A DNA stretch of 53,951 nt from Bacteroidota bacterium. Lineage in GTDB: Bacteria > Bacteroidota > Bacteroidia > 2-12-FULL-35-15. Positions 1 to 53,951 of this stretch are shown here, piece by piece. Within the stretch, counting starts at the first letter, position 1; each line of letters opens with the position of its first letter. The stretch covers positions 1-53,951 of the forward strand of contig JAHEYB010000020.1 in NCBI GenBank assembly GCA_023251805.1. Direction: 5' to 3'. The notes below the pieces were generated by a model that saw only the letters and a program-made list of their open reading frames with translations, was not told the origin of the DNA and did not search any database. A program made the position numbers and the translations under genes.

Positions 1-1224
1 AACACTCACAAGGATAAAGTACCAGGTGATTGGATGTGCAAACAAACACTCACTGGCGCAGAACGTTATATCACTCCGGAATTAAAAATTTACGAAGAAA
101 AAATATTAGGTGCCGAAGAAAAAATTCAAGCATTGGAATTAAAATTATTTAGTGATTTGGTAATTGAATTGATGGATTTTATTTCCGTCATTCAACTGAA
201 CGCCTCTTTGATTGGTCGAATTGATTGTCTTTTATCTTTTTCTGTAATTGCACAGAAAAATAATTATGTGCGGCCACATATTTTTGAAAACGATATCTTA
301 GACATTAAAGATGGTCGTCACCCAGTAATTGAAAAACAATTACCACTAGGAGAAGAATACATTGCCAATGATGTTTATCTCGACAATAATCAGCAGCAAA
401 TAATTATGATTACAGGACCTAACATGAGTGGGAAATCAGCACTATTGCGACAAACAGCACTAATTGTATTGATGGCACAAATGGGAAGTTTTGTTCCTGC
501 CAAACATGCTAATTTAGGATTGGTGGATAAAATATTTACAAGAGTTGGAGCATCCGATAATATTTCTTCAGGTGAATCAACCTTTATGGTTGAGATGAAT
601 GAAACGGCAAGTATTTTAAATAATTTATCTGATAGAAGTTTAATTTTATTAGATGAAATTGGTCGTGGTACAAGTACTTATGATGGTATTTCCATTGCTT
701 GGGCAATTGCTGAATTTATTCACGAAAACCCTTCTGCAAAAGCGAAAACATTATTTGCAACACACTACCATGAGTTGAATGAGATGACTGGTACAATGCC
801 ACGCATTAAAAATTACAATGTGTCGGTAAAGGAAGTTGGAAATAAAATATTATTTATGCGCAAACTGGTTCCTGGAGGTAGCGAACATAGTTTTGGAATT
901 CACGTAGCAAAGATGGCAGGAATGCCGAAAAAAGTATTGGACAGAGCAAATGAAGTTTTATCGGAATTAGAAAAACAAAGAGATACAGGAAGTTCAAAGT
1001 CGAAAGTTCAAAGTTCAAAGAAAACAAATGCTATCTATGGAACTGTTCAACCAACAACTCACAACCAAGAACAAACAACTGAAATGCAACTTAGTTTTTT
1101 CCAATTGAATGATCCTGTTTTAGAAAATATAAAAGATGAATTACAAAAGACGGATATTAATACTTTAACGCCTGTTGAAGCTTTGATGAAATTGAATGAA
1201 ATAAAGAAGATGATTGGAGGGTAA
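1..1224 (+). CDS. mutS: DNA mismatch repair protein MutS, C-terminal part (5' truncated by window edge)
   Basis: The reading frame is open from base 1, so the gene starts upstream; about 407 residues are visible. They cover the end of the lever/clamp region ([21 protein letters not shown]) and the whole ABC-type ATPase. Walker A GPNMSGKS lies at nt 415-438, followed by the STFMVEMNE signature region, Walker [14 protein letters not shown] and the FATHYHEL switch. MutS recognises mispairs and recruits MutL. The C-terminal linker (nt 991-1020) consists of four AGTTCAA-type heptamers read in frame as [10 protein letters not shown], a segment not expected in MutS. The family is certain. Confidence 0.97.
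991..1020 (+). repeat. In-frame heptamer repeat (AGTTCAA)4 inside mutS
   Basis: Four consecutive heptamers AGTTCAA, AGTCGAA, AGTTCAA, AGTTCAA encode the Ser/Lys-rich linker after the MutS ATPase. The same heptamer family occurs in waaA (34376-34407) and in intergenic DNA at 37173-37200 and 50281-50303. Confidence 0.8.
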
Positions 1225-1324
1225 ACCCGAAAGGTTGAAAGGTTGTAAAGTTAGGAGGTTGAAAAGTTTGTTATAGCAATTACATCAACTTTATAACATT
1301 CTAACTTTTAAACTTTCCAACAGG

Positions 1325-1711
1325 TTATTCGTTTTCCGAATCCCAAGCAAAAAATAATTCCTTCAAATATTTATTTTCTTCAGGAGTGATTTTTTTATCT
1401 GCTTTTACAATTTTAACTGCAAAATTTAGAAAATCGGTTCGTTCTTGAGGAATGGAATCTTCATAAAAATCGTTCATAGCATTATTAAAATGCATAAAAT
1501 AATCTTCTGATGGCAAAGCACTTAAAATTGCCATCTCACCATCTAAATCCACTCTAAAAGGGAAGCTATCTTTTAGGTACTTTATTATTACCTTTCCTTC
1601 GGCAACATCAAAGTCCCCATCTACTTGTGACAGTATCATTAACATATGATAACCTGCCATTACTTTGTTCATTTTCACCATAACGCTATTTTTTACCCTA
1701 TAAATATACAT
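1325..1711 (-). CDS. TerB-like small helical protein
   Basis: A 128-residue protein with no signal peptide or membrane segment. The sequence is predicted helical. The VDGDFDVAEGKVI segment near the start and KADKKITPEENKYLKELF near the end match the two acidic metal-binding repeats of TerB/DjlA-type domains (tellurite-resistance TerB family). The true start may be the internal Met at residue 11 or 14, because the first ATG lies very close to the likely promoter. It is divergent from tRNA-Gly. The function is unknown; the family call rests on motif resemblance only. Confidence 0.55.
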   Translation of the reverse strand: MYIYRVKNSVMVKMNKVMAGYHMLMILSQVDGDFDVAEGKVIIKYLKDSFPFRVDLDGEMAILSALPSEDYFMHFNNAMNDFYEDSIPQERTDFLNFAVKIVKADKKITPEENKYLKELFFAWDSENE

Positions 1712-1773
1712 TTTATGAGCAAAATAGCAGTATTTAAAGCTAAATTAAGCTGAAAATGATTTTGCAGAAATGT

Positions 1774-1803
1774 TTTGCAGAATTAAAAAAATACTTACTT
1801 TTG
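1774..1803 (+). promoter_or_regulatory. Bacteroidota-type promoter for tRNA-Gly
   Basis: TTTG at 1774-1777 and TACTTTTG at 1796-1803 (fits TAnnTTTG) are separated by 18 bases. This is the known -33/-7 arrangement of the Bacteroidota primary sigma factor. Transcription would begin near 1810, with a short leader that can fold CAATCCC (1804-1810) onto GGGATTG (1823-1829), just before the tRNA at 1838. Confidence 0.7.
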
Positions 1804-1837
1804 CAATCCCAATCCCCATTTTGGGATTGAAATTAAT

Positions 1838-1913
1838 GCGAAAGTAGCTCAGTTGGTAGAGCGCGACCTTGCCAAGGTCGAGGTCGCGGGTTCGAACCCC
1901 GTCTTTCGCTCCA
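1838..1913 (+). tRNA. tRNA-Gly (anticodon GCC)
   Basis: The acceptor arms GCGAAAG and CTTTCGC pair perfectly. The anticodon stem CGACC/GGTCG encloses loop TTGCCAA with GCC at 1871-1873. The T-loop TTCGAAC is present, and CCA is encoded at 1911-1913. Confidence 0.97.
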
Positions 1914-1920
1914 AAGGAAT

Positions 1921-1950
1921 CCCTCTCCTTTATTGAGAGGGTATTTTTTT
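1921..1950 (+). terminator. Rho-independent terminator after tRNA-Gly
   Basis: A perfect 7-bp stem CCCTCTC (1921-1927) / GAGAGGG (1935-1941) with a 7-base loop is followed by TATTTTTTT. It sits 7 bases after the encoded CCA, so tRNA-Gly is transcribed separately from tRNA-Leu. Confidence 0.88.
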
Positions 1951-1986
1951 AGTGATTCGGTATACTACCATTGTCGAATTAGGAAT

Positions 1987-2074
1987 GCCCAGGTGGTGGA
2001 ATTGGTAGACACGCAGGACTTAAAATCCTGTGTCCATTGCGGACGTATCGGTTCAAGTCCGATCCCGGGTACCA
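1987..2074 (+). tRNA. tRNA-Leu (anticodon UAA)
   Basis: A class II tRNA of 88 bases including encoded CCA. The acceptor is GCCCAGG with CCCGGGT (one A-C mismatch and one G-U pair). The D-arm contains AATTGGTAGAC. Anticodon loop CTTAAAA has TAA at 2021-2023, a long variable arm TGTCCATTGCGGACGT follows, and the T-loop is TTCAAGT. A possible weak promoter TACCATTG lies at 1966-1973. The 3' end is part of the large inverted repeat described next. Confidence 0.95.
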
Positions 2075-2130
2075 TAAAGCAGAAAAGCGGTTTTTCATTA
2101 ATTTGAGAGCCGCTTTTCGCTTTATGGTAC
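2069..2130. repeat. Inverted repeat that includes the 3' end of tRNA-Leu
   Basis: GTACCATAAAGC plus GAAAAGCGG (2069-2090, one bulged A at 2081) pairs with CCGCTTTTC plus GCTTTATGGTAC (2110-2130), giving 21 pairs. The left arm starts inside the tRNA acceptor/CCA end, so an inverted copy of the tRNA terminus lies 40 bases downstream. The hairpin could act as a terminator or processing signal, or be a scar of site-specific recombination. Confidence 0.8.
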
Positions 2131-2341
2131 TGAAGCGAACGAGGAACGAGTTCTGCTTCAAGTGCAAAGTTCGATAAATTCAACCCACGGTGTACAATGA
2201 GGTAGAAAGGGCTTCGATTTGTTTCGTGGCCCTTTTGAATTTTATTCTGCCCTTTCACTTCACTGTCCTGAAGTGAAATGAGCTTGCGAGTTTCTACTTC
2301 AGGGCAAAAGTTCAATAAATCTAACCCGCAGGGTACAAAAG
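2127..2341. repeat. Two tandem imperfect repeats downstream of tRNA-Leu
   Basis: Unit 1 (about 2128-2204) and unit 2 (about 2265-2340) are roughly 75% identical by eye. Each begins CTGAAG(C/T)GAA and ends with GTTC(G/A)ATAAAT, then AACCC, then GTACAA. The unit ends resemble the tRNA T-arm and acceptor end (GTTCAAGTCC ... CCCGGGTACCA). Each unit is preceded by a strong hairpin (AAAGCGG/CCGCTTT; AAAGGGC/GCCCTTT). A perfect 10-bp inverted repeat TTTCACTTCA/TGAAGTGAAA spans 2253-2278. No gene is supported in this stretch. Confidence 0.65.
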
Positions 2342-2347
2342 CATAAA

Positions 2348-2794
2348 TCAAATCAAATAATCTGTTTTTTCATTGCTCAATAGATTCACAATATGTCTTA
2401 TCGATGATAGCGCGAGCGTATCTTTTATAATGTAAGTAAACGCACCGAATTTTAATGAATTGGTGGCTATCTGAAGATTTTCTTGTCCGGATAACATTAC
2501 CACATACGTTTCTGGTCTCAACTTCTTTATTTTTTTCAGGATATTTAAGCCATTTTTGGCATATTTTTTACCTGAGTTTAAAAAGTAATCCAAAATAATG
2601 ATGGAGGGGTTTAAATGTATATTCTCTAAACAATCTTCACCTGTTTGATAGCAATAGACTTTACACATCGTATCTTTTTTGAGATGGAAACCCAATGCAT
2701 ATAAATAGGACTGGTCATCATCCACGATAAAAACAGAAATCTCCTGCTCTTTTTTTATCTTATTCTCGGTTCTATTTTCATCGATGACTTCCAT
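2348..2794 (-). CDS. Receiver-only response regulator (no output domain, no membrane anchor)
   Basis: A 148-residue single REC domain. From the ATG at 2794 the acidic triad is DDD near residues 25-27, the phospho-acceptor is in IILDYFLN (about Asp69), the switch Ser is in MLSGQ and the Lys in YIIKD. It belongs to the same subfamily as the receivers at 4256 and 5304: it shares QTGEDCL, the DYxLN motif and a 5-7-residue insert before the ANG/KNG turn. Unlike those it stops just where their transmembrane tail begins, and its stop codon abuts the tRNA-Leu repeat array. Last gene of the Usp/receiver operon. Confidence 0.85.
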   Translation of the reverse strand: MEVIDENRTENKIKKEQEISVFIVDDDQSYLYALGFHLKKDTMCKVYCYQTGEDCLENIHLNPSIIILDYFLNSGKKYAKNGLNILKKIKKLRPETYVVMLSGQENLQIATNSLKFGAFTYIIKDTLALSSIRHIVNLLSNEKTDYLI

Positions 2795-2826
2795 TGCCAA
2801 TTGATTTTAAGAACTGTTTAAACTCT

Positions 2827-3741
2827 TTATTCAAATGGGGTACTGCCAGCACTTAAATCCAATGTTTCAAAATGCCAATTTCCTTCAATCGGTTTGATAC
2901 TCATAACAGGAATTCGAGAGTGGTTAATAATTTGTTTTGCAAAAGCTCCTAAAAACATGCCGGTAAGTTGTGATTCATGGTCGGTCATGATAATAATCAA
3001 ATCTCCTCTTACCTCATCAGCATATTGCATTGTTTCTACTGCCAGATTTTTTCCTTGGACAATTTTTTGGCTGTATTTGATTTTCGCTTTCTTTAACGCT
3101 TTTTCTACTGCTTCAATTTTAATCATGAACTTGTTTTTGTCCATCTCTTCATCTTCTTCCTCAATCAATCCCAAGATGTTTACAAAAGCGCCATAATGTG
3201 CAGCCATCTCAATGGCATAATCCACTTTTTGGCGGGAATGCAATGAATTATCGATTGGGAGAATAATGTTTTTAAATCCGATTCTTTCGGAAGAAGATTG
3301 AAAAGTAATAATTGGGCAAGGTGACACACTTGTTGCTTTATGGGCATTACTACCGATAAAATATTCTTCAAATCCTTTGGCACCGTGTGTTCCCATCACA
3401 ACCACATCAATATTATTCTCTCTCACAACTTCACAAATCTGCGACACCACTCTTCCTCTACTAATGATGCACGTTGGTTGAATGCCATACCGTGTTTTTA
3501 TTTTTTCAGCCTGCTCTTCCAAACTTCTACGGATATTTTTCTCCACTTCATCCGTATCAACTGCAACAAGCGCTTCGGGATCATAAACAGTATAAACAAA
3601 TTCTGTCAATTCAATTACATGGAGCAGATATAAATCTGCTTTAAACAAACTGGCCATGAAAGATCCCTGTTCAAATGCAAGTTGTCCTGTGTCGGAAAAA
3701 TCCATCGGTATGAGGATTTTTTTAATTTCTAGCCTTTTCAT
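2827..3741 (-). CDS. Universal stress protein, two tandem Usp domains
   Basis: A 304-residue cytoplasmic protein with Usp domains at about 5-150 and 155-290. The first keeps the nucleotide-binding pattern G-2x-G-9x-G-S (GTHGAKGFEEYFIGS). In the second (MTDHESQLTGMFLGA) it is degraded, so ATP binding is likely in the N-terminal half only. Tandem UspA proteins are common stress factors in Bacteroidota. It lies 20 bases after the receiver at 3762 and 32 before the next one (ATG 2794), so it is probably co-transcribed with receivers; its partner is unknown. Confidence 0.92.
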   Translation of the reverse strand: MKRLEIKKILIPMDFSDTGQLAFEQGSFMASLFKADLYLLHVIELTEFVYTVYDPEALVAVDTDEVEKNIRRSLEEQAEKIKTRYGIQPTCIISRGRVVSQICEVVRENNIDVVVMGTHGAKGFEEYFIGSNAHKATSVSPCPIITFQSSSERIGFKNIILPIDNSLHSRQKVDYAIEMAAHYGAFVNILGLIEEEDEEMDKNKFMIKIEAVEKALKKAKIKYSQKIVQGKNLAVETMQYADEVRGDLIIIMTDHESQLTGMFLGAFAKQIINHSRIPVMSIKPIEGNWHFETLDLSAGSTPFE

Positions 3742-3761
3742 TTTGTTTAGGTTTTAAGGGG

Positions 3762-4238
3762 TTATTGATACGCATATAAAATGACTATAAATAATGCTAT
3801 AAAAAAAATTAGGCAAAAAATAATATTGAGATGCGTCATTCCTTTTTGTTCGTTAGACGAAATTTTGTCTAAGAATGTATTGATAATCTTTTTTACTTGT
3901 TGTATGGAGTCGTCTTCTTTATAAAGATAATCATATGCACCTGCTTTAATTAATTCCTTTTCAACCGCTTCATCCTCATTTCTGGTTAAAAACACAACTG
4001 GAATTTTTGGATTGTATTTTTTTATTTGTTCAAAGGTTTCTTTTCCATTAATTCCAGGAAGCCAGTAATCCAATATAACTAACATTGGGTTTAATCCCAT
4101 GTGTTCTATGCATTCTTCACCTGACTTAAAACCAAGACATTGAACAATGCTATCGTTCGACAATTTATACTCTAACATCAAAGAGTACATTTCATTATCT
4201 TCAACAATAAAAACCAGTCTTTTTTGAATCGCATCCAT
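3762..4238 (-). CDS. Receiver domain with C-terminal transmembrane tail
   Basis: 158 residues. The REC domain occupies about 7-125: acidic E13-D14, phospho-Asp57 in VILDYWLPG, Thr in VVFLTRN, Lys107 in YLYKEDD. After a short charged linker (SSNEQKG) there is one hydrophobic helix at about 136-156 (IIFCLIFFIALFIVIL), ending AYQ. There is no effector domain. The layout is that of a tail-anchored protein with the receiver in the cytoplasm. It diverges from its neighbours by lacking the insert after the phospho-Asp. It sits 17 bases after the receiver at 4256. Confidence 0.88.
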   Translation of the reverse strand: MDAIQKRLVFIVEDNEMYSLMLEYKLSNDSIVQCLGFKSGEECIEHMGLNPMLVILDYWLPGINGKETFEQIKKYNPKIPVVFLTRNEDEAVEKELIKAGAYDYLYKEDDSIQQVKKIINTFLDKISSNEQKGMTHLNIIFCLIFFIALFIVILYAYQ

Positions 4239-4255
4239 ATGTTTGTTTTTGTGGT

Positions 4256-4762
4256 TTAAAGAAATAATTTATATACCATTACTAGGCCTACTCCAACAAC
4301 TAGAAACAAAATTGCACCGGTAAGCCATAATTTGTATTTTTTCAAGCGCTTAGAGGTTGTTATATTTTTTATAATATTTTTTAGTGTTGCATGAATTTTA
4401 AAAAAAACATTATCATTCTTTATCACATAATCATAGGCGCCTTCTCTAATACTTTCAAGAGCCACTTCTATTCTATTTTGACCAGAAATCATAATTACAG
4501 CCATTTCAGGATTGGTTTGTTTAATTTTACGAAGAACAGAGCGACCATCCATAGCGTGAGGATTAAATCCGTTTAATACATAATCAAGAATAACAACGTC
4601 TGGCTTTTTTTCAGTGATATTTTTCAAAAACTCCTCACCAGTTTGAAATAAATTAATTTGAACAGCGCTACTAATTTTTTGCTGTAAAAAATATTTCATC
4701 GACTTCAAAAATAGTTCGTCATCGTCTACGATGCAAATAGTTAGTGGCTCTGTATTTTTCAT
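4256..4762 (-). CDS. Receiver domain with C-terminal transmembrane tail
   Basis: 168 residues from the ATG at 4762 (an upstream TTG at 4792 would add ten residues). REC: D13-D15, phospho-Asp60 in VVILDYVLN, Ser in IMISGQ, Lys115 in DYVIKND. An insert GFNPHAMDG follows the phospho-Asp. A basic stretch (SKRLKKYK) precedes the helix at about 146-164 (LTGAILFLVVGVGLVMVY), which fits the positive-inside rule for a cytoplasmic receiver. No effector domain. It probably starts the operon 4256-3762-2827-2348. Confidence 0.88.
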   Translation of the reverse strand: MKNTEPLTICIVDDDELFLKSMKYFLQQKISSAVQINLFQTGEEFLKNITEKKPDVVILDYVLNGFNPHAMDGRSVLRKIKQTNPEMAVIMISGQNRIEVALESIREGAYDYVIKNDNVFFKIHATLKNIIKNITTSKRLKKYKLWLTGAILFLVVGVGLVMVYKLFL

Positions 4763-4935
4763 GGCGATTGATTTTAAATATTTTATTTTCAAAAATAAAG
4801 AGACGAATTTTAAGTGTTTTTGGTACTGGTATTTGTTTAAATATTACGAAAGAAACGATGAATTTTTGTTCATTTTCGTTGAACGTATTTAAATTGGAGG
4901 TGAGCGAATTAAATATATTGTTAAAAAATGAGACC

Positions 4936-5292
4936 TTATTTAGCATACTTTTTAACTTGCTGTAATAACTTTTTAAAATTGATTGGCTTGCTTACAAAAT
5001 CAACTGCCCCTAAGCCAATGGAATGCAAAACAACATCCGCCTTATCTAAAGAAGAAATAATGATTATGGGGATATTATTAAAATAGAATTGCTTCAACAA
5101 GCTCAGCAAACCCAAACCTGAAATATTGGGCATCATTACATCTGAAATAATTAAATCAACTTTTACTTTATTGATAATATCAAGTGCTTCATACCCATTT
5201 TCTGCTAAAACAGTATCATATCCCACTCCTTTTAAATTGTGTGAAATTGCTTCTAAAAGCATTTTATCGTCATCTACAATTAAAATTTTCAT
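4936..5292 (-). CDS. Receiver-only response regulator (CheY-like)
   Basis: A 118-residue minimal REC domain: D7-D9, phospho-Asp51 in LIISDVMMPNISG, Ser in IIIISSLDK, Lys102 in DFVSKPINF. It has the canonical MMP and KP motifs, unlike the DYxLN receivers around it, and no membrane segment. It lies 11 bases downstream of the tail-anchored receiver at 5304 and is probably its operon partner. It may shuttle phosphate or act by protein contact. Confidence 0.88.
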   Translation of the reverse strand: MKILIVDDDKMLLEAISHNLKGVGYDTVLAENGYEALDIINKVKVDLIISDVMMPNISGLGLLSLLKQFYFNNIPIIIISSLDKADVVLHSIGLGAVDFVSKPINFKKLLQQVKKYAK

Positions 5293-5303
5293 AAGCTCAG
5301 TTT

Positions 5304-5897
5304 TTAAATTCTTAACAATCCATATACAATAAATGCAATCACTGACGCCAGCACAACAAGCTCACAAATTATAAAAAACAAAGAAGTAACTTCTATATCT
5401 CCAACAATATTTGTGATAATATTATTAATTCGTAATAATGCTGTTTGAGTTTTTGAAATATAGTCGTACGCCCCATTATCCATACAATCAATAGCAATAT
5501 TGAGGCTATCTTGAGAAGACAGCATAATCACTTTGGTTTTAGGATTTAATTTTTTGATTTGCTTTAATATAGAAATACCGTTCATTGCATTAGCAATTTT
5601 AGAATTTAGATAATAATCTAAGATTACTACGGTAGGTTTTTTCTTCATCTGCTTCAAACAGTCTTCACCAGTTTGAAAAGAATGTATCTCCACTGAGTCA
5701 ATATTACTTGACAGGGAAAGCTGAAGAGCTTTCAAGTACAATATATCATCGTCAACAATAAACACATTCACTTTTTTATGTACTCGGGATTTTTTTCGCT
5801 TTTTACTTGGATAATTAAGCAAGTAGCTAATTAAACGTGGTGATAGGTGCATTGAGCCATCGTGATTACCAGGGGGTGTTTTAACTAAAGTTTCCAT
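5304..5897 (-). CDS. Receiver domain with N-terminal extension and C-terminal transmembrane tail
   Basis: 197 residues. A basic, probably disordered extension (1-42, SKKRKKSRVHKK) precedes the REC domain: D49-D51, phospho-Asp94 in VVILDYYLN, Ser in MLSSQD, Lys149 in DYISKTQ. An AMNG insert follows the phospho-Asp. A single hydrophobic helix at about 172-195 (FFIICELVVLASVIAFIVYG) ends the protein. Its promoter region (5898-5990) shares a spaced motif with those of the regulators at 12736 and 14543. First gene of a two-gene unit with 4936. Confidence 0.88.
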   Translation of the reverse strand: METLVKTPPGNHDGSMHLSPRLISYLLNYPSKKRKKSRVHKKVNVFIVDDDILYLKALQLSLSSNIDSVEIHSFQTGEDCLKQMKKKPTVVILDYYLNSKIANAMNGISILKQIKKLNPKTKVIMLSSQDSLNIAIDCMDNGAYDYISKTQTALLRINNIITNIVGDIEVTSLFFIICELVVLASVIAFIVYGLLRI

Positions 5898-5916
5898 GAG
5901 TCTATACTTTTTTTAT

Positions 5917-5990
5917 AGTATACGTAGCCAGAATAGGAAACTAATCGATTTTCGTTAAAATGGAGAAAGTGATAGGTAAACGAACAGAAA
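5917..5990 (-). promoter_or_regulatory. Shared receiver-gene promoter element, copy B
   Basis: In gene orientation: direct repeats TTTCTGTTCG and TTTCTCCATT begin 22 bases apart (5990 and 5968). TTAACGAA follows (complement of 5951-5958), then CGTATACT (complement of 5917-5924), starting 34 bases after TTAACGAA. The start codon at 5897 follows at once. The 34-base spacing is the same upstream of the gene at 12736. Confidence 0.6.
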
Positions 5991-6013
5991 TCGCAGTAAA
6001 CAAAAAAATGAAT

Positions 6014-6373
6014 TTAGATAAACAACTTTTTCTCAATTTCTAGCTGTTCTATAGCTACTTCACACACACTTTTTATCTTTGATACCATTTCAGGCAATTG
6101 CTCCATATTTGTTCTTTTTAGACAATTTTCTTCAATCGAAATAATCACGGGCTCTAGCTCTTTTATCCCCATAAAAGCAAAAGAAGCTTTGATTTTGTGT
6201 GACACAGCATGTAATCCTGTCCAGTCTTTTGAATTTAAACATCTTTCCATGGTATCCAAAGCTTCTGGTGTTTGAACCATAAATACAGATATCATTTGGG
6301 AAATAAATTCATTGCTTCCGTTTGATAAATCTTTTAAATAAGTAAGATCTATGTATTTTTTGATAGTTTTCAT
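6014..6373 (-). CDS. Histidine phosphotransfer (HPt) protein
   Basis: A 119-residue stand-alone HPt domain. The phospho-accepting His59 sits in AVSHKIKASFAFMG, matching the HPt consensus (aH.lKg.s...G). It carries phosphate between the hybrid kinase receiver and other receivers. It is 17 bases downstream of the hybrid kinase at 6391, which indicates one transcript. As the only HPt seen among about ten receiver domains, it is a candidate hub for this island. Confidence 0.92.
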   Translation of the reverse strand: MKTIKKYIDLTYLKDLSNGSNEFISQMISVFMVQTPEALDTMERCLNSKDWTGLHAVSHKIKASFAFMGIKELEPVIISIEENCLKRTNMEQLPEMVSKIKSVCEVAIEQLEIEKKLFI

Positions 6374-6390
6374 TTGTAGAAGTATTAAAA

Positions 6391-8826
6391 TTATTTTTCA
6401 GAAAAATTATTTTTTTGTAAAACAGAAATTATTTTTGAGTGTAACACTTTAGTGTCAAAGGGTTTTGATATATAATCGTTCATTCCAGCTTTGATACATT
6501 TTTGTGCCTCTCCCGACATGGCGTGTGCTGTCATTGCAATAATTGGTACTTGACATCCCGATTCTTTCGACATCCTCCTTATGGCCCGTGTTGTTTCATA
6601 TCCATCCATTTCAGGCATTTGAATATCCATTAAAATTACATCGAACCTACCATTTCCAATTTTTTCTAATGCAATGAGCCCATTTTCAGCAACCTCTACT
6701 TCCCAATTCCAATCTGTCAAAACTTTTTTTGCTAAAATTTGATTTAAAAGATTATCCTCAACAAGTAGAATTTTTAGTCCTGAAAAATTTTCCACCATTC
6801 TGTTTTCTTCAACGATGTCCATTTTGTCCAATGAACTTGGCATATTCTTTTTAAATTTCAGATTAAACGTAAAAACAGAGCCAATTCCCAATTCACTTTG
6901 AACTGCAATGCTTCCACCTTGTAATTCTATTAATTGTTTTACAATGGTCAAACCTAAGCCTGTCCCGCCATATTTTCTGGTTGTTTCATTACTAGCTTGA
7001 GTAAATCCATTAAATATCGAAGTCTGCTTATCAATTGATATTCCAATACCGGAATCTTTGACAGAAAACTGAATATCATACTCAGTATCAGATTCCGATA
7101 TTAAATCTACTTCTATTCGTATTTCTCCTTTTTCAGTAAATTTTATTGCATTACCAAACAAATTGAGTAATATCTGATTCAATCTAATTGGATCGCCAAT
7201 CAGTACCGAAGGAATACGCTTATCTATTTTTGTAATCAGTTCAAGATTTTTTTCGACCAGCTTTTGAAGCATCAATTCTGAAAGTGTTGATATTAATTGA
7301 GGCAAACTCAATTCAATTTGCTCGAAGGCAAACTTCCCAGACTGAATTTTTGAAAAGTCAAGAATATCATTAATAATAACAAGTAAATTTTCTCCTGATG
7401 TTTTTACTGCGTCAATGTATTGTTTTTGCTCTTGATTCAGTTCAGTTTTTAAAATCAAATTTGTAAATCCTACGATTGCATTCATTGGGGTCCTAATTTC
7501 ATGACTCATATTCGCTAAAAACTGCTCTTTCACTTTCATGGAATCTTCCAGTTCTTGTTTTGCCTTAATCAATTGATTTAAGGCCTTATTTCCTTTCATT
7601 AACGAATGTTCAGCAATCTTATTTGCACTCAAAAGTTCCTGCTCTATTTGTTTTCGAACCGTAATATCCGAATCGATAGCAATAATTCTCTCCACCTCAC
7701 CTGTCTTTCCAAGAATTGGAGTTAAAGTAGTAATTACCCAATACTCGTTTCCATCCTTTGAAAAATTTTTACTTTCATAAGTAACCGGTTTTTTATCTAT
7801 AATAATCGATTCGTATGAACTATTTTGTTTTGAAAGACCTGTATTATAACCTTGTCTCAATAACTCCCCATGTGTATTTAAAACTTCATCGAGTTTATAT
7901 CCGGTTAACTTTGTAAACCCTTCATTTACCCATTCTATCCTTCCTTTACCATCAGCAATAATTACCGAATTGTAGGATTGAGTAGCAGCCAAAACGAGTT
8001 TCTCCATTTCTTCTTCATGCAATCGGTCTGTCACATCTTGATCAGTACCAACCATTTTCACTGCCAACCCCAATTCACTTCCCATCACTTCTCCTCTAGC
8101 ATGCAATGTTTTTACAACTCCGTTGTTAAGAATAATTCTATAATAAAAATTAAATGGCTGACACTTTTTTATTGATTCTTTGATTATTTCTTTTGTATAA
8201 AACCAGTCACTAGGATGAATCATTTCATGGATTCTTTTAATTGAAATGGCATCTCCTTGAGGATCCATGCCATGAATTCGATACAATTCATCCGACCAGG
8301 TAATTGTATTATCCGCAATATCCCATTCCCAACTTCCAATGTGCGCAAGCTTTTGTGCGTCTGCAAGCTTCAAGCGTTCATTGAGCAAATCGAGTGATTT
8401 TTCTTCTAGCTTTTTTTTGTTTTCGGAAAGCTTCTTTAAAAGTTTATAACGCTCAATACTATAATTAATTGAACGTGTCAACTCTTTTCCATTAACTTTT
8501 CCTTTAATTAAAAAATCTTGCGCACCCAACTTCATTGCATTCAGTCCTGTGGATTCATCTTCATATCCAGTGAGAACAATGATGGGAGTTTCAGGAGAGT
8601 ATTCGTACACCTTTTTAAATGTATCTAAACCTTTACTATCAGGCAATGAAAGATCCAAAATAATAATATTGAATATATTATTTTCCAAAAGCTCAAGGGC
8701 TTTTGATAGAAGAGCAGTTGTTGAAAGAGAAAACATTGTATTAAATGAGCCTTTCAAATAAACATCCAACAATCGTGCATCACCAGGATTGTCTTCAACG
8801 AGCAATATATTTATTTTCTCTTCCAT
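6391..8826 (-). CDS. Hybrid sensor histidine kinase: REC-PAS-PAS-HisKA-HATPase-REC
   Basis: 811 residues, no transmembrane segment. The N-terminal REC (about 5-125) has phospho-Asp58 in IIILDLSLPDSKG. A coiled coil, then PAS at about 160-275 (IGSWEWDIADNTITWSDEL) and PAS at about 285-400 follow. HisKA has His442 in ANMSHEIRTPMNA. The HATPase has intact N (NAIKFT), G1 (DSGIGI) and G2 (GGTGLGL) boxes. The C-terminal REC has Asp734 in VILMDIQMPEMDG. The architecture fits a cytoplasmic phosphorelay kinase whose N-terminal receiver takes input from another kinase. It is followed directly by the HPt gene. Confidence 0.95.
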   Translation of the reverse strand: MEEKINILLVEDNPGDARLLDVYLKGSFNTMFSLSTTALLSKALELLENNIFNIIILDLSLPDSKGLDTFKKVYEYSPETPIIVLTGYEDESTGLNAMKLGAQDFLIKGKVNGKELTRSINYSIERYKLLKKLSENKKKLEEKSLDLLNERLKLADAQKLAHIGSWEWDIADNTITWSDELYRIHGMDPQGDAISIKRIHEMIHPSDWFYTKEIIKESIKKCQPFNFYYRIILNNGVVKTLHARGEVMGSELGLAVKMVGTDQDVTDRLHEEEMEKLVLAATQSYNSVIIADGKGRIEWVNEGFTKLTGYKLDEVLNTHGELLRQGYNTGLSKQNSSYESIIIDKKPVTYESKNFSKDGNEYWVITTLTPILGKTGEVERIIAIDSDITVRKQIEQELLSANKIAEHSLMKGNKALNQLIKAKQELEDSMKVKEQFLANMSHEIRTPMNAIVGFTNLILKTELNQEQKQYIDAVKTSGENLLVIINDILDFSKIQSGKFAFEQIELSLPQLISTLSELMLQKLVEKNLELITKIDKRIPSVLIGDPIRLNQILLNLFGNAIKFTEKGEIRIEVDLISESDTEYDIQFSVKDSGIGISIDKQTSIFNGFTQASNETTRKYGGTGLGLTIVKQLIELQGGSIAVQSELGIGSVFTFNLKFKKNMPSSLDKMDIVEENRMVENFSGLKILLVEDNLLNQILAKKVLTDWNWEVEVAENGLIALEKIGNGRFDVILMDIQMPEMDGYETTRAIRRMSKESGCQVPIIAMTAHAMSGEAQKCIKAGMNDYISKPFDTKVLHSKIISVLQKNNFSEK

Positions 8827-8850
8827 AAAGAAAAATTTATTTTATCCAGT

Positions 8851-10824
8851 TTATTTACCATACTTTTTTATTGTAAAGTAAAAAGTATTTCCTTTTTCCT
8901 TTTCTGATTCAACCCAAATTTTTCCACCATGTCTTTCTACTATTTTTTTGCAGATTGCCAATCCAATTCCCGTTCCAGGATACCTCTCTATTGTATGAAG
9001 TCGCTGCAAAATAACAAATATTTTTTCCGAATATTCTTTTGGAATATCTATGCAATTATCTTTAACAGAAAACAAATATTCCTTATTATTTGATTTACAA
9101 GAAATTACTATTTCAGGATTTTCTACACTTTTATATTTTATTGCATTTTCAATAAGGTTTTGAAACAATTGACCAATCAAAACGCTATCACCATAAATGT
9201 TTGGCATTTTTTCAAATTTAACAACAGCATCACTCCTGCTTATTTTATCGTTTAGGTTTTGTAATACATCTGCTAAAAGAGTATTCATATTGATATGTTC
9301 AAATGGTTTCGCCCTGTTAACTCTTGAATATTCAAGTAAACTATGAATCAGATTCCTCATCCGTGCGGCTCCGTCAATGGCATAATTTATAAAATCTTTC
9401 GCGTCTTCATCTAATTTATCTTTGTAGCGATCCTCTAACAATTGTACATAACTTGTAATCATTCGTAAAGGTTCTTGAAGATCATGTGAAGCGACATATG
9501 CGAATTGCTCTAACTCAGCATTTGAGCGAATTAACTCTTGTGTTTTTTGTTTTAATTCCTCTTCAGCATTTTTACGATAAGTGATATCTCGAATAACTGA
9601 AAGAAATTGCGTACGCCCATCTACATTAATTTTTCTTATAGAATATTCAATGTGCAATTTTTGCCCATCTTTACGTACAACAATTGTTTCTCCGGTATCG
9701 CCTATTTCATCACCGGAAATACGTTGTTTCAAGCGCTCTGAAAGCTTCTCTTTTTCCTCGGGAACAACAATGTCCATAAAAGATGGCAAATTCATAATCT
9801 CATTTTTATTGTAACCATATAAGGAGCATAGTGCATCATTGGCATACAGAATCGACTCACCTTCTGTAATAGCAATTCCCTGTCCCATCTCTCCTTGTGT
9901 TTCAATTAGTGTTTCATACAAGTCTTTTTGCTTTCGTAAACTTTGTTCACTACGAATACGCTGATTTGTGTTCTGCTCTAATTCTGAAACCATCTTATTA
10001 AAAGAGAAGGCTAACGTTCCTATTTCATCTTTAGAATACATTTTTGCTTTGTCATCAAATTTTCCTTTTGATACACTTTCAGAAACTCTAATTATTTCTC
10101 CTATTCCTCGTGTTATTCCAAAACTTACCGAAATAGTAAGAAGAAGTCCCGTTAATTCAACCGTTAAAGCAATTGCAAACAAAATTGTTAAAATCAAATT
10201 CTCTAACCATCTAGAACCTTCTCCCAAAGTGTAAGAAAAATCATCTTCTAGAGTCGTAAGCTTTTCATTGATTTTATCCATTTCGGATAGTATCACATCA
10301 ATCTTCTCAGTAGAAGGCGATTCTATATTAATTTCAGTATGCAATCGTTCACCAATAGGAATTAGTTTTGCAATTGTAGAATCCGCTTCACCCCAAACTT
10401 CAATAGCTTTATTGATATAATAGATGTTGTGAAATCGTTGAAATAACTTAATCATTCCGTCTATATCATTGGGATGATTTCTTCCCTCTATAAAACCTTG
10501 TCTAGCTGCTTTCAAATCTGAATTTTTCTTATTTAGCTCAACCAACGTTTTGTGATCTCCTAATGGCACTTTCATGAAATTCCGGAACTGTGTATAATCT
10601 CTTTCACTGAACGTTCTAGCATATTTTTGTAAATGATAAACAGCGTCCTTTTGTGCTTTCGACCACAATCCTTCACCACCAACAAATGCCCTAACAGAAG
10701 AGAGTGTATTTAAAGAAAACCACAACATAAATAGTTCAACGGCTATTAAGAGTGCCATAATGCCTACCACAAAGTATAATTTCTTGGAGATAGATATATT
10801 CTTAAGCCATTTAAGAATTTTCAT
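8851..10824 (-). CDS. Membrane sensor histidine kinase with HAMP and PAS; degraded G1 box
   Basis: 657 residues. TM1 at about 16-38, a helical periplasmic sensor to about 205, TM2 at about 208-232, HAMP to about 285, PAS at about 305-425. HisKA has His447 in YVASHDLQEPLRM. The HATPase keeps the N box (NLIENAIKYK) and G2 (PGTGIGLAI), but the G1 box reads D589-N-C-I-D-I instead of DNGIGI, so both glycines are lost (Cys591, Asp593). Its kinase core is a close paralogue of the next gene (10847), where the box is intact. Kinase activity may be reduced; phosphatase or scaffold roles are possible. Confidence 0.93.
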   Translation of the reverse strand: MKILKWLKNISISKKLYFVVGIMALLIAVELFMLWFSLNTLSSVRAFVGGEGLWSKAQKDAVYHLQKYARTFSERDYTQFRNFMKVPLGDHKTLVELNKKNSDLKAARQGFIEGRNHPNDIDGMIKLFQRFHNIYYINKAIEVWGEADSTIAKLIPIGERLHTEINIESPSTEKIDVILSEMDKINEKLTTLEDDFSYTLGEGSRWLENLILTILFAIALTVELTGLLLTISVSFGITRGIGEIIRVSESVSKGKFDDKAKMYSKDEIGTLAFSFNKMVSELEQNTNQRIRSEQSLRKQKDLYETLIETQGEMGQGIAITEGESILYANDALCSLYGYNKNEIMNLPSFMDIVVPEEKEKLSERLKQRISGDEIGDTGETIVVRKDGQKLHIEYSIRKINVDGRTQFLSVIRDITYRKNAEEELKQKTQELIRSNAELEQFAYVASHDLQEPLRMITSYVQLLEDRYKDKLDEDAKDFINYAIDGAARMRNLIHSLLEYSRVNRAKPFEHINMNTLLADVLQNLNDKISRSDAVVKFEKMPNIYGDSVLIGQLFQNLIENAIKYKSVENPEIVISCKSNNKEYLFSVKDNCIDIPKEYSEKIFVILQRLHTIERYPGTGIGLAICKKIVERHGGKIWVESEKEKGNTFYFTIKKYGK

Positions 10825-10846
10825 ACATTATTTTTTAATTATTTTG

Positions 10847-12271
10847 TTATTTTTCTTTTATAGTAAAACAAAATGTACTGCCTTCATTTATCTCAGACTC
10901 CACCCAAATCATGCCGCTATGTCTTTCTACAATTTTTTTACAAATTGCTAACCCGATACCTGTCCCGGGATATTTATCTTTACTGTGCAAGCGTTGAAAT
11001 ATGACAAAAATTTTATTCGCGTATTCCTTTTTTATTCCTATTCCATTATCTTTTACCTTAAAAAAGTATTCATTGTTTCCTTTTTCACATGAAATAATTA
11101 TTTCTGGTGCTTGGGTTGATTTAAATTTTATGGCATTTGAAATTAAATTTTGAAAAAGCTGATTAATGAGTACCGGATCCCCATAAATATTGGGAAGTTC
11201 GTTCACTTGAATTACAGCAGCATTCTGATTTATTTGGTCTCGTAAATTTTGCAAAACATCTTTCAATAATTCACTTGTATTAATATGCTCAAATGGCTTT
11301 ATTCTGTTTACCCTTGAATATTCCAAAAGACTATTAATCAATATTCTCATTCTATTGCTTCCATCTACTGCATAATTGATAAACTCATTCGCATCTTCGT
11401 CCAACTTATCTTTATATCGTTTTTCGAGTAATTGTACATAACTTGTTATCATTCGAAGTGGTTCTTGCAAATCGTGAGAAGCCACATAAGCAAATTGTTC
11501 CAACTCAGCATTTGAACGGATTAGCTCTTCTCCTTTTTCCTGCAATTTCAATTCTGCCATTTTGCGATCTGTAATGTCTCTTGTGATTTTTGAAAAACCG
11601 TGAATTTTTCCTTCATCATCATAAATTGCGGTAAAAGTGACATCTGCCCAAAATTTTATTCCATTTTTCCCTACTCTCCAAGCTTCACACTTGTATCTTC
11701 CCAGCTCTTTTGCTTTTTTCAAATTATATTGAGGTTCTTTTCTTTTTATTTCTTCAGGAGTGTAAAATATAGAAATGTGTTTCCCTATAATTTCTTTTTC
11801 TGTATAGCCTTTGATGTGTTCTGCTCCCTTATTCCAACTTACAACAACACCTTTTTTGTCAATCATGCAAATGGCATATTCTTTCACATTCTCAACTAAT
11901 AAACGAAAGTGCTCTTCACTTTCTCTTATTTGTCTCAATCGATACTCCAGTTCTTCCACTAAAGCATTAATACCTGCGGCAAAAGCATCCAAATCATCTC
12001 CTTTTTCACTTATCAAGGCCTTTTCCGAAAAATTCATAGAAGTATATTTTAATAATACTTCCAAGTGCTCCGACATTCTCTTTTTGTCATTTATTCGTTC
12101 TTCATTTTTTGCATTCAATTCCTCGCCAAGAAAATTTAGCCCAGCTATAATAGAATCCAATTCATCTCCTTTTCCTGAAACAATCCCTTTTGTTTCAAAA
12201 TCCAACTTAGAGAACTGGATAATCTGATCAAATACAGCTTCAATTCTATCATTTTGAGTTATATCCGGCAT
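10847..12271 (-). CDS. Soluble PAS histidine kinase with two HAMP-like repeats
   Basis: 474 residues, no membrane segment. The N-terminus holds two related segments (about 18-52 and 74-110), each of the form LDF/MNF...SGKGDELD...G(L/I)N.L.EEL. They resemble the HAMP-like repeats found in soluble Bacteroidota kinases. A PAS domain spans about 120-240, HisKA has His266 in VASHDLQEP, and the HATPase has intact G1 (DNGIGI) and G2 (PGTGIGLAI). It lies 22 bases upstream of its paralogue at 8851 and 19 after the DUF7793-like gene. Confidence 0.93.
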   Translation of the reverse strand: MPDITQNDRIEAVFDQIIQFSKLDFETKGIVSGKGDELDSIIAGLNFLGEELNAKNEERINDKKRMSEHLEVLLKYTSMNFSEKALISEKGDDLDAFAAGINALVEELEYRLRQIRESEEHFRLLVENVKEYAICMIDKKGVVVSWNKGAEHIKGYTEKEIIGKHISIFYTPEEIKRKEPQYNLKKAKELGRYKCEAWRVGKNGIKFWADVTFTAIYDDEGKIHGFSKITRDITDRKMAELKLQEKGEELIRSNAELEQFAYVASHDLQEPLRMITSYVQLLEKRYKDKLDEDANEFINYAVDGSNRMRILINSLLEYSRVNRIKPFEHINTSELLKDVLQNLRDQINQNAAVIQVNELPNIYGDPVLINQLFQNLISNAIKFKSTQAPEIIISCEKGNNEYFFKVKDNGIGIKKEYANKIFVIFQRLHSKDKYPGTGIGLAICKKIVERHSGMIWVESEINEGSTFCFTIKEK

Positions 12272-12290
12272 AGGCTTTTTATAAAATTTA

Positions 12291-12686
12291 TTATAAATAT
12301 TGTCTCAACCATTCTTTTGCTTCCTTTTCGTCATTGAACATTTTTGTAGGATAAGGTTGAGGCTTCATCGCAAAAAATAAATTTGCCAGCATTCTTCCCA
12401 AAGAAGAGTCCGAAATCATCGCAATTGCTTTTACAAATTTTGGAAATTCAACCGCGGCATACTCCCTTACTTCTCTAGTTGTTACGGTTGAATAAGTAAC
12501 ATCTATGAGCATGCACACCTTTTCTTGTTTTATTACTTTTTTTAAGTCGGCCAAACTTTTTTTTACTTCTTCTAAGGATTGAGGGGGCGCTTTTTTAGAA
12601 ACAGAATATAGAATTCCATCTTTATCAAACCAAAAAGTGGATGTGGAAGTATAATATAGCTTTGTATTTGAAGGAGGCTTCATCAT
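12291..12686 (-). CDS. STAS/SpoIIAA-like protein (DUF7793-type)
   Basis: A 131-residue soluble protein. The pattern is beta strand-rich: FWFDKDGILYSV, then KVCMLIDVTY, EVREYAA, VKAIAMISDSSLGRMLANLFF, and the end KMFNDEKEAKEWLRQYL. This matches the small alpha/beta STAS-like proteins (DUF7793) that sit beside histidine kinases in Bacteroidota. Such proteins may modulate kinases, but no biochemical role is established. It is co-directional, 49 bases after the Rcp1-like receiver. Confidence 0.6.
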   Translation of the reverse strand: MMKPPSNTKLYYTSTSTFWFDKDGILYSVSKKAPPQSLEEVKKSLADLKKVIKQEKVCMLIDVTYSTVTTREVREYAAVEFPKFVKAIAMISDSSLGRMLANLFFAMKPQPYPTKMFNDEKEAKEWLRQYL

Positions 12687-12735
12687 GAATTGTTAAGATT
12701 TAAATTCGAAAATGAATTTGATGTTTTATTAAAAT

Positions 12736-13182
12736 TTACTTTGTTGGAAGTTTTACAATTGTTAACCAAAAATTTTCAATAGAACGTATGACATTAATAA
12801 ATTGACTAAAATCAACGGGTTTTGTAATATAACAATTGGCATGATGTGCATACATATTTAAAACATCCTGCTCAGCCGAAGAGGTTGTAAGCACAATCAC
12901 AGGAATCATCATTAATTCAGGGTCCGACTTAATCTCAGCCAGCACTTCCCGTCCATCTTTTTTAGGGAGATTTAAATCAAGGAGAATAATATCCGGAATA
13001 ACAACGTTTGCAAATTTGTCCATTTTCCTTAAATAGAGAAGAGCTTCTTCACCATCCATCACTACACTCAAATTGTTCTTAATTTTACCTTCTTTAAGGA
13101 CTTCTTTGGTAAGCCTAATATCACCAGGGTTGTCTTCCACAAGTAATATGTTTATGGCGTGAAAATTTTCTTTATTACTCAT
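12736..13182 (-). CDS. Rcp1-type receiver-only response regulator
   Basis: 148 residues from the ATG at 13182, chosen because AAAGGAG (complement of about 13190-13196) is well placed; a frame 19 codons longer is open upstream. REC motifs: LLVEDNPGDIRLT, phospho-Asp in DIILLDLNLPKKDG, Thr in VLTTSS, Lys in YITKPVD. The EDNPGDxRL and DLNLPxxDG forms are those of Rcp1/phytochrome-partner receivers paired with PAS kinases. A promoter element shared with 5304 lies upstream (13222-13274). Confidence 0.92.
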   Translation of the reverse strand: MSNKENFHAINILLVEDNPGDIRLTKEVLKEGKIKNNLSVVMDGEEALLYLRKMDKFANVVIPDIILLDLNLPKKDGREVLAEIKSDPELMMIPVIVLTTSSAEQDVLNMYAHHANCYITKPVDFSQFINVIRSIENFWLTIVKLPTK

Positions 13183-13221
13183 AGGGCTCTCCTTTCTATA
13201 AATTAGTCTATTCTTTTGACT

Positions 13222-13274
13222 AGTATACGACTCCAGCAAGAAATTTTAAACTAAATTCGTTAAGCTGGGAAAAA
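13222..13274 (-). promoter_or_regulatory. Shared receiver-gene promoter element, copy A
   Basis: In gene orientation: TTTCCC (from 13272), TTAACGAA (complement of 13256-13263), then CGTATACT (complement of 13222-13229) starting 34 bases after TTAACGAA. This is exactly the spacing seen in copy B. Conservation continues past the core: CTGG before, and A(G/A)TAGACT about 15-25 bases after CGTATACT. Confidence 0.6.
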
Positions 13275-13313
13275 TCGAGGATGAACGCAATAAAACAAAA
13301 GTGAGTTTTTGGT

Positions 13314-14006
13314 CTAAAGTAAATTTAGTCTTTTCACTAAATTTTCTTTATAAACATATCCAACTGGAATCAGCTGCTTTTCAATGACTATAGTATTGTC
13401 ATCTATTGAATTAATGTAATCAACAGAAACAATAAATGAACGGTGTACGCGGACAAATTTATCAGCTGAAAGTTTATTTTCTAGTGATTTCATGGTAGAA
13501 TGAACCGTGTATTTTTTTTCGGAAGTATGTATAGAAATATAATCGCCAAGCGCTTCTATCCACAATATTTCTTTGGTATTAATTTTAATGAGGGTACCAT
13601 TAATTTTTACGAAGAGGAAATCCTGGCTTAAGAAAACACTGCCTTTTTTATTGGAATCGAATATCTCTTTGGACTTCGAAATTGCTTTGAAAAAACGATT
13701 CAGCGCTATAGGTTTTACAATATAATCTATTACGCTGCATTCGAATGCTTCAAGCGCATATTCTTTTTTGGAACTTGCCAGAATGGTTAATGGGGGCTTT
13801 TGTAGGCTTTTGATAAATTCTAAACCCGTAATATCAGGCATTTCAATATCCAAAAGCATTAAATCTACAGCATCTCTGTTCAAAACAGTTAGTGCTTCGG
13901 TAGCACTTGCATAAGTACCAATAAGATTTAAGTATGGAACCTGAGAAACTAAATGCTTGAGAGCATTTCTTGACATTTCGTCATCGTCTACAATAATGCA
14001 ATTCAT
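13314..14006 (-). CDS. LytTR-family response regulator
   Basis: 230 residues from ATG 14006, with GGAGG (complement of 14013-14017) six bases upstream. REC about 1-120: VDDDEMS, phospho-Asp in LMLLDIEMPDITG, Ser in LASSKK, Lys in DYIVKPI. LytTR DNA-binding domain about 130-230: FVKINGTLIKI, ILWIEALGDYISIHT, the core KFVRVHRSFIVSVDYINSI, and IPVGYVYK. LytTR proteins bind paired direct repeats about 21-22 bases apart; such pairs are present in the adjacent intergenic region. No LytS-type kinase is next to it, so its kinase may be one of this island. Confidence 0.95.
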   Translation of the reverse strand: MNCIIVDDDEMSRNALKHLVSQVPYLNLIGTYASATEALTVLNRDAVDLMLLDIEMPDITGLEFIKSLQKPPLTILASSKKEYALEAFECSVIDYIVKPIALNRFFKAISKSKEIFDSNKKGSVFLSQDFLFVKINGTLIKINTKEILWIEALGDYISIHTSEKKYTVHSTMKSLENKLSADKFVRVHRSFIVSVDYINSIDDNTIVIEKQLIPVGYVYKENLVKRLNLL

Positions 14007-14009
14007 CAA

Positions 14010-14542
14010 TTACCTCCATCTTTAAGTAAAACCACCAAGTTTTAGTCAATGAAATGAAAAAGCAAGAAATTGAGTAATCCTATATCATAACCTATTATAC
14101 TCTAGATTATATAAAAATGTTCCAGCTAGTTCAAATAATTATAAACATTTTTTAAAATTACAACCATTTCATAAATTAGTAAAAAAATAAATTAATTTAT
14201 CCTTACATCTGTAATAATACAAGCAACATTATGAACGACATGATACTAGATGATAATAAAATGGCAAAGGTTTAGTTAATCCCATCGACAGTATCGAGAA
14301 AAACAATGCATATATTGGCAAACATCCAATTCCTATTGGCGAACAACACAAAAAAAGTTATTAGAAAAAAAAATCTAGCCTAACCAAATTGCCAAAATAT
14401 TGGATTATCTAAAAATTCACATACCTATTTCCCTTTTCTGGCTATCCAATTTCCCTTTTTAACGAATACCTAAAACAATACGCAATAAGCCTCCGTAAAT
14501 TTGGTTAACTATTCAGTTATTCATTAAAAAAAGGAGGGCCAA
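14010..14542. promoter_or_regulatory. Intergenic regulatory region between LytTR and tail-anchored receiver genes
   Basis: 533 bases, very AT-rich, no credible gene. It holds two direct-repeat pairs with helical-turn spacing: ATTGGC(A/G)AAC at 14314-14323 and 14335-14344 (21 apart; CCAAT at 14326-14330 also faces ATTGG at 14335-14339), and ATTTCCCTTTT at 14427-14437 and 14449-14459 (22 apart). The second copy runs into TTAACGAA. These are candidate LytTR or other activator sites for the gene at 14543. Confidence 0.5.
14449..14501 (+). promoter_or_regulatory. Shared receiver-gene promoter element, copy D
   Basis: TTTCCC, then TTAACGAA at 14459-14466, then CGTAAATT at 14494-14501 (6 of 8 bases match CGTATACT), 35 bases after the start of TTAACGAA. 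It resembles copies A and B upstream of minus-strand receiver genes. AAGGAGGG (14531-14538) then gives a strong ribosome-binding site for the ATG at 14543. Confidence 0.5.
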
Positions 14543-15031
14543 ATGGAAGCACAAGGATTAAATCTATTTATTGTTGATGATAATACATCGATGGTAACAG
14601 GACTTAAGCATTATATCCAAAGTAGATTTGGAAAAGGTGTAAATGTATCAACCTTTAATAGTGGAGAGGATTGTTTAGAAAAGGTTGACAAAAATACACA
14701 CATTGTTATTTTGGATTATTTTATGGATGGAAAAAATGGATTGGAGACACTTAAAGAAATCAAGGAAATCAATCCCAAAACAGAAGTAATTATGCTATCG
14801 AGCAATGAGGATATTGGTTTAAGGATTGAATCCTTTAAAGTTGGTGCAAGAGATTACGTCATAAAAGGGCCGACATCCTGGAAAAAATTAACCATGTTGG
14901 TAAACCACATAATTACTACACCTATCAGAATTATCGTGAGAGAGTTTGGAGTGTCTAAATTCGTAGCTATTTTTCTAATGACGTTTATTACAATGGGATT
15001 AGTTGTTGCTTTGGTTTTGTCTTTTATTTAG
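14543..15031 (+). CDS. Receiver domain with C-terminal transmembrane tail
   Basis: 162 residues. REC about 5-125: FIVDDN, phospho-Asp in HIVILDYFMDGKNG, Ser-Ser in IMLSSNE, Lys in DYVIKGP. The subfamily signature SGEDCL and NPKTEVIMLSS is shared with the receivers at 4256 and 5304. A linker with IRIIVREFGVSK leads to one hydrophobic helix at about 140-161 (VAIFLMTFITMGLVVALVLSFI), ending the protein. No effector domain. It is divergent from the main island but carries a related promoter. Confidence 0.88.
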   Translation: MEAQGLNLFIVDDNTSMVTGLKHYIQSRFGKGVNVSTFNSGEDCLEKVDKNTHIVILDYFMDGKNGLETLKEIKEINPKTEVIMLSSNEDIGLRIESFKVGARDYVIKGPTSWKKLTMLVNHIITTPIRIIVREFGVSKFVAIFLMTFITMGLVVALVLSFI

Positions 15032-15097
15032 TGACATCATTAAAAAAATTTACCAACAACAATGCGATAAGTTTAACTATTAAAAATTCAACACACT

Positions 15098-15679
15098 ATG
15101 AAAAAGCTCATCATCATTTCACTTCTTTTTCTGGCTAGTGCTAGAATAGAAATGACTGCTCAAGAAGAAGCAGCAAGAGAAAAATTCGGAAACTCATTAA
15201 ACCTTGGAGCTGGCATTGGATATTATGGTGCAATTGGAAGAGCGCTTCCTGTTGGCATTGTGAATTATGAATTTGATGTGGCAAAAAATTTTACACTGGC
15301 TCCTTTTGCAGGAATTTATTCTTACAGAAACTCTTATTATTGGGGATATCCAAATAAGCCATACGATGATCCCTCGTATCACTATTATACATACAAGGCA
15401 ACTGAGGTTCCTGTTGGCGTAAAAGGAACTTACTATTTTGATCAGTTGCTTCGTGCTAATCCGAAATGGGACTTTTATGTTGCCAGTTCAGCAGGATATG
15501 TATTTAGAAGTGTAGTTTGGGACTCAGGGTATTATGGTGATAAATATATTTATCGCGATTCAAGCCCAATCTATTTGGATGCACACATTGGAAGTGAATA
15601 CCACTTTAATCAAAAAACAGGAATATTTCTTGATTTGTCAACCGGGGTTTCAACATTTGGGTTTGCATTGCATTTTTAA
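15098..15679 (+). CDS. Small outer-membrane beta-barrel-like secreted protein
   Basis: 193 residues. The signal peptide is MKKLIIISLLFLASARIEMTAQ. The mature part has alternating aromatic strands and Gly/Tyr-rich turns (GAGIGYYGAIGR, YSYRNSYYWGYP, GSEYHFNQKTGIFLDLS) and ends with aromatic FGFALHF, typical of small Bacteroidota barrels. No specific family is recognised. It is 66 bases after the receiver gene, perhaps in the same transcript. Confidence 0.7.
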   Translation: MKKLIIISLLFLASARIEMTAQEEAAREKFGNSLNLGAGIGYYGAIGRALPVGIVNYEFDVAKNFTLAPFAGIYSYRNSYYWGYPNKPYDDPSYHYYTYKATEVPVGVKGTYYFDQLLRANPKWDFYVASSAGYVFRSVVWDSGYYGDKYIYRDSSPIYLDAHIGSEYHFNQKTGIFLDLSTGVSTFGFALHF

Positions 15680-15700
15680 CAATTACTAAATCAAAAAATT

Positions 15701-15847
15701 ATGGGAACAATTTTTTATGCCATAGCTGTAGTATTAATTATTGCTTGGACAATAGATTTCATAGGTTTTCAAATAGATGGAGTGATTCGCATTCGCAGAG
15801 TCATCGCATTAATTAGAGTTCTTTATAAGACTAATTTAAGAAAGTAG
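15701..15847 (+). CDS. Small membrane peptide, lmo0937/DUF5670-like
   Basis: 48 residues, ATG at 15701, stop at 15845. The N-terminal MGTIFYAIAVVLIIAWTI closely resembles the lmo0937/DUF5670 small membrane protein family (MGxLLYxIAVVLxILW). The C-terminal half (VIRIRRVIALIRVLYK) is amphipathic and basic rather than fully hydrophobic. Members are often stress-linked, but no function is established. It lies 21 bases after the barrel gene. Confidence 0.6.
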   Translation: MGTIFYAIAVVLIIAWTIDFIGFQIDGVIRIRRVIALIRVLYKTNLRK

Positions 15848-16021
15848 CCAATTTAAATGGACAAGAAGAGGGGGCGACCGCAATTTAGGCTCTTTTTAGA
15901 GAAAAACTAACTGATTGAAAATCAAATAGACCTTACTAAAAGGGGAAGTTTGAATCAAATTAAAAAAAAAGAAAAGTGTATCTTTTTTGCTTTTATTAAT
16001 TTCCAATGTTATATTTACATA

Positions 16022-16411
16022 ATGGAACAATTAATAGTAAAAGGGACGGAAAAAACACCTGAAATCAATTTCAATAAACAATCAGGAAAACTTTACATAA
16101 GCGGTCGCTCCTACTCTTCCGATACATTCGACTTTTACAAACCAGTAACCGATTGGCTCAATCAGTATGTTCAAGATCCAAGAGAAATAACTATTCTTGA
16201 AGTGAATGTAGATTATTTTCATTCAGTTTCCGTAAAATACTTAACATCTATTGTTAAAAAAGTTGCACAGTTACAAGAAAGTGGAAAATCAATTCAGGTG
16301 ATGTGGTTACATCAAAAAGATGAAAATGATGAAGACGAAGCTTATGATTTAGGAAAAAGCATTGAGGCCGAAGCTAAAATAAAATTTGAGTTTATTCAAA
16401 TTAATGAATAA
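16022..16411 (+). CDS. SiaC-like regulatory phosphoprotein (DUF1987)
   Basis: 129 residues from ATG 16022 (the frame is open 24 codons further, but that part is Lys/Phe-rich and unlike the family). Family features: the start MEQLIVKGTEKTPEINFN, then SGKLYISGRS, FYKPVTDWLNQYV, LEVNVDYFHSVSVKYL, acidic DENDEDEAYDLG, and the end KIKFEFIQI. In Pseudomonas SiaC is phosphorylated by SiaB, dephosphorylated by SiaA and controls a diguanylate cyclase. Here no SiaA/B/D gene is adjacent. The usual Thr/Ser-rich NTSS segment reads HSVS, so the phospho-site may be a Ser. Confidence 0.82.
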   Translation: MEQLIVKGTEKTPEINFNKQSGKLYISGRSYSSDTFDFYKPVTDWLNQYVQDPREITILEVNVDYFHSVSVKYLTSIVKKVAQLQESGKSIQVMWLHQKDENDEDEAYDLGKSIEAEAKIKFEFIQINE

Positions 16412-16509
16412 TTTTCTGAGTAACTACGCACTTCGCCACTAATATACCATCAAAGCGAAAACTTTGCTCTGAATATAGAAGTAGATAAATATATTATCGG
16501 GTATCAAAA

Positions 16510-19428
16510 CTACTTAAGGCTAATTTCATCTATAAAAATAAAAGCGCCATCACCTTCACCCACATGTCCTTTCGGTAGTTTCCCAAAATTACTTGCTTTT
16601 ATTTGTACATATCGCGCTTTAATGGGATCACGCTTAACACTAAATTCGAACACCTTGGTTTCATAATCATCCCATTTTACACCACTATCAACTGTTCCAG
16701 CCAAGGTATACTTTTTGCCATCTTCCGATACATAGTATTCTACCTTCGAAGGAAATAAAATCCACGAACGAGAATCCTGCAAAAACCCTGAATTGAATTC
16801 AGAAATTTTTTGTAAAGTTCCCAAATCAATTACAGCTTCAAAATCTTGGTATTGATATCCTTGCCATTCTCCTTTTCGCCAATTAACATCGCCACGTAAA
16901 CCATCAATCAGTCCTTCATCACCACCGGCAGTATATTGGGGATTGTAAGTCGAACTTAAATGAAGTTGCCAATGATTCGGGCGCTTATAAAAACTTCCTG
17001 AAATCGTATCGCTTTTTTTTGTTCCATCATCAGCATAAACAAAAATATCTTTTGATGTTTGAATATAAAATGGCCCAGCGTATTCCTTGAATAATCGCTT
17101 AGATAAGTTCACATTCTCTGCAGAATAAAATAACTTACCATTCCCTTTTATTTCCACTTTCATGCTATCATCAAAAACACGAGCCGGAGCAACAATTACA
17201 GGAACTGTAACAATTTTTTCATACCATGTTGGCGGTGAATAAAAACGAGGTGAAGCATTTTCTATCCATTTGTCATTAGCGATTGGACTCATTTCAAAGT
17301 TTAAATTTCTTCCATCCGTTATTGAAGAAAAAATATCACCTTTTGGCAACAACATTCCTTCAGACTTAACCGACTTAACAAAATAATTTTTATCAGAAAA
17401 ATCTTTCGTAAAAACAGAAAATGTTTTCCCATTCTCTAAATTAATTTTTACTGATTCGAACAAAGGTGCGCCAATCTGAAATTTTATGGAGCCTGGAGTT
17501 ACTTGGTAAATACCCATCGAACTCATCACATACCAAGCACTCATTTGTCCGCAATCTTCATTTCCAATTAAACCATCCGGACTAGGTTTATAAAACTCGG
17601 TTAGAATTTGATGAATTCTTGCTTCAGCTTTAGAAGGTATTTGTATATAATTGTATAGATACGCCATGTGGTGACTTGGCTCATTGCCATGCGCATATTG
17701 CCCTATTAACCCTGTAATGTCTGCTTGTTCTCTTCCGGTAGTTTGACTGCTGGTAGAAAACAATTCATCCAATTTCTTTTCAAATTTCTGCGGTCCTCCC
17801 ATCATATCAATCAATCCATTTATATCCTGAGGAACAAAAAAAGTATATTGCCAAGAATTCCCTTCCGTAAAATTATTATTTACTTCTCGGGGCTCAAAAG
17901 GAGATAACCAGCCACCATTTTTCTTTGGTCGCATAAATCCGGTCTCCGGATCAAATACATTTTTCCAATTTTGTGAACGCTTCATAAAATATTCATAATC
18001 CACCTGCTTATTTAAAACCAAAGCCATTTGAGCAATACACCAGTCATCATAAGCATATTCCAACGTTTTAGAAACACTTTCGTGTTCATCTTCCATGCTA
18101 ATAAATCCATTTTGTTTGTAGGCTTTTAACCCGAGATGATCGAGCATAGCACTATGTTTTGCTGCAACAAATGCTTTTTCATAATCAAATCCTTTTATTC
18201 CTTTCACCATCGCATCAGAAATAACACTTACGGAGTGGTAGCCAATCATGCAATCGGTTTCATTACTTGCCAATTCCCAAACAGGTAATCGTCCACCTTG
18301 TTCGTATTGCGCTAAAAACGTATTGATAAAATCGGAAGTTCGCTTTTGATCGATGATTGTATACAAAGGATGAGCCGCACGAAAGGTATCCCACAAAGAA
18401 AAAACAGAATAGTAAGTAAATCCTTTTGCTTTGTGAATTTTATTATCCCTACCACGATACATACTGTCCACATCCATCGCAACATTGGGTTGAATCATGG
18501 TATGATACAAAGCTGTGTAAAATATTTTTAGCTTATCTAAACTATTTGAAGTAATTTCTATTTTCCGCAGTTCATCGTTCCACAATTTCCTTGCAGCCAT
18601 TTTTGTTTTTTCAAAATCCCAGCCAGGCAACTCAGCTTCCATGTTTTTTTTAGCTCCTTCTGTGCTAACAGGAGAGATGGCAACTTTAATATATATTGAT
18701 TCCCCTTTTTTCACTTTGAAACCATATCCTTGGCAAGCATCAGAAAAAGTTCCAGGCTCACTTGGGTTCTCTTTGTTTGATTCACCAGCCTCATAAAAAT
18801 CTTTAGAAAATTCTATTCTAGCAAATATGTATTGATCTTTCGCCCAAGCCTCACTTCTACGAAAAACTTCAATAGTTCGCGAGTTAATTATTTTTACATG
18901 ACCATCAATTAATTTATCTCTATGTTCAAGATCCAAAATAATGGTGGCATCTCCATCTTTATTAAAAGTATACTTATGAAAACCTACACGTGTTGTAGCT
19001 GTTAATTCAACATCGATATTATCATCCTCCAATTTTACTTTGTAATATCCAACACTTGCTTTTTCGGTTGAATGAGAAAATTTTGAACAATACGTTTTTT
19101 TATCCCAATCAAGAATTTCTTTCATTGCTGGCATAATCATAATATCACCATAATCACTGCAACCTGTTCCGCTTAAATGTGTATGTGAAAATCCATAGAT
19201 GACAGAATCGCTGTAATGATAACCACTACAACCATCCCAGCTACCATCAACTCTTGTATCAGGAGACAGTTGTACCATTCCAAAAGGAACAGTTGCTCCG
19301 GGAAATGTATGGCCATGTCCACCTGTTCCTATCATTGGATTTACATGGTCCGCATAATTTAATAGCTGAGCTGATAGAAAAGGAAGGAAGAGAAAAAAGT
19401 TAAAAGTTAAAAGGATGTATTTTTTCAT
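16510..19428 (-). CDS. GH92 alpha-mannosidase, secreted, with C-terminal discoidin-like domain
   Basis: 972 residues from the ATG at 19428, which begins the signal peptide MKKYILLTFNFFLFLPFLSA; 16 upstream codons are also open. GH92 landmarks: VNPMIGTGGHGHTFPGA, PFGMVQLSPDTR, GFSHTHLSGTGCSDYGD, and EDCGQMSAWYVMSSMG. These calcium-dependent exo-mannosidases trim mannose from N-glycans. The last ~130 residues (WQGYQYQDFEAVIDLG ... RYVQIKASNFG) resemble an F5/8-type C carbohydrate-binding domain. Last gene of the glycan operon, 54 bases after the GH2 gene. Confidence 0.95.
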   Translation of the reverse strand: MKKYILLTFNFFLFLPFLSAQLLNYADHVNPMIGTGGHGHTFPGATVPFGMVQLSPDTRVDGSWDGCSGYHYSDSVIYGFSHTHLSGTGCSDYGDIMIMPAMKEILDWDKKTYCSKFSHSTEKASVGYYKVKLEDDNIDVELTATTRVGFHKYTFNKDGDATIILDLEHRDKLIDGHVKIINSRTIEVFRRSEAWAKDQYIFARIEFSKDFYEAGESNKENPSEPGTFSDACQGYGFKVKKGESIYIKVAISPVSTEGAKKNMEAELPGWDFEKTKMAARKLWNDELRKIEITSNSLDKLKIFYTALYHTMIQPNVAMDVDSMYRGRDNKIHKAKGFTYYSVFSLWDTFRAAHPLYTIIDQKRTSDFINTFLAQYEQGGRLPVWELASNETDCMIGYHSVSVISDAMVKGIKGFDYEKAFVAAKHSAMLDHLGLKAYKQNGFISMEDEHESVSKTLEYAYDDWCIAQMALVLNKQVDYEYFMKRSQNWKNVFDPETGFMRPKKNGGWLSPFEPREVNNNFTEGNSWQYTFFVPQDINGLIDMMGGPQKFEKKLDELFSTSSQTTGREQADITGLIGQYAHGNEPSHHMAYLYNYIQIPSKAEARIHQILTEFYKPSPDGLIGNEDCGQMSAWYVMSSMGIYQVTPGSIKFQIGAPLFESVKINLENGKTFSVFTKDFSDKNYFVKSVKSEGMLLPKGDIFSSITDGRNLNFEMSPIANDKWIENASPRFYSPPTWYEKIVTVPVIVAPARVFDDSMKVEIKGNGKLFYSAENVNLSKRLFKEYAGPFYIQTSKDIFVYADDGTKKSDTISGSFYKRPNHWQLHLSSTYNPQYTAGGDEGLIDGLRGDVNWRKGEWQGYQYQDFEAVIDLGTLQKISEFNSGFLQDSRSWILFPSKVEYYVSEDGKKYTLAGTVDSGVKWDDYETKVFEFSVKRDPIKARYVQIKASNFGKLPKGHVGEGDGAFIFIDEISLK

Positions 19429-19482
19429 GATTATGTTTTTTCCAAAAGAGAGAAACAGAGTTAAAAAGAGTTTCACAGAGTT

Positions 19483-22074
19483 TTAATAAGTATCAATAAG
19501 AGATTTTGTTTGAATAAATAACTTATCCAGCCCTTTATTCTGTTCTAATTTAGGCCTTAAAATAATAATTTTCGGTTCATTCGGAATCAAATCAAAGTAA
19601 TTATCACTAAAATTAAGATAATTTTGATTGTCGTAAAGCATAACATCCTTTGCTAATAAATCTGTACTCAATTCTATGGTATTTGCGCTCAGGTTCGTTA
19701 TTGTGATTGTAGGAGCTTTCAACTTCAAATCTTTCGGTTTCACAAAATAATAGAAGGTTTCCGCAAATAGTTTAGAACTATTAAACGCAGAATAACTTGC
19801 TTTTAAAACAACCGAAGATTTATCAATATTGCTTAATAGTTTTTTGTTAAACGCATACACTTTTTCAGATGAAACATTACTAACCCCTGCAGTTAAGGAA
19901 TCAGACCAAAGCAATTTCCCAGAAAAATCGAAAAGTTGAAGTTTAAACCAAGCGCCTATCTTTTTTATATCGTCTGAAATTAAATAAACATTACATACTG
20001 AATCATTTTCATCCATTGAAATAGTAATAGTCTCAAACGAACGTTTTGCCTGATAGTGAACAGCTTTCCAATCTCCATAATAATCAAAAGAGCTCCAAGA
20101 TGTAACGGGCCAACAATCATTCAATTGCCAATATAGCGTTCCCATACAATATGGTTTTGCTCTACGATGAGCTTCAATGGCAGTTTTCATTCCTTCTGCT
20201 TGCAAAAGTTGTGAAACATAAATGTAATTTTCCACATTACTTTTAGGAACATTATAATCTCGTTCCATATAGGTTTGAATCGTTTTATAACCTGTGGGAT
20301 GTTTTTGATGAGCTAATAAATTAACAGAATCCACTCTTATATCAGAAGGAATATTGGAAAGATCCATAGAACGAGGTGAATCGTATATGCCATTATAATC
20401 CTTTATTACACCCATTCGCCAGAAAGAACTATAAGATGGCATTCCTTGAAAACCATATTCACTGGCAAAACGAGGTACTTTCTCCTCATACATTTCAAAT
20501 GGTTGCATTCCCCACCAAACTCCCCAATAATGAGAATCGCCTTGCTCAAAACTTTCTTTATGTCCCCAACCAATTGATGGTGACGAAGGCCAATACGCAC
20601 GGCTACCATCAGTTGTATTTACAATATCTTTTATAAAATCGTTGAATAAAATAGAATTGTTTTGAGCGATAGTGGCGGAATCTATTTCAGAGTATTTAAA
20701 TTGTTTTTGCCAACCCCAATTTTTCCAACCTTCATCTACTTCATTGTTTCCGCACCACAATGCAATGCAAGGATGATTGCGTAATCTTTCAACTTGGTCA
20801 ACGACTTCCTCTCCTACATTTTCATAAAAATGGTCATCACCAGGATACATCACACAGGCAAACATAAAATCTTGCCAAACCAAAACCCCTTGTTTATCAC
20901 ATTGATTATAGAACTCATCATCTGCATACACGCCTCCACCCCAGACTCTCAGCATATTCATATTTGCATCTGCAACATTTTTTACAAGCTTTTCATAGTC
21001 TTCCTTTTTCACTCGAGGCAAAAAATTATCTTGAGGAATGTAATTGGCGCCTTTCATAAAAACAGGGATGCCATTTAATTTAAAATAGAAAGAAGAACCG
21101 AAACTATCTTTTGTTTGAACCAATTCAACTGTTCTTAATCCAATTTCAATGTTTTTAATACCCAAAAACTGAGAATTATATGACAAGCTTATTTCAAACG
21201 AATAGGTGGTTGGAAAACCCAAACCACTACACCACCAAAAATGTGGGTCTTTTACATTGTAATTAATTTTATAGGTATGAATTCCTTTTTGAAGTTTTAT
21301 TTTGCTGGTGATTTGTCCACTTAAATCTTTGTATTTCCCTTTTAGCAAATCAAGAAATGCATTTTCATCAATATCGCTTTCTATTTTACATTCAAATTCC
21401 AATTCTGCCAATGAATCATTCAAGGATTTTTGAATGCATTTTACATCCAACAATCTAGCATCCGACCAGGATTCTAAGCTCACATTTTTCCAAATGCCAC
21501 ACGTTACAAATCGTGGTCCCCAGTCCCAGCCGTATTGATACTGGGCTTTTCTAGTAAATACTTTTTCATCACCGGGCAATGTATAAGAAAGCTTTTTTGC
21601 TTCTTCTTTTCCTCGTTTAACAGCAGATTCAAAAACAACCAGCAATTTATTTTTACCAGCACGAACATATTTTTTCACATCTACCTTCCAGCTCCGAAAC
21701 ATATTATCTGCTATCAGAACAAGTGTATCATTCACAAACACCTTTGCATAGGTATCTAAACCATCAAACTGCAATTCAATATGTGACTGAAGAAATTCTT
21801 TTTTAGAAATTCTAAAATTAGTCTTGTATTCCCAATTCTCATTCTCTATCCATTGCAAGTCTTTTTCATTATTGCCAAAAAATGGGTCAGGAATATATTT
21901 GTTTGCAAGTAAGTCGGTGTGAATAGTCCCAGGAACCGAAGCCTCTAGCCATCTTTTATCATTCACTTTTCGAAACTTCCAATTATTGTTATCGAATGAT
22001 TTCTCAACAACTTGAGCATTCATCGCTAAAGAGAAGATAAATGGTAGGATATATTTTAAAAATCGAATGCTCAC
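19483..22074 (-). CDS. GH2 beta-mannosidase, secreted
   Basis: 863 residues. The start is GTG (22074-22072), supported because only this start gives the signal peptide SIRFLKYILPFIFSLAMNAQ. It overlaps the cutC stop (GTGA). GH2 layout: N-terminal sandwich domain (WKFRKVNDKRWLEASVPGTIHTDLL), TIM barrel with acid/base Glu in LWCGNNEVDEGW and nucleophile Glu in RFASEYGFQGMPS. It would cleave the core beta-1,4-mannose of N-glycans (Man-GlcNAc). Translationally coupled to cutC. Confidence 0.95.
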   Translation of the reverse strand: MSIRFLKYILPFIFSLAMNAQVVEKSFDNNNWKFRKVNDKRWLEASVPGTIHTDLLANKYIPDPFFGNNEKDLQWIENENWEYKTNFRISKKEFLQSHIELQFDGLDTYAKVFVNDTLVLIADNMFRSWKVDVKKYVRAGKNKLLVVFESAVKRGKEEAKKLSYTLPGDEKVFTRKAQYQYGWDWGPRFVTCGIWKNVSLESWSDARLLDVKCIQKSLNDSLAELEFECKIESDIDENAFLDLLKGKYKDLSGQITSKIKLQKGIHTYKINYNVKDPHFWWCSGLGFPTTYSFEISLSYNSQFLGIKNIEIGLRTVELVQTKDSFGSSFYFKLNGIPVFMKGANYIPQDNFLPRVKKEDYEKLVKNVADANMNMLRVWGGGVYADDEFYNQCDKQGVLVWQDFMFACVMYPGDDHFYENVGEEVVDQVERLRNHPCIALWCGNNEVDEGWKNWGWQKQFKYSEIDSATIAQNNSILFNDFIKDIVNTTDGSRAYWPSSPSIGWGHKESFEQGDSHYWGVWWGMQPFEMYEEKVPRFASEYGFQGMPSYSSFWRMGVIKDYNGIYDSPRSMDLSNIPSDIRVDSVNLLAHQKHPTGYKTIQTYMERDYNVPKSNVENYIYVSQLLQAEGMKTAIEAHRRAKPYCMGTLYWQLNDCWPVTSWSSFDYYGDWKAVHYQAKRSFETITISMDENDSVCNVYLISDDIKKIGAWFKLQLFDFSGKLLWSDSLTAGVSNVSSEKVYAFNKKLLSNIDKSSVVLKASYSAFNSSKLFAETFYYFVKPKDLKLKAPTITITNLSANTIELSTDLLAKDVMLYDNQNYLNFSDNYFDLIPNEPKIIILRPKLEQNKGLDKLFIQTKSLIDTY

Positions 22075-22739
22075 AATACTTTTTCTTTCAGGCTTTTCAC
22101 TTCTTGCAAATCGGCAATAGTATCTTTTACAATCGCAGAAGAATGATAAAAAGATGTTGGTACTTTTTCCTTAATTAATTCAATATTAGAAGAACGAACT
22201 CCACCACCTGGCATAATTACAATTCTACCTTTTGAATGTTCCACTAGTTGCTTTAATTGCTCTAATCCTTCAATTGCAGATTTTGTTTGCCCCGATGTAA
22301 GAACTGTTTTAAATCCACAATCAATCACATCTTCTAAATTTTTCAACAAATTACGAGAAACATCAAATGCTCTATGAAAGCTACAAGGCAATGCATGCGC
22401 TAATTCTACCAGCTCTTTGTTTCGATTCACATTTACACTTCCATCTTCATTTAAAATACCGAATACAAATCCATTTGCGTTCATTTTTGAAAAATGTAAA
22501 ATATCCTTTTTCATTTGTTCAAACTCTTCATCTGAATAAAAAAAATTTCCACCACGGGGACGAATCATCACAAACAAATCAATGGTAATTAATTTTCGAG
22601 CAGTTTCAAATGTTCCATAATTAGGAGTAATTCCTCCAGATGCTAAATCATCACATAGTTCTATTCTATCTGCTCCGCCATTTTGTGCAACCAATGCAGA
22701 TTCTAAATTGAAGCAAGCTATTTCGAGTTTTGAGATCAT
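22071..22739 (-). CDS. cutC: CutC family protein
   Basis: 222 residues, TIM-barrel CutC family: LEIACFNLESALVAQNGGADRIELC, GGITPNYG, VMIRPRGGNFFYS, CSFHRAFDVS, and VLTSGQTKSA with PGGGVRSSN. First described as a copper-homeostasis factor, the role in bacteria is doubtful. In Bacteroidota the gene often sits with GH20 and glycosylasparaginase genes, as here, suggesting a part in glycan or amino-sugar metabolism. It overlaps the upstream gene by 4 bases (ATGA) and the downstream one by 4. Confidence 0.95.
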   Translation of the reverse strand: MISKLEIACFNLESALVAQNGGADRIELCDDLASGGITPNYGTFETARKLITIDLFVMIRPRGGNFFYSDEEFEQMKKDILHFSKMNANGFVFGILNEDGSVNVNRNKELVELAHALPCSFHRAFDVSRNLLKNLEDVIDCGFKTVLTSGQTKSAIEGLEQLKQLVEHSKGRIVIMPGGGVRSSNIELIKEKVPTSFYHSSAIVKDTIADLQEVKSLKEKVL

Positions 22740-23395
22740 ATGTCCAAATTAAAATCGAATCCTTCCCCCTTGGAGAAGGGGGCTAGGGGGATTGACTTCG
22801 TTTCTAAATTAGTAGCTGTATTCTCAGAATTCAAATCGGATCCTTCCCCCTTGGAGAAGGGGGCTAGGGGGATTGACTTCGTTTCTAAATTAGTAGCTGT
22901 ATTCTCAGAATTCAAATCGGATCCTTCCCCCTTGGAGAAGGGGGCTAGGGGGATTGACTCCGTTTCTATATTAGTAGCTGTATTCTCAGAATTCAAATCG
23001 GATCCTTCCCCCTTGGAGAAGGGGGCTAGGGGGATTGACTCCGTTTCTATAAATTCCTCTATATAAATATTCAACGCTCTTCTCACGTTTTCAAAATCAT
23101 TTTTTACTTCATATTCTGTAAATCGAATTACACTATACCCCAATTCATTTAATCTTTGATCTCTTTTTACATCTTTATCATATTTGAATTGGTGAGAATA
23201 CCCATCGACTTCAATAACCAATCTTAAATTTCTTGAAATAAAATCTACAATAAAATTTTCAATTGGATATTGACGATTGAATTGATAACCTGTCTGTTTT
23301 CCACTTAACAAATTCTTCCATAATAGTATTTCTCCGAAAGTAGAATTATTTCTATTTTCTCGAGCGAATGGTTTTAGTTGTTTATTGTAGGTCAT
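22736..23395 (-). CDS. DUF559 endonuclease-like protein with repeat-derived C-terminus
   Basis: 219 residues. Residues 1-117 are a DUF559 (Vsr/very-short-patch-repair-like, PD-(D/E)XK fold) domain: LKPFARENRNNSTFGEILLW, YQFNRQYPIENFIVDF, LRLVIEVDGYSH, and RDQRLNELGYSVIRF. Residues ~118-219 are four copies of a 27-residue unit (SIPLAPFSKGEGSDLNSENT) made by the 81-bp palindrome-containing repeat. Normal family members end near residue 120-130. The nuclease-like role is unproven; the repeat tail is probably a passenger. It overlaps cutC by 4 bases. Confidence 0.85.
   Translation of the reverse strand: MTYNKQLKPFARENRNNSTFGEILLWKNLLSGKQTGYQFNRQYPIENFIVDFISRNLRLVIEVDGYSHQFKYDKDVKRDQRLNELGYSVIRFTEYEVKNDFENVRRALNIYIEEFIETESIPLAPFSKGEGSDLNSENTATNIETESIPLAPFSKGEGSDLNSENTATNLETKSIPLAPFSKGEGSDLNSENTATNLETKSIPLAPFSKGEGFDFNLDI
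22751..23049. repeat. 81-bp tandem repeat, four copies, in the DUF559 gene
   Basis: Copies of CCTTCCCCCTTGGAGAAGG begin at 22761, 22842, 22923 and 23004, exactly 81 bases apart. Each holds a palindromic core (CCCCCTTggagAAGGGGG, then GCTAGGGGGATTGA). Copies 1-2 continue with GACTTCG and TAAATTAG, copies 3-4 with GACTCCG and TATA. Because 81 is divisible by 3, the frame is kept. Confidence 0.95.
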
Positions 23396-23420
23396 ATTCT
23401 TTAAGTGTGATTATCGAGTC

Positions 23421-23528
23421 AATCCCCCTAGCCCCCTTTTTCAAAGGGGGAATTGCTCCTGCTTCTCCATTAACATTTTAGTTCTCATTTGACAAATCCC
23501 CCTAGCCCCCTTTTTCTAAGGGGGAATT
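23421..23528. repeat. Two further copies of the same palindromic element, between genes
   Basis: AATCCCCCTAGCCCCC followed by an AAGGGGG(G)AATT arm occurs at 23421-23454 and 23495-23528. These are inverted in orientation to the copies in the DUF559 gene. The second supplies part of the stop codon (23527-23529) of the glycosylasparaginase gene. As hairpins they may also end transcription. Confidence 0.85.
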
Positions 23529-24522
23529 ATTTCATATACGAATCAGCGTTTATCAAATTGTTTCCTTTTGCATCGTACACAGCATAATTGAATCCATTTT
23601 GGACACAATAAGAACCATATTCTCCTTTTTTATTCAAAGCAATAAAACCAACTTGAATGTCTTTCAAATTCTTTTTTCTATTAGCAGTTAATTTCACCAC
23701 CCTGTTTACTGCTTCTTTGCAGGCAGCTTTCGGAGACTTTCCTTGTCGCATTAATTCAACTACCAAATGACATCCGGCAATACGAATTACTTCCTCGCCA
23801 TGACCTGTTGCTGTTGCTGCACCAATTTCATTGTCTACATACAATCCTGCTCCAATAATTGGTGAATCTCCCACTCTGCCGTGCATTTTATAAGCCATTC
23901 CACTTGTTGTGCAAGCACCGGATAAATTTCCATTTGCATCTAAGGCAATCATTCCTATTGTATCGTGATTTTCGATATTGACAATTGGTTTGTAATTGCT
24001 TGTCTTCATCCACTCTTTCCATTCTTTTTCTGAATCGTCAACTAATAAATTTTCTTTAGGAAACCCTTGCGACAAGGCAAATTGCAAAGCACCATCACCA
24101 ACAAGCATCACATGAGGTGTTTTTTCCATTACGGCTCTTGCAACGGAAATAGGATGCTTGATAAATTCCAAACATGCTACGGAGCCGATGTTTGCATTTT
24201 CATCCATAATGCAAGCATCCAACGTAACTCTTCCATCTCTATCAGGGCGACCGCCATAACCAACGCTTCGCTCGGTTGGATCACCTTCTGGAATTTTCAC
24301 TCCTGCTTCCACAGCATCTAAAGCTCTTCCATTTTTTGAAAGAACTTCCCAAGCAGCTTCATTGGCTTTTAATCCAAAATTCCAGGTTGACAATACAATA
24401 GGTTTCAGGGCTTCTGATTTATGCTCTTTTGAAGTGAATTCTTCATTTGCATTTACCTTATCTACAAGTAAAGCTGCCGAAGCAAAAGCACTTGTTTTAA
24501 TGAAATTGCGTCTGGTTGTCAT
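23527..24522 (-). CDS. N4-(beta-N-acetylglucosaminyl)-L-asparaginase (glycosylasparaginase)
   Basis: 331 residues. Tat-type signal MTTRRNFIKTSAFASAALL, so export in folded form. N-terminal nucleophile hydrolase fold: STWNFGLKANEAAW, GGRPDRDGRVTLDACIMD, the self-cleavage site HDTIGMIAL (Thr becomes the nucleophile), GACTTSGMAYKMHGRVGDSPIIGAG and ATGHGEEVIR. It cleaves the GlcNAc-Asn bond, freeing glycans from peptide. Fits the mannosidases and hexosaminidase around it. Confidence 0.95.
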   Translation of the reverse strand: MTTRRNFIKTSAFASAALLVDKVNANEEFTSKEHKSEALKPIVLSTWNFGLKANEAAWEVLSKNGRALDAVEAGVKIPEGDPTERSVGYGGRPDRDGRVTLDACIMDENANIGSVACLEFIKHPISVARAVMEKTPHVMLVGDGALQFALSQGFPKENLLVDDSEKEWKEWMKTSNYKPIVNIENHDTIGMIALDANGNLSGACTTSGMAYKMHGRVGDSPIIGAGLYVDNEIGAATATGHGEEVIRIAGCHLVVELMRQGKSPKAACKEAVNRVVKLTANRKKNLKDIQVGFIALNKKGEYGSYCVQNGFNYAVYDAKGNNLINADSYMK

Positions 24523-24597
24523 ATAGTTACACGGTTTTTAGTCGTTCGATTTCTAAGAATGAAAAGAAGTTAGTTCTATAAAAATTACAAACTGTTA

Positions 24598-24690
24598 TAC
24601 ATTTGTGCCAGTAGTTTTTCTTACATATATGTGTAAGTGTTTATCCAAATCCCGGTAGGTTTAGTAGTCCTATCGGGATTTATTTTTTTT
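24598..24690 (+). ncRNA. Candidate small RNA (promoter plus terminator, no ORF)
   Basis: The plus strand has TACATTTG (24598-24605, exact TAnnTTTG) and, about 70 bases later, a strong terminator: AAATCCCGGTAGG (24647-24659) pairs with CCTATCGGGATTT (24669-24681) and is followed by TATTTTTTTT. Between them CTTACA/TGTAAG (24620-24637) forms a second hairpin. No plus-strand gene lies upstream to explain a plus-strand terminator. The -33 box is weak. An RNA of about 75-80 bases is inferred. Confidence 0.35.
24647..24690 (+). terminator. Rho-independent terminator (plus strand)
   Basis: A 13-bp stem including one G-U pair, a 9-base loop, and a run of eight T after TA. The T-run is only on the plus-strand side, so it does not serve the flanking minus-strand genes. 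Confidence 0.8.
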
Positions 24691-24696
24691 AATCAG

Positions 24697-24837
24697 ACTT
24701 AGCTTTATGAAATAAAGTTTAATCTGATTTATCCCGAAGCAATTCGGGATCTTACTCTCAATTATTTATTTTAAGCTCACAACTTAGCTTTATGAAATAA
24801 AGTTTAGTCTGATTTATCCCGAAGCAATTCGGGATCT
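24697..24837. repeat. Pair of 56-bp direct repeats
   Basis: The segment at 24697-24752 recurs at 24782-24837 with one difference (AATCTG against AGTCTG). Each contains a hairpin ATCCCGAA-GCAA-TTCGGGAT and an imperfect one around CTTTATGAAATAAAG. Nothing coding is seen in the stretch 24691-24946. Confidence 0.9.
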
Positions 24838-24877
24838 CTTCCCTACATATAATTAACTTTACCTTCAAAATCAGACC

Positions 24878-24922
24878 GCCCTTCGATGTGTCTGCTTCAA
24901 CGCAGAATGCTCAGGGTGACGT
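24878..24922. repeat. Dispersed palindromic element (copy 1)
   Basis: It opens CCCTTCGATGTGTCTGC and closes CAGGGTGACGT, with CTGC-ttcaac-GCAG as inner stem and CCCT/AGGG as outer stem. A nearly identical copy lies at 30652-30695 and a short form at 50233-50256. Confidence 0.85.
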
Positions 24923-24946
24923 CCTACAATGACATCTTTATCCTCA

Positions 24947-26593
24947 TCACTTTATACTCATAAAATGCTTGGCATAATTCACTCCCATCTTATCTAACAT
25001 TGGGGCATGCAATTTTAATCTAACAATAAAATCTTTATAATTTTTTTTATCCAAAGGCGTCCACAATGCTTCTGACAAAGCAGCCATTCGAGGTACCGAC
25101 ATATATTCTACTTGTTTAAAATCAACAATGTATTCTGTCCACACATTTGCTTGAGCTCCCATAATAAATTTTGCTTCTTCCTCGGTTAATGCTTTTGGTG
25201 TAGGATTATAAAGATAAACAGAATCTAAGGGATTAAATCCTCCGATTGCTAATGGCTCTTTTATTTTATCTTTTGATTGATAGTGATCAAAGTAACAAGG
25301 TTTCCCCGGGCTCATTACTACAAAATGTTTTTGTTTGGCAGCAGCTATTCCTCCTGCAATTCCCCTCCAGCTCATTAATGCAGCATTGGGTGCCAATCCA
25401 CCTTCCAAAATTTCATCCCAACCTATAATTTGTTTTCCTTTCCCATTCACATATTCCTCTATCCTTTTAATGAAATAACTCTGCAGTCCTTCTTCATTTT
25501 TCAAATTTTCATCTCTTATTCGTTTTTGACATTTAGGGCAATCTTTCCAACGTTCTTTCAAACATTCATCACCACCAATGTGAATGTATTTTCCAGGAAA
25601 CAAAGGCATTACTTCTGCTAAAATATCTTGTAAAAAAGTAAATGTTTCATCATTTCCGGCACAATACACATCATCTGAAACGCCCCATTTGGTGAATGTT
25701 TCAAATGGTCCACCTGTACAAGAGAATTGCGGATAAGCTGCAAGTGCAGCAAGTGAATGTCCGGGCATTTCTATTTCCGGCAACACCGTTATGTATTTAC
25801 TTTGCGCATAAGCAACAATTTCTGTAACATCTTCCTGAGTATAAAATCCGTCATATGAAATTCCATCGTATTTGTCATTTTTGGAAGGTGTACCATCCTT
25901 TTCCCAAGCAGGTTTTCCGATGATGGTTTCTTTTCTTTTTCCTCCAATAGAAGTGAGCAAAGGATATTTTTTAATTTCGATTCTCCAACCTTGGTCGTCA
26001 ACCAAATGCCAATGAAATACATTGAACTTATACATAGCCAAATAATCAATATACTTTTTCACTTCTTCTTTTTTAAAGAAATGGCGACTGCAGTCGAGAT
26101 GCATTCCTCGCCATTGATAGCGCGGGGCATCAGAAATTTGCACACAAGGAATTTTTATTTCAGTCGATTTTTGTAAAGGCAAAAGCTGAATAAGCGTTTG
26201 CATTCCATAAAATATTCCAGCATTTCCTTCTGATGAAAATAAAATTTGATTTTGATTGATGCTCAAATCATAGTTTTCTATTTGTCCTATTTTTTCTTCA
26301 GGGCTGATAACTATAATATAATTTCCATCAGTAGGTAAAATATTGACAATGGGTAATTCAAAATCATAATTTGTTTTGAAAAAATTATTCATATAATCTA
26401 CTTCAGGCTTAAAACCTTTTGCATCATTCATCAAAACAATTTTTGTTTGAGCCGACAGCACAAAGTTCCCATCACTTGTTTTTAATTCCTTTGGAAGTGG
26501 TATTATTGCTACTACTTTTTTAGGCGCATATTCTTGCTGAGCAAAGCTCACTAACGAAACTAACACACTGATTATTATTAATATTCTTTTCAT
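24947..26593 (-). CDS. Beta-N-acetylhexosaminidase, GH20, secreted
   Basis: 548 residues. The signal peptide is MKRILIIISVLVSLVSFAQ. A GH20b domain, then the TIM barrel: YQWRGMHLDCSRHFF, FHWHLVDDQGWRIEI, LPEIEMPGHSLAALAAYP, and the catalytic pair Asp-Glu in YIHIGGDECLKERW, with QIIGWDEILEGGLAP and WTEYIVDFKQVEYM. It releases terminal GlcNAc/GalNAc by substrate-assisted catalysis. The free GlcNAc would be taken up and phosphorylated by the MFS and ROK proteins upstream. Confidence 0.96.
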   Translation of the reverse strand: MKRILIIISVLVSLVSFAQQEYAPKKVVAIIPLPKELKTSDGNFVLSAQTKIVLMNDAKGFKPEVDYMNNFFKTNYDFELPIVNILPTDGNYIIVISPEEKIGQIENYDLSINQNQILFSSEGNAGIFYGMQTLIQLLPLQKSTEIKIPCVQISDAPRYQWRGMHLDCSRHFFKKEEVKKYIDYLAMYKFNVFHWHLVDDQGWRIEIKKYPLLTSIGGKRKETIIGKPAWEKDGTPSKNDKYDGISYDGFYTQEDVTEIVAYAQSKYITVLPEIEMPGHSLAALAAYPQFSCTGGPFETFTKWGVSDDVYCAGNDETFTFLQDILAEVMPLFPGKYIHIGGDECLKERWKDCPKCQKRIRDENLKNEEGLQSYFIKRIEEYVNGKGKQIIGWDEILEGGLAPNAALMSWRGIAGGIAAAKQKHFVVMSPGKPCYFDHYQSKDKIKEPLAIGGFNPLDSVYLYNPTPKALTEEEAKFIMGAQANVWTEYIVDFKQVEYMSVPRMAALSEALWTPLDKKNYKDFIVRLKLHAPMLDKMGVNYAKHFMSIK

Positions 26594-26623
26594 CGATTAT
26601 GTTTTTTGTTCAATTGTTGCTAG

Positions 26624-26683
26624 ATTTCTCGACTACCCTCGAAATGACAGTACTAATTGTCATTTCGAGCGTAGTCGAGAAAT
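26624..26683. repeat. 26-bp inverted repeat
   Basis: The arm at 26624-26649 (starts ATTTCTCGACTA) is the complement of 26658-26683 with one mismatch; the loop is 8 bases. It lies between the stop of the SoxB-like gene and the start of the GH20 gene and can form a long hairpin, so it may attenuate or process the transcript. The CTCGAAATGACA core is of the dispersed-repeat type. Confidence 0.9.
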
Positions 26684-28458
26684 TATCTGAATTCATATTT
26701 TACTCCCAATGCTTGTGTCAACAAAGAAACATCCGCATCCGTTGCAATAGCACGTCCTTCTACTTTTGGAGCAACAGGCGAAAACTCTGCCAAATATTGT
26801 TCTATCACATCGTGTAGCATCACCCCTTGAGAAACTTGATTGTGTACATTTCTCATTCTGCAAAGCATATTATCAGGATCTCCTTCTCTTTCACAAGCCA
26901 CCATCGTATACATTTTATCCAAATCAATTGGTTCATCTTTGATGCATACTTGTTGAACTCGCTTGCCTTTTGGATTACCAATAGTGAATGTCACTTGCAT
27001 ACCGTTAAAACGAACAAACCATCCCCCAAAACGTTTCGTTGCATCTTTTGCAAATGCATTCTCCAATTCGTTTTCTAGCCAATTCCAAATTTGTTTTCCT
27101 TTCACATCAGCTGTCTTTACTTCAGAATTTACGGGAAGCATACTCCACAAATAATCTTTGGTGATATCCGCCAAACCAGTTTTTTCATCTGGCACAAGAG
27201 GCGGACAAAATCTAAAACCATTTGAGACAGCAATATCCGTTTTGAATTTCCACATTACAGCATCCGTAATCAAATTATCCATTGGTGTTTCAATGATATA
27301 ATATCTTACTAACGGTGTTTTTGTTTGTCCCAATACTTCATTCAATACTGTTTTATAAGGTTCTTTTGTTTTGGTAACGTAATGCTTCATCTCTTCATCT
27401 TCCTTATATTTTTCTGGATCCACATCAATCAACTCATACACTTCATCTTTAATCTTTCCGTTTTCAATAACAATATCAAGCTTACCAACAAAAGAGCCAA
27501 AAGCTCCCGGCTCCGTAACTTTACTATATTTTCCTTGTAATGGCTCTCGAATTCTTTCATGCGTATCTGCTCCCAAAATATAATCTACACCACTAGCATA
27601 TTCCTGATTGGATAAATGCAACTGTTGCGCCAAGCCCATGTGCGACAATACAAAAACCATTGTACAGCCCTTTTCTTCACGCAATAATTTTACGTACTTC
27701 TGAATGTTTACTTTAGGAAACGTAAATTTTATTCCTTTAGAGTAAGCCGGTGACTGGCGAATTGGAGTCAATGGATCGTTGTAACCAATAAATCCAATTT
27801 TTGTTCCACCCAAATTAAAAATTTGATACGGAGGGAAAAGCGATTCTAAATCCAAATCATCGTTATGAAACATATTTGTACATACTTTTGCAGCCGTATA
27901 ATTATTCATATCGTGCATAAGCATTTTCTTACCATATAATACTTCCCAATTTCCTGGAAGCACCAAATCATAATTCATTTTATTAATAAGCGGTACAATT
28001 GCTTGTCCTTGAGTTAATGAAGCAATTCCACTTCCTTGAAAACAATCTCCCCCATCCACAATCAATGTATTTAAAGGATTTTGTTGCTTCAACTCTTTAA
28101 GCATAGTTTGCAAGGTTGCAAAGCCACCACGTTTTTTATAAACGGGTTTTCCATTTTCCCAGAAAAACTCATCATGAATATCCAGTTGACCATGAATATC
28201 TGAAGTATGCAAAATAGTAAAGCGTTGTGCTTTTCCATTTAGTATCGCTGGATTTTTAATAATCTCATTAATCTTGCCTTCCTCTTGCAGCCAATAACTG
28301 ATGGCAGGGCCTAAGCCCAAGCCAATGGCACTCAAACCTGCATACTTAATAAAATCCCTTCTTCTGTAATCGTGATTGTTTTGTTTTTCAGAAGCATTTT
28401 CTAAAGGCTCATGACAAGAACAGGTACAATTAGGTTTATTACATTTCTCTTTGCTCAT
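26683..28458 (-). CDS. SoxB-like / 5'-nucleotidase-family metallophosphoesterase, Tat-exported
   Basis: 591 residues. A Cys-rich N-terminus (CNKPNCTCSCH) precedes the Tat motif RRRDFIKYAGLSAIGLG. Dimetal centre: HTSDIHGQ, VDGGDCFQGSG, GNWEVLYG, VLSHMG, GADTHERI. The C-terminal 5'-nucleotidase domain has TPMDNLITDAV, SNGFR and YTMVACEREGDPDN. GNWE instead of the nucleotidase GNHE is typical of SoxB thiosulfohydrolases. The neighbours (YeeE-type carriers, TsdA-like cytochrome) support a role in sulfur oxidation; a plain nucleotidase remains possible. Confidence 0.8.
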   Translation of the reverse strand: MSKEKCNKPNCTCSCHEPLENASEKQNNHDYRRRDFIKYAGLSAIGLGLGPAISYWLQEEGKINEIIKNPAILNGKAQRFTILHTSDIHGQLDIHDEFFWENGKPVYKKRGGFATLQTMLKELKQQNPLNTLIVDGGDCFQGSGIASLTQGQAIVPLINKMNYDLVLPGNWEVLYGKKMLMHDMNNYTAAKVCTNMFHNDDLDLESLFPPYQIFNLGGTKIGFIGYNDPLTPIRQSPAYSKGIKFTFPKVNIQKYVKLLREEKGCTMVFVLSHMGLAQQLHLSNQEYASGVDYILGADTHERIREPLQGKYSKVTEPGAFGSFVGKLDIVIENGKIKDEVYELIDVDPEKYKEDEEMKHYVTKTKEPYKTVLNEVLGQTKTPLVRYYIIETPMDNLITDAVMWKFKTDIAVSNGFRFCPPLVPDEKTGLADITKDYLWSMLPVNSEVKTADVKGKQIWNWLENELENAFAKDATKRFGGWFVRFNGMQVTFTIGNPKGKRVQQVCIKDEPIDLDKMYTMVACEREGDPDNMLCRMRNVHNQVSQGVMLHDVIEQYLAEFSPVAPKVEGRAIATDADVSLLTQALGVKYEFR

Positions 28459-28461
28459 AAT

Positions 28462-28872
28462 TTAGTGCGGTAATTTATTTCTAAGACAACCATATACCCA
28501 TGTTCCAAATATTGCACTTAACAAAACGACTGCAATAACTAGCAAGCCACTTCCAACAAGCGCGTAAAGTGGGCCTGGACAAGCTCCTGTCATTGCCCAA
28601 CCAAATCCGAATATTAATCCACCAATAATATTTCCTTTGTTAAATTGTTTAGGAGCAATTTTAATTTCTTCTCCATGAATTGTTTTTACTTTATATTTTT
28701 TTATTAAGAAAACAGAAATTACTCCAATCATCACAGCTGAGCCAATGATACCATACATTTGAAACGCTTGAAAACGAAACATTTCCTGAATACGAAACCA
28801 AGAAATTACTTCTGCTTTTATTAGAATTACTCCGAAAATGAAACCGAGTAGTAAGAATTTTATTTTTGACAT
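28462..28872 (-). CDS. YeeE/YedE-type membrane protein (DUF6691)
   Basis: 136 residues with four hydrophobic helices. The core FGFGWAMTGACPGPLYALVGSG carries the conserved Cys of the YeeE/YedE sulfur-compound transporter half-units (GxxxxGxCPG). It starts 3 bases upstream of the SoxB-like gene and pairs with the next gene, forming the two halves of a thiosulfate or sulfur-compound channel. Confidence 0.85.
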   Translation of the reverse strand: MSKIKFLLLGFIFGVILIKAEVISWFRIQEMFRFQAFQMYGIIGSAVMIGVISVFLIKKYKVKTIHGEEIKIAPKQFNKGNIIGGLIFGFGWAMTGACPGPLYALVGSGLLVIAVVLLSAIFGTWVYGCLRNKLPH

Positions 28873-28917
28873 TTAGATAGATATTAGATGTGAGATATTA
28901 GATTTTAGACCAATGTG

Positions 28918-29478
28918 TTATAAACTTAGAATCCATGGCAAGATGAACCATGTCATTGCTAAACCACCTACAAAAAAGCAAATGGTTGCAATCAAAGAAG
29001 GCAATTGCAAATTACTCAGTCCCATGATGGCATGACCTGAAGTGCATCCACCTGCATAGCGTGTCCCGAAGCCAACAAAAAACCCTCCAACTACCATTAA
29101 CAGAAACCCCTTCACTGTTAACAACGAATCAAAACTAAAAATATCGGTTGGTACAAAACCAGAATAATTTTTAATGCCCATTGAACTCAAATCAGTAACG
29201 GTAGCTTCCGAAATTTGAATAGGATTCGGATTCGCGAAAAAATATCCAGCAACTAATCCTCCTAAAACAATTCCCAAAGCAAAAATTAAATTCCAAGATT
29301 CTGCTTTCCAATCGTATTTAAAAAATTCTACTTTGCCGGGAATACAAGCGGCACAAATGTGTCGCAATGACGATGAGATACCAAATGTTTTGTTTCCCAT
29401 TATTAATAAGATTGGAACCATTAATCCAATTAAAGGGCCGGAAACGTACCATGGCCAAGGTTGTGTGAGAATGTTCAT
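28918..29478 (-). CDS. YeeE/YedE family sulfur-compound transporter
   Basis: 186 residues with five or so membrane helices. Conserved Cys in SLRHICAACIPG and GFGTRYAGGCTSGHAIMGLSNLQ match the YeeE/YedE (thiosulfate transporter TsuA-related) family. Together with 28462 it provides the usual N- and C-half pair found in sulfur-oxidising bacteria. Cell membrane. Confidence 0.88.
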   Translation of the reverse strand: MNILTQPWPWYVSGPLIGLMVPILLIMGNKTFGISSSLRHICAACIPGKVEFFKYDWKAESWNLIFALGIVLGGLVAGYFFANPNPIQISEATVTDLSSMGIKNYSGFVPTDIFSFDSLLTVKGFLLMVVGGFFVGFGTRYAGGCTSGHAIMGLSNLQLPSLIATICFFVGGLAMTWFILPWILSL

Positions 29479-29549
29479 TTTGTTGGTTGTTAGTTATTCG
29501 TTGTTTGTTGTTTGCTAATAGTATTTGTCCATTATAAATTTTTTGTTGT

Positions 29550-30617
29550 CTACTTTTTTTTATTTTTTTTAATCAAAGCTGCTATCGGTTCAAACGGTCC
29601 GTACTTATGCTGTTTTTCAGAAAATTTATCTGCGTAGGGACCAAAAGGATGATCAACCGGTTTTCCAGAAATTTTCGGCCAATCTCTACTTAAATCCTTT
29701 TTAGGTCGTGCTTGCGAATTAACAAATGCCGCCACATCCCAACATTCTTCGTCCGTTAATTGGGGATTATCGTGTTTGGCACCAAATGGCATATTCGATT
29801 TCACATATCCTGCAAAACGAGACAAGCGAAATAATCCCGCTCCGTCATTATAACTATTATCACCCCACAAGGGAGGATATTGATATCCGAATTTATCTGC
29901 ATTTATTTTACCTTCTCCTTTTGTTCCATGGCAGGATAAACATTTTTCCACATAAACCATTTGCCCTTTTTCAAGATCAGCTGCTCTAGACAAATATTTT
30001 ACTTCTGTTAAACCAGAACCTTTAGGTTTATCACCTTTCTTTACATCTTTTCCTAACCACACAATATACGCTTTTATGGCTTGCATCTCTTTTCCCAATG
30101 TGTCCAATGCTTTTCCATTTAAACTTCTTTCAAAACAATCATTTACTCGTTTATAAATATTTTCCATCGCTCCGGAACGTTCTCTAAATTTTGGATAAGT
30201 AGATGCAACTCCGCTATAATTATTTCCAAAAGCTTTTGTGCCGGCATCTAAATGGCAATTCTGACAATTCATTCCATTACTGATACTAGCAACTGTTCCA
30301 TGTGGACCTAAATAAAAAGAAGTGTTTTTTATTAAGCTTCTTCCATAAAATATTTGCTCGGCATTGGGCTCCTTCACAATATCCAATGTATCAGGCGCTT
30401 GCCACAAATCATCTTTTGTTTCAATTTTCTTAGGAACAGAATCCGTTACATTTTGATAAACCAACTCTTCGCTGGGTTTTAAAAAATCTGGAACTCCCGC
30501 TACATTCACATACACAAAGAAACCAACCATAATCATCAACGCAATGATTAAGTAGAGTAGCTTGAAAACTACTTCTAGATAACGTTCTTCTTTATTTTTT
30601 TTACTCTGCTCCGACAT
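29550..30617 (-). CDS. Dihaem c-type cytochrome, TsdA-like (putative thiosulfate dehydrogenase)
   Basis: 355 residues. One N-terminal membrane anchor (about 15-37), periplasmic body. Two haem-c motifs: C118-QN-C121-H122 in NCQNCHLDAG and C226-LS-C229-H230. The segment between them (RVNDCFERSLNGKAL, IKAYIVWLG) matches thiosulfate dehydrogenase TsdA. The mature end is basic. It would oxidise thiosulfate (to tetrathionate in TsdA) and pass electrons to the respiratory chain. First gene of the sulfur cassette. Confidence 0.82.
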   Translation of the reverse strand: MSEQSKKNKEERYLEVVFKLLYLIIALMIMVGFFVYVNVAGVPDFLKPSEELVYQNVTDSVPKKIETKDDLWQAPDTLDIVKEPNAEQIFYGRSLIKNTSFYLGPHGTVASISNGMNCQNCHLDAGTKAFGNNYSGVASTYPKFRERSGAMENIYKRVNDCFERSLNGKALDTLGKEMQAIKAYIVWLGKDVKKGDKPKGSGLTEVKYLSRAADLEKGQMVYVEKCLSCHGTKGEGKINADKFGYQYPPLWGDNSYNDGAGLFRLSRFAGYVKSNMPFGAKHDNPQLTDEECWDVAAFVNSQARPKKDLSRDWPKISGKPVDHPFGPYADKFSEKQHKYGPFEPIAALIKKNKKK

Positions 30618-30651
30618 AATTTATTTCAACTATTCATGCTAATCGTTCTTT

Positions 30652-30695
30652 CCCTTCGATATGTCTGCTTCAACGCAGAATGCTCAGGGTGACGT
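30652..30695. repeat. Dispersed palindromic element (copy 2)
   Basis: CCCTTCGATATGTCTGC ... CAGGGTGACGT, nearly identical to 24878-24922. It separates the ROK gene from the cytochrome gene. Copies 1 and 2 flank the sulfur cassette plus the GH20 gene in the same orientation. Confidence 0.85.
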
Positions 30696-30713
30696 TAGAA
30701 TTAAATTTAACGA

Positions 30714-31718
30714 TTAATACTCTTTTAACTCCTTTAATATTAATGAAGCAGCACCCAATATAGCAGCATCATTCTCTTTTAGTTGAGAAGGAAGAATTTT
30801 AATTTTGTTTTTATAAATGTTTAAGAGATTCCTTTCGAAACTTTCTATTGTTGGCTTAAAAATAAAATCACCTGCCATTGCCAAGCCACCAAATAAAAAT
30901 ATTGCTTCCGGACTAGTATAAGCAACACTGTTTGCCAAAGCCAATCCAAGTATTTCGCCAGTTTCATTAAATGCTTTTATAGCATCTTTATCGCCCTGTA
31001 TGGCTTTATCATAAATGTATTTAGCATCTGCAACACGAGCTTGTAGGTTTGCTTTATCATGATGACTCATTAACAAATCGGAATACGTTCTTTTGATTCC
31101 AGTTGCTGAGCAATACGTTTCTAAACATCCTTTTCTACCACAACCACATTGTCGTCCATCAGGAAACATGATTACGTGTCCGATTTCCCCTGCAAAACTA
31201 TCATGTCCTAAAATCATTTCTCCATTCGCTACAATTCCACTTCCTAGTCCTGTCCCAAGTGTAATGAAAATGAAATCTTTCATTCCTTTTGCAGCACCAA
31301 ACATCATTTCACCAATGGCTGCAGCATTGGCATCATTGGTCAAAACAGTTTTTACATTTAATCGCTCAGCAAATAATTTTGCAAGAGGAACAATGCCTTG
31401 CCATTTTAAATTGGGAGCAAATTCAATTGTACCATTAAAATAATTTCCGTTGGGCGCGCCAATCCCTGCTCCCGCTAATTCATATTTCCCAGTGAATTGA
31501 AGCATTGCTTTTTTGATATGCTCACAAACTACTGCAACCAAATCTTCCGGAATAGGAAAGTGCTCGGTTGAAACCGTTTCCTTCAATAAAATTTTTCCAT
31601 CTGCATCTACCAATCCAAAAACGGTATTGGTTCCGCCAATATCAATGGCCGCTACAACCTCACCCTTTAATTCCCTCTCCAAAGGAGAGGGAGAGGCATT
31701 TGATTCAATTTTAGTCAT
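30714..31718 (-). CDS. ROK-family sugar kinase (glucokinase/GlcNAc kinase type)
   Basis: 334 residues. ATP site AAIDIGGTNTVFG, catalytic Asp in LTNDANAAAIGE, zinc site GHVIMFPDGRQCGCGRKGCLETYCS. It phosphorylates glucose, mannose or GlcNAc; the locus favours GlcNAc or mannose. The N-terminus has an extra segment SPSPLERELKGE between MTKIESN and the first beta strand, encoded by a palindromic element (CCCTCTCC-aaa-GGAGAGGG at 31673-31691). It lies 20 bases after the MFS gene. Confidence 0.93.
   Translation of the reverse strand: MTKIESNASPSPLERELKGEVVAAIDIGGTNTVFGLVDADGKILLKETVSTEHFPIPEDLVAVVCEHIKKAMLQFTGKYELAGAGIGAPNGNYFNGTIEFAPNLKWQGIVPLAKLFAERLNVKTVLTNDANAAAIGEMMFGAAKGMKDFIFITLGTGLGSGIVANGEMILGHDSFAGEIGHVIMFPDGRQCGCGRKGCLETYCSATGIKRTYSDLLMSHHDKANLQARVADAKYIYDKAIQGDKDAIKAFNETGEILGLALANSVAYTSPEAIFLFGGLAMAGDFIFKPTIESFERNLLNIYKNKIKILPSQLKENDAAILGAASLILKELKEY
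31659..31697. repeat. Palindromic element inside the ROK kinase gene
   Basis: CCCTCTCC (31673-31680) and GGAGAGGG (31684-31691) form a perfect 8-bp hairpin read in frame as part of SPSPLERELKGE. It is of the same general type (SPLE/APFSKGE-coding G/C-rich palindrome) as in the DUF559 gene. Confidence 0.8.
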
Positions 31719-31738
31719 TTGCTCCGAAACAAAATTTA

Positions 31739-33181
31739 TTAATGACTGGAACTTTCTGCATCATAATCGATTCCTTGTGATTTTAATATTGAACTTACTT
31801 TCCAAGCATAAAATGCTAAATAGGCAAAACATGCCACACCAACTAAATAACTCCACTGGATACCCAACATACTATCAGCAGATAACATTCCTTGCAACCA
31901 ACTAATAATTCCTCCACCCATAATCATCATGATTAAAAAACCAGAGCCTTCGTTTGTATGTTTTCCTAATCCAGCAATAGCAAGCGTGAAAATACAAGGC
32001 CACAATGTGCTACAAAACAAACCAACTGAAATAAATGCGTACACACTCACCATTCCATCTGCTAACATTCCAATCATCAAAGCAGTAATTCCAAAAGCAG
32101 AATACAACAATAATTGTCGCGCTGGATTTCCTTTGCTCAACATATCTCCAACAATGAGTGCTAGAATTACAAACGCATAAATATAAAATGGTGTGAGATC
32201 GTGATTCGCAATTTTATTTACTCCTAAAAAAACCGCAAAAGCAATGTATGGCATTAAAAAATTCATGATTGCTTTTGCACCACCTTTTATGTTAAAGGCT
32301 CCAACAGAGGATGTCCAGCGACCAATCATCAAACTTGCCCAGAACAAGGAAACGAACGGAGCAATTTTATCGGTAGGCGTATTTAAATGTTGTTTCATAA
32401 AATCAGGAAGATTACTTGCTGTGGAAACTTCAACTCCAACATAAACAAAGATGGCAATCATGCCCATCAGCAATTGAGGATATTTTAATGCGCTTTTTCT
32501 ATCTGTTGCTCCGGCTTTTTGCGGAGCGTCATCCGAAATTGATTCAATTTTATTTGGTATAGAAGAAAATTTAAAAATAACTGCAACAATCAAAAATGCA
32601 GCTCCTAAAATTAAATACGGCACTTTAATGTTTTCTATACTCAAGGAACTTGTTCCCGAAGACGTAACAGAACCAAAAATTGCGAAGCTTAATAAAAGTG
32701 GTCCGATTGTCGTTCCCACATTGTTTACTCCACCTGCCAAACTTAGTCTCTGTGAGCCTTTTCGCGGATCACCCATGGTGATGGCAAGCGGGTTGGCAGC
32801 AGTTTGTTGCAAAGAAAAACCAAGTGCAACAATAAATAATCCAGAAATCATTAATGGAAAAGAAACATTATCAGCAGCAGGAATAAACAACAATGTTCCA
32901 CAAGCAGAAATCACTAAACCCAATGCAATTCCATTTTTATAACCAATACGATTTAAAATATCTTCGCCAGTAATCTTAGAAATGATATAATAGATAAGAG
33001 AGCCGACAGTATAAGCGATATAAAAAGCCAAAGAAATAAGTTGTGCTTGTCCTTGAGTAAGGCTTAATTTTTCTTTAAAAACTGGGATTAGAATATCGTT
33101 GCTTGCTGCAACAAACCCCCAGAAAAAAAATACTGAAATAAGTGTTATTAATGCCGATGTTTTTGTGGAATTATTTCCCAT
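31739..33181 (-). CDS. Sugar MFS transporter, FucP/GluP/NagP type
   Basis: 480 residues, 12 predicted membrane helices. Start region TLISVFFFWGFVAASNDILIPVFKEKLSLTQGQAQLISLAFYIAYT and LQQTAANPLAITMGDP match the FucP family of proton-linked sugar symporters. In this context GlcNAc, mannose or glucose is the likely cargo. It is the first gene of the glycan region, divergent from the GNAT gene. Confidence 0.93.
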   Translation of the reverse strand: MGNNSTKTSALITLISVFFFWGFVAASNDILIPVFKEKLSLTQGQAQLISLAFYIAYTVGSLIYYIISKITGEDILNRIGYKNGIALGLVISACGTLLFIPAADNVSFPLMISGLFIVALGFSLQQTAANPLAITMGDPRKGSQRLSLAGGVNNVGTTIGPLLLSFAIFGSVTSSGTSSLSIENIKVPYLILGAAFLIVAVIFKFSSIPNKIESISDDAPQKAGATDRKSALKYPQLLMGMIAIFVYVGVEVSTASNLPDFMKQHLNTPTDKIAPFVSLFWASLMIGRWTSSVGAFNIKGGAKAIMNFLMPYIAFAVFLGVNKIANHDLTPFYIYAFVILALIVGDMLSKGNPARQLLLYSAFGITALMIGMLADGMVSVYAFISVGLFCSTLWPCIFTLAIAGLGKHTNEGSGFLIMMIMGGGIISWLQGMLSADSMLGIQWSYLVGVACFAYLAFYAWKVSSILKSQGIDYDAESSSH

Positions 33182-33305
33182 AAAATAGATTTTATATTTT
33201 ATGGAAAAATAAGCTTAATCTAACAAATGACAAAAAGCAATTATTAACCATTGTTAGTAATTGGTAGACAATTTTGTAATTATCAAAAATATTAGTACAA
33301 AAAGG

Positions 33306-33313
33306 TATATTTG
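33306..33313 (+). promoter_or_regulatory. TAnnTTTG -7 element upstream of the GNAT gene
   Basis: TATATTTG matches the Bacteroidota -7 box exactly and ends 4 bases before the ATG at 33318. Transcription would begin at or near the start codon, giving a leaderless or nearly leaderless mRNA. The -33 box is not clear. Confidence 0.4.
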
Positions 33314-33317
33314 ACAT

Positions 33318-33917
33318 ATGAATTTTGACCTCACTTCCGATTATATCCTTGAAAATGAAGTAGTATTGATGCGCCCGCTTCAATCATCCGATCTTTCACA
33401 TTTACTTCCTATTTCGATGAACGAACCGGAGATCTGGAAATATTCACTCATTCAGGCACATGGTGAAGAAAACTTAAACGCTTACATAAAAATGGCTTTA
33501 GATGCCAAAACAGAACAAAAAGAATATCCATTTATTGTTTTCGATAAACGCAGCAGCCAATATGTTGGCAGTACTCGCTTTTATGATATACAGTTCACAC
33601 AATCAACTTTACAATTAGGTTATACTTGGTACAGCAAAGTAGCACAAGGAACAGGCTTAAATTCAAATTGCAAATTTTTGTTACTAGAATTCGCTTTCGA
33701 AAAAATGATGATGGATCGAGTAGAATTTCGTGCTGATAATAACAATGCAAAAAGTATTGCCGCAATGAAATCTATTGGATGTACTGTGGAAGGCGTTTTG
33801 CGTAAAAATGTAATTAAAATGGATGGTGGCAGAAGAGATAGCATTGTGCTCAGTATTTTAAAAGAAGAATGGGAAAGTAGTGTGAAAGAAAACTTGTTAA
33901 AGAAAATTAAAAAGTAG
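33318..33917 (+). CDS. GNAT acetyltransferase, RimJ/RimL type
   Basis: 199 residues. GNAT fold: LMRPLQSSDLSHLLPIS, YPFIVFDKRSSQYVGSTRF, LGYTWYSKVAQGTGLNSNCK (acetyl-CoA loop), VEFRADNNNAKSIAAMKSIGCTVEGVLR. It acetylates an N-terminal or side-chain amine of an unknown substrate. Its 3' end overlaps the convergent waaA by 11 bases. Confidence 0.9.
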   Translation: MNFDLTSDYILENEVVLMRPLQSSDLSHLLPISMNEPEIWKYSLIQAHGEENLNAYIKMALDAKTEQKEYPFIVFDKRSSQYVGSTRFYDIQFTQSTLQLGYTWYSKVAQGTGLNSNCKFLLLEFAFEKMMMDRVEFRADNNNAKSIAAMKSIGCTVEGVLRKNVIKMDGGRRDSIVLSILKEEWESSVKENLLKKIKK

Positions 33918-35142
33918 CACTCAGAATTTTTTCCGTTGCTCCCACTCGCCCCTGCACATACATTCTTGAAATTTGGGAAGCGGTTTTTAAAACTTGTTCA
34001 TCACTTAAAAGCAACATCGTTTTTTCAAACTCATCTTGCTTACTGATAGAAAAAGCACCACCCAATTTTATCAATTCTTTTGCTTCAGCAAATTTTTCAT
34101 AATTTGGACCAAATATTACTGGCAACCCAAATGTAGCCGCTTCTAAAATATTGTGAATGCCTTTTCCAAAACCACCGCCAATAAAGGCAATTGAGCCGTA
34201 TTGGTAAATAGAAGAAAGCATTCCAATATTATCGATAATTAAAACTTGTGCATCTCTAACATTGGTTGGTGTTGCCTTGGAATAACGTAAAATTGTTGAT
34301 TGTTGACTGTTGATTTTAAATACTTCTTCGATAGAACATAAATGTTTTTCATCGATTTCATGAGGAGCAATAATTAACTTTAAACTTTCAAACTTTGAAC
34401 TTTGAACTATTTTCTCATCCTCCATCCAACTACTTCCTAAAATCAACACTTTTTTTTCCTCAACAAATTGTTCAAGCAAATTTATTTGTTTTACATTTTT
34501 TGCTACTTCAAAAACTCTATCAAAACGAGTATCTCCTACCAAAGTGGAGTTTGTGTATCCTATTGAATTCAATAATTCCATCGATTTTTCATCTTGTAAA
34601 AAGAAATGTGTAAACGATTTTAATTGCTTGCGAAACCAGCCTCCAGTGCCTTTAAAAAAATAATGCTTTTCTCTAAAAATTCCACTAACCAAATAAGTGG
34701 GAATATTTTTACTTTTTAACTCAAATAAATAGTTAAACCAAAATTCATATTTCACAAAAAACACTTTCTGAGGACTGACAATTTCAACAAATTTTTTCGC
34801 ATTGCTTGGAGTGTCCATCGGCAAATAAAAAATATAATCAGCACCGGCATAATTTTTTCGAATTTCATATCCGGATGGAGAGAAAAATGTAAGTAGAATT
34901 TTCACATCAGGATACTTCAACTTCAATTTTTCCATCAAAGGCCGACCTTGCTCAAACTCGCCAAGAGAAGCACAATGGAACCAAACGAGATTTTGAGATT
35001 TGAGATTTGAGATTTGAGATTCTAGGTCTTGAAAAATATTTTTTCTGCCTAGCAACATTAATTTTGCTTTGGCATTAAAAAGAGAGCCCACTCGAATGTA
35101 AAAAATGTATAAATAAATGGAGAGGTTATATAAAAATCTCAT
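33907..35142 (-). CDS. waaA: 3-deoxy-D-manno-octulosonic acid (Kdo) transferase
   Basis: 411 residues, the usual length. N-terminal membrane anchor (FLYNLSIYLYIFYIRVG), then WFHCASLGEFEQGRPL with the catalytic Glu, LLTFFSPSGYE, KYEFWFNYLFELK, YLVSGIFR, GDTRFDRV, and the C-terminal GGGFGKGIHNILEAATFGLPVIFGP. It adds Kdo to lipid A precursor, so the cell makes LPS. Two heptamer-repeat tracts lie in frame: at 34376-34407 (QSSKFESLK) and 34987-35022 (LESQISNLKSQN). It lies 15 bases downstream of the outer-membrane protein gene. Confidence 0.95.
   Translation of the reverse strand: MRFLYNLSIYLYIFYIRVGSLFNAKAKLMLLGRKNIFQDLESQISNLKSQNLVWFHCASLGEFEQGRPLMEKLKLKYPDVKILLTFFSPSGYEIRKNYAGADYIFYLPMDTPSNAKKFVEIVSPQKVFFVKYEFWFNYLFELKSKNIPTYLVSGIFREKHYFFKGTGGWFRKQLKSFTHFFLQDEKSMELLNSIGYTNSTLVGDTRFDRVFEVAKNVKQINLLEQFVEEKKVLILGSSWMEDEKIVQSSKFESLKLIIAPHEIDEKHLCSIEEVFKINSQQSTILRYSKATPTNVRDAQVLIIDNIGMLSSIYQYGSIAFIGGGFGKGIHNILEAATFGLPVIFGPNYEKFAEAKELIKLGGAFSISKQDEFEKTMLLLSDEQVLKTASQISRMYVQGRVGATEKILSATF
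34376..34407. repeat. Heptamer repeat (ACTTTGA family) inside waaA
   Basis: ACTTT blocks recur every 7-8 bases over 34376-34407. On the coding strand they read VQSSKFESLK, sharing VQSSK with the repeat tract in mutS. Confidence 0.75.
34987..35022. repeat. Heptamer repeat (GAGATTT)5 inside waaA
   Basis: Five units of GAGATTT (one with an extra T) encode the linker ESQISNLKSQN between the membrane anchor and the catalytic domain of the Kdo transferase. The frame is preserved. Confidence 0.85.
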
Positions 35143-35157
35143 CGCTGATGGTGAGTC

Positions 35158-35910
35158 TTAATAAGTATAAAATTCTTGAGGTGCTCTTTTGTACAAAGGC
35201 AATACCCAAACTAATTTGCCACCATACAAAATGTCCAAGCGCTTTTCAGTATCCTGTTTCATTAAATCGTAATCGTAACTTCTTCTGCTTTGAGTAAACC
35301 CTTGCATGCACTCAAACCCAATGTAAATATTCACTAATCTATTATCACTTAAGTACAAATAACCTAAATTTTCACTCAATAAAAAACCATTTGATAATCT
35401 ATCATATCCTTTTTTGTACTGTTTAGAAAGCTGAGGAGCTGTGTTTCCAATTGTTTCGATTCGTATTTTATGTTGCATAAATCCTGCGCCAACACTTAAT
35501 ACAATTCCACTATTGGGATTGGGTTTCTTGAAAGCAAACATTCTACCAACACTTGCAGAAGCAGTAAATCCTCTTTCGAATAATCGAACATCCGCAAAAG
35601 CCCCATTTGCATCAATTATGGCTCCACTTGGGGTAGCAATGCTATCAAAAAGCGACTCTTTTACATCTTTTCCAAAAATATAGCTCCCATTTATTCCAAA
35701 TACCCAATATTTTTTTGTTTTAAAATCAAGATTGAAGGTGACAGCTGAACTATTTCCGAAGCGTTTTACCAAATCACCTGCCGACAAATCATACCCAAAG
35801 CCAACTCCAATATAGGGTGTATAAATAGATGAATCTTTTACGCTTACCTGAGAAGTAAGATTTAATGATAAAAAAAGCGAGCAAATGCTTAAAAAATAGA
35901 TTTTCTTCAT
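35158..35910 (-). CDS. Outer-membrane beta-barrel-like protein of unknown function
   Basis: 250 residues. The signal peptide is MKKIYFLSICSLFLSLNLTSQ. The rest shows barrel-like strands (TPYIGVGFGYDLSAGDL, WVFGINGSYIFG, GIVLSVGAGFMQHK, NIYIGFECMQGF, GGKLVWVLPLY). Similar proteins occur upstream of Kdo transferase genes in Bacteroidota, but I do not recognise a named family. Divergent from the nucleotide-sugar operon. Confidence 0.7.
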   Translation of the reverse strand: MKKIYFLSICSLFLSLNLTSQVSVKDSSIYTPYIGVGFGYDLSAGDLVKRFGNSSAVTFNLDFKTKKYWVFGINGSYIFGKDVKESLFDSIATPSGAIIDANGAFADVRLFERGFTASASVGRMFAFKKPNPNSGIVLSVGAGFMQHKIRIETIGNTAPQLSKQYKKGYDRLSNGFLLSENLGYLYLSDNRLVNIYIGFECMQGFTQSRRSYDYDLMKQDTEKRLDILYGGKLVWVLPLYKRAPQEFYTY

Positions 35911-36027
35911 TTTGGTAAAAATGTTTGTAAATATAAGGCTTTAAAACGAATCCCACAGCCAAAAATTGCCCCTAGAATTTATATATTTTCCGTATATTCG
36001 CATTCTTATTTAAATAGGTAAAATGGA

Positions 36028-37167
36028 ATGACAAAAACTGCAAAAAAAATTCAAATGGTTGACCTAAAAAGTCAATACGAAAAAATAAAGCCGGAAGTGG
36101 ATGCAGCCATTCAAAATGTAATTGATTCTACAGCATTTATTAATGGTCCCGAAGTAAAAGCATTTCAAGCAGAGCTGGAAAAATACCTTGCCGTGAAACA
36201 TGTAATTCCTTGTGCAAATGGTACCGATGCCTTACAAATTGCCATGATGGGTTTGGGTTTAAAAGCCGGTGATGAAGTAATTACTGCAGATTTTACTTAT
36301 GTGGCTACAGCCGAAGTAATTGCATTACTTGGACTAAAACCTGTTTTGGTGGATGTTGTTCCTAACACATTTGATATTGATGTAAAAGCAATTGAAAAGG
36401 CTATTACACCAAAAACAAAAGCAATTGTACCTGTGCATCTATTCGGCCAATGTGCTGATATGGATGCTATTATGTTATTGGCTAAAAAGCACAACCTGTT
36501 TGTAATTGAAGACAATGCTCAAGCGATTGGTGCTGATTATAAATCTAGCGATGGTACAACAAAAAAAGCGGGAACGATTGGAACAGTTGGTTGCACCTCA
36601 TTTTTTCCTTCTAAGAATTTAGGTTGTTACGGAGACGGAGGCGCAATTTTTACCAATGACGATGCACTTGCGGCAAAATTAAAAATGATTGCCAACCACG
36701 GACAATCGGTTCAATACATTCATGATTCTATTGGTGTAAATTCTCGTTTAGATAGTATTCAAGCTGCTATTTTGCGAATTAAATTACGCAGTTTAGATAC
36801 TTATGCTACTGCTCGAAATAAAGTGGCAAGCTATTACGACAAAGTATTTGAAAATCATCCGAAAATAAAAACTCCTGCTCGTGCAAAATTTTCGAATCAT
36901 GTATTTCACCAATACACTTTGCAATTGTGCGAGGTGGACAGAACTGCTTTACGCGAATTTTTAGCCGCTAAAGATATTCCGGCAATGATTTATTATCCCA
37001 TTCCTTTGCACTTACAAAAAGCATATTTGGACCCGCGTTACAAAGCAGGCGATTTTCCTGTCACAGAAAAATTATGTGCTTGTGTTATGTCGTTACCTAT
37101 GCACACCGAATTGGATGAAGACACATTAAAATATATCACAGATTCGGTTTTAGAGTTTGTTAAATAA
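36028..37167 (+). CDS. wbpE: DegT/DnrJ/EryC1 aminotransferase, WbpE-like
   Basis: 379 residues. PLP-dependent sugar aminotransferase: VDLKSQYEKIKPEVD, CANGTDALQIAMMGLG, DFTYVATAEVIAL, VHLFGQCADMD, VIEDNAQAIGA, PLP Lys196 in SFFPSKNLGCYGDGGA, and the C-terminal FHQYTLQL. In the WbpABDE pathway it transaminates UDP-3-keto-GlcNAcA. The partner genes wbpD, wbpB and wbpA lie downstream at 39564-42455. First gene of the plus-strand operon. Confidence 0.92.
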   Translation: MTKTAKKIQMVDLKSQYEKIKPEVDAAIQNVIDSTAFINGPEVKAFQAELEKYLAVKHVIPCANGTDALQIAMMGLGLKAGDEVITADFTYVATAEVIALLGLKPVLVDVVPNTFDIDVKAIEKAITPKTKAIVPVHLFGQCADMDAIMLLAKKHNLFVIEDNAQAIGADYKSSDGTTKKAGTIGTVGCTSFFPSKNLGCYGDGGAIFTNDDALAAKLKMIANHGQSVQYIHDSIGVNSRLDSIQAAILRIKLRSLDTYATARNKVASYYDKVFENHPKIKTPARAKFSNHVFHQYTLQLCEVDRTALREFLAAKDIPAMIYYPIPLHLQKAYLDPRYKAGDFPVTEKLCACVMSLPMHTELDEDTLKYITDSVLEFVK

Positions 37168-37172
37168 ACTAG

Positions 37173-37200
37173 CAAAACTTTGAACTTTAAACTTTGAACT
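37173..37200. repeat. Intergenic heptamer repeat (ACTTTGA family)
   Basis: ACTTTGA, ACTTTAA, ACTTTGA in tandem between wbpE and ugd. This is the same family as the tracts in mutS and waaA and at 50281-50303. Confidence 0.75.
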
Positions 37201-37206
37201 AAAATT

Positions 37207-38517
37207 ATGAATATAGCAGTTGTAGGAACAGGATACGTTGGACTGGTAACCGGAACATGTTTAGCTGAAACAGGTAATCATGTTGTTTGCGTTGACATCA
37301 ACAAAGAAAAAGTGCAGAAGATGCAAGCAGGTATGGTTCCTATTTATGAACCACATTTGGATGTATTGTTCGAACGCAATATCAAACAAGGACGATTAAC
37401 ATTCACTACCAATCTTGAAGAAGCAATTGAAAAAGCAAAAATTATTTTTCTTGCATTGCCAACTCCTCCAGGAGAAGATGGCTCTGCCGACTTAAGTTAC
37501 ATACTTGGTGTTGCCGAAGACTTAGGAAAAATCATTAAGGATTACAAAGTAATTGTTGATAAAAGTACCGTTCCGGTTGGTACAGCAGATAAAGTTCGTA
37601 CAGCAGTTGCTAAAAATGCAAAAGTGGAATTTGATGTTGTTTCAAATCCAGAATTTTTACGGGAAGGATTTGCAGTAGATGACTTTTTGAAACCCGATAG
37701 AGTGGTGATTGGAGCAAGTTCTGATAAAGCACGTAAAACCATGGAAGAACTTTACAAACCTTACGTTCGCCAAGGAAACCCTATTATTTTTATGGATGAA
37801 CGTTCTGCAGAATTAACTAAATATGCTGCCAATGCTTTTTTAGCTACCAAGATTACTTTCATGAACGAAATTGCAAATTTGTGTGAAAGAGTTGGTGCTG
37901 ATGTGGATGCTGTTCGAATTGGAATTGGTTCGGATGATAGAATTGGAAAACGATTTTTATTTCCCGGTATTGGATATGGTGGAAGCTGCTTCCCAAAAGA
38001 TGTTCAAGCTTTAGCAAAATCGGCCAACGAAGTAAAATATGATTTTAAAATTTTAGAATCAGTTATGGCAATTAATGAAAAACAAAAAACCATTATCATT
38101 CCTAAAGTAAAAGATTATTTTAAAGGGAATTTGAAAGGAAAAAAAATTGCTATATGGGGATTGGCTTTTAAACCCGACACTGACGATATTCGCGAAGCGC
38201 CTGCTTTGTTTATTATTGATGAATTAATAAAAGCCGGAGCAATTATTTCTGCATACGACCCCGAAGCAATGAACAATGTGAAAAATTTAATAGGCGATAA
38301 AATATCCTATGCAATGGATGAGTATGATGCTTTACGCGATGCCGATGCTTTATTGATTGCAACAGAATGGAGTTTATTTCGCACCCCCGATTTTGAAAGA
38401 GTAAGTTCTCTTTTGAAAAACAAAGCCATTTTTGATGGAAGAAATTTATATGGCATCGACCAAATGAAAGAGTTGGGATATTTTTATTCAAGCATTGGAA
38501 GAGAAACGGTGAAATAA
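37207..38517 (+). CDS. ugd: UDP-glucose 6-dehydrogenase
   Basis: 436 residues. Rossmann start MNIAVVGTGYVGLVTG, FLALPTPPGEDGSADLSYI, STVPVGTADKV, VSNPEFLREGFAVDDF, catalytic Cys261 in GYGGSCFPKDVQAL, C-terminal IWGLAFKPDTDDIREAP. It makes UDP-glucuronate, the substrate of the decarboxylase encoded next. The 39-base gap upstream holds ACTTTGA heptamers (37173-37200). Confidence 0.96.
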   Translation: MNIAVVGTGYVGLVTGTCLAETGNHVVCVDINKEKVQKMQAGMVPIYEPHLDVLFERNIKQGRLTFTTNLEEAIEKAKIIFLALPTPPGEDGSADLSYILGVAEDLGKIIKDYKVIVDKSTVPVGTADKVRTAVAKNAKVEFDVVSNPEFLREGFAVDDFLKPDRVVIGASSDKARKTMEELYKPYVRQGNPIIFMDERSAELTKYAANAFLATKITFMNEIANLCERVGADVDAVRIGIGSDDRIGKRFLFPGIGYGGSCFPKDVQALAKSANEVKYDFKILESVMAINEKQKTIIIPKVKDYFKGNLKGKKIAIWGLAFKPDTDDIREAPALFIIDELIKAGAIISAYDPEAMNNVKNLIGDKISYAMDEYDALRDADALLIATEWSLFRTPDFERVSSLLKNKAIFDGRNLYGIDQMKELGYFYSSIGRETVK

Positions 38518-38592
38518 TTTTTGATTTTTAGATTTGTAGAATTTTTGAATAAATCTACAACTCTAAAATTCTAAAATTCTAAAATTTTATAT

Positions 38593-39564
38593 ATGAAACG
38601 AGTTTTAATAACAGGAGCAGCTGGATTTTTAGGTTCACACCTTTGTGATCGCTTTATCAAAGAAGGATTTCATGTTATTGGAATGGACAATCTAATAACC
38701 GGTGATTTAAAAAATATTGACCACTTGATGAAATTAGAACACTTCGAATTTTATCATCACGATGTTTCTAAATTTGTTTTTATTCCGGGTGAATTGGATT
38801 ACATTTTACACTTTGCATCACCAGCATCTCCAATCGATTATTTAAAAATCCCCATACAAACGTTAAAAGTAAGTTCACTGGGAACTCACAATTTACTTGG
38901 ATTAGCAAGAGTTAAAAAAGCACGAATTTTAGTCGCATCAACTTCTGAAGTGTATGGCGACCCAATCGTTCACCCGCAAACAGAAGAATATTGGGGAAAT
39001 GTAAATCCTGTTGGTCCACGTGGTGTTTACGATGAAGCCAAACGTTTTATGGAAGCAATGACTATGGCCTATCATACGTATCATGGAGTAGAAACTCGCA
39101 TCATCCGAATTTTTAATACTTATGGTCCGCGCATGCGACTGAATGACGGACGTGTACTGCCTGCATTTATCGGACAAGCATTGCGTGGTGAAGACTTAAC
39201 CATGTTTGGCGATGGCTCTCAAACCCGTTCGTTTTGTTATGTTGATGATTTAGTAGAAGGCATTTATCGTTTGTTGATGAGCGATTATGTTTATCCTGTT
39301 AATGTTGGAAATCCAAGTGAAATATCCATAAAAGAATTTGGTGAAGAAATTATAAAACTAACTGGCACAAAGCAAAAATTAATTTCTAAACCATTACCTC
39401 AGGATGATCCAAAACAGCGAAAACCGGACATTACAAAGGCAAAAGAAATTTTAGGTTGGGAACCAAAAGTAGGCAGAGCAGAAGGACTAAAAATTACTTA
39501 CGATTATTTTAAATCACTTTCAAAAGAAGAATTAAACAAAACAGAACACAGAAGTTTTAATTAA
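38593..39564 (+). CDS. UDP-glucuronate decarboxylase (UDP-xylose synthase)
   Basis: 323 residues, extended SDR. NAD site [22 protein letters not shown], catalytic Tyr146 and Lys150 in [11 protein letters not shown], plus UXS-specific [37 protein letters not shown] and [18 protein letters not shown]. It converts UDP-GlcA to UDP-Xyl. It follows ugd and ends by overlapping the start of the acetyltransferase gene by one base. Confidence 0.94.
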
Positions 39565-40139
39565 TGGATAAGAATTATTATAATCACGAAACAGCCATCA
39601 TTGACGAAGGTTGCAAGATTGGAAAAGGAACCAAAATTTGGCACTTCTCTCATATTATGCCTAATTGCACCTTGGGAGAAAATTGCAACATCGGACAAAA
39701 TGTTGTGATTTCCCCGGAAGTTGTTTTAGGGAAAAATGTAAAAGTGCAAAACAATGTTTCCATTTATACCGGTGTTACCTGCGATGATGATGTTTTTTTA
39801 GGGCCATCAATGGTGTTCACAAATGTAATTAATCCGCGTAGCGCTATTAACCGCAAAAACGAATACGCAAAAACACATGTTGGAAAAGGAGCATCCATTG
39901 GCGCAAATGCAACCATTGTATGTGGTCACGATATTGGCGAATACGCATTTATCGGAGCCGGAGCTGTAGTTACTAAAAATGTTCAACCTTTTTCGTTATG
40001 GGTTGGCAATCCTGCAAAACAAATGGGCTGGATTAGTGAATACGGTCATCGTTTGCAATTTGATAAAGATGGAATTGCCGTTTGTTTGGAAAGCAAAGAA
40101 AAATATAAATTGGAAGGAAGTAAAGTAACTAAGTTATGA
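39564..40139 (+). CDS. wbpD: Left-handed beta-helix N-acetyltransferase, WbpD-like
   Basis: 191 residues. Hexapeptide repeats (IDEGCKIGKGTKIWHFSHI, LGENCNIGQNVVI, LGKNVKVQNNVSI, VGKGASIGANATIVCGHDIG, FIGAGAVVTKNV) and the end VGNPAKQMGWISEYG. This is the WbpD type that acetylates the 3-amino group of UDP-GlcNAc3NA using acetyl-CoA. It overlaps the next gene by 4 bases (ATGA). Confidence 0.92.
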   Translation: MDKNYYNHETAIIDEGCKIGKGTKIWHFSHIMPNCTLGENCNIGQNVVISPEVVLGKNVKVQNNVSIYTGVTCDDDVFLGPSMVFTNVINPRSAINRKNEYAKTHVGKGASIGANATIVCGHDIGEYAFIGAGAVVTKNVQPFSLWVGNPAKQMGWISEYGHRLQFDKDGIAVCLESKEKYKLEGSKVTKL

Positions 40140-41161
40140 GCAAAATAAAATTCGCTGTAATCGGTCAAGGGCATATTGGAAAACGACATGCTGAAATGAT
40201 TCGCAGAAATGCAGAAGCAGAATTAGTTGCTGTTTGTGATACGCTACCAGTTGAGAAATTAGGATTGACTGATTTAAAAGAAAAGTTTTATTCTTCTGCT
40301 GAGGAGCTTTTATCAGCGCACCCTGAAGTGGATATAGTGAATATTTGTACCCCAAACGGATTACACGCAAAGCAATCGTTACTCGTATTGGACGCAGGAA
40401 AACATGTTGTATGCGAAAAACCAATGGCGCTTAACAAAGCCGATTGCGAAAACATGATTCACAAAGCATTGCAAATTCACAAAACTGTTTTTTGTGTGAT
40501 GCAAAATCGTTTTTCTCCTCCATCGGTTTGGTTGAAAAAAATTGTTGAAGAAAAAATTATTGGAGATGTCTACATGGTGCAATTGAATTGCTATTGGAAC
40601 CGCGATGAACGTTATTATAAAAAAGATGGTTGGAAAGGAACACAAGAATTAGATGGAGGAACACTCTTCACACAATTTTCACACTGGATTGATTTGGTTT
40701 ATTGGATTTTTGGCGATATAAAAGATATACAAGCAAAATTTAATGATTTCAATCATGCAAATTTAACTGAATTTGAAGATAGTGGATTTGTAAATTTTAA
40801 TTTTATAAATGGTGGAATGGGAAGCATTAATTATTCTACTTCTGTTTGGAATTCGAATTTAGAAAGTAGCATAACCATTATTGGAAGCAAAGGAAGTGTA
40901 AAAGTAGGCGGACAATACATGGATCAAATTGAACAATGCAATATTAAAGATTATACAATACCAAATCTTGACCCAACAAATGAAGCAAATGATTATGGGT
41001 CATACAAAGGTTCAGCAAACAATCATCCACAAGTAATTTCAAATGTAATTGATACATTAAAAGGCAGAACAACATTAACTACAAATGCAATGGAAGGATT
41101 AAAAGTAGTAGATATCATTGAACGAATTTATTCACTAAGAAACGCTGATAGAAAATCATAA
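40136..41161 (+). CDS. wbpB: Gfo/Idh/MocA oxidoreductase, WbpB-like
   Basis: 341 residues. Rossmann FAVIGQGHIGKRHAEMI, VCDTLP, NICTPNGLHAKQSL, catalytic region VVCEKPMALN, QNRFSPPSVW, and GGTLFTQFSHWIDLVYW. WbpB oxidises the 3-hydroxyl of UDP-GlcNAcA with bound NAD. It is translationally coupled to wbpD and 4 bases before wbpA. Confidence 0.92.
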   Translation: MSKIKFAVIGQGHIGKRHAEMIRRNAEAELVAVCDTLPVEKLGLTDLKEKFYSSAEELLSAHPEVDIVNICTPNGLHAKQSLLVLDAGKHVVCEKPMALNKADCENMIHKALQIHKTVFCVMQNRFSPPSVWLKKIVEEKIIGDVYMVQLNCYWNRDERYYKKDGWKGTQELDGGTLFTQFSHWIDLVYWIFGDIKDIQAKFNDFNHANLTEFEDSGFVNFNFINGGMGSINYSTSVWNSNLESSITIIGSKGSVKVGGQYMDQIEQCNIKDYTIPNLDPTNEANDYGSYKGSANNHPQVISNVIDTLKGRTTLTTNAMEGLKVVDIIERIYSLRNADRKS

Positions 41162-41165
41162 GGTT

Positions 41166-42455
41166 ATGATAAAAAAAATAAAAAATAAAGAAGCGAAAAT
41201 TGCTGTTATCGGATTGGGATATGTCGGGTTACCAATTGCTTTAGCCTTTGCTAAAAAAGTTAAAGTGGTAGGGTTCGATATTAATGAAGAGCGTGTAAAG
41301 ATGATGCAAAACAACATCGACCCTTCACAAGAATTAACTTCAAAAGATTTTGAAGGTTGTGATATTGAATTTACTGCTTCTATAGAAGTATTAAAATCTG
41401 CAAATTTTTTCATTGTTGCTGTTCCCACTCCTATTGACGAACATAATCTTCCTGACCTAAAACCATTATTAGGCGCTTCCCGTTCAGTAGGAAAAGCTTT
41501 AAAAAAAGGAGATTACGTTGTTTACGAATCTACTGTTTATCCAGGCTGTACAGAGGAAGATTGTATTCCAGTTTTAGAATCAGTGTCGGGATTAAAATTT
41601 AAATCTGATTTTAAAGTGGGATACTCTCCTGAAAGAATCAACCCCGGTGATAAAGAGCATACCATCACTAAAATATTAAAAGTTGTTTCGGGTTGTGATG
41701 ATGAATCATTGGAAGTAATTGCTGAAACGTATAAAATAATTGTAGAGCCGGGTGTTCACAAAGCATCTTCCATCAAAGTTGCAGAAGCTGCTAAAATTAT
41801 AGAAAATACTCAACGCGATGTAAACATTGCTTTGATGAACGAACTTTCAATCATTTTTAGCCGCATCGGAATTAATACCTATGATGTTTTGGAAGCTGCC
41901 GGAACAAAATGGAATTTTTTAAAATTTTCACCCGGCTTAGTTGGCGGACATTGCATCGGTGTTGACCCCTACTACCTCACTTACAAAGCCGAAGAATTAG
42001 GTTACCATGCTAGAGTGATAAATTCTGGACGTTACGTTAACGACTCCATGGGCTTTTATGTAGCTAAACAAACTGTTAAGAAAATTATTGCTTCAAAAAA
42101 GAATTTGACCGAATCCCGTGTTCTTGTGATGGGCGCAACATTTAAAGAAAATGTAAGTGATGTTCGAAATTCAAAAGTATCGGACGTCATTAAAGAATTC
42201 AAATCGTTTGGCGTACACGTAGATGTAGTTGACCCTTGTGCCGACTCATCAGAGCTAAAACATGAATATGGATTTGAACTCGTAAATTCAATTGGCAAAG
42301 GATACGATGCAGTTGTTGTAGCTGTTAACCATAAAGAATACCTCAATTTGGATGAAGCCTATTACAAATCCATTCTTTCGGAAGGTGGAATTTTAGTGGA
42401 CGTAAAAGGTATTTTAAAAGGAAAAATTAAAAATTTAACTTATTGGAGCCTATAA
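41166..42455 (+). CDS. wbpA: UDP-N-acetylglucosamine 6-dehydrogenase, WbpA/TviB-like
   Basis: 429 residues. IAVIGLGYVGLPIALAFA, FIVAVPTPIDEHNLPDLKPL, YESTVYPGCTEEDC, GYSPERINPGDKEH, KIIENTQRDVNIALMNEL, and GLVGGHCIGVDPYYLTYKAEELGY. The shared PSLVGGHCI-type site and CTEED mark the UDP-HexNAc branch rather than Ugd. It makes UDP-GlcNAcA, the first step of the WbpA-B-E-D route to UDP-GlcNAc(3NAc)A. Confidence 0.93.
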   Translation: MIKKIKNKEAKIAVIGLGYVGLPIALAFAKKVKVVGFDINEERVKMMQNNIDPSQELTSKDFEGCDIEFTASIEVLKSANFFIVAVPTPIDEHNLPDLKPLLGASRSVGKALKKGDYVVYESTVYPGCTEEDCIPVLESVSGLKFKSDFKVGYSPERINPGDKEHTITKILKVVSGCDDESLEVIAETYKIIVEPGVHKASSIKVAEAAKIIENTQRDVNIALMNELSIIFSRIGINTYDVLEAAGTKWNFLKFSPGLVGGHCIGVDPYYLTYKAEELGYHARVINSGRYVNDSMGFYVAKQTVKKIIASKKNLTESRVLVMGATFKENVSDVRNSKVSDVIKEFKSFGVHVDVVDPCADSSELKHEYGFELVNSIGKGYDAVVVAVNHKEYLNLDEAYYKSILSEGGILVDVKGILKGKIKNLTYWSL

Positions 42456-42496
42456 ATAAGTCAAAAGCATAAAAGTCAAAAATCAAAAGTAGTTTA

Positions 42497-42898
42497 ATGA
42501 GAAAATTAGGTTTATCAACAATCATTTGTCTTCTGTTTTTTTCTTTCAAAGGAAGTCCGGGCAAAAAAATAATTGGTCACTGGACCTCAAAAATTGATTT
42601 GTACGACTTAAAAGTGAACGATACGTTAAATTTTACTAAAATAAAATATACCGACAGACTATATCAGTGGGGAGGAGCGTTAGCAGGAATAAACTTATCT
42701 ACCGACAATAATTTTGAAGAATACAATAATGTTTTGTGTAGTTCAGAAACAAGTCCTGTAAGATACACAGATGAAAAGTGGACACTGAATCAAAATACTA
42801 TTTCAATTAACAGCTCTGAAAGAGAAATGGATTGGAAAATAGTTGAAGTAAATTCTAAAACACTGAAAGTTGTTGTTTTAAAAATAAACACAAAATGA
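42497..42898 (+). CDS. Secreted hypothetical protein
   Basis: 133 residues. The signal peptide is MRKLGLSTIICLLFFSFKGS. The mature part starts KKIIGHWTSKIDLYDL and has alternating strands (NFTKIKYTDRLYQWGG, KWTLNQNTISINSS, MDWKIVEVNSKTLKVVVL). The IIGHW opening and strand pattern recall small lipocalin-like Bacteroidota proteins; no named family is recognised. It overlaps rmlB by 4 bases. Confidence 0.7.
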   Translation: MRKLGLSTIICLLFFSFKGSPGKKIIGHWTSKIDLYDLKVNDTLNFTKIKYTDRLYQWGGALAGINLSTDNNFEEYNNVLCSSETSPVRYTDEKWTLNQNTISINSSEREMDWKIVEVNSKTLKVVVLKINTK

Positions 42899-43968
42899 AA
42901 AAAATATTAATTACGGGTGGTGCCGGATTTATTGGCTCGCACGTTGTTCGTTTGTTTGTTACTAAGTACCCTAATTACCAAATAATAAATTTGGATAAGC
43001 TAACCTATGCTGGAAATCTGAATAATTTAAAAGACATTGAAAAAAAATCCAATTATACTTTTGTAAAAGGGGATATTACCGATGCCGGATTTATAAATGA
43101 ACTTTTCAATCTTCATACTTTTGATGGCGTTGTTCATTTAGCTGCAGAAAGTCATGTAGACAGAAGTATTTCAAACCCATTGGAGTTTGTAATGACAAAT
43201 GTAATTGGAACAGTCAATTTATTAAATGCGGCTAAAACCTCATGGTTAACTCCCTCCCCCTTGGGGAGGGCTGGGGAGGGGGCCCATCGTTTTTATCATG
43301 TTTCTACAGATGAAGTTTATGGAACACTGGGCGAAACAGGAATGTTTACCGAAACTACCGCCTATGACCCACACAGCCCGTATTCAGCGTCAAAAGCCAG
43401 CTCCGACCACTTTGTAAGAGCGTATCATGACACTTACGGCTTAAATGCTGTTATTTCAAATTGTTCAAACAATTATGGAAGTCATCATTTTCCTGAAAAA
43501 TTAATCCCACTTTCCATTCACAATATAAAAAACAACAAAGCCATTCCTATCTATGGAAAAGGAGAAAATGTACGTGATTGGCTTTGGGTAGAAGACCACG
43601 CAAGAGCCATTGACACAATATATCATCAAGCAAAAACGGGAACAACCTATAATATTGGTGGACACAATGAATGGACAAATATTGATTTGATTCAGGTATT
43701 GTGTAAAATAATGGACAAAAAGTTGAATCGTGAAGAAGGAGAATCAGCTAAACTTATCACATTTGTAAAAGACAGAGCTGGACATGATTTGCGCTATGCT
43801 ATTGATTCCTCAAAGCTTCAAAAAGAATTGGGATGGGTTCCATCTTTGCAATTTGAAGAAGGACTGGAAAAAACCGTGGATTGGTATTTAGAAAATGAAG
43901 AGTGGCTGAATAATGTTACTTCGGGTGATTATCTAAAATATTACGAGCAACAATACACAAAACGATAG
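42895..43968 (+). CDS. rmlB: dTDP-glucose 4,6-dehydratase with in-frame palindrome insertion
   Basis: 357 residues. ITGGAGFIGSHVVRLF, YAGNLNNL, VHLAAESHVDRSI, T138-D139-E140 in HVSTDEVYG, Tyr163 and Lys167 in SPYSASKASSDHFVRAY, and NCSNNYGSHHFPEKLIPL. It makes dTDP-4-keto-6-deoxyglucose. Residues about 119-130 (TPSPLGRAGEGA) are encoded by a G/C-rich palindromic element at 43250-43283, in a loop before the catalytic strand where length varies in the family. No rmlA/C/D is seen in the window. Confidence 0.95.
   Translation: MKKILITGGAGFIGSHVVRLFVTKYPNYQIINLDKLTYAGNLNNLKDIEKKSNYTFVKGDITDAGFINELFNLHTFDGVVHLAAESHVDRSISNPLEFVMTNVIGTVNLLNAAKTSWLTPSPLGRAGEGAHRFYHVSTDEVYGTLGETGMFTETTAYDPHSPYSASKASSDHFVRAYHDTYGLNAVISNCSNNYGSHHFPEKLIPLSIHNIKNNKAIPIYGKGENVRDWLWVEDHARAIDTIYHQAKTGTTYNIGGHNEWTNIDLIQVLCKIMDKKLNREEGESAKLITFVKDRAGHDLRYAIDSSKLQKELGWVPSLQFEEGLEKTVDWYLENEEWLNNVTSGDYLKYYEQQYTKR
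43250..43283. repeat. Palindromic element inside rmlB
   Basis: CTCCCTCCCCC-TTGGGGAGGG followed by CTGGGGAGGGGG: a very G/C-rich, self-complementary stretch in an AT-rich gene, read in frame as TPSPLGRAGEGA. It resembles the SPLE/APFSKGE-coding palindromes elsewhere in the window. Confidence 0.88.
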
Positions 43969-44017
43969 AAAATATTTTTGTTTTCTTTTGAATTTTGACT
44001 TTTAACTTTTGAATTAA

Positions 44018-45001
44018 ATGTACTCTACTCCATTTCACACTATCGATTTATCTACCAAGACTTTTTTAGTTACTGGCGGTGGGGGATTTGTGGGCTCAAA
44101 CATAGTAGAATACCTTTTAAAATACAACGCTAAAAAAGTTGTTGTATTAGATAATCTTGCTACTGGCTTTGAAGACAACATAAAGAACTACCTATCACTC
44201 TCAAATTTTCAATTTATTAATGGTGATATCTGCAACATAGATGATTGTCACAAAGCATGTATTGAAATAGACTACATTTTTCATGAGGCAGCACTGGGCT
44301 CCGTTCCACGTTCCATAAAAAATCCTATTGCCACTCACAATGTGAATGCTACTGGGTTTATCAATATGCTTATTGCAGCTCGCGATGCAAAAATAAAACG
44401 TGTGGTTTTTGCAAGTTCTTCTTCTGTTTATGGCGATAGCAAAATATTGCCAAAAGTGGAAAACATTATTGGGAAGCAATTGTCTCCTTACGCTGTTTCA
44501 AAAATTACGAATGAATTGTATGGAGAAATTTTTTCTAAAACTTATAATATGGAAATTATCGGCCTCCGTTACTTTAATATTTTCGGACCACGACAAAATC
44601 CAAAAGGGGAATATGCTGCTGCTATTCCGCTTTTTATTAATGCATTGTTGAATAACATTTCACCTACAATTAACGGTGATGGAGAGCAAACACGTGATTT
44701 TACTTTTGTTGAAAATGCTGTGCAAGCTAATATAAAGGCCATGTTTGAACAAAATGTAAAAACAGATGGAACAATTTTTAACATAGCAGTTGGCGAGCGT
44801 GTATCTTTAAATAAATTAATAGGTATTTTAAAAAAATTAATAGGCACAACTGTCCAACCAGTTTATAAAACAGATAGGCCGGGAGACGTTCGCGATTCAT
44901 TGGCTGATATCTCAAAAGCACAAAATGCCCTGAACTATATCCCTAATGTCAAAATTGAAGAAGGATTAAAACATACATTGGCCTGGTTTAAATCAAAATA
45001 A
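44018..45001 (+). CDS. NAD-dependent epimerase, UDP-GlcNAc 4-epimerase (WbpP) type
   Basis: 327 residues. FLVTGGGGFVGSNIVEYLL, NLATGFEDNI, FHEAALGSVPRSI, FASSSSVYGD, catalytic Tyr and Lys in LSPYAVSKITNELY, RYFNIFGPRQNPKGEYAAAIPLF, and GDGEQTRDFTFVENAV. The AALGSVPRS motif marks the WbpP/Gne group that interconverts UDP-GlcNAc and UDP-GalNAc (or their uronic acids). With the wbp genes it may supply UDP-GalNAc-type sugars. Confidence 0.88.
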   Translation: MYSTPFHTIDLSTKTFLVTGGGGFVGSNIVEYLLKYNAKKVVVLDNLATGFEDNIKNYLSLSNFQFINGDICNIDDCHKACIEIDYIFHEAALGSVPRSIKNPIATHNVNATGFINMLIAARDAKIKRVVFASSSSVYGDSKILPKVENIIGKQLSPYAVSKITNELYGEIFSKTYNMEIIGLRYFNIFGPRQNPKGEYAAAIPLFINALLNNISPTINGDGEQTRDFTFVENAVQANIKAMFEQNVKTDGTIFNIAVGERVSLNKLIGILKKLIGTTVQPVYKTDRPGDVRDSLADISKAQNALNYIPNVKIEEGLKHTLAWFKSK

Positions 45002-45011
45002 ACATTCACAA

Positions 45012-45761
45012 TTGGGATTATTCGACATATTTAGCAAAAAAAAGAAACGATTATCTAATCCGGTAGACTTATCTATATTGGGTTCTGATATGCATTCCCA
45101 TTTTATACCGGGTATTGACGATGGCGCTCAAACTATGGAGGATAGTGTACAAATGATAGGCGAAATGCAAAATTTCGGTTATAAAAAAGTAATCACTACA
45201 CCGCACACCATGAGTGATTATTATAGAAATAGCTCCGAAACAATATTATTAGGCAAAGAAAATGTTAAACTTGCCTTGAAAGAAGTAGATATTTCGATTC
45301 AACTCGAAGCAGCTTCAGAATATTATTTAGATTTTGACTTTGAAAGAAAATTAAAAGAAGAAAAACTACTGACTTTTGGAGATAATTATTTGCTTTTTGA
45401 AATCTCCTACATGAACCCGCCCGACAATTTATTTCATGTGATATTTGAAATGCAATTGCAAGGCTATAAGCCTGTACTAGCACACCCCGAAAGGTATAAT
45501 TTCTGGCACAAAGAGTTTGATAAATATGAAGCCTTTGTGGATAAGGGAATTTTATTGCAAATGAATATCAATTCGTTAACAGGGTATTATTCTATTTCTA
45601 CAAAAAGAATTGCAGAGCAAATGATTGATAAAAAAATGATTTCTTTTTTAGGAACCGATTGTCATCACATAGGTCATATTAATTTGTTAAAACAAGTTGT
45701 GTTTGAACCTTATTTAGAAAAAGTAATTAATACAAATACGTTGCTCAATAAAAATTTGTAA
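45012..45761 (+). CDS. CpsB/CapC-type tyrosine-protein phosphatase (PHP domain)
   Basis: 249 residues; the start is TTG (45012), as no ATG fits and GLFDIFSKKKK is the usual N-terminus. PHP metal ligands: SDMHSHFIPGIDDGAQTMEDS, VITTPHTMSDYY, LEAASEYYLD, PVLAHPERY, and LGTDCHHIG. Such Mn-dependent phosphatases act on the Wzc-type tyrosine kinase that controls polysaccharide export. No Wzc gene is in the window. It lies 10 bases after the epimerase. Confidence 0.9.
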   Translation: MGLFDIFSKKKKRLSNPVDLSILGSDMHSHFIPGIDDGAQTMEDSVQMIGEMQNFGYKKVITTPHTMSDYYRNSSETILLGKENVKLALKEVDISIQLEAASEYYLDFDFERKLKEEKLLTFGDNYLLFEISYMNPPDNLFHVIFEMQLQGYKPVLAHPERYNFWHKEFDKYEAFVDKGILLQMNINSLTGYYSISTKRIAEQMIDKKMISFLGTDCHHIGHINLLKQVVFEPYLEKVINTNTLLNKNL

Positions 45762-45765
45762 GGAT

Positions 45766-46584
45766 ATGAGAAAAATATTTTATCTATTTATACTACTTTC
45801 TTTCTTTTATGCTTGTTCTTCTGACCCTAAAAAAGTGGAAGTGGAAACTATTATACCAAAAACAGAAGAACTCGTAGCATCTATAAATTATGATGTTATT
45901 GGAAAGCTTCCTCATGATATAACCGCTTATACGGAAGGGTTATTTTTTTACAATAATCAAATATATGAAGGCACTGGTGCTCCAGAAAATTTGCCTCAAA
46001 TAAAAACTATTGTTGGAATTTTAGATACTACAAAGGGAAAAGTTGATGCAAAAATTGATTTAGGCAGAACTTATTTTGGGGAAGGTGTTGTTATTTTAAA
46101 TAATAAACTTTATCAGCTTACCTATAAAAATCAGATAGGTTTTATTTATGATGCAAAAACGTATAAACAAATTGGACAATTTAGTTACAAAAATAAAGAA
46201 GGCTGGGGTCTAACAACTGACGGAACTTCTTTAATAATGAGTGATGGAACAAATATCTTGACTTACATCGATCCACTTACTTTAAAACCAACAAAAACAA
46301 TAAACGTTACCAATGCTGGGTATGCTGAGGACTACATCAATGAATTAGAATTTATTGATGGCTATATTTATGCAAACATTTGGACCAAAAACTATGTTAT
46401 TAAAATTGATTTAAATACTGGCAAAGTGGTTGGAACAATGGATTTTTCGATGCTAACGGATGAAGCACATACTAAAAATCCTGAATCAGATGTACTAAAC
46501 GGCATTGCTTATGATGTAGCCACAAAAAGAATGTTTATTACCGGGAAAATGTTTCCGGAAGTATATGTATTGAAATTGAAATAA
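45766..46584 (+). CDS. Glutaminyl-peptide cyclotransferase, lipoprotein
   Basis: 272 residues. Lipoprotein signal with lipobox SFFYAC followed by SSDPKK, so probably lipidated at the envelope. Five-bladed propeller of the plant/bacterial QC family: LPHDITAYTEGLFF, YEGTGAPENLPQ, FGEGVVILNNKLYQLTYK, KEGWGLTTDG, ELEFIDGYIYANIW, and LNGIAYDVATKRMFITGK. It converts N-terminal Gln to pyroglutamate. The convergent regulator gene ends 1 base away. Confidence 0.93.
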   Translation: MRKIFYLFILLSFFYACSSDPKKVEVETIIPKTEELVASINYDVIGKLPHDITAYTEGLFFYNNQIYEGTGAPENLPQIKTIVGILDTTKGKVDAKIDLGRTYFGEGVVILNNKLYQLTYKNQIGFIYDAKTYKQIGQFSYKNKEGWGLTTDGTSLIMSDGTNILTYIDPLTLKPTKTINVTNAGYAEDYINELEFIDGYIYANIWTKNYVIKIDLNTGKVVGTMDFSMLTDEAHTKNPESDVLNGIAYDVATKRMFITGKMFPEVYVLKLK

Positions 46585-46585
46585 A

Positions 46586-47752
46586 TTATCCTTTTAATGG
46601 TCGAGCATACGCAATCACATCTTTATCTGTAATTGTTTTATCGCACAATATTATCAAGCGTTCCACAACGTTTCGGAATTCACGAATATTTCCTGTCCAG
46701 TTAATCTTTTGCAACTCTTTTATTGCGTCTTTTGAAAAACTCTTATTTGGCATTCCATGGTCTTCACAAATCATTTTTAAAAAATGTTCAGCCAATAAAG
46801 GGATATCTTCTTTTCTTTCATTTAATGATGGAACATGAATTAAAATAACGCTCAAACGGTGATATAAATCTTCCCGAAAATTACCGGCAGCTATTTCTTT
46901 TTGCAAATCCTTATTAGTAGCCGCAATCACACGCACATTTACTTTTATTTCTTTTTCTCCTCCTACCCTAGTGATTTTATTTTCCTGTAAAGCACGTAAT
47001 ACTTTTGCTTGTGCAGAAAGGCTCATATCACCAATCTCATCCATAAACAGGGTGCCACCTTCTGCTTGTTCAAATTTCCCTTTACGTTGGTTAATTGCTG
47101 ATGTAAAAGCACCTTTTTCGTGACCAAACAATTCACTTTCTATTAATTCACTTGGAATAGCGGCACAGTTTACTTCGATTAAAGGTGCAGCTGCCCTGTT
47201 GCTTTTCTCGTGTAACCAACGTGCTACCAATTCTTTTCCACTGCCGTTTCCACCTGTTACCAACACCCGAGCATCTGTTGGTGCCACCCGTTCTATCATT
47301 TCTTGAATCTGAGCAATAGCTTTTGATTCACCCACCATATCAAACGTTTTACTTACTTTTTTCTTCAACACTTTCGTTTCTGTAACCAAAGTCGATTTAT
47401 CCATTGCGTTACGAATCGTAACCAACAAGCGATTTAAGTCCAGGGGCTTTGCAATAAAATCAAATGCTCCCTTTTTTACTGCTTCAACTGCCGTTTCAAT
47501 ATTACCATGACCAGATATCATCACAATAGGTGTATCCGAAGACAATTGCATGATTTTATCAAGCGCCTCTATTCCATCCATCTTTGGCATTTTAATATCA
47601 CACAACACAATGTCGTATTTCTCTTTCTGAATCATAGCAACACCTTCCACTCCATCAGAAGCTTCGTCTACTTGATATTTTTCATACTCCAAAATTTCAC
47701 GCAAGGTTTTTCTGATACTTTTTTCGTCATCAATGATTAATATTTTTGCCAT
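46586..47752 (-). CDS. NtrC-like response regulator with AAA+ domain but no HTH
   Basis: 388 residues. REC with phospho-Asp52 in IVLCDIKMPKMDG and Lys in DFIAKPLDL; AAA+ domain about 140-375 with Walker A GGNGSGKE (usual GESGTGKE), the sigma-54 contact loop GAFTSA (usual GAFTGA), Walker B GGTLFMDEIGDM, and LYHRLSVILIHVPSL. It ends at DKDVIAYARPLKG, where Fis-type HTH domains normally follow. With one base to the next gene's end, an HTH cannot have been lost by a nearby frameshift. Such HTH-less forms are, as far as I know, common in Bacteroidota. Confidence 0.93.
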   Translation of the reverse strand: MAKILIIDDEKSIRKTLREILEYEKYQVDEASDGVEGVAMIQKEKYDIVLCDIKMPKMDGIEALDKIMQLSSDTPIVMISGHGNIETAVEAVKKGAFDFIAKPLDLNRLLVTIRNAMDKSTLVTETKVLKKKVSKTFDMVGESKAIAQIQEMIERVAPTDARVLVTGGNGSGKELVARWLHEKSNRAAAPLIEVNCAAIPSELIESELFGHEKGAFTSAINQRKGKFEQAEGGTLFMDEIGDMSLSAQAKVLRALQENKITRVGGEKEIKVNVRVIAATNKDLQKEIAAGNFREDLYHRLSVILIHVPSLNERKEDIPLLAEHFLKMICEDHGMPNKSFSKDAIKELQKINWTGNIREFRNVVERLIILCDKTITDKDVIAYARPLKG

Positions 47753-47850
47753 CTGTAAATAAAATTATGAATTATAAATGTTAAATTATAAATGAAATAT
47801 AGTGAAAATAAAATTGTGAATTCAAGTGTAAATCATTCATAATTTATAAC

Positions 47851-47864
47851 CTGCCTACCGGCAG
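47851..47864. repeat. Short palindrome of dispersed-repeat type
   Basis: CTGCC-TACC-GGCAG between the NtrC-like and Ppx genes, in an AT-rich spacer with repeated ATTTATAA words. No gene is seen in 47753-47877. Confidence 0.6.
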
Positions 47865-47877
47865 ACAAGTCTATCAT

Positions 47878-48810
47878 TTATAATCTCCCTTGTAACGCTT
47901 CGTAAAGCACACCTTCTTTTAATGAATAGGTGGATAAGCGCATTTTTTCTATTTCGAAAGCACGTATCACAAAATTAACAATGATGCAAGATACTACTAT
48001 CATATCTACTCGCATAGCAACCAAACCTTTCATATGTAAACGTTGAGCGTTCGTTGACTTTAATATTTCCTCATAAATACCAACACAATCTTCCAAATTA
48101 AAAGTAAACTCCGTTTTGTCATCTAAAATATCAGGAGTATAAAAGCGGTGTGCGACCATTTCGGCTAAGGAATCAAAAGAGCCTGAAGAACCAATTAACT
48201 CAAAAATAGGGTACTTTTTTACTGCTTCAAAAAGTGGTTCCAACTCTTCGTTTAAATAACTTACAAAAACACCAATTTCCTTATCAGTAATCGGATCGGA
48301 TGGAGGAAACATTTCCAACAAGCGTGCTGCACCTAACAAAAAACTTTGCTTCCAAAATAGCTGATTTTTGTTTCCAATAATAAACTCAGTGCTTCCTCCA
48401 CCAATATCAATAATTAATGAAGCTTTGTCCGACATTTGAACCGCTGAGCGCACACCTAAATAAATTAATTCGGCTTCTCTATCTCCTGAAATAACCTGAA
48501 TGTTTATTCCTGTTTTGTTTTTTATACGATTCACAAAATCATCCCCATTGGAAGCACCTCTAATTGCAGAAGTAGCAAATGCATAAATTTTATCTGCTTG
48601 ATATTTTTGAGTACTGGAATAATGTGTATTAAAAGCCTCCAGTCCACGCTGAAAAGGAGCATCCGCAATAAAACCTTTGTTTATTCCACCCTCAGCCAAC
48701 TTCACAGAAATTTTAGTTTGAAAAACAGTAGAATATGTTTTATCGGGATGAACTTCTACAATAAGTAGGTTAAAGGTATTTGTTCCTAAATCAATAACTG
48801 CAATCTTCAT
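47878..48810 (-). CDS. Ppx/GppA family phosphatase (exopolyphosphatase)
   Basis: 310 residues from ATG 48810, which begins MKIAVIDLGTNTFNLLIVEV. Actin-like ATPase fold: phosphate loop DLGTNTFNLL, AEGGINKGFIAD, FATSAIRGASNG, VISGDREAELIYLGVRSA, and LIIDIGGGSTEFIIG, with the end LRLSTYSLKEGVL. It hydrolyses polyphosphate and/or pppGpp. Cytoplasmic. Downstream of the ABC transporter genes by about 58 bases. Confidence 0.93.
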   Translation of the reverse strand: MKIAVIDLGTNTFNLLIVEVHPDKTYSTVFQTKISVKLAEGGINKGFIADAPFQRGLEAFNTHYSSTQKYQADKIYAFATSAIRGASNGDDFVNRIKNKTGINIQVISGDREAELIYLGVRSAVQMSDKASLIIDIGGGSTEFIIGNKNQLFWKQSFLLGAARLLEMFPPSDPITDKEIGVFVSYLNEELEPLFEAVKKYPIFELIGSSGSFDSLAEMVAHRFYTPDILDDKTEFTFNLEDCVGIYEEILKSTNAQRLHMKGLVAMRVDMIVVSCIIVNFVIRAFEIEKMRLSTYSLKEGVLYEALQGRL

Positions 48811-48868
48811 AAACCATAGCATTTAAAGCTACAAGGTATGAAAATTACGGAACTCAAAAAAGTGTTTT

Positions 48869-50209
48869 TTAGCCCCTGTAAAACAGCCATTTACCTAGCT
48901 CTTTCCAGCTCACTTTTTTGCCATACATCAAAATTCCGGTTCGGTAAATTTTACCTGCAAGCCAGGTTGTTAAGAAGAAGCCCAATACTAGGAACAGCAT
49001 CGACAATCCTATTTGCCAATTAGGAACATCAAAAGGCATACGCACCATCATTACAATTGGAGAAGTAAGTGGTATCATCGAAAACCAAACAGCTAAAGAG
49101 CCATTTGGGTCTTGCATCACCACTTGAGCAATGGCGATTGAAAAAATAAGGGGAATGGTAATGGGCAACATAAACTGATTGGTATCTGCATCGGAGTCAA
49201 CAGCTGCGCCCACAGCCGCAAACAAAGCACTATACATTAAATAACCTACTAAAAAATAAAAAATAAAACACAAAACTATTTTACTTACATCTAAGGATTT
49301 TAAATCATTCAAGAACTGAACAGCTTCACTTGGCTGCTCAATTTTGCCCATTTTATCAAAATCCAAATTTTCACCAATTTTAATGACCTCTTCTTTCGCT
49401 TGTATTTGCTTCATCTCAACATCCTTCAAAAATGTAGCTGCTACAAAACTGTATAAAGTTGTCGACAAAATAACCCAAAGCAAAAACTGTGTTAATCCTA
49501 CCAAAGCAACACCCACAATTTTACCCATCATCAATTGAAATGGTTTTACAGAAGACAAGATGACTTCGACAATACGACTTGTTTTTTCCTCCATCACACC
49601 TCTCATCACCTGCACTCCATACATAAATATGAAAAAATAAATCATTATCGCAGAAACAAAACCAATTGCCATATACAAATCTGTATTGGTATTTTTCTTT
49701 TTTCCTGATTCATCCACTTGAGTAGTAAGCATACTGAAAGTAGACTTATCCTTTGCGTCTTTAATCAGATTAAGATTTACATTGTTTTTTGCCAACATTA
49801 CTTCGTACAACATCTTACTAATGCTGTATTGGATATGCTGCTGAGCCGAATTGCTCAATTGCTTTTTATAATATAAGTTTATTCCTTTTTGCCCACCATT
49901 CAAAACATTTTTAGGAATCCATAAAATTGCATCGTAATCGGTATCAAAAAAACCATCGTATGCTTTTTGAAAAGTAGTGGGCGGATAATCAAAATGTACA
50001 ATATCTTTTTCAGGAATTAAATCGGTAAACAAATAGCTTTCATCAATTACTTCTACCTTTTGCTTTTCTGTTTTTTGCATCGACAACCATATAGGCACCA
50101 CCATTATACCTACCATTAAAATAGGACCTAGTATGGTCATCAGAATAAAAGATTTTTTCTTTACTCTCGAAAGGTACTCGCGCTTTATGATTAGAAGTAT
50201 CTTATTCAT
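48869..50209 (-). CDS. ABC-2 type permease, NatB-like
   Basis: 446 residues. N-terminal helix about 20-42 after a basic start (LIIKREYLSRVKKKS), a large extracytoplasmic domain (about 43-185), then five or six helices (YMAIGFVSAIMIYFFIFMYG, GVMEEKTSRIVEVILSSVKPFQLMMGKI, VGYLMYSALFAAVGAAVDSDADTNQFMLP). The EEKTSRIVEVILSSV motif is that of the NatB/YhaP sodium-efflux permease group. It partners the ATPase at 50320. Confidence 0.92.
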   Translation of the reverse strand: MNKILLIIKREYLSRVKKKSFILMTILGPILMVGIMVVPIWLSMQKTEKQKVEVIDESYLFTDLIPEKDIVHFDYPPTTFQKAYDGFFDTDYDAILWIPKNVLNGGQKGINLYYKKQLSNSAQQHIQYSISKMLYEVMLAKNNVNLNLIKDAKDKSTFSMLTTQVDESGKKKNTNTDLYMAIGFVSAIMIYFFIFMYGVQVMRGVMEEKTSRIVEVILSSVKPFQLMMGKIVGVALVGLTQFLLWVILSTTLYSFVAATFLKDVEMKQIQAKEEVIKIGENLDFDKMGKIEQPSEAVQFLNDLKSLDVSKIVLCFIFYFLVGYLMYSALFAAVGAAVDSDADTNQFMLPITIPLIFSIAIAQVVMQDPNGSLAVWFSMIPLTSPIVMMVRMPFDVPNWQIGLSMLFLVLGFFLTTWLAGKIYRTGILMYGKKVSWKELGKWLFYRG

Positions 50210-50232
50210 TGCATGGATATCGAATTATTACG

Positions 50233-50256
50233 CCCTTCGACTACGCTCAGGGTGAC
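50233..50256. repeat. Dispersed palindromic element (short form)
   Basis: CCCTTCGACTACGCTCAGGG then TGAC: outer stem CCCT/AGGG, the short relative of the copies at 24878 and 30652. ACTTTGA heptamers follow at 50281-50303. The spacer between the permease and ATPase genes contains nothing else. Confidence 0.8.
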
Positions 50257-50319
50257 ACACAAATATGTGTTTGTTATTTAAAAAACTTTGAACTTTGAAC
50301 TTTTTAAATTGAACTAATT

Positions 50320-51267
50320 CTATTCTGTAAAATTACTTTGTGTGCCTACTGCATTTCCTTCACTTACTTTCTTAATAAAAATGTCGTTCATGCTTGGAAC
50401 TACTTCTTTGAAAGAATGTATTTCTACCACTGGTAATACCGATGATAATAATTGATTGGAAGTACTTCCCGGTGTTAATTGAATCTGCGCTTTTGTAACA
50501 TCGCCATCAATGGAGTGCTCTCCTAGTTTACCAAATGTCCACAATGAGTTTGTAAACCCCATCATATTCCCAGAAAATTCTATTTCAATAATGTTTGATT
50601 TGTTTTCTTTGCGAATGTCTTTAACCGAACCATCCACAATTTTTTTAGAGCGATTTATTAAGGCTATGTTATCGCACAACTCTTCCACCGAACCCATATT
50701 GTGTGTAGAAAACAAAATAGTAGAGCCTTTCTTTTTTAAATCTAAAATTTCATTCTTGATAAGATTCGCATTAATAGGATCGAAACCACTAAATGGTTCA
50801 TCCAATATTAATAATTTAGGCTCGTGCAAAACGGTTACAATAAACTGCACTTTTTGTTGCATCCCTTTTGAAAGCTCTTCCACCTTTTTATTCCACCAAG
50901 CATCAATTTCAAACTTTTCAAACCAGTATTTTAATTTTTTCTTTGCCTCAGCTTTTTTCATCCCCTTTAACTGAGCCAAATACAAGGCTTGCTCTCCGAC
51001 TTCCATCTTTTTGTACAAACCACGCTCTTCAGGCAAATATCCAATTTGTTCGATGTGCTTTTGAGCTAATTTTTCATTTTCAAAAAAAACCTCGCCACTA
51101 TCCGGACCTGTAATTTGATTGATGATTCTAATTAAAGAAGTTTTTCCGGCACCATTAGGGCCTAACAATCCAAAAATACTTTGTGCAGGAATGTCTAATG
51201 AAACATCATCTAATGCAGTGTGAGATGCATAACGTTTTACAATATTTTTTGCTGATAGAATGTTCAT
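50320..51267 (-). CDS. ABC transporter ATP-binding protein, NatA-like
   Basis: 315 residues from the ATG at 51267; a TTG three codons upstream would overlap dnaJ. Walker A LGPNGAGKTSLIR, Q-loop GYLPEERGLYKKM, signature ELSKGMQQKVQ, Walker B LLILDEPFSGFDP, H-loop STHNM. The C-terminal extra domain (about 215-315) is of the DUF4162 kind. It starts one base after the dnaJ stop codon, so the ABC pair reads from the chaperone operon. Confidence 0.93.
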   Translation of the reverse strand: MNILSAKNIVKRYASHTALDDVSLDIPAQSIFGLLGPNGAGKTSLIRIINQITGPDSGEVFFENEKLAQKHIEQIGYLPEERGLYKKMEVGEQALYLAQLKGMKKAEAKKKLKYWFEKFEIDAWWNKKVEELSKGMQQKVQFIVTVLHEPKLLILDEPFSGFDPINANLIKNEILDLKKKGSTILFSTHNMGSVEELCDNIALINRSKKIVDGSVKDIRKENKSNIIEIEFSGNMMGFTNSLWTFGKLGEHSIDGDVTKAQIQLTPGSTSNQLLSSVLPVVEIHSFKEVVPSMNDIFIKKVSEGNAVGTQSNFTE

Positions 51268-51268
51268 G

Positions 51269-52417
51269 TTACTCAAAATATTGTTTCATGCGTTCGAAAA
51301 ATCCTTTGTCTTTTTTGGTCGGATTAGGCTTAAAATTTTCAGCCTCTTTTAAATCTTCCAAAATTTTCTTTTCTTCTTTTGTAAGATGTTGTGGCGTCCA
51401 GACATTAATATTTACTAAAATATCACCACGACCATATGTATTAATATCCGGTAATCCTTTTCCTTTTAAACGAAGCACTTTACCACTTTGTGTTCCTGCA
51501 TCCACTTTCACTTTTGCTTTTCCATCAATCGTTGGTACTTCTATTTGTGTTCCCAATGCAGCATCCGAATAACTTACAAAATGGTCATAAAATAAATTCA
51601 TTCCATCTCGTTTTAGATGTTCATGCTCCACTTCTTCAATCACAACAATTAAATCACCAGCTACGCCTCCGCGGGCACCCATATTTCCCTTTCCAGCAAC
51701 CGACAGTTGCATTCCTTCTGCTACTCCTCCCGGAATATTAATACTGATTACTTCTTCATCGCGAACGATTCCATCGCCATTACATGGGCTACATTTATCT
51801 GTGATTGTTTGTCCTTCACCTCCGCAACTAGGACAAGTACTGGTAGTTTGCATAGCACCCAAAATGGTGTTGGTGATTCTTGAAACTTGTCCGGAACCTT
51901 TACAAGTAGAACATGTATTAAATGCAGAGCCATTTTTTGCTCCGCTGCCATTGCACGTTTTACAAGCAACATATTTGGTTACTTTGATTTTTTTCTCTAC
52001 TCCATTTGCAATTTCCGAAAGATCCATTTTCACTTTCACACGCAAATTGGAACCTCTGTTCACCCTTCTACCGCCTCTGCCACCCCTTCCTCCACCAAAA
52101 TGACCGCCAAAAATATCCCCAAACTGGCTGAAGATATCATCCATATTCATTCCACCAAAACCTTGTCCGCCTCCACCAAATCCACCACTATTACCCATTC
52201 CGGCATGGCCGTATTGATCGTAACGTTGCTTTTTTTCGGGATTGCTCAATATTTCGTAGGCCTCAGCTGCTTCCTTAAATTTTTCTTCCGCAACTTTATC
52301 GCCTGGATTTTTATCGGGGTGGTATTTAATAGCCATCTTGCGATAAGCTTTTTTTACCTCATCGGCATTCGCACCTTTTGGAACTTCTAATATATCGTAA
52401 AAATCTCTCTTAGACAT
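51269..52417 (-). CDS. dnaJ: Chaperone DnaJ
   Basis: 382 residues. J domain with the HPD motif ([10 protein letters not shown]), Gly/Phe-rich linker ([14 protein letters not shown]), four zinc-binding CxxCxGxG repeats ([32 protein letters not shown]), then the C-terminal substrate-binding domains. It stimulates DnaK ATPase activity. It follows grpE by 91 bases of AT-rich spacer. Confidence 0.98.
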
Positions 52418-52508
52418 TTGTTGATTTGTTGATTTGCTGAATTAGAGAATTGAAGATTTGTTTAAATTTTTTATTCTCTAATTTTCTATTTCACTAATTC
52501 TCTAATTT

Positions 52509-53075
52509 TTATTGACCTATTACCACTTTCGCAAAGCGAATTATTTTTCCGTTTAAACTATATCCTTTTTCTAATTCTTCTACCACCTTGCCTTTTAAAT
52601 CATCGGATGGTGCCGGAATATTCGTTATTGCTTCGTGAATATCTGCATCAAACGTTTCGCCAACGGTTTTCATTTCCGAAAGTCCTTTTTGTGTTAAGGA
52701 AGATTTTAATTTAGAAAAAATTAAATTTACACCATCATTTACTGCTTTAACATCTGTGGATTCTGTATTTGATTTCATTGCTCTTTCGAAATCATCCAAT
52801 ACCGGAAGTATACTTTTAAACACATCTTCACCGGCAGATTGTATCAATTCAATTTTTTCCTTTGCAGTTCGTTTTCTAAAATTATCAAACTCCGAATACA
52901 AACGCAAATACTTGTCGTTTATCTCATCGGCCTTTGCTTTTAAATCTGCTAATTGTTTGTCTTTTTCATCAACATCCTTTACTTCTTCCTGAGGAGTTTG
53001 TTCTTCGTTTTGCTCATTCACAATATCGCTTTCCGGTGTGCTCATTTTCTTAAATATATTTTTAATTTTTTTCAT
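52509..53075 (-). CDS. grpE: Nucleotide exchange factor GrpE
   Basis: 188 residues. Acidic, coiled-coil N-terminus (NEQNEEQTPQEEVKDVDEK), then RLYSEFDNFRKRTAKEK, VLDDFERAMK and the C-terminal beta domain FDADIHEAITNIP with GKVVEELEKGYSLNGKIIRFAKVVIG. It releases ADP from DnaK. The start ATG at 53075 gives MKKIKNIFKKMS; the Met at residue 11 is an alternative. Confidence 0.97.
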   Translation of the reverse strand: MKKIKNIFKKMSTPESDIVNEQNEEQTPQEEVKDVDEKDKQLADLKAKADEINDKYLRLYSEFDNFRKRTAKEKIELIQSAGEDVFKSILPVLDDFERAMKSNTESTDVKAVNDGVNLIFSKLKSSLTQKGLSEMKTVGETFDADIHEAITNIPAPSDDLKGKVVEELEKGYSLNGKIIRFAKVVIGQ

Positions 53076-53115
53076 TGAATTTTTAACGTCCTAAACCTCT
53101 CAAATTATTTGCCAT

Positions 53116-53123
53116 CAAAGATA
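53116..53123 (-). promoter_or_regulatory. -7 promoter element for grpE
   Basis: On the minus strand TATCTTTG, an exact TAnnTTTG match, lies 41 bases upstream of the grpE ATG, giving a leader of about 35 bases. No clear -33 TTTG is at the expected distance. Confidence 0.5.
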
Positions 53124-53155
53124 ATAAGACAATTTGACATAATATGATGGGAATA

Positions 53156-53188
53156 AAAAAGACAGAACCCTAAAAGTCCTGTCTTTTT
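53156..53188. terminator. Terminator after the OmpA-family gene (works in both directions)
   Basis: AAAAAGACAG (53156-53165) pairs with CTGTCTTTTT (53179-53188), a perfect 10-bp stem with a 13-base loop and A/T-rich flanks. It lies 17 bases after the stop of the gene at 53205 and upstream of the grpE promoter, insulating the two. Confidence 0.75.
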
Positions 53189-53204
53189 AACAAAAAACGT
53201 CCAT

Positions 53205-53951
53205 TTACTTAGTAAAATTGAACTCCGTTCTCCGATTCAACTGATGTTCAATTTCGGAGCAATCCACTCCATTTTTACACCTGTTTTTGATTTGGGTTTC
53301 ACCAAATCCTTTTGCTTTTAGTCTTCCTTTTTCAATGCCTTGTAAAATAAAATACTCCATCACTTTTTGGGCTCTTTTTTCAGATAATGTAATATTATAT
53401 GCATCTTCTCCTTTTGAATCGGTATGACTGTTTATCGATAATTTTAAACTTGTGTTTAGAGCCATTTCACTGATAATTTTATCTAACTTTTCAATCGACT
53501 CAGGTTTAATATCAGAAGAATTAGGATCGTAATATACATTCTCAATTACGGTAAGGCTGGCTTCTTTAGAAGCACCAAAGTTTTTAATTTTTAATCCCGT
53601 ATCTTCTTCTTTCTCTCTGGCTAGCGTTGTTAATTCGGCCGGTAAAAGTTCGTATACAAATCCTTTTTTAGTTTTATTAAAAGAACGAATTATAGTTCCA
53701 TCGGGCTTAGCAGCGTATAATTGTCCGTCTTTTATTTTTGTGTCATCCGTTATCAAAACGTTAATCTTGTAAGATTTGTCGGAACTCAATTCCGTAAATT
53801 TAAAATCACCATAGTTATCTGTAATAGTAGATTGTATCTCCACATCATTCTCATCCTGAAGCATCACTTTTTGATTGTCAACAGGCTGATTTTTATCTTT
53901 TCCGGTCATTAATTTTCCGGAGTAATCAATTTTAGATGGGCCAACTGAACC
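53205..53951 (-). CDS. OmpA-family protein, C-terminal part (5' truncated by window edge)
   Basis: The frame is open to the window edge, so the start is missing; 248 residues are visible. First comes a CNA-B/carboxypeptidase-regulatory-like beta-sandwich segment (YSGKLMTGKDKNQPVDNQKV, TDNYGDFKFTELSSDKSYKI). The OmpA peptidoglycan-binding domain follows at the end: VYYDPNSSDIKPESIEKLDKI, LSINSHTDSKGEDAYNITLSEKRAQKVMEYF, and ending HQLNRRTEFNF. It probably links the outer membrane to peptidoglycan. Confidence 0.92.
   Translation of the reverse strand, partial: GSVGPSKIDYSGKLMTGKDKNQPVDNQKVMLQDENDVEIQSTITDNYGDFKFTELSSDKSYKINVLITDDTKIKDGQLYAAKPDGTIIRSFNKTKKGFVYELLPAELTTLAREKEEDTGLKIKNFGASKEASLTVIENVYYDPNSSDIKPESIEKLDKIISEMALNTSLKLSINSHTDSKGEDAYNITLSEKRAQKVMEYFILQGIEKGRLKAKGFGETQIKNRCKNGVDCSEIEHQLNRRTEFNFTK

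What the first reader, a model, noticed from the sequence alone, without database searches (positions are those of the whole stretch)
2348..15031. A family of tail-anchored receiver proteins: REC domain plus one C-terminal membrane helix
Seen: four proteins (3762-4238, 4256-4762, 5304-5897 on minus; 14543-15031 on plus) each consist of one complete REC domain (acidic pair, phospho-Asp, Ser/Thr, Lys) followed by a linker and a single hydrophobic helix of about 20 residues at the very C-terminus. None has an effector domain. Three share GE(D/E)xL, NPxxxVIM(L/I)S and, in two, an AM(N/D)G insert after ILDYxLN. They sit among an HPt protein, a REC-PAS-PAS-HisKA-HATPase-REC hybrid kinase, two more kinases, two anchor-free receivers, a STAS-like protein, a two-domain Usp and a LytTR regulator. 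Known: receiver-only proteins act as phosphate shuttles or by contact. Inference: placing phospho-acceptors at the inner membrane could localise a phosphorelay, sequester phosphate, or gate a membrane partner. I know of no described system of this form.
Basis: partly seen in the sequence, partly recalled or inferred. Interest (0 to 1): 0.87.

Follow-up and report, generated by a model that had tools for sequence, protein, structure and literature searches.

The report
Membrane-tail receiver proteins of Bacteroidota
Some Bacteroidota bacteria make small signal-receiving proteins that should be pinned to the inner membrane by a helix at their tail end, encoded beside the kinases and phosphate carrier that probably switch them, which points to a barely explored way of sending a signal from inside the cell to its membrane.

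Summary
Four proteins each consist of one intact receiver (REC) domain and one very hydrophobic C-terminal helix. They are not a local oddity. Among listed proteins (queries included) the tail is kept by 120 of 120 for D, 101 of 120 for A and 30 of 98 for B, with no intermediate scores; C keeps it in 6 of 6 same-genus copies. All 78 tailed rows of a 160-row tree fall in one receiver subfamily, which also holds untailed members.

The genes form a 13-gene minus-strand array: LytTR regulator, receivers, three kinases, HPt, tailed receivers, Usp. Another species of the genus (G003) keeps the order except the last receiver. Five of six C copies lie within 6 kb of an HPt, 0.045 expected.

Best reading: single-domain response regulators of a hybrid-kinase/HPt phosphorelay, tail-anchored so that phosphorylation acts at the inner membrane by contact. 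D's tail is conserved in sequence and suggests a specific membrane partner; A, B and C tails drift and look like plain anchors. Membrane insertion, phosphotransfer and partner are inferred. My nine paper searches found no description of a tail-anchored receiver. New variant of a known kind.

The parts
3762..4238 (-). Tail-anchored receiver A, 158 aa: REC 9-110, membrane helix about 139-157
   Evidence: one search lists 120 proteins, 101 with tail; syntenic copy of 160 aa in G003
4256..4762 (-). Tail-anchored receiver B, 168 aa (start ATG 4762 fits relatives; the longest ORF starts at 4792), with AMDG insert; membrane helix about 145-163
   Evidence: AlphaFold2 model pLDDT 89.6 with one helix 119-167 from alpha5 into the membrane segment
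5304..5897 (-). Tail-anchored receiver C, 197 aa, N-terminal extension about 40 aa, AMNG insert, membrane helix about 173-191
   Evidence: 6 of 36 same-genus genomes at E <= 1e-88 (this one included), all 6 with tail
14543..15031 (+). Tail-anchored receiver D, 162 aa, with conserved linker and membrane helix (PIRxxVREFGVSKFxAIFLxTFxTMGxVV)
   Evidence: 43 loci in titled genome records, 43 of 43 with tail; AlphaFold2 model pLDDT 83.9
6014..6373 (-). Free-standing HPt phosphotransfer protein, 119 aa; the only HPt match in this genome (80% complete)
   Evidence: Pfam Hpt 35.8 bits; genome search
6391..8826 (-). Hybrid kinase, 811 aa: REC-PAS-PAS-HisKA-HATPase-REC
   Evidence: Pfam
8851..10824 (-). 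HAMP-PAS-HisKA-HATPase histidine kinase, 657 aa
   Evidence: Pfam
10847..12271 (-). PAS-HisKA-HATPase histidine kinase, 474 aa
   Evidence: Pfam
12291..12686 (-). DUF7793 / SpoIIAA-like (STAS-like) protein, 131 aa
   Evidence: Pfam
12736..13239 (-). Anchor-free receiver-only protein, 167 aa; outside the tailed subfamily
   Evidence: Pfam; tree
13314..14009 (-). REC-LytTR DNA-binding response regulator, 231 aa; the only non-kinase receiver protein of the array with a recognised output domain
   Evidence: Pfam
4936..5292 (-). Anchor-free receiver-only protein, 118 aa; outside the tailed subfamily; a receiver of 118-121 aa directly follows C in G003, G006, G009 and G017 as well
2348..2800 (-). 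Anchor-free receiver-only protein, 150 aa, inside the tailed subfamily; no counterpart at this place in G003
2827..3741 (-). Two-domain universal stress protein, 304 aa; also at the end of the cluster in G003 and G006
   Evidence: Pfam

Best explanation
These are single-domain response regulators tethered to the inner membrane by a C-terminal tail anchor. They are outputs of one phosphorelay: sensor kinase or kinases, then the C-terminal REC of the 811-aa hybrid kinase, then the HPt protein, then several receivers. Of these the LytTR protein carries the signal to DNA and the tailed receivers carry it to the membrane. When phosphorylated they act by contact, through the alpha4-beta5-alpha5 face that runs into the tail helix, on a membrane protein or on each other. 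D most likely has a specific partner in the membrane, because its linker and tail are conserved in sequence. A, B and C most likely use the tail as a plain anchor and also compete with the LytTR regulator for phosphate from the HPt. Shown: sequences, domain make-up, predicted helices, conservation of tail and of gene order. Inferred: membrane insertion, phosphotransfer, contact output, partner.
For: REC with all active-site residues in all four. In the 62-row D alignment the phospho-Asp and Lys are invariant, Asp is 61 of 62 at each acidic-pair position, and the Ser/Thr position is 54 Ser plus 8 Thr. Tail kept in 120 of 120, 101 of 120 and 30 of 98 listed proteins for D, A and B (7 of B's 30 have D-like tails) and in 6 of 6 copies of C. 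D copies in 43 of 43 titled-record loci keep the tail. G003 keeps 12 of the 13 genes of the array in order, and G006, G009 and G017 keep hybrid kinase, HPt, C and small REC, with Usp at the end in G006. C within 6 kb of an HPt match, free or fused, in 5 of 6 (expected 0.045), D in 4 of 20 (expected 0.15, Poisson P 1.8e-5). LytTR, kinase and HPt all within 5 kb of D in 6 of 43 titled loci; a kinase in 23 and an HPt label in 21 of 43. In 12 loci where the B-type profile rings on an untailed 144-146 aa receiver (L206-L212, L214, L215, L217-L219), that receiver follows a hybrid kinase labelled as carrying an HPt. AlphaFold2 puts alpha5 of B and the membrane segment in one helix, residues 119-167. 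D tail entropy is 1.33-1.49 times that of REC, against 1.85-1.92 for A and 2.19 for B.
Against: No experiment, no localisation data and no dedicated topology predictor. Untailed members are nested in the same subfamily, so the tail is not essential to the receiver's relay role. 68 of B's 98 listed proteins and 19 of A's 120 have no tail. 16 of 43 D loci show no kinase, HPt, LytTR or AraC gene within 5 kb, and 9 of 43 show none of these nor a stress gene (some loci are cut short by contig ends). No membrane protein is a constant neighbour of D. Helical periodicity of conservation in the D tail is not significant (p 0.06 at 100 degrees), so a conserved helix-helix face is not shown. D is patchy: 12 of 36 genomes of the genus. 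Many HPt labels rest on phmmer only; Pfam's Hpt did not match the one hybrid of the AraC context that I scanned (L035), and only 9 loci have a protein of the free-standing HPt cluster within 4.5 kb.
Confidence: 0.6

Rival explanations
1. Membrane-held phosphate sinks: the tailed receivers have no partner of their own. They sit near the membrane kinase and drain phosphate from the HPt or from the hybrid kinase, setting threshold and decay of the LytTR output.
For: Many receivers to one HPt in this genome (26 REC matches; one HPt match); no effector domain; tails of A, B and C drift in sequence as an unspecific anchor would.
Against: Does not explain sequence conservation of D's linker and tail, nor D copies beside stress genes with no kinase within 5 kb (8 of 43).
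Confidence: 0.25
2. Kinase adaptors: the tail pairs with the membrane helices of the neighbouring sensor kinase (CHASE3 or HAMP type), and the receiver sets kinase or phosphatase activity of that one kinase, in the way that DivK acts on its kinases (recalled).
For: A kinase lies within 5 kb of D in 23 of 43 titled loci. In L027 the order is LytTR, D, CHASE3-HisKA-HATPase-REC, HPt.
Against: 20 of 43 loci have no kinase within 5 kb. In the window D diverges from the array and its downstream neighbour is a protein of no Pfam family, barrel-like to my eye.
Confidence: 0.2
3. The C-terminal helices are not membrane anchors but buried hydrophobic helices, for instance a helical hairpin or coiled-coil dimer.
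For: Only scale-based prediction is available; C copies in G006 and G009 score weaker (-0.4).
Against: Insertion-scale sums of -2.2 to -5.4 in the window. In the listed tailed relatives of D and B the segment ends within 14 residues of the C-terminus; some A-like copies have longer ends (L191, L195). Modelled as a helix beyond the REC fold. A clean gap separates tailed from untailed scores.
Confidence: 0.04

Closest known systems
Single-domain response regulators (CheY, Spo0F, DivK class; recalled, class described in PMC12471899, passages seen)
   Same: One REC domain, no output domain, expected to act by phosphotransfer or protein contact.
   Different: The proteins here carry a C-terminal membrane helix; the passage that I read describes the class as containing only a REC domain.
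EpsW of Myxococcus xanthus (PMC12802240, abstract and outline seen)
   Same: A receiver-only protein that, when phosphorylated, is proposed to act by direct contact on EpsZ, an initiating phosphoglycosyl transferase.
   Different: No tail anchor is mentioned in the abstract; protein A scores 34.2 bits against the EpsW model's cut-off of 200. I did not search the D neighbourhoods for a phosphoglycosyl transferase.
Hybrid-kinase/HPt phosphorelays (Rcs, Arc, Spo0 type; recalled)
   Same: Hybrid kinase with C-terminal REC, separate HPt, several receivers.
   Different: Several tail-anchored receivers in the output layer next to one LytTR transcription regulator.
PorX of the type IX secretion system (PDB 7pva and others)
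   Same: Its REC domain is among the closest solved folds to D (27% identity over 124 columns); also from Bacteroidota.
   Different: PorX chains are about 490-515 residues long, so they go on well beyond REC; D ends in a membrane helix. D scores 57.0 bits on the PorX model against a cut-off of 300.

Membership tests
Single-domain response regulator | complete REC domain with acidic pair, phospho-Asp, Ser/Thr and Lys | tested here: met
Single-domain response regulator | no effector domain | tested here: met
   Pfam gives no other family above cut-off; the NCBIfam rows shown (best 25 per protein) are all below their cut-offs
Single-domain response regulator | REC only, no further segment | tested here: not met
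   C-terminal hydrophobic helix in all four; hence 'tailed variant of', not plain member
Tail-anchored membrane protein | a single membrane helix close to the C-terminus | tested here: met
   scale-based only
Tail-anchored membrane protein | post-translational insertion with the N-terminal domain in the cytosol | not testable with these tools
   cytosolic REC follows from its need for a cytosolic phosphodonor (inference)
Hybrid-kinase/HPt phosphorelay | hybrid kinase, HPt and receivers encoded together | tested here: met
Hybrid-kinase/HPt phosphorelay | phosphotransfer HPt to receiver | not testable with these tools
   needs purified proteins
EpsW (NF041866) | score above the curated cut-off of 200 bits | tested here: not met
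   34.2 bits for protein A; not among the 25 shown rows for B, C and D
PorX (NF052313) | score above the curated cut-off of 300 bits | tested here: not met
   46.6, 40.8 and 57.0 bits for A, B and D; not among the 25 shown rows for C

The most novel reading that the evidence does not exclude
Bacteroidota have a separate output class of two-component signalling: receivers whose alpha5 helix runs into a tail anchor, so that phosphorylation in the cytoplasm moves or pairs helices inside the membrane, a two-component signal read out from inside to membrane. In the D type the conserved tail is the effector itself and docks on a dedicated membrane protein of the envelope or general stress response.
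Probability: 0.3. Interest if true: 0.8.

Novelty: new variant of a known kind. Interest (0 to 1): 0.63.

Why it matters
Response regulators are usually treated as soluble switches, with the kinase as the membrane part (general knowledge). A receiver subfamily that keeps a membrane tail in many Bacteroidota, beside an HPt and hybrid kinases, would add membrane-localised output to phosphorelays and would explain what some receivers without any effector domain do. It makes a direct test possible: cut the tail, keep the receiver. The D tail motif also gives a handle for finding the membrane partner, and a named strain, Flavobacterium humi DS2-A, carries a D-type relative with tail (L068, 48% identity).

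Tried and rejected
1. A conserved helix-helix face in the D tail: periodicity not significant (residues 140-159: p 0.06 at 100 degrees, p 0.16 for the best of 85-120 degrees). Dropped as evidence.

2. One constant membrane partner gene next to D: none found; neighbours fall into at least three contexts.

3. That the tail is a single old trait of the whole subfamily: the tree needs 15 changes, of which starred branches force only 4. 15 is an overcount, because at least two 'untailed' rows are loci cut inside a tailed gene (L188 first row, L161 last row). The tree has 120 columns for 160 rows, was built with a short search, and its rows were mostly found with tailed queries or lie beside them. 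98 of 258 rows were dropped as near-copies before the tree, after identical receiver domains had been left out.

4. Fold search: the 50 shown of 561 and of 598 matches at E <= 0.001 are receiver domains or proteins that contain one. RssB aligns with B over 155 columns, so part of the long helix is matched there, but no match shown is a membrane tail. In the PDB sequence search the 60 shown of 242 cover profile positions up to 131 of 163.

5. Phylum-wide search with the B-type alignment (316 of 395 genomes at E <= 1e-15) is not specific: it also rings on longer regulators of about 450-590 aa. I used it only for the 30 loci it fetched.

6. Paper searches: searches returned nothing. Searches returned papers (14, 13, 8 of 9, 8 of 9, 8 and 20 of 89 listed); none shows a tail-anchored receiver in title or start of abstract. 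Passages were read in PMC5847659, PMC10924467, PMC1183210 (that census left response regulators out) and PMC12471899. PMC12802240: abstract and outline only. The library states that most subscription-journal papers are missing, and no supplements could be read.
Full report
WHAT IS THERE. The window is contig C66 of a 2.98-Mb, 80-contig genome assembly (80% complete) with 26 receiver-domain matches, 11 of them in the window. Source names and record titles of its relatives place it in Bacteroidota (inference). Four proteins, A (3762-4238, minus), B (4256-4762, minus), C (5304-5897, minus) and D (14543-15031, plus), each hold one Response_reg domain at 66.8-74.7 bits (cut-off 30.2) and nothing else above cut-off. 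Each ends in a hydrophobic helix: best 19-residue Kyte-Doolittle mean 3.02, 2.54, 2.97 and 2.75; sum on the biological insertion scale -5.4, -2.2, -2.6 and -3.5. The three anchor-free receivers, the LytTR protein and the HPt reach at most 1.51 and never fall below +6.7. No other receiver-bearing frame that I recovered from the 26 matches of this genome has such a tail.

THE ARRAY. From the LytTR regulator (start 14009) to the receiver at 2348, thirteen genes run on the minus strand with gaps of 11-26 bases at eight joints and 49, 74, 116 and 173 bases at the other four (read, with B starting at ATG 4762). D lies divergently, 533 bases upstream of the LytTR gene. Order: REC-LytTR, REC, DUF7793/SpoIIAA-like, kinase, kinase, hybrid kinase (REC-PAS-PAS-HisKA-HATPase-REC), HPt, C, REC, B, A, Usp, REC.

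RELATIVES KEEP THE TAIL. Counts are of listed proteins, the window's own included. D: 617 proteins at E <= 0.001, best 120 listed; 120 of 120 have the tail. A: 165 found, best 120 listed, 101 tailed; of the 19 untailed, 4 are at most 112 residues long. B: 98 found and listed, 30 tailed, of which 7 have D-like tails; the 68 others are mostly more distant, many of them 144-residue proteins, several named as Flavobacterium. None of these 338 has a tail score between 1.5 and 8. Candidates down to 0.55 of the query length were eligible, so untailed relatives could have been found. A scan of genome records gave 78 loci; 43 (L027-L069) encode D-type proteins and 43 of 43 are tailed, two of them seen only in part (L063, L069). 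Two of these loci (L036, L044) carry a Saccharibacteria label; that is most likely a binning error. D-type tails were found in 12 of 36 genomes of the window's order, which are all of its genus (7 of 26 at >= 90% completeness and <= 5% contamination), and in 22 of 395 genomes drawn from the class (11 of 338; 10 of 196 genera), two of the 22 only weakly (E 4e-5 and 1e-4). C: 6 of 36 genomes of the genus at E <= 1e-88, the next match being 1e-51, 6 of 6 tailed. Tailed receivers of other types were seen in L051, in L190, L191, L194, L195, L200-L202 and L205 and, outside the class, in L213 and L216 next to a kinase.

ONE SUBFAMILY. In a tree of 160 receiver domains (78 tailed, 82 untailed) all 78 tailed rows lie in one branch of 129 rows (SH-aLRT 99), which also holds 51 untailed rows. 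The anchor-free receivers at 12736 and at 4936 (as L156) lie outside; the one at 2348 lies inside. Tails were therefore probably gained or lost more than once. Limits of this tree are given in Tried and rejected.

TWO KINDS OF TAIL. In D the stretch before the membrane, and the helix itself, are conserved in sequence: juxtamembrane residues 127-139 have mean entropy 0.92, REC 0.97, tail 1.39 in 62 rows; residues 109-126 are looser at 1.65. Over the 120 listed proteins the ratio of tail to REC entropy is 1.33 for D (1.49 in a 45-row set with distant members added); it is 1.92 for A (101 rows; 1.85 for the nearest 42) and 2.19 for B (12 rows). Between the window and G003, proteins A, B and C are 50, 57 and 56% identical and their last 45 columns 46, 49 and 42%. 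Helical periodicity in D's tail is not significant.

STRUCTURE. AlphaFold2 gives B a REC fold whose alpha5 continues as one helix 119-167 (mean pLDDT 89.6), and D a REC fold with helices 112-135 and 139-161 (83.9; mean pLDDT 60 for residues 131-140). The solved structures shown are receiver domains or proteins that contain one. These are single-chain models without a membrane.

GENE CONTEXT. G003 repeats 12 of the 13 genes in the window's order, with tailed receivers of 201, 170 and 160 residues at the places of C, B and A, and Usp at the end; the receiver at 2348 has no counterpart there. A 257-residue REC-bearing frame and a 167-residue frame stand where part of the hybrid kinase is expected, so that gene may be broken or misread there. 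G006, G009 and G017 keep hybrid kinase, HPt, C and the small REC. In G009 the HPt is found by Pfam but was hidden by an overlapping longer frame in my gene caller. In G008 the C gene and a hybrid kinase with HPt lie on different contigs. In G017 a D-type gene, a REC, a Usp and a LytTR regulator stand in the same cluster. The window's HPt is the only HPt match in its genome. C lies within 6 kb of an HPt match in 5 of 6 cases (expected 0.045); D in 4 of 20, free or fused HPt (expected 0.15, Poisson P 1.8e-5; this ignores kinship and contig ends). In the 43 titled D loci, within 5 kb: a kinase in 23, an HPt label in 21, an AraC-type regulator in 14, a LytTR regulator in 7, all of LytTR, kinase and HPt in 6, and one of Dps, CsbD, AI-2E, YtxH or YceI in 15. 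With the free-standing HPt cluster alone, 9 loci have one within 4.5 kb. 16 of 43 show no kinase, HPt, LytTR or AraC. No matched background was run for the 43 loci; the only chance estimate is the one for the genus. By equal contig lengths, at least 5 of the 11 nearest listed relatives of B (P0122, P0124, P0129, P0130, P0131 out of P0122-P0132) share a contig with an A-type protein (inferred from lengths, not from the contigs).

HOW IT MOST LIKELY WORKS. Shown: intact receivers, tails, conserved company. Inferred from established phosphorelay chemistry: hybrid-kinase REC to HPt to several receivers. Inferred from anatomy: alpha5, part of the face that changes on phosphorylation in known receivers (recalled), leads into the membrane helix, without a break in the model of B and with one short break in that of D, so a phosphorylation-driven change or dimer would act at the membrane. 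For D the conserved tail argues for a specific membrane partner; for A, B and C a plain anchor suffices and competition for HPt phosphate is as likely. EpsW of Myxococcus is a precedent for a receiver-only protein acting by contact on a phosphoglycosyl transferase (PMC12802240, abstract).

NOVELTY. Pfam shows no model beyond the receiver family above cut-off, and no NCBIfam row shown (best 25 per protein) for A, B, C or D reaches its cut-off. Nine paper searches found no description of a tail-anchored receiver. The library lacks most subscription journals, so this is absence in what I could search. I file it as a new variant of single-domain response regulators, not as a new category, because receiver, relay and tail anchor are each known.

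Noticed in passing
15950-16411 (+): A SiaC-family regulatory phosphoprotein (Pfam SiaC, 101.9 bits) lies two genes beyond D; a SiaC relative also lies near D in L054.
   Followed up: partly
15098-15679 (+); L061:9361-9927: A 193-aa protein of no Pfam family, barrel-like to my eye, directly follows D; relatives lie within 5 kb of D in 7 of 43 titled loci.
   Followed up: partly
L052, L061, L066, L068, L069: D-type genes sit among general-stress type genes (Dps, CsbD, YtxH, YceI, AI-2E, a holin-like protein), in L052, L061, L066 and L068 with no kinase within 5 kb.
   Followed up: partly
L051:6067-10495: Cluster of hybrid kinase, HPt, tailed receiver, REC-SpoIIE phosphatase and D-type receiver: a link between tailed receivers and a SpoIIE-type phosphatase.
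   Followed up: partly
L053:9475-9888 and L060:9135-9551: Short D paralogues (137-138 aa) directly before D end in KPFRITVKGFFR-like stretches with no membrane helix; possibly amphipathic anchors.
   Followed up: no
P0167-P0204; loci L206-L219: Untailed relatives of about 144 residues, several named as Flavobacterium, many ending in FIKRLLSIF-like stretches; similar 144-146 aa receivers follow a hybrid kinase labelled as carrying an HPt in 12 loci.
   Followed up: partly
L036, L044 (CAJCJB01 contigs): Contigs labelled Candidatus Saccharibacteria carry D-type genes typical of Bacteroidota; probably binning contamination.
   Followed up: no
1838-1913 and 1987-2074 (+): tRNA-Gly(gcc) and tRNA-Leu(taa) lie at the end of the array; the 128-aa minus-strand ORF at 1965-2351 overlaps the tRNA-Leu and is probably not a gene.
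   Followed up: no
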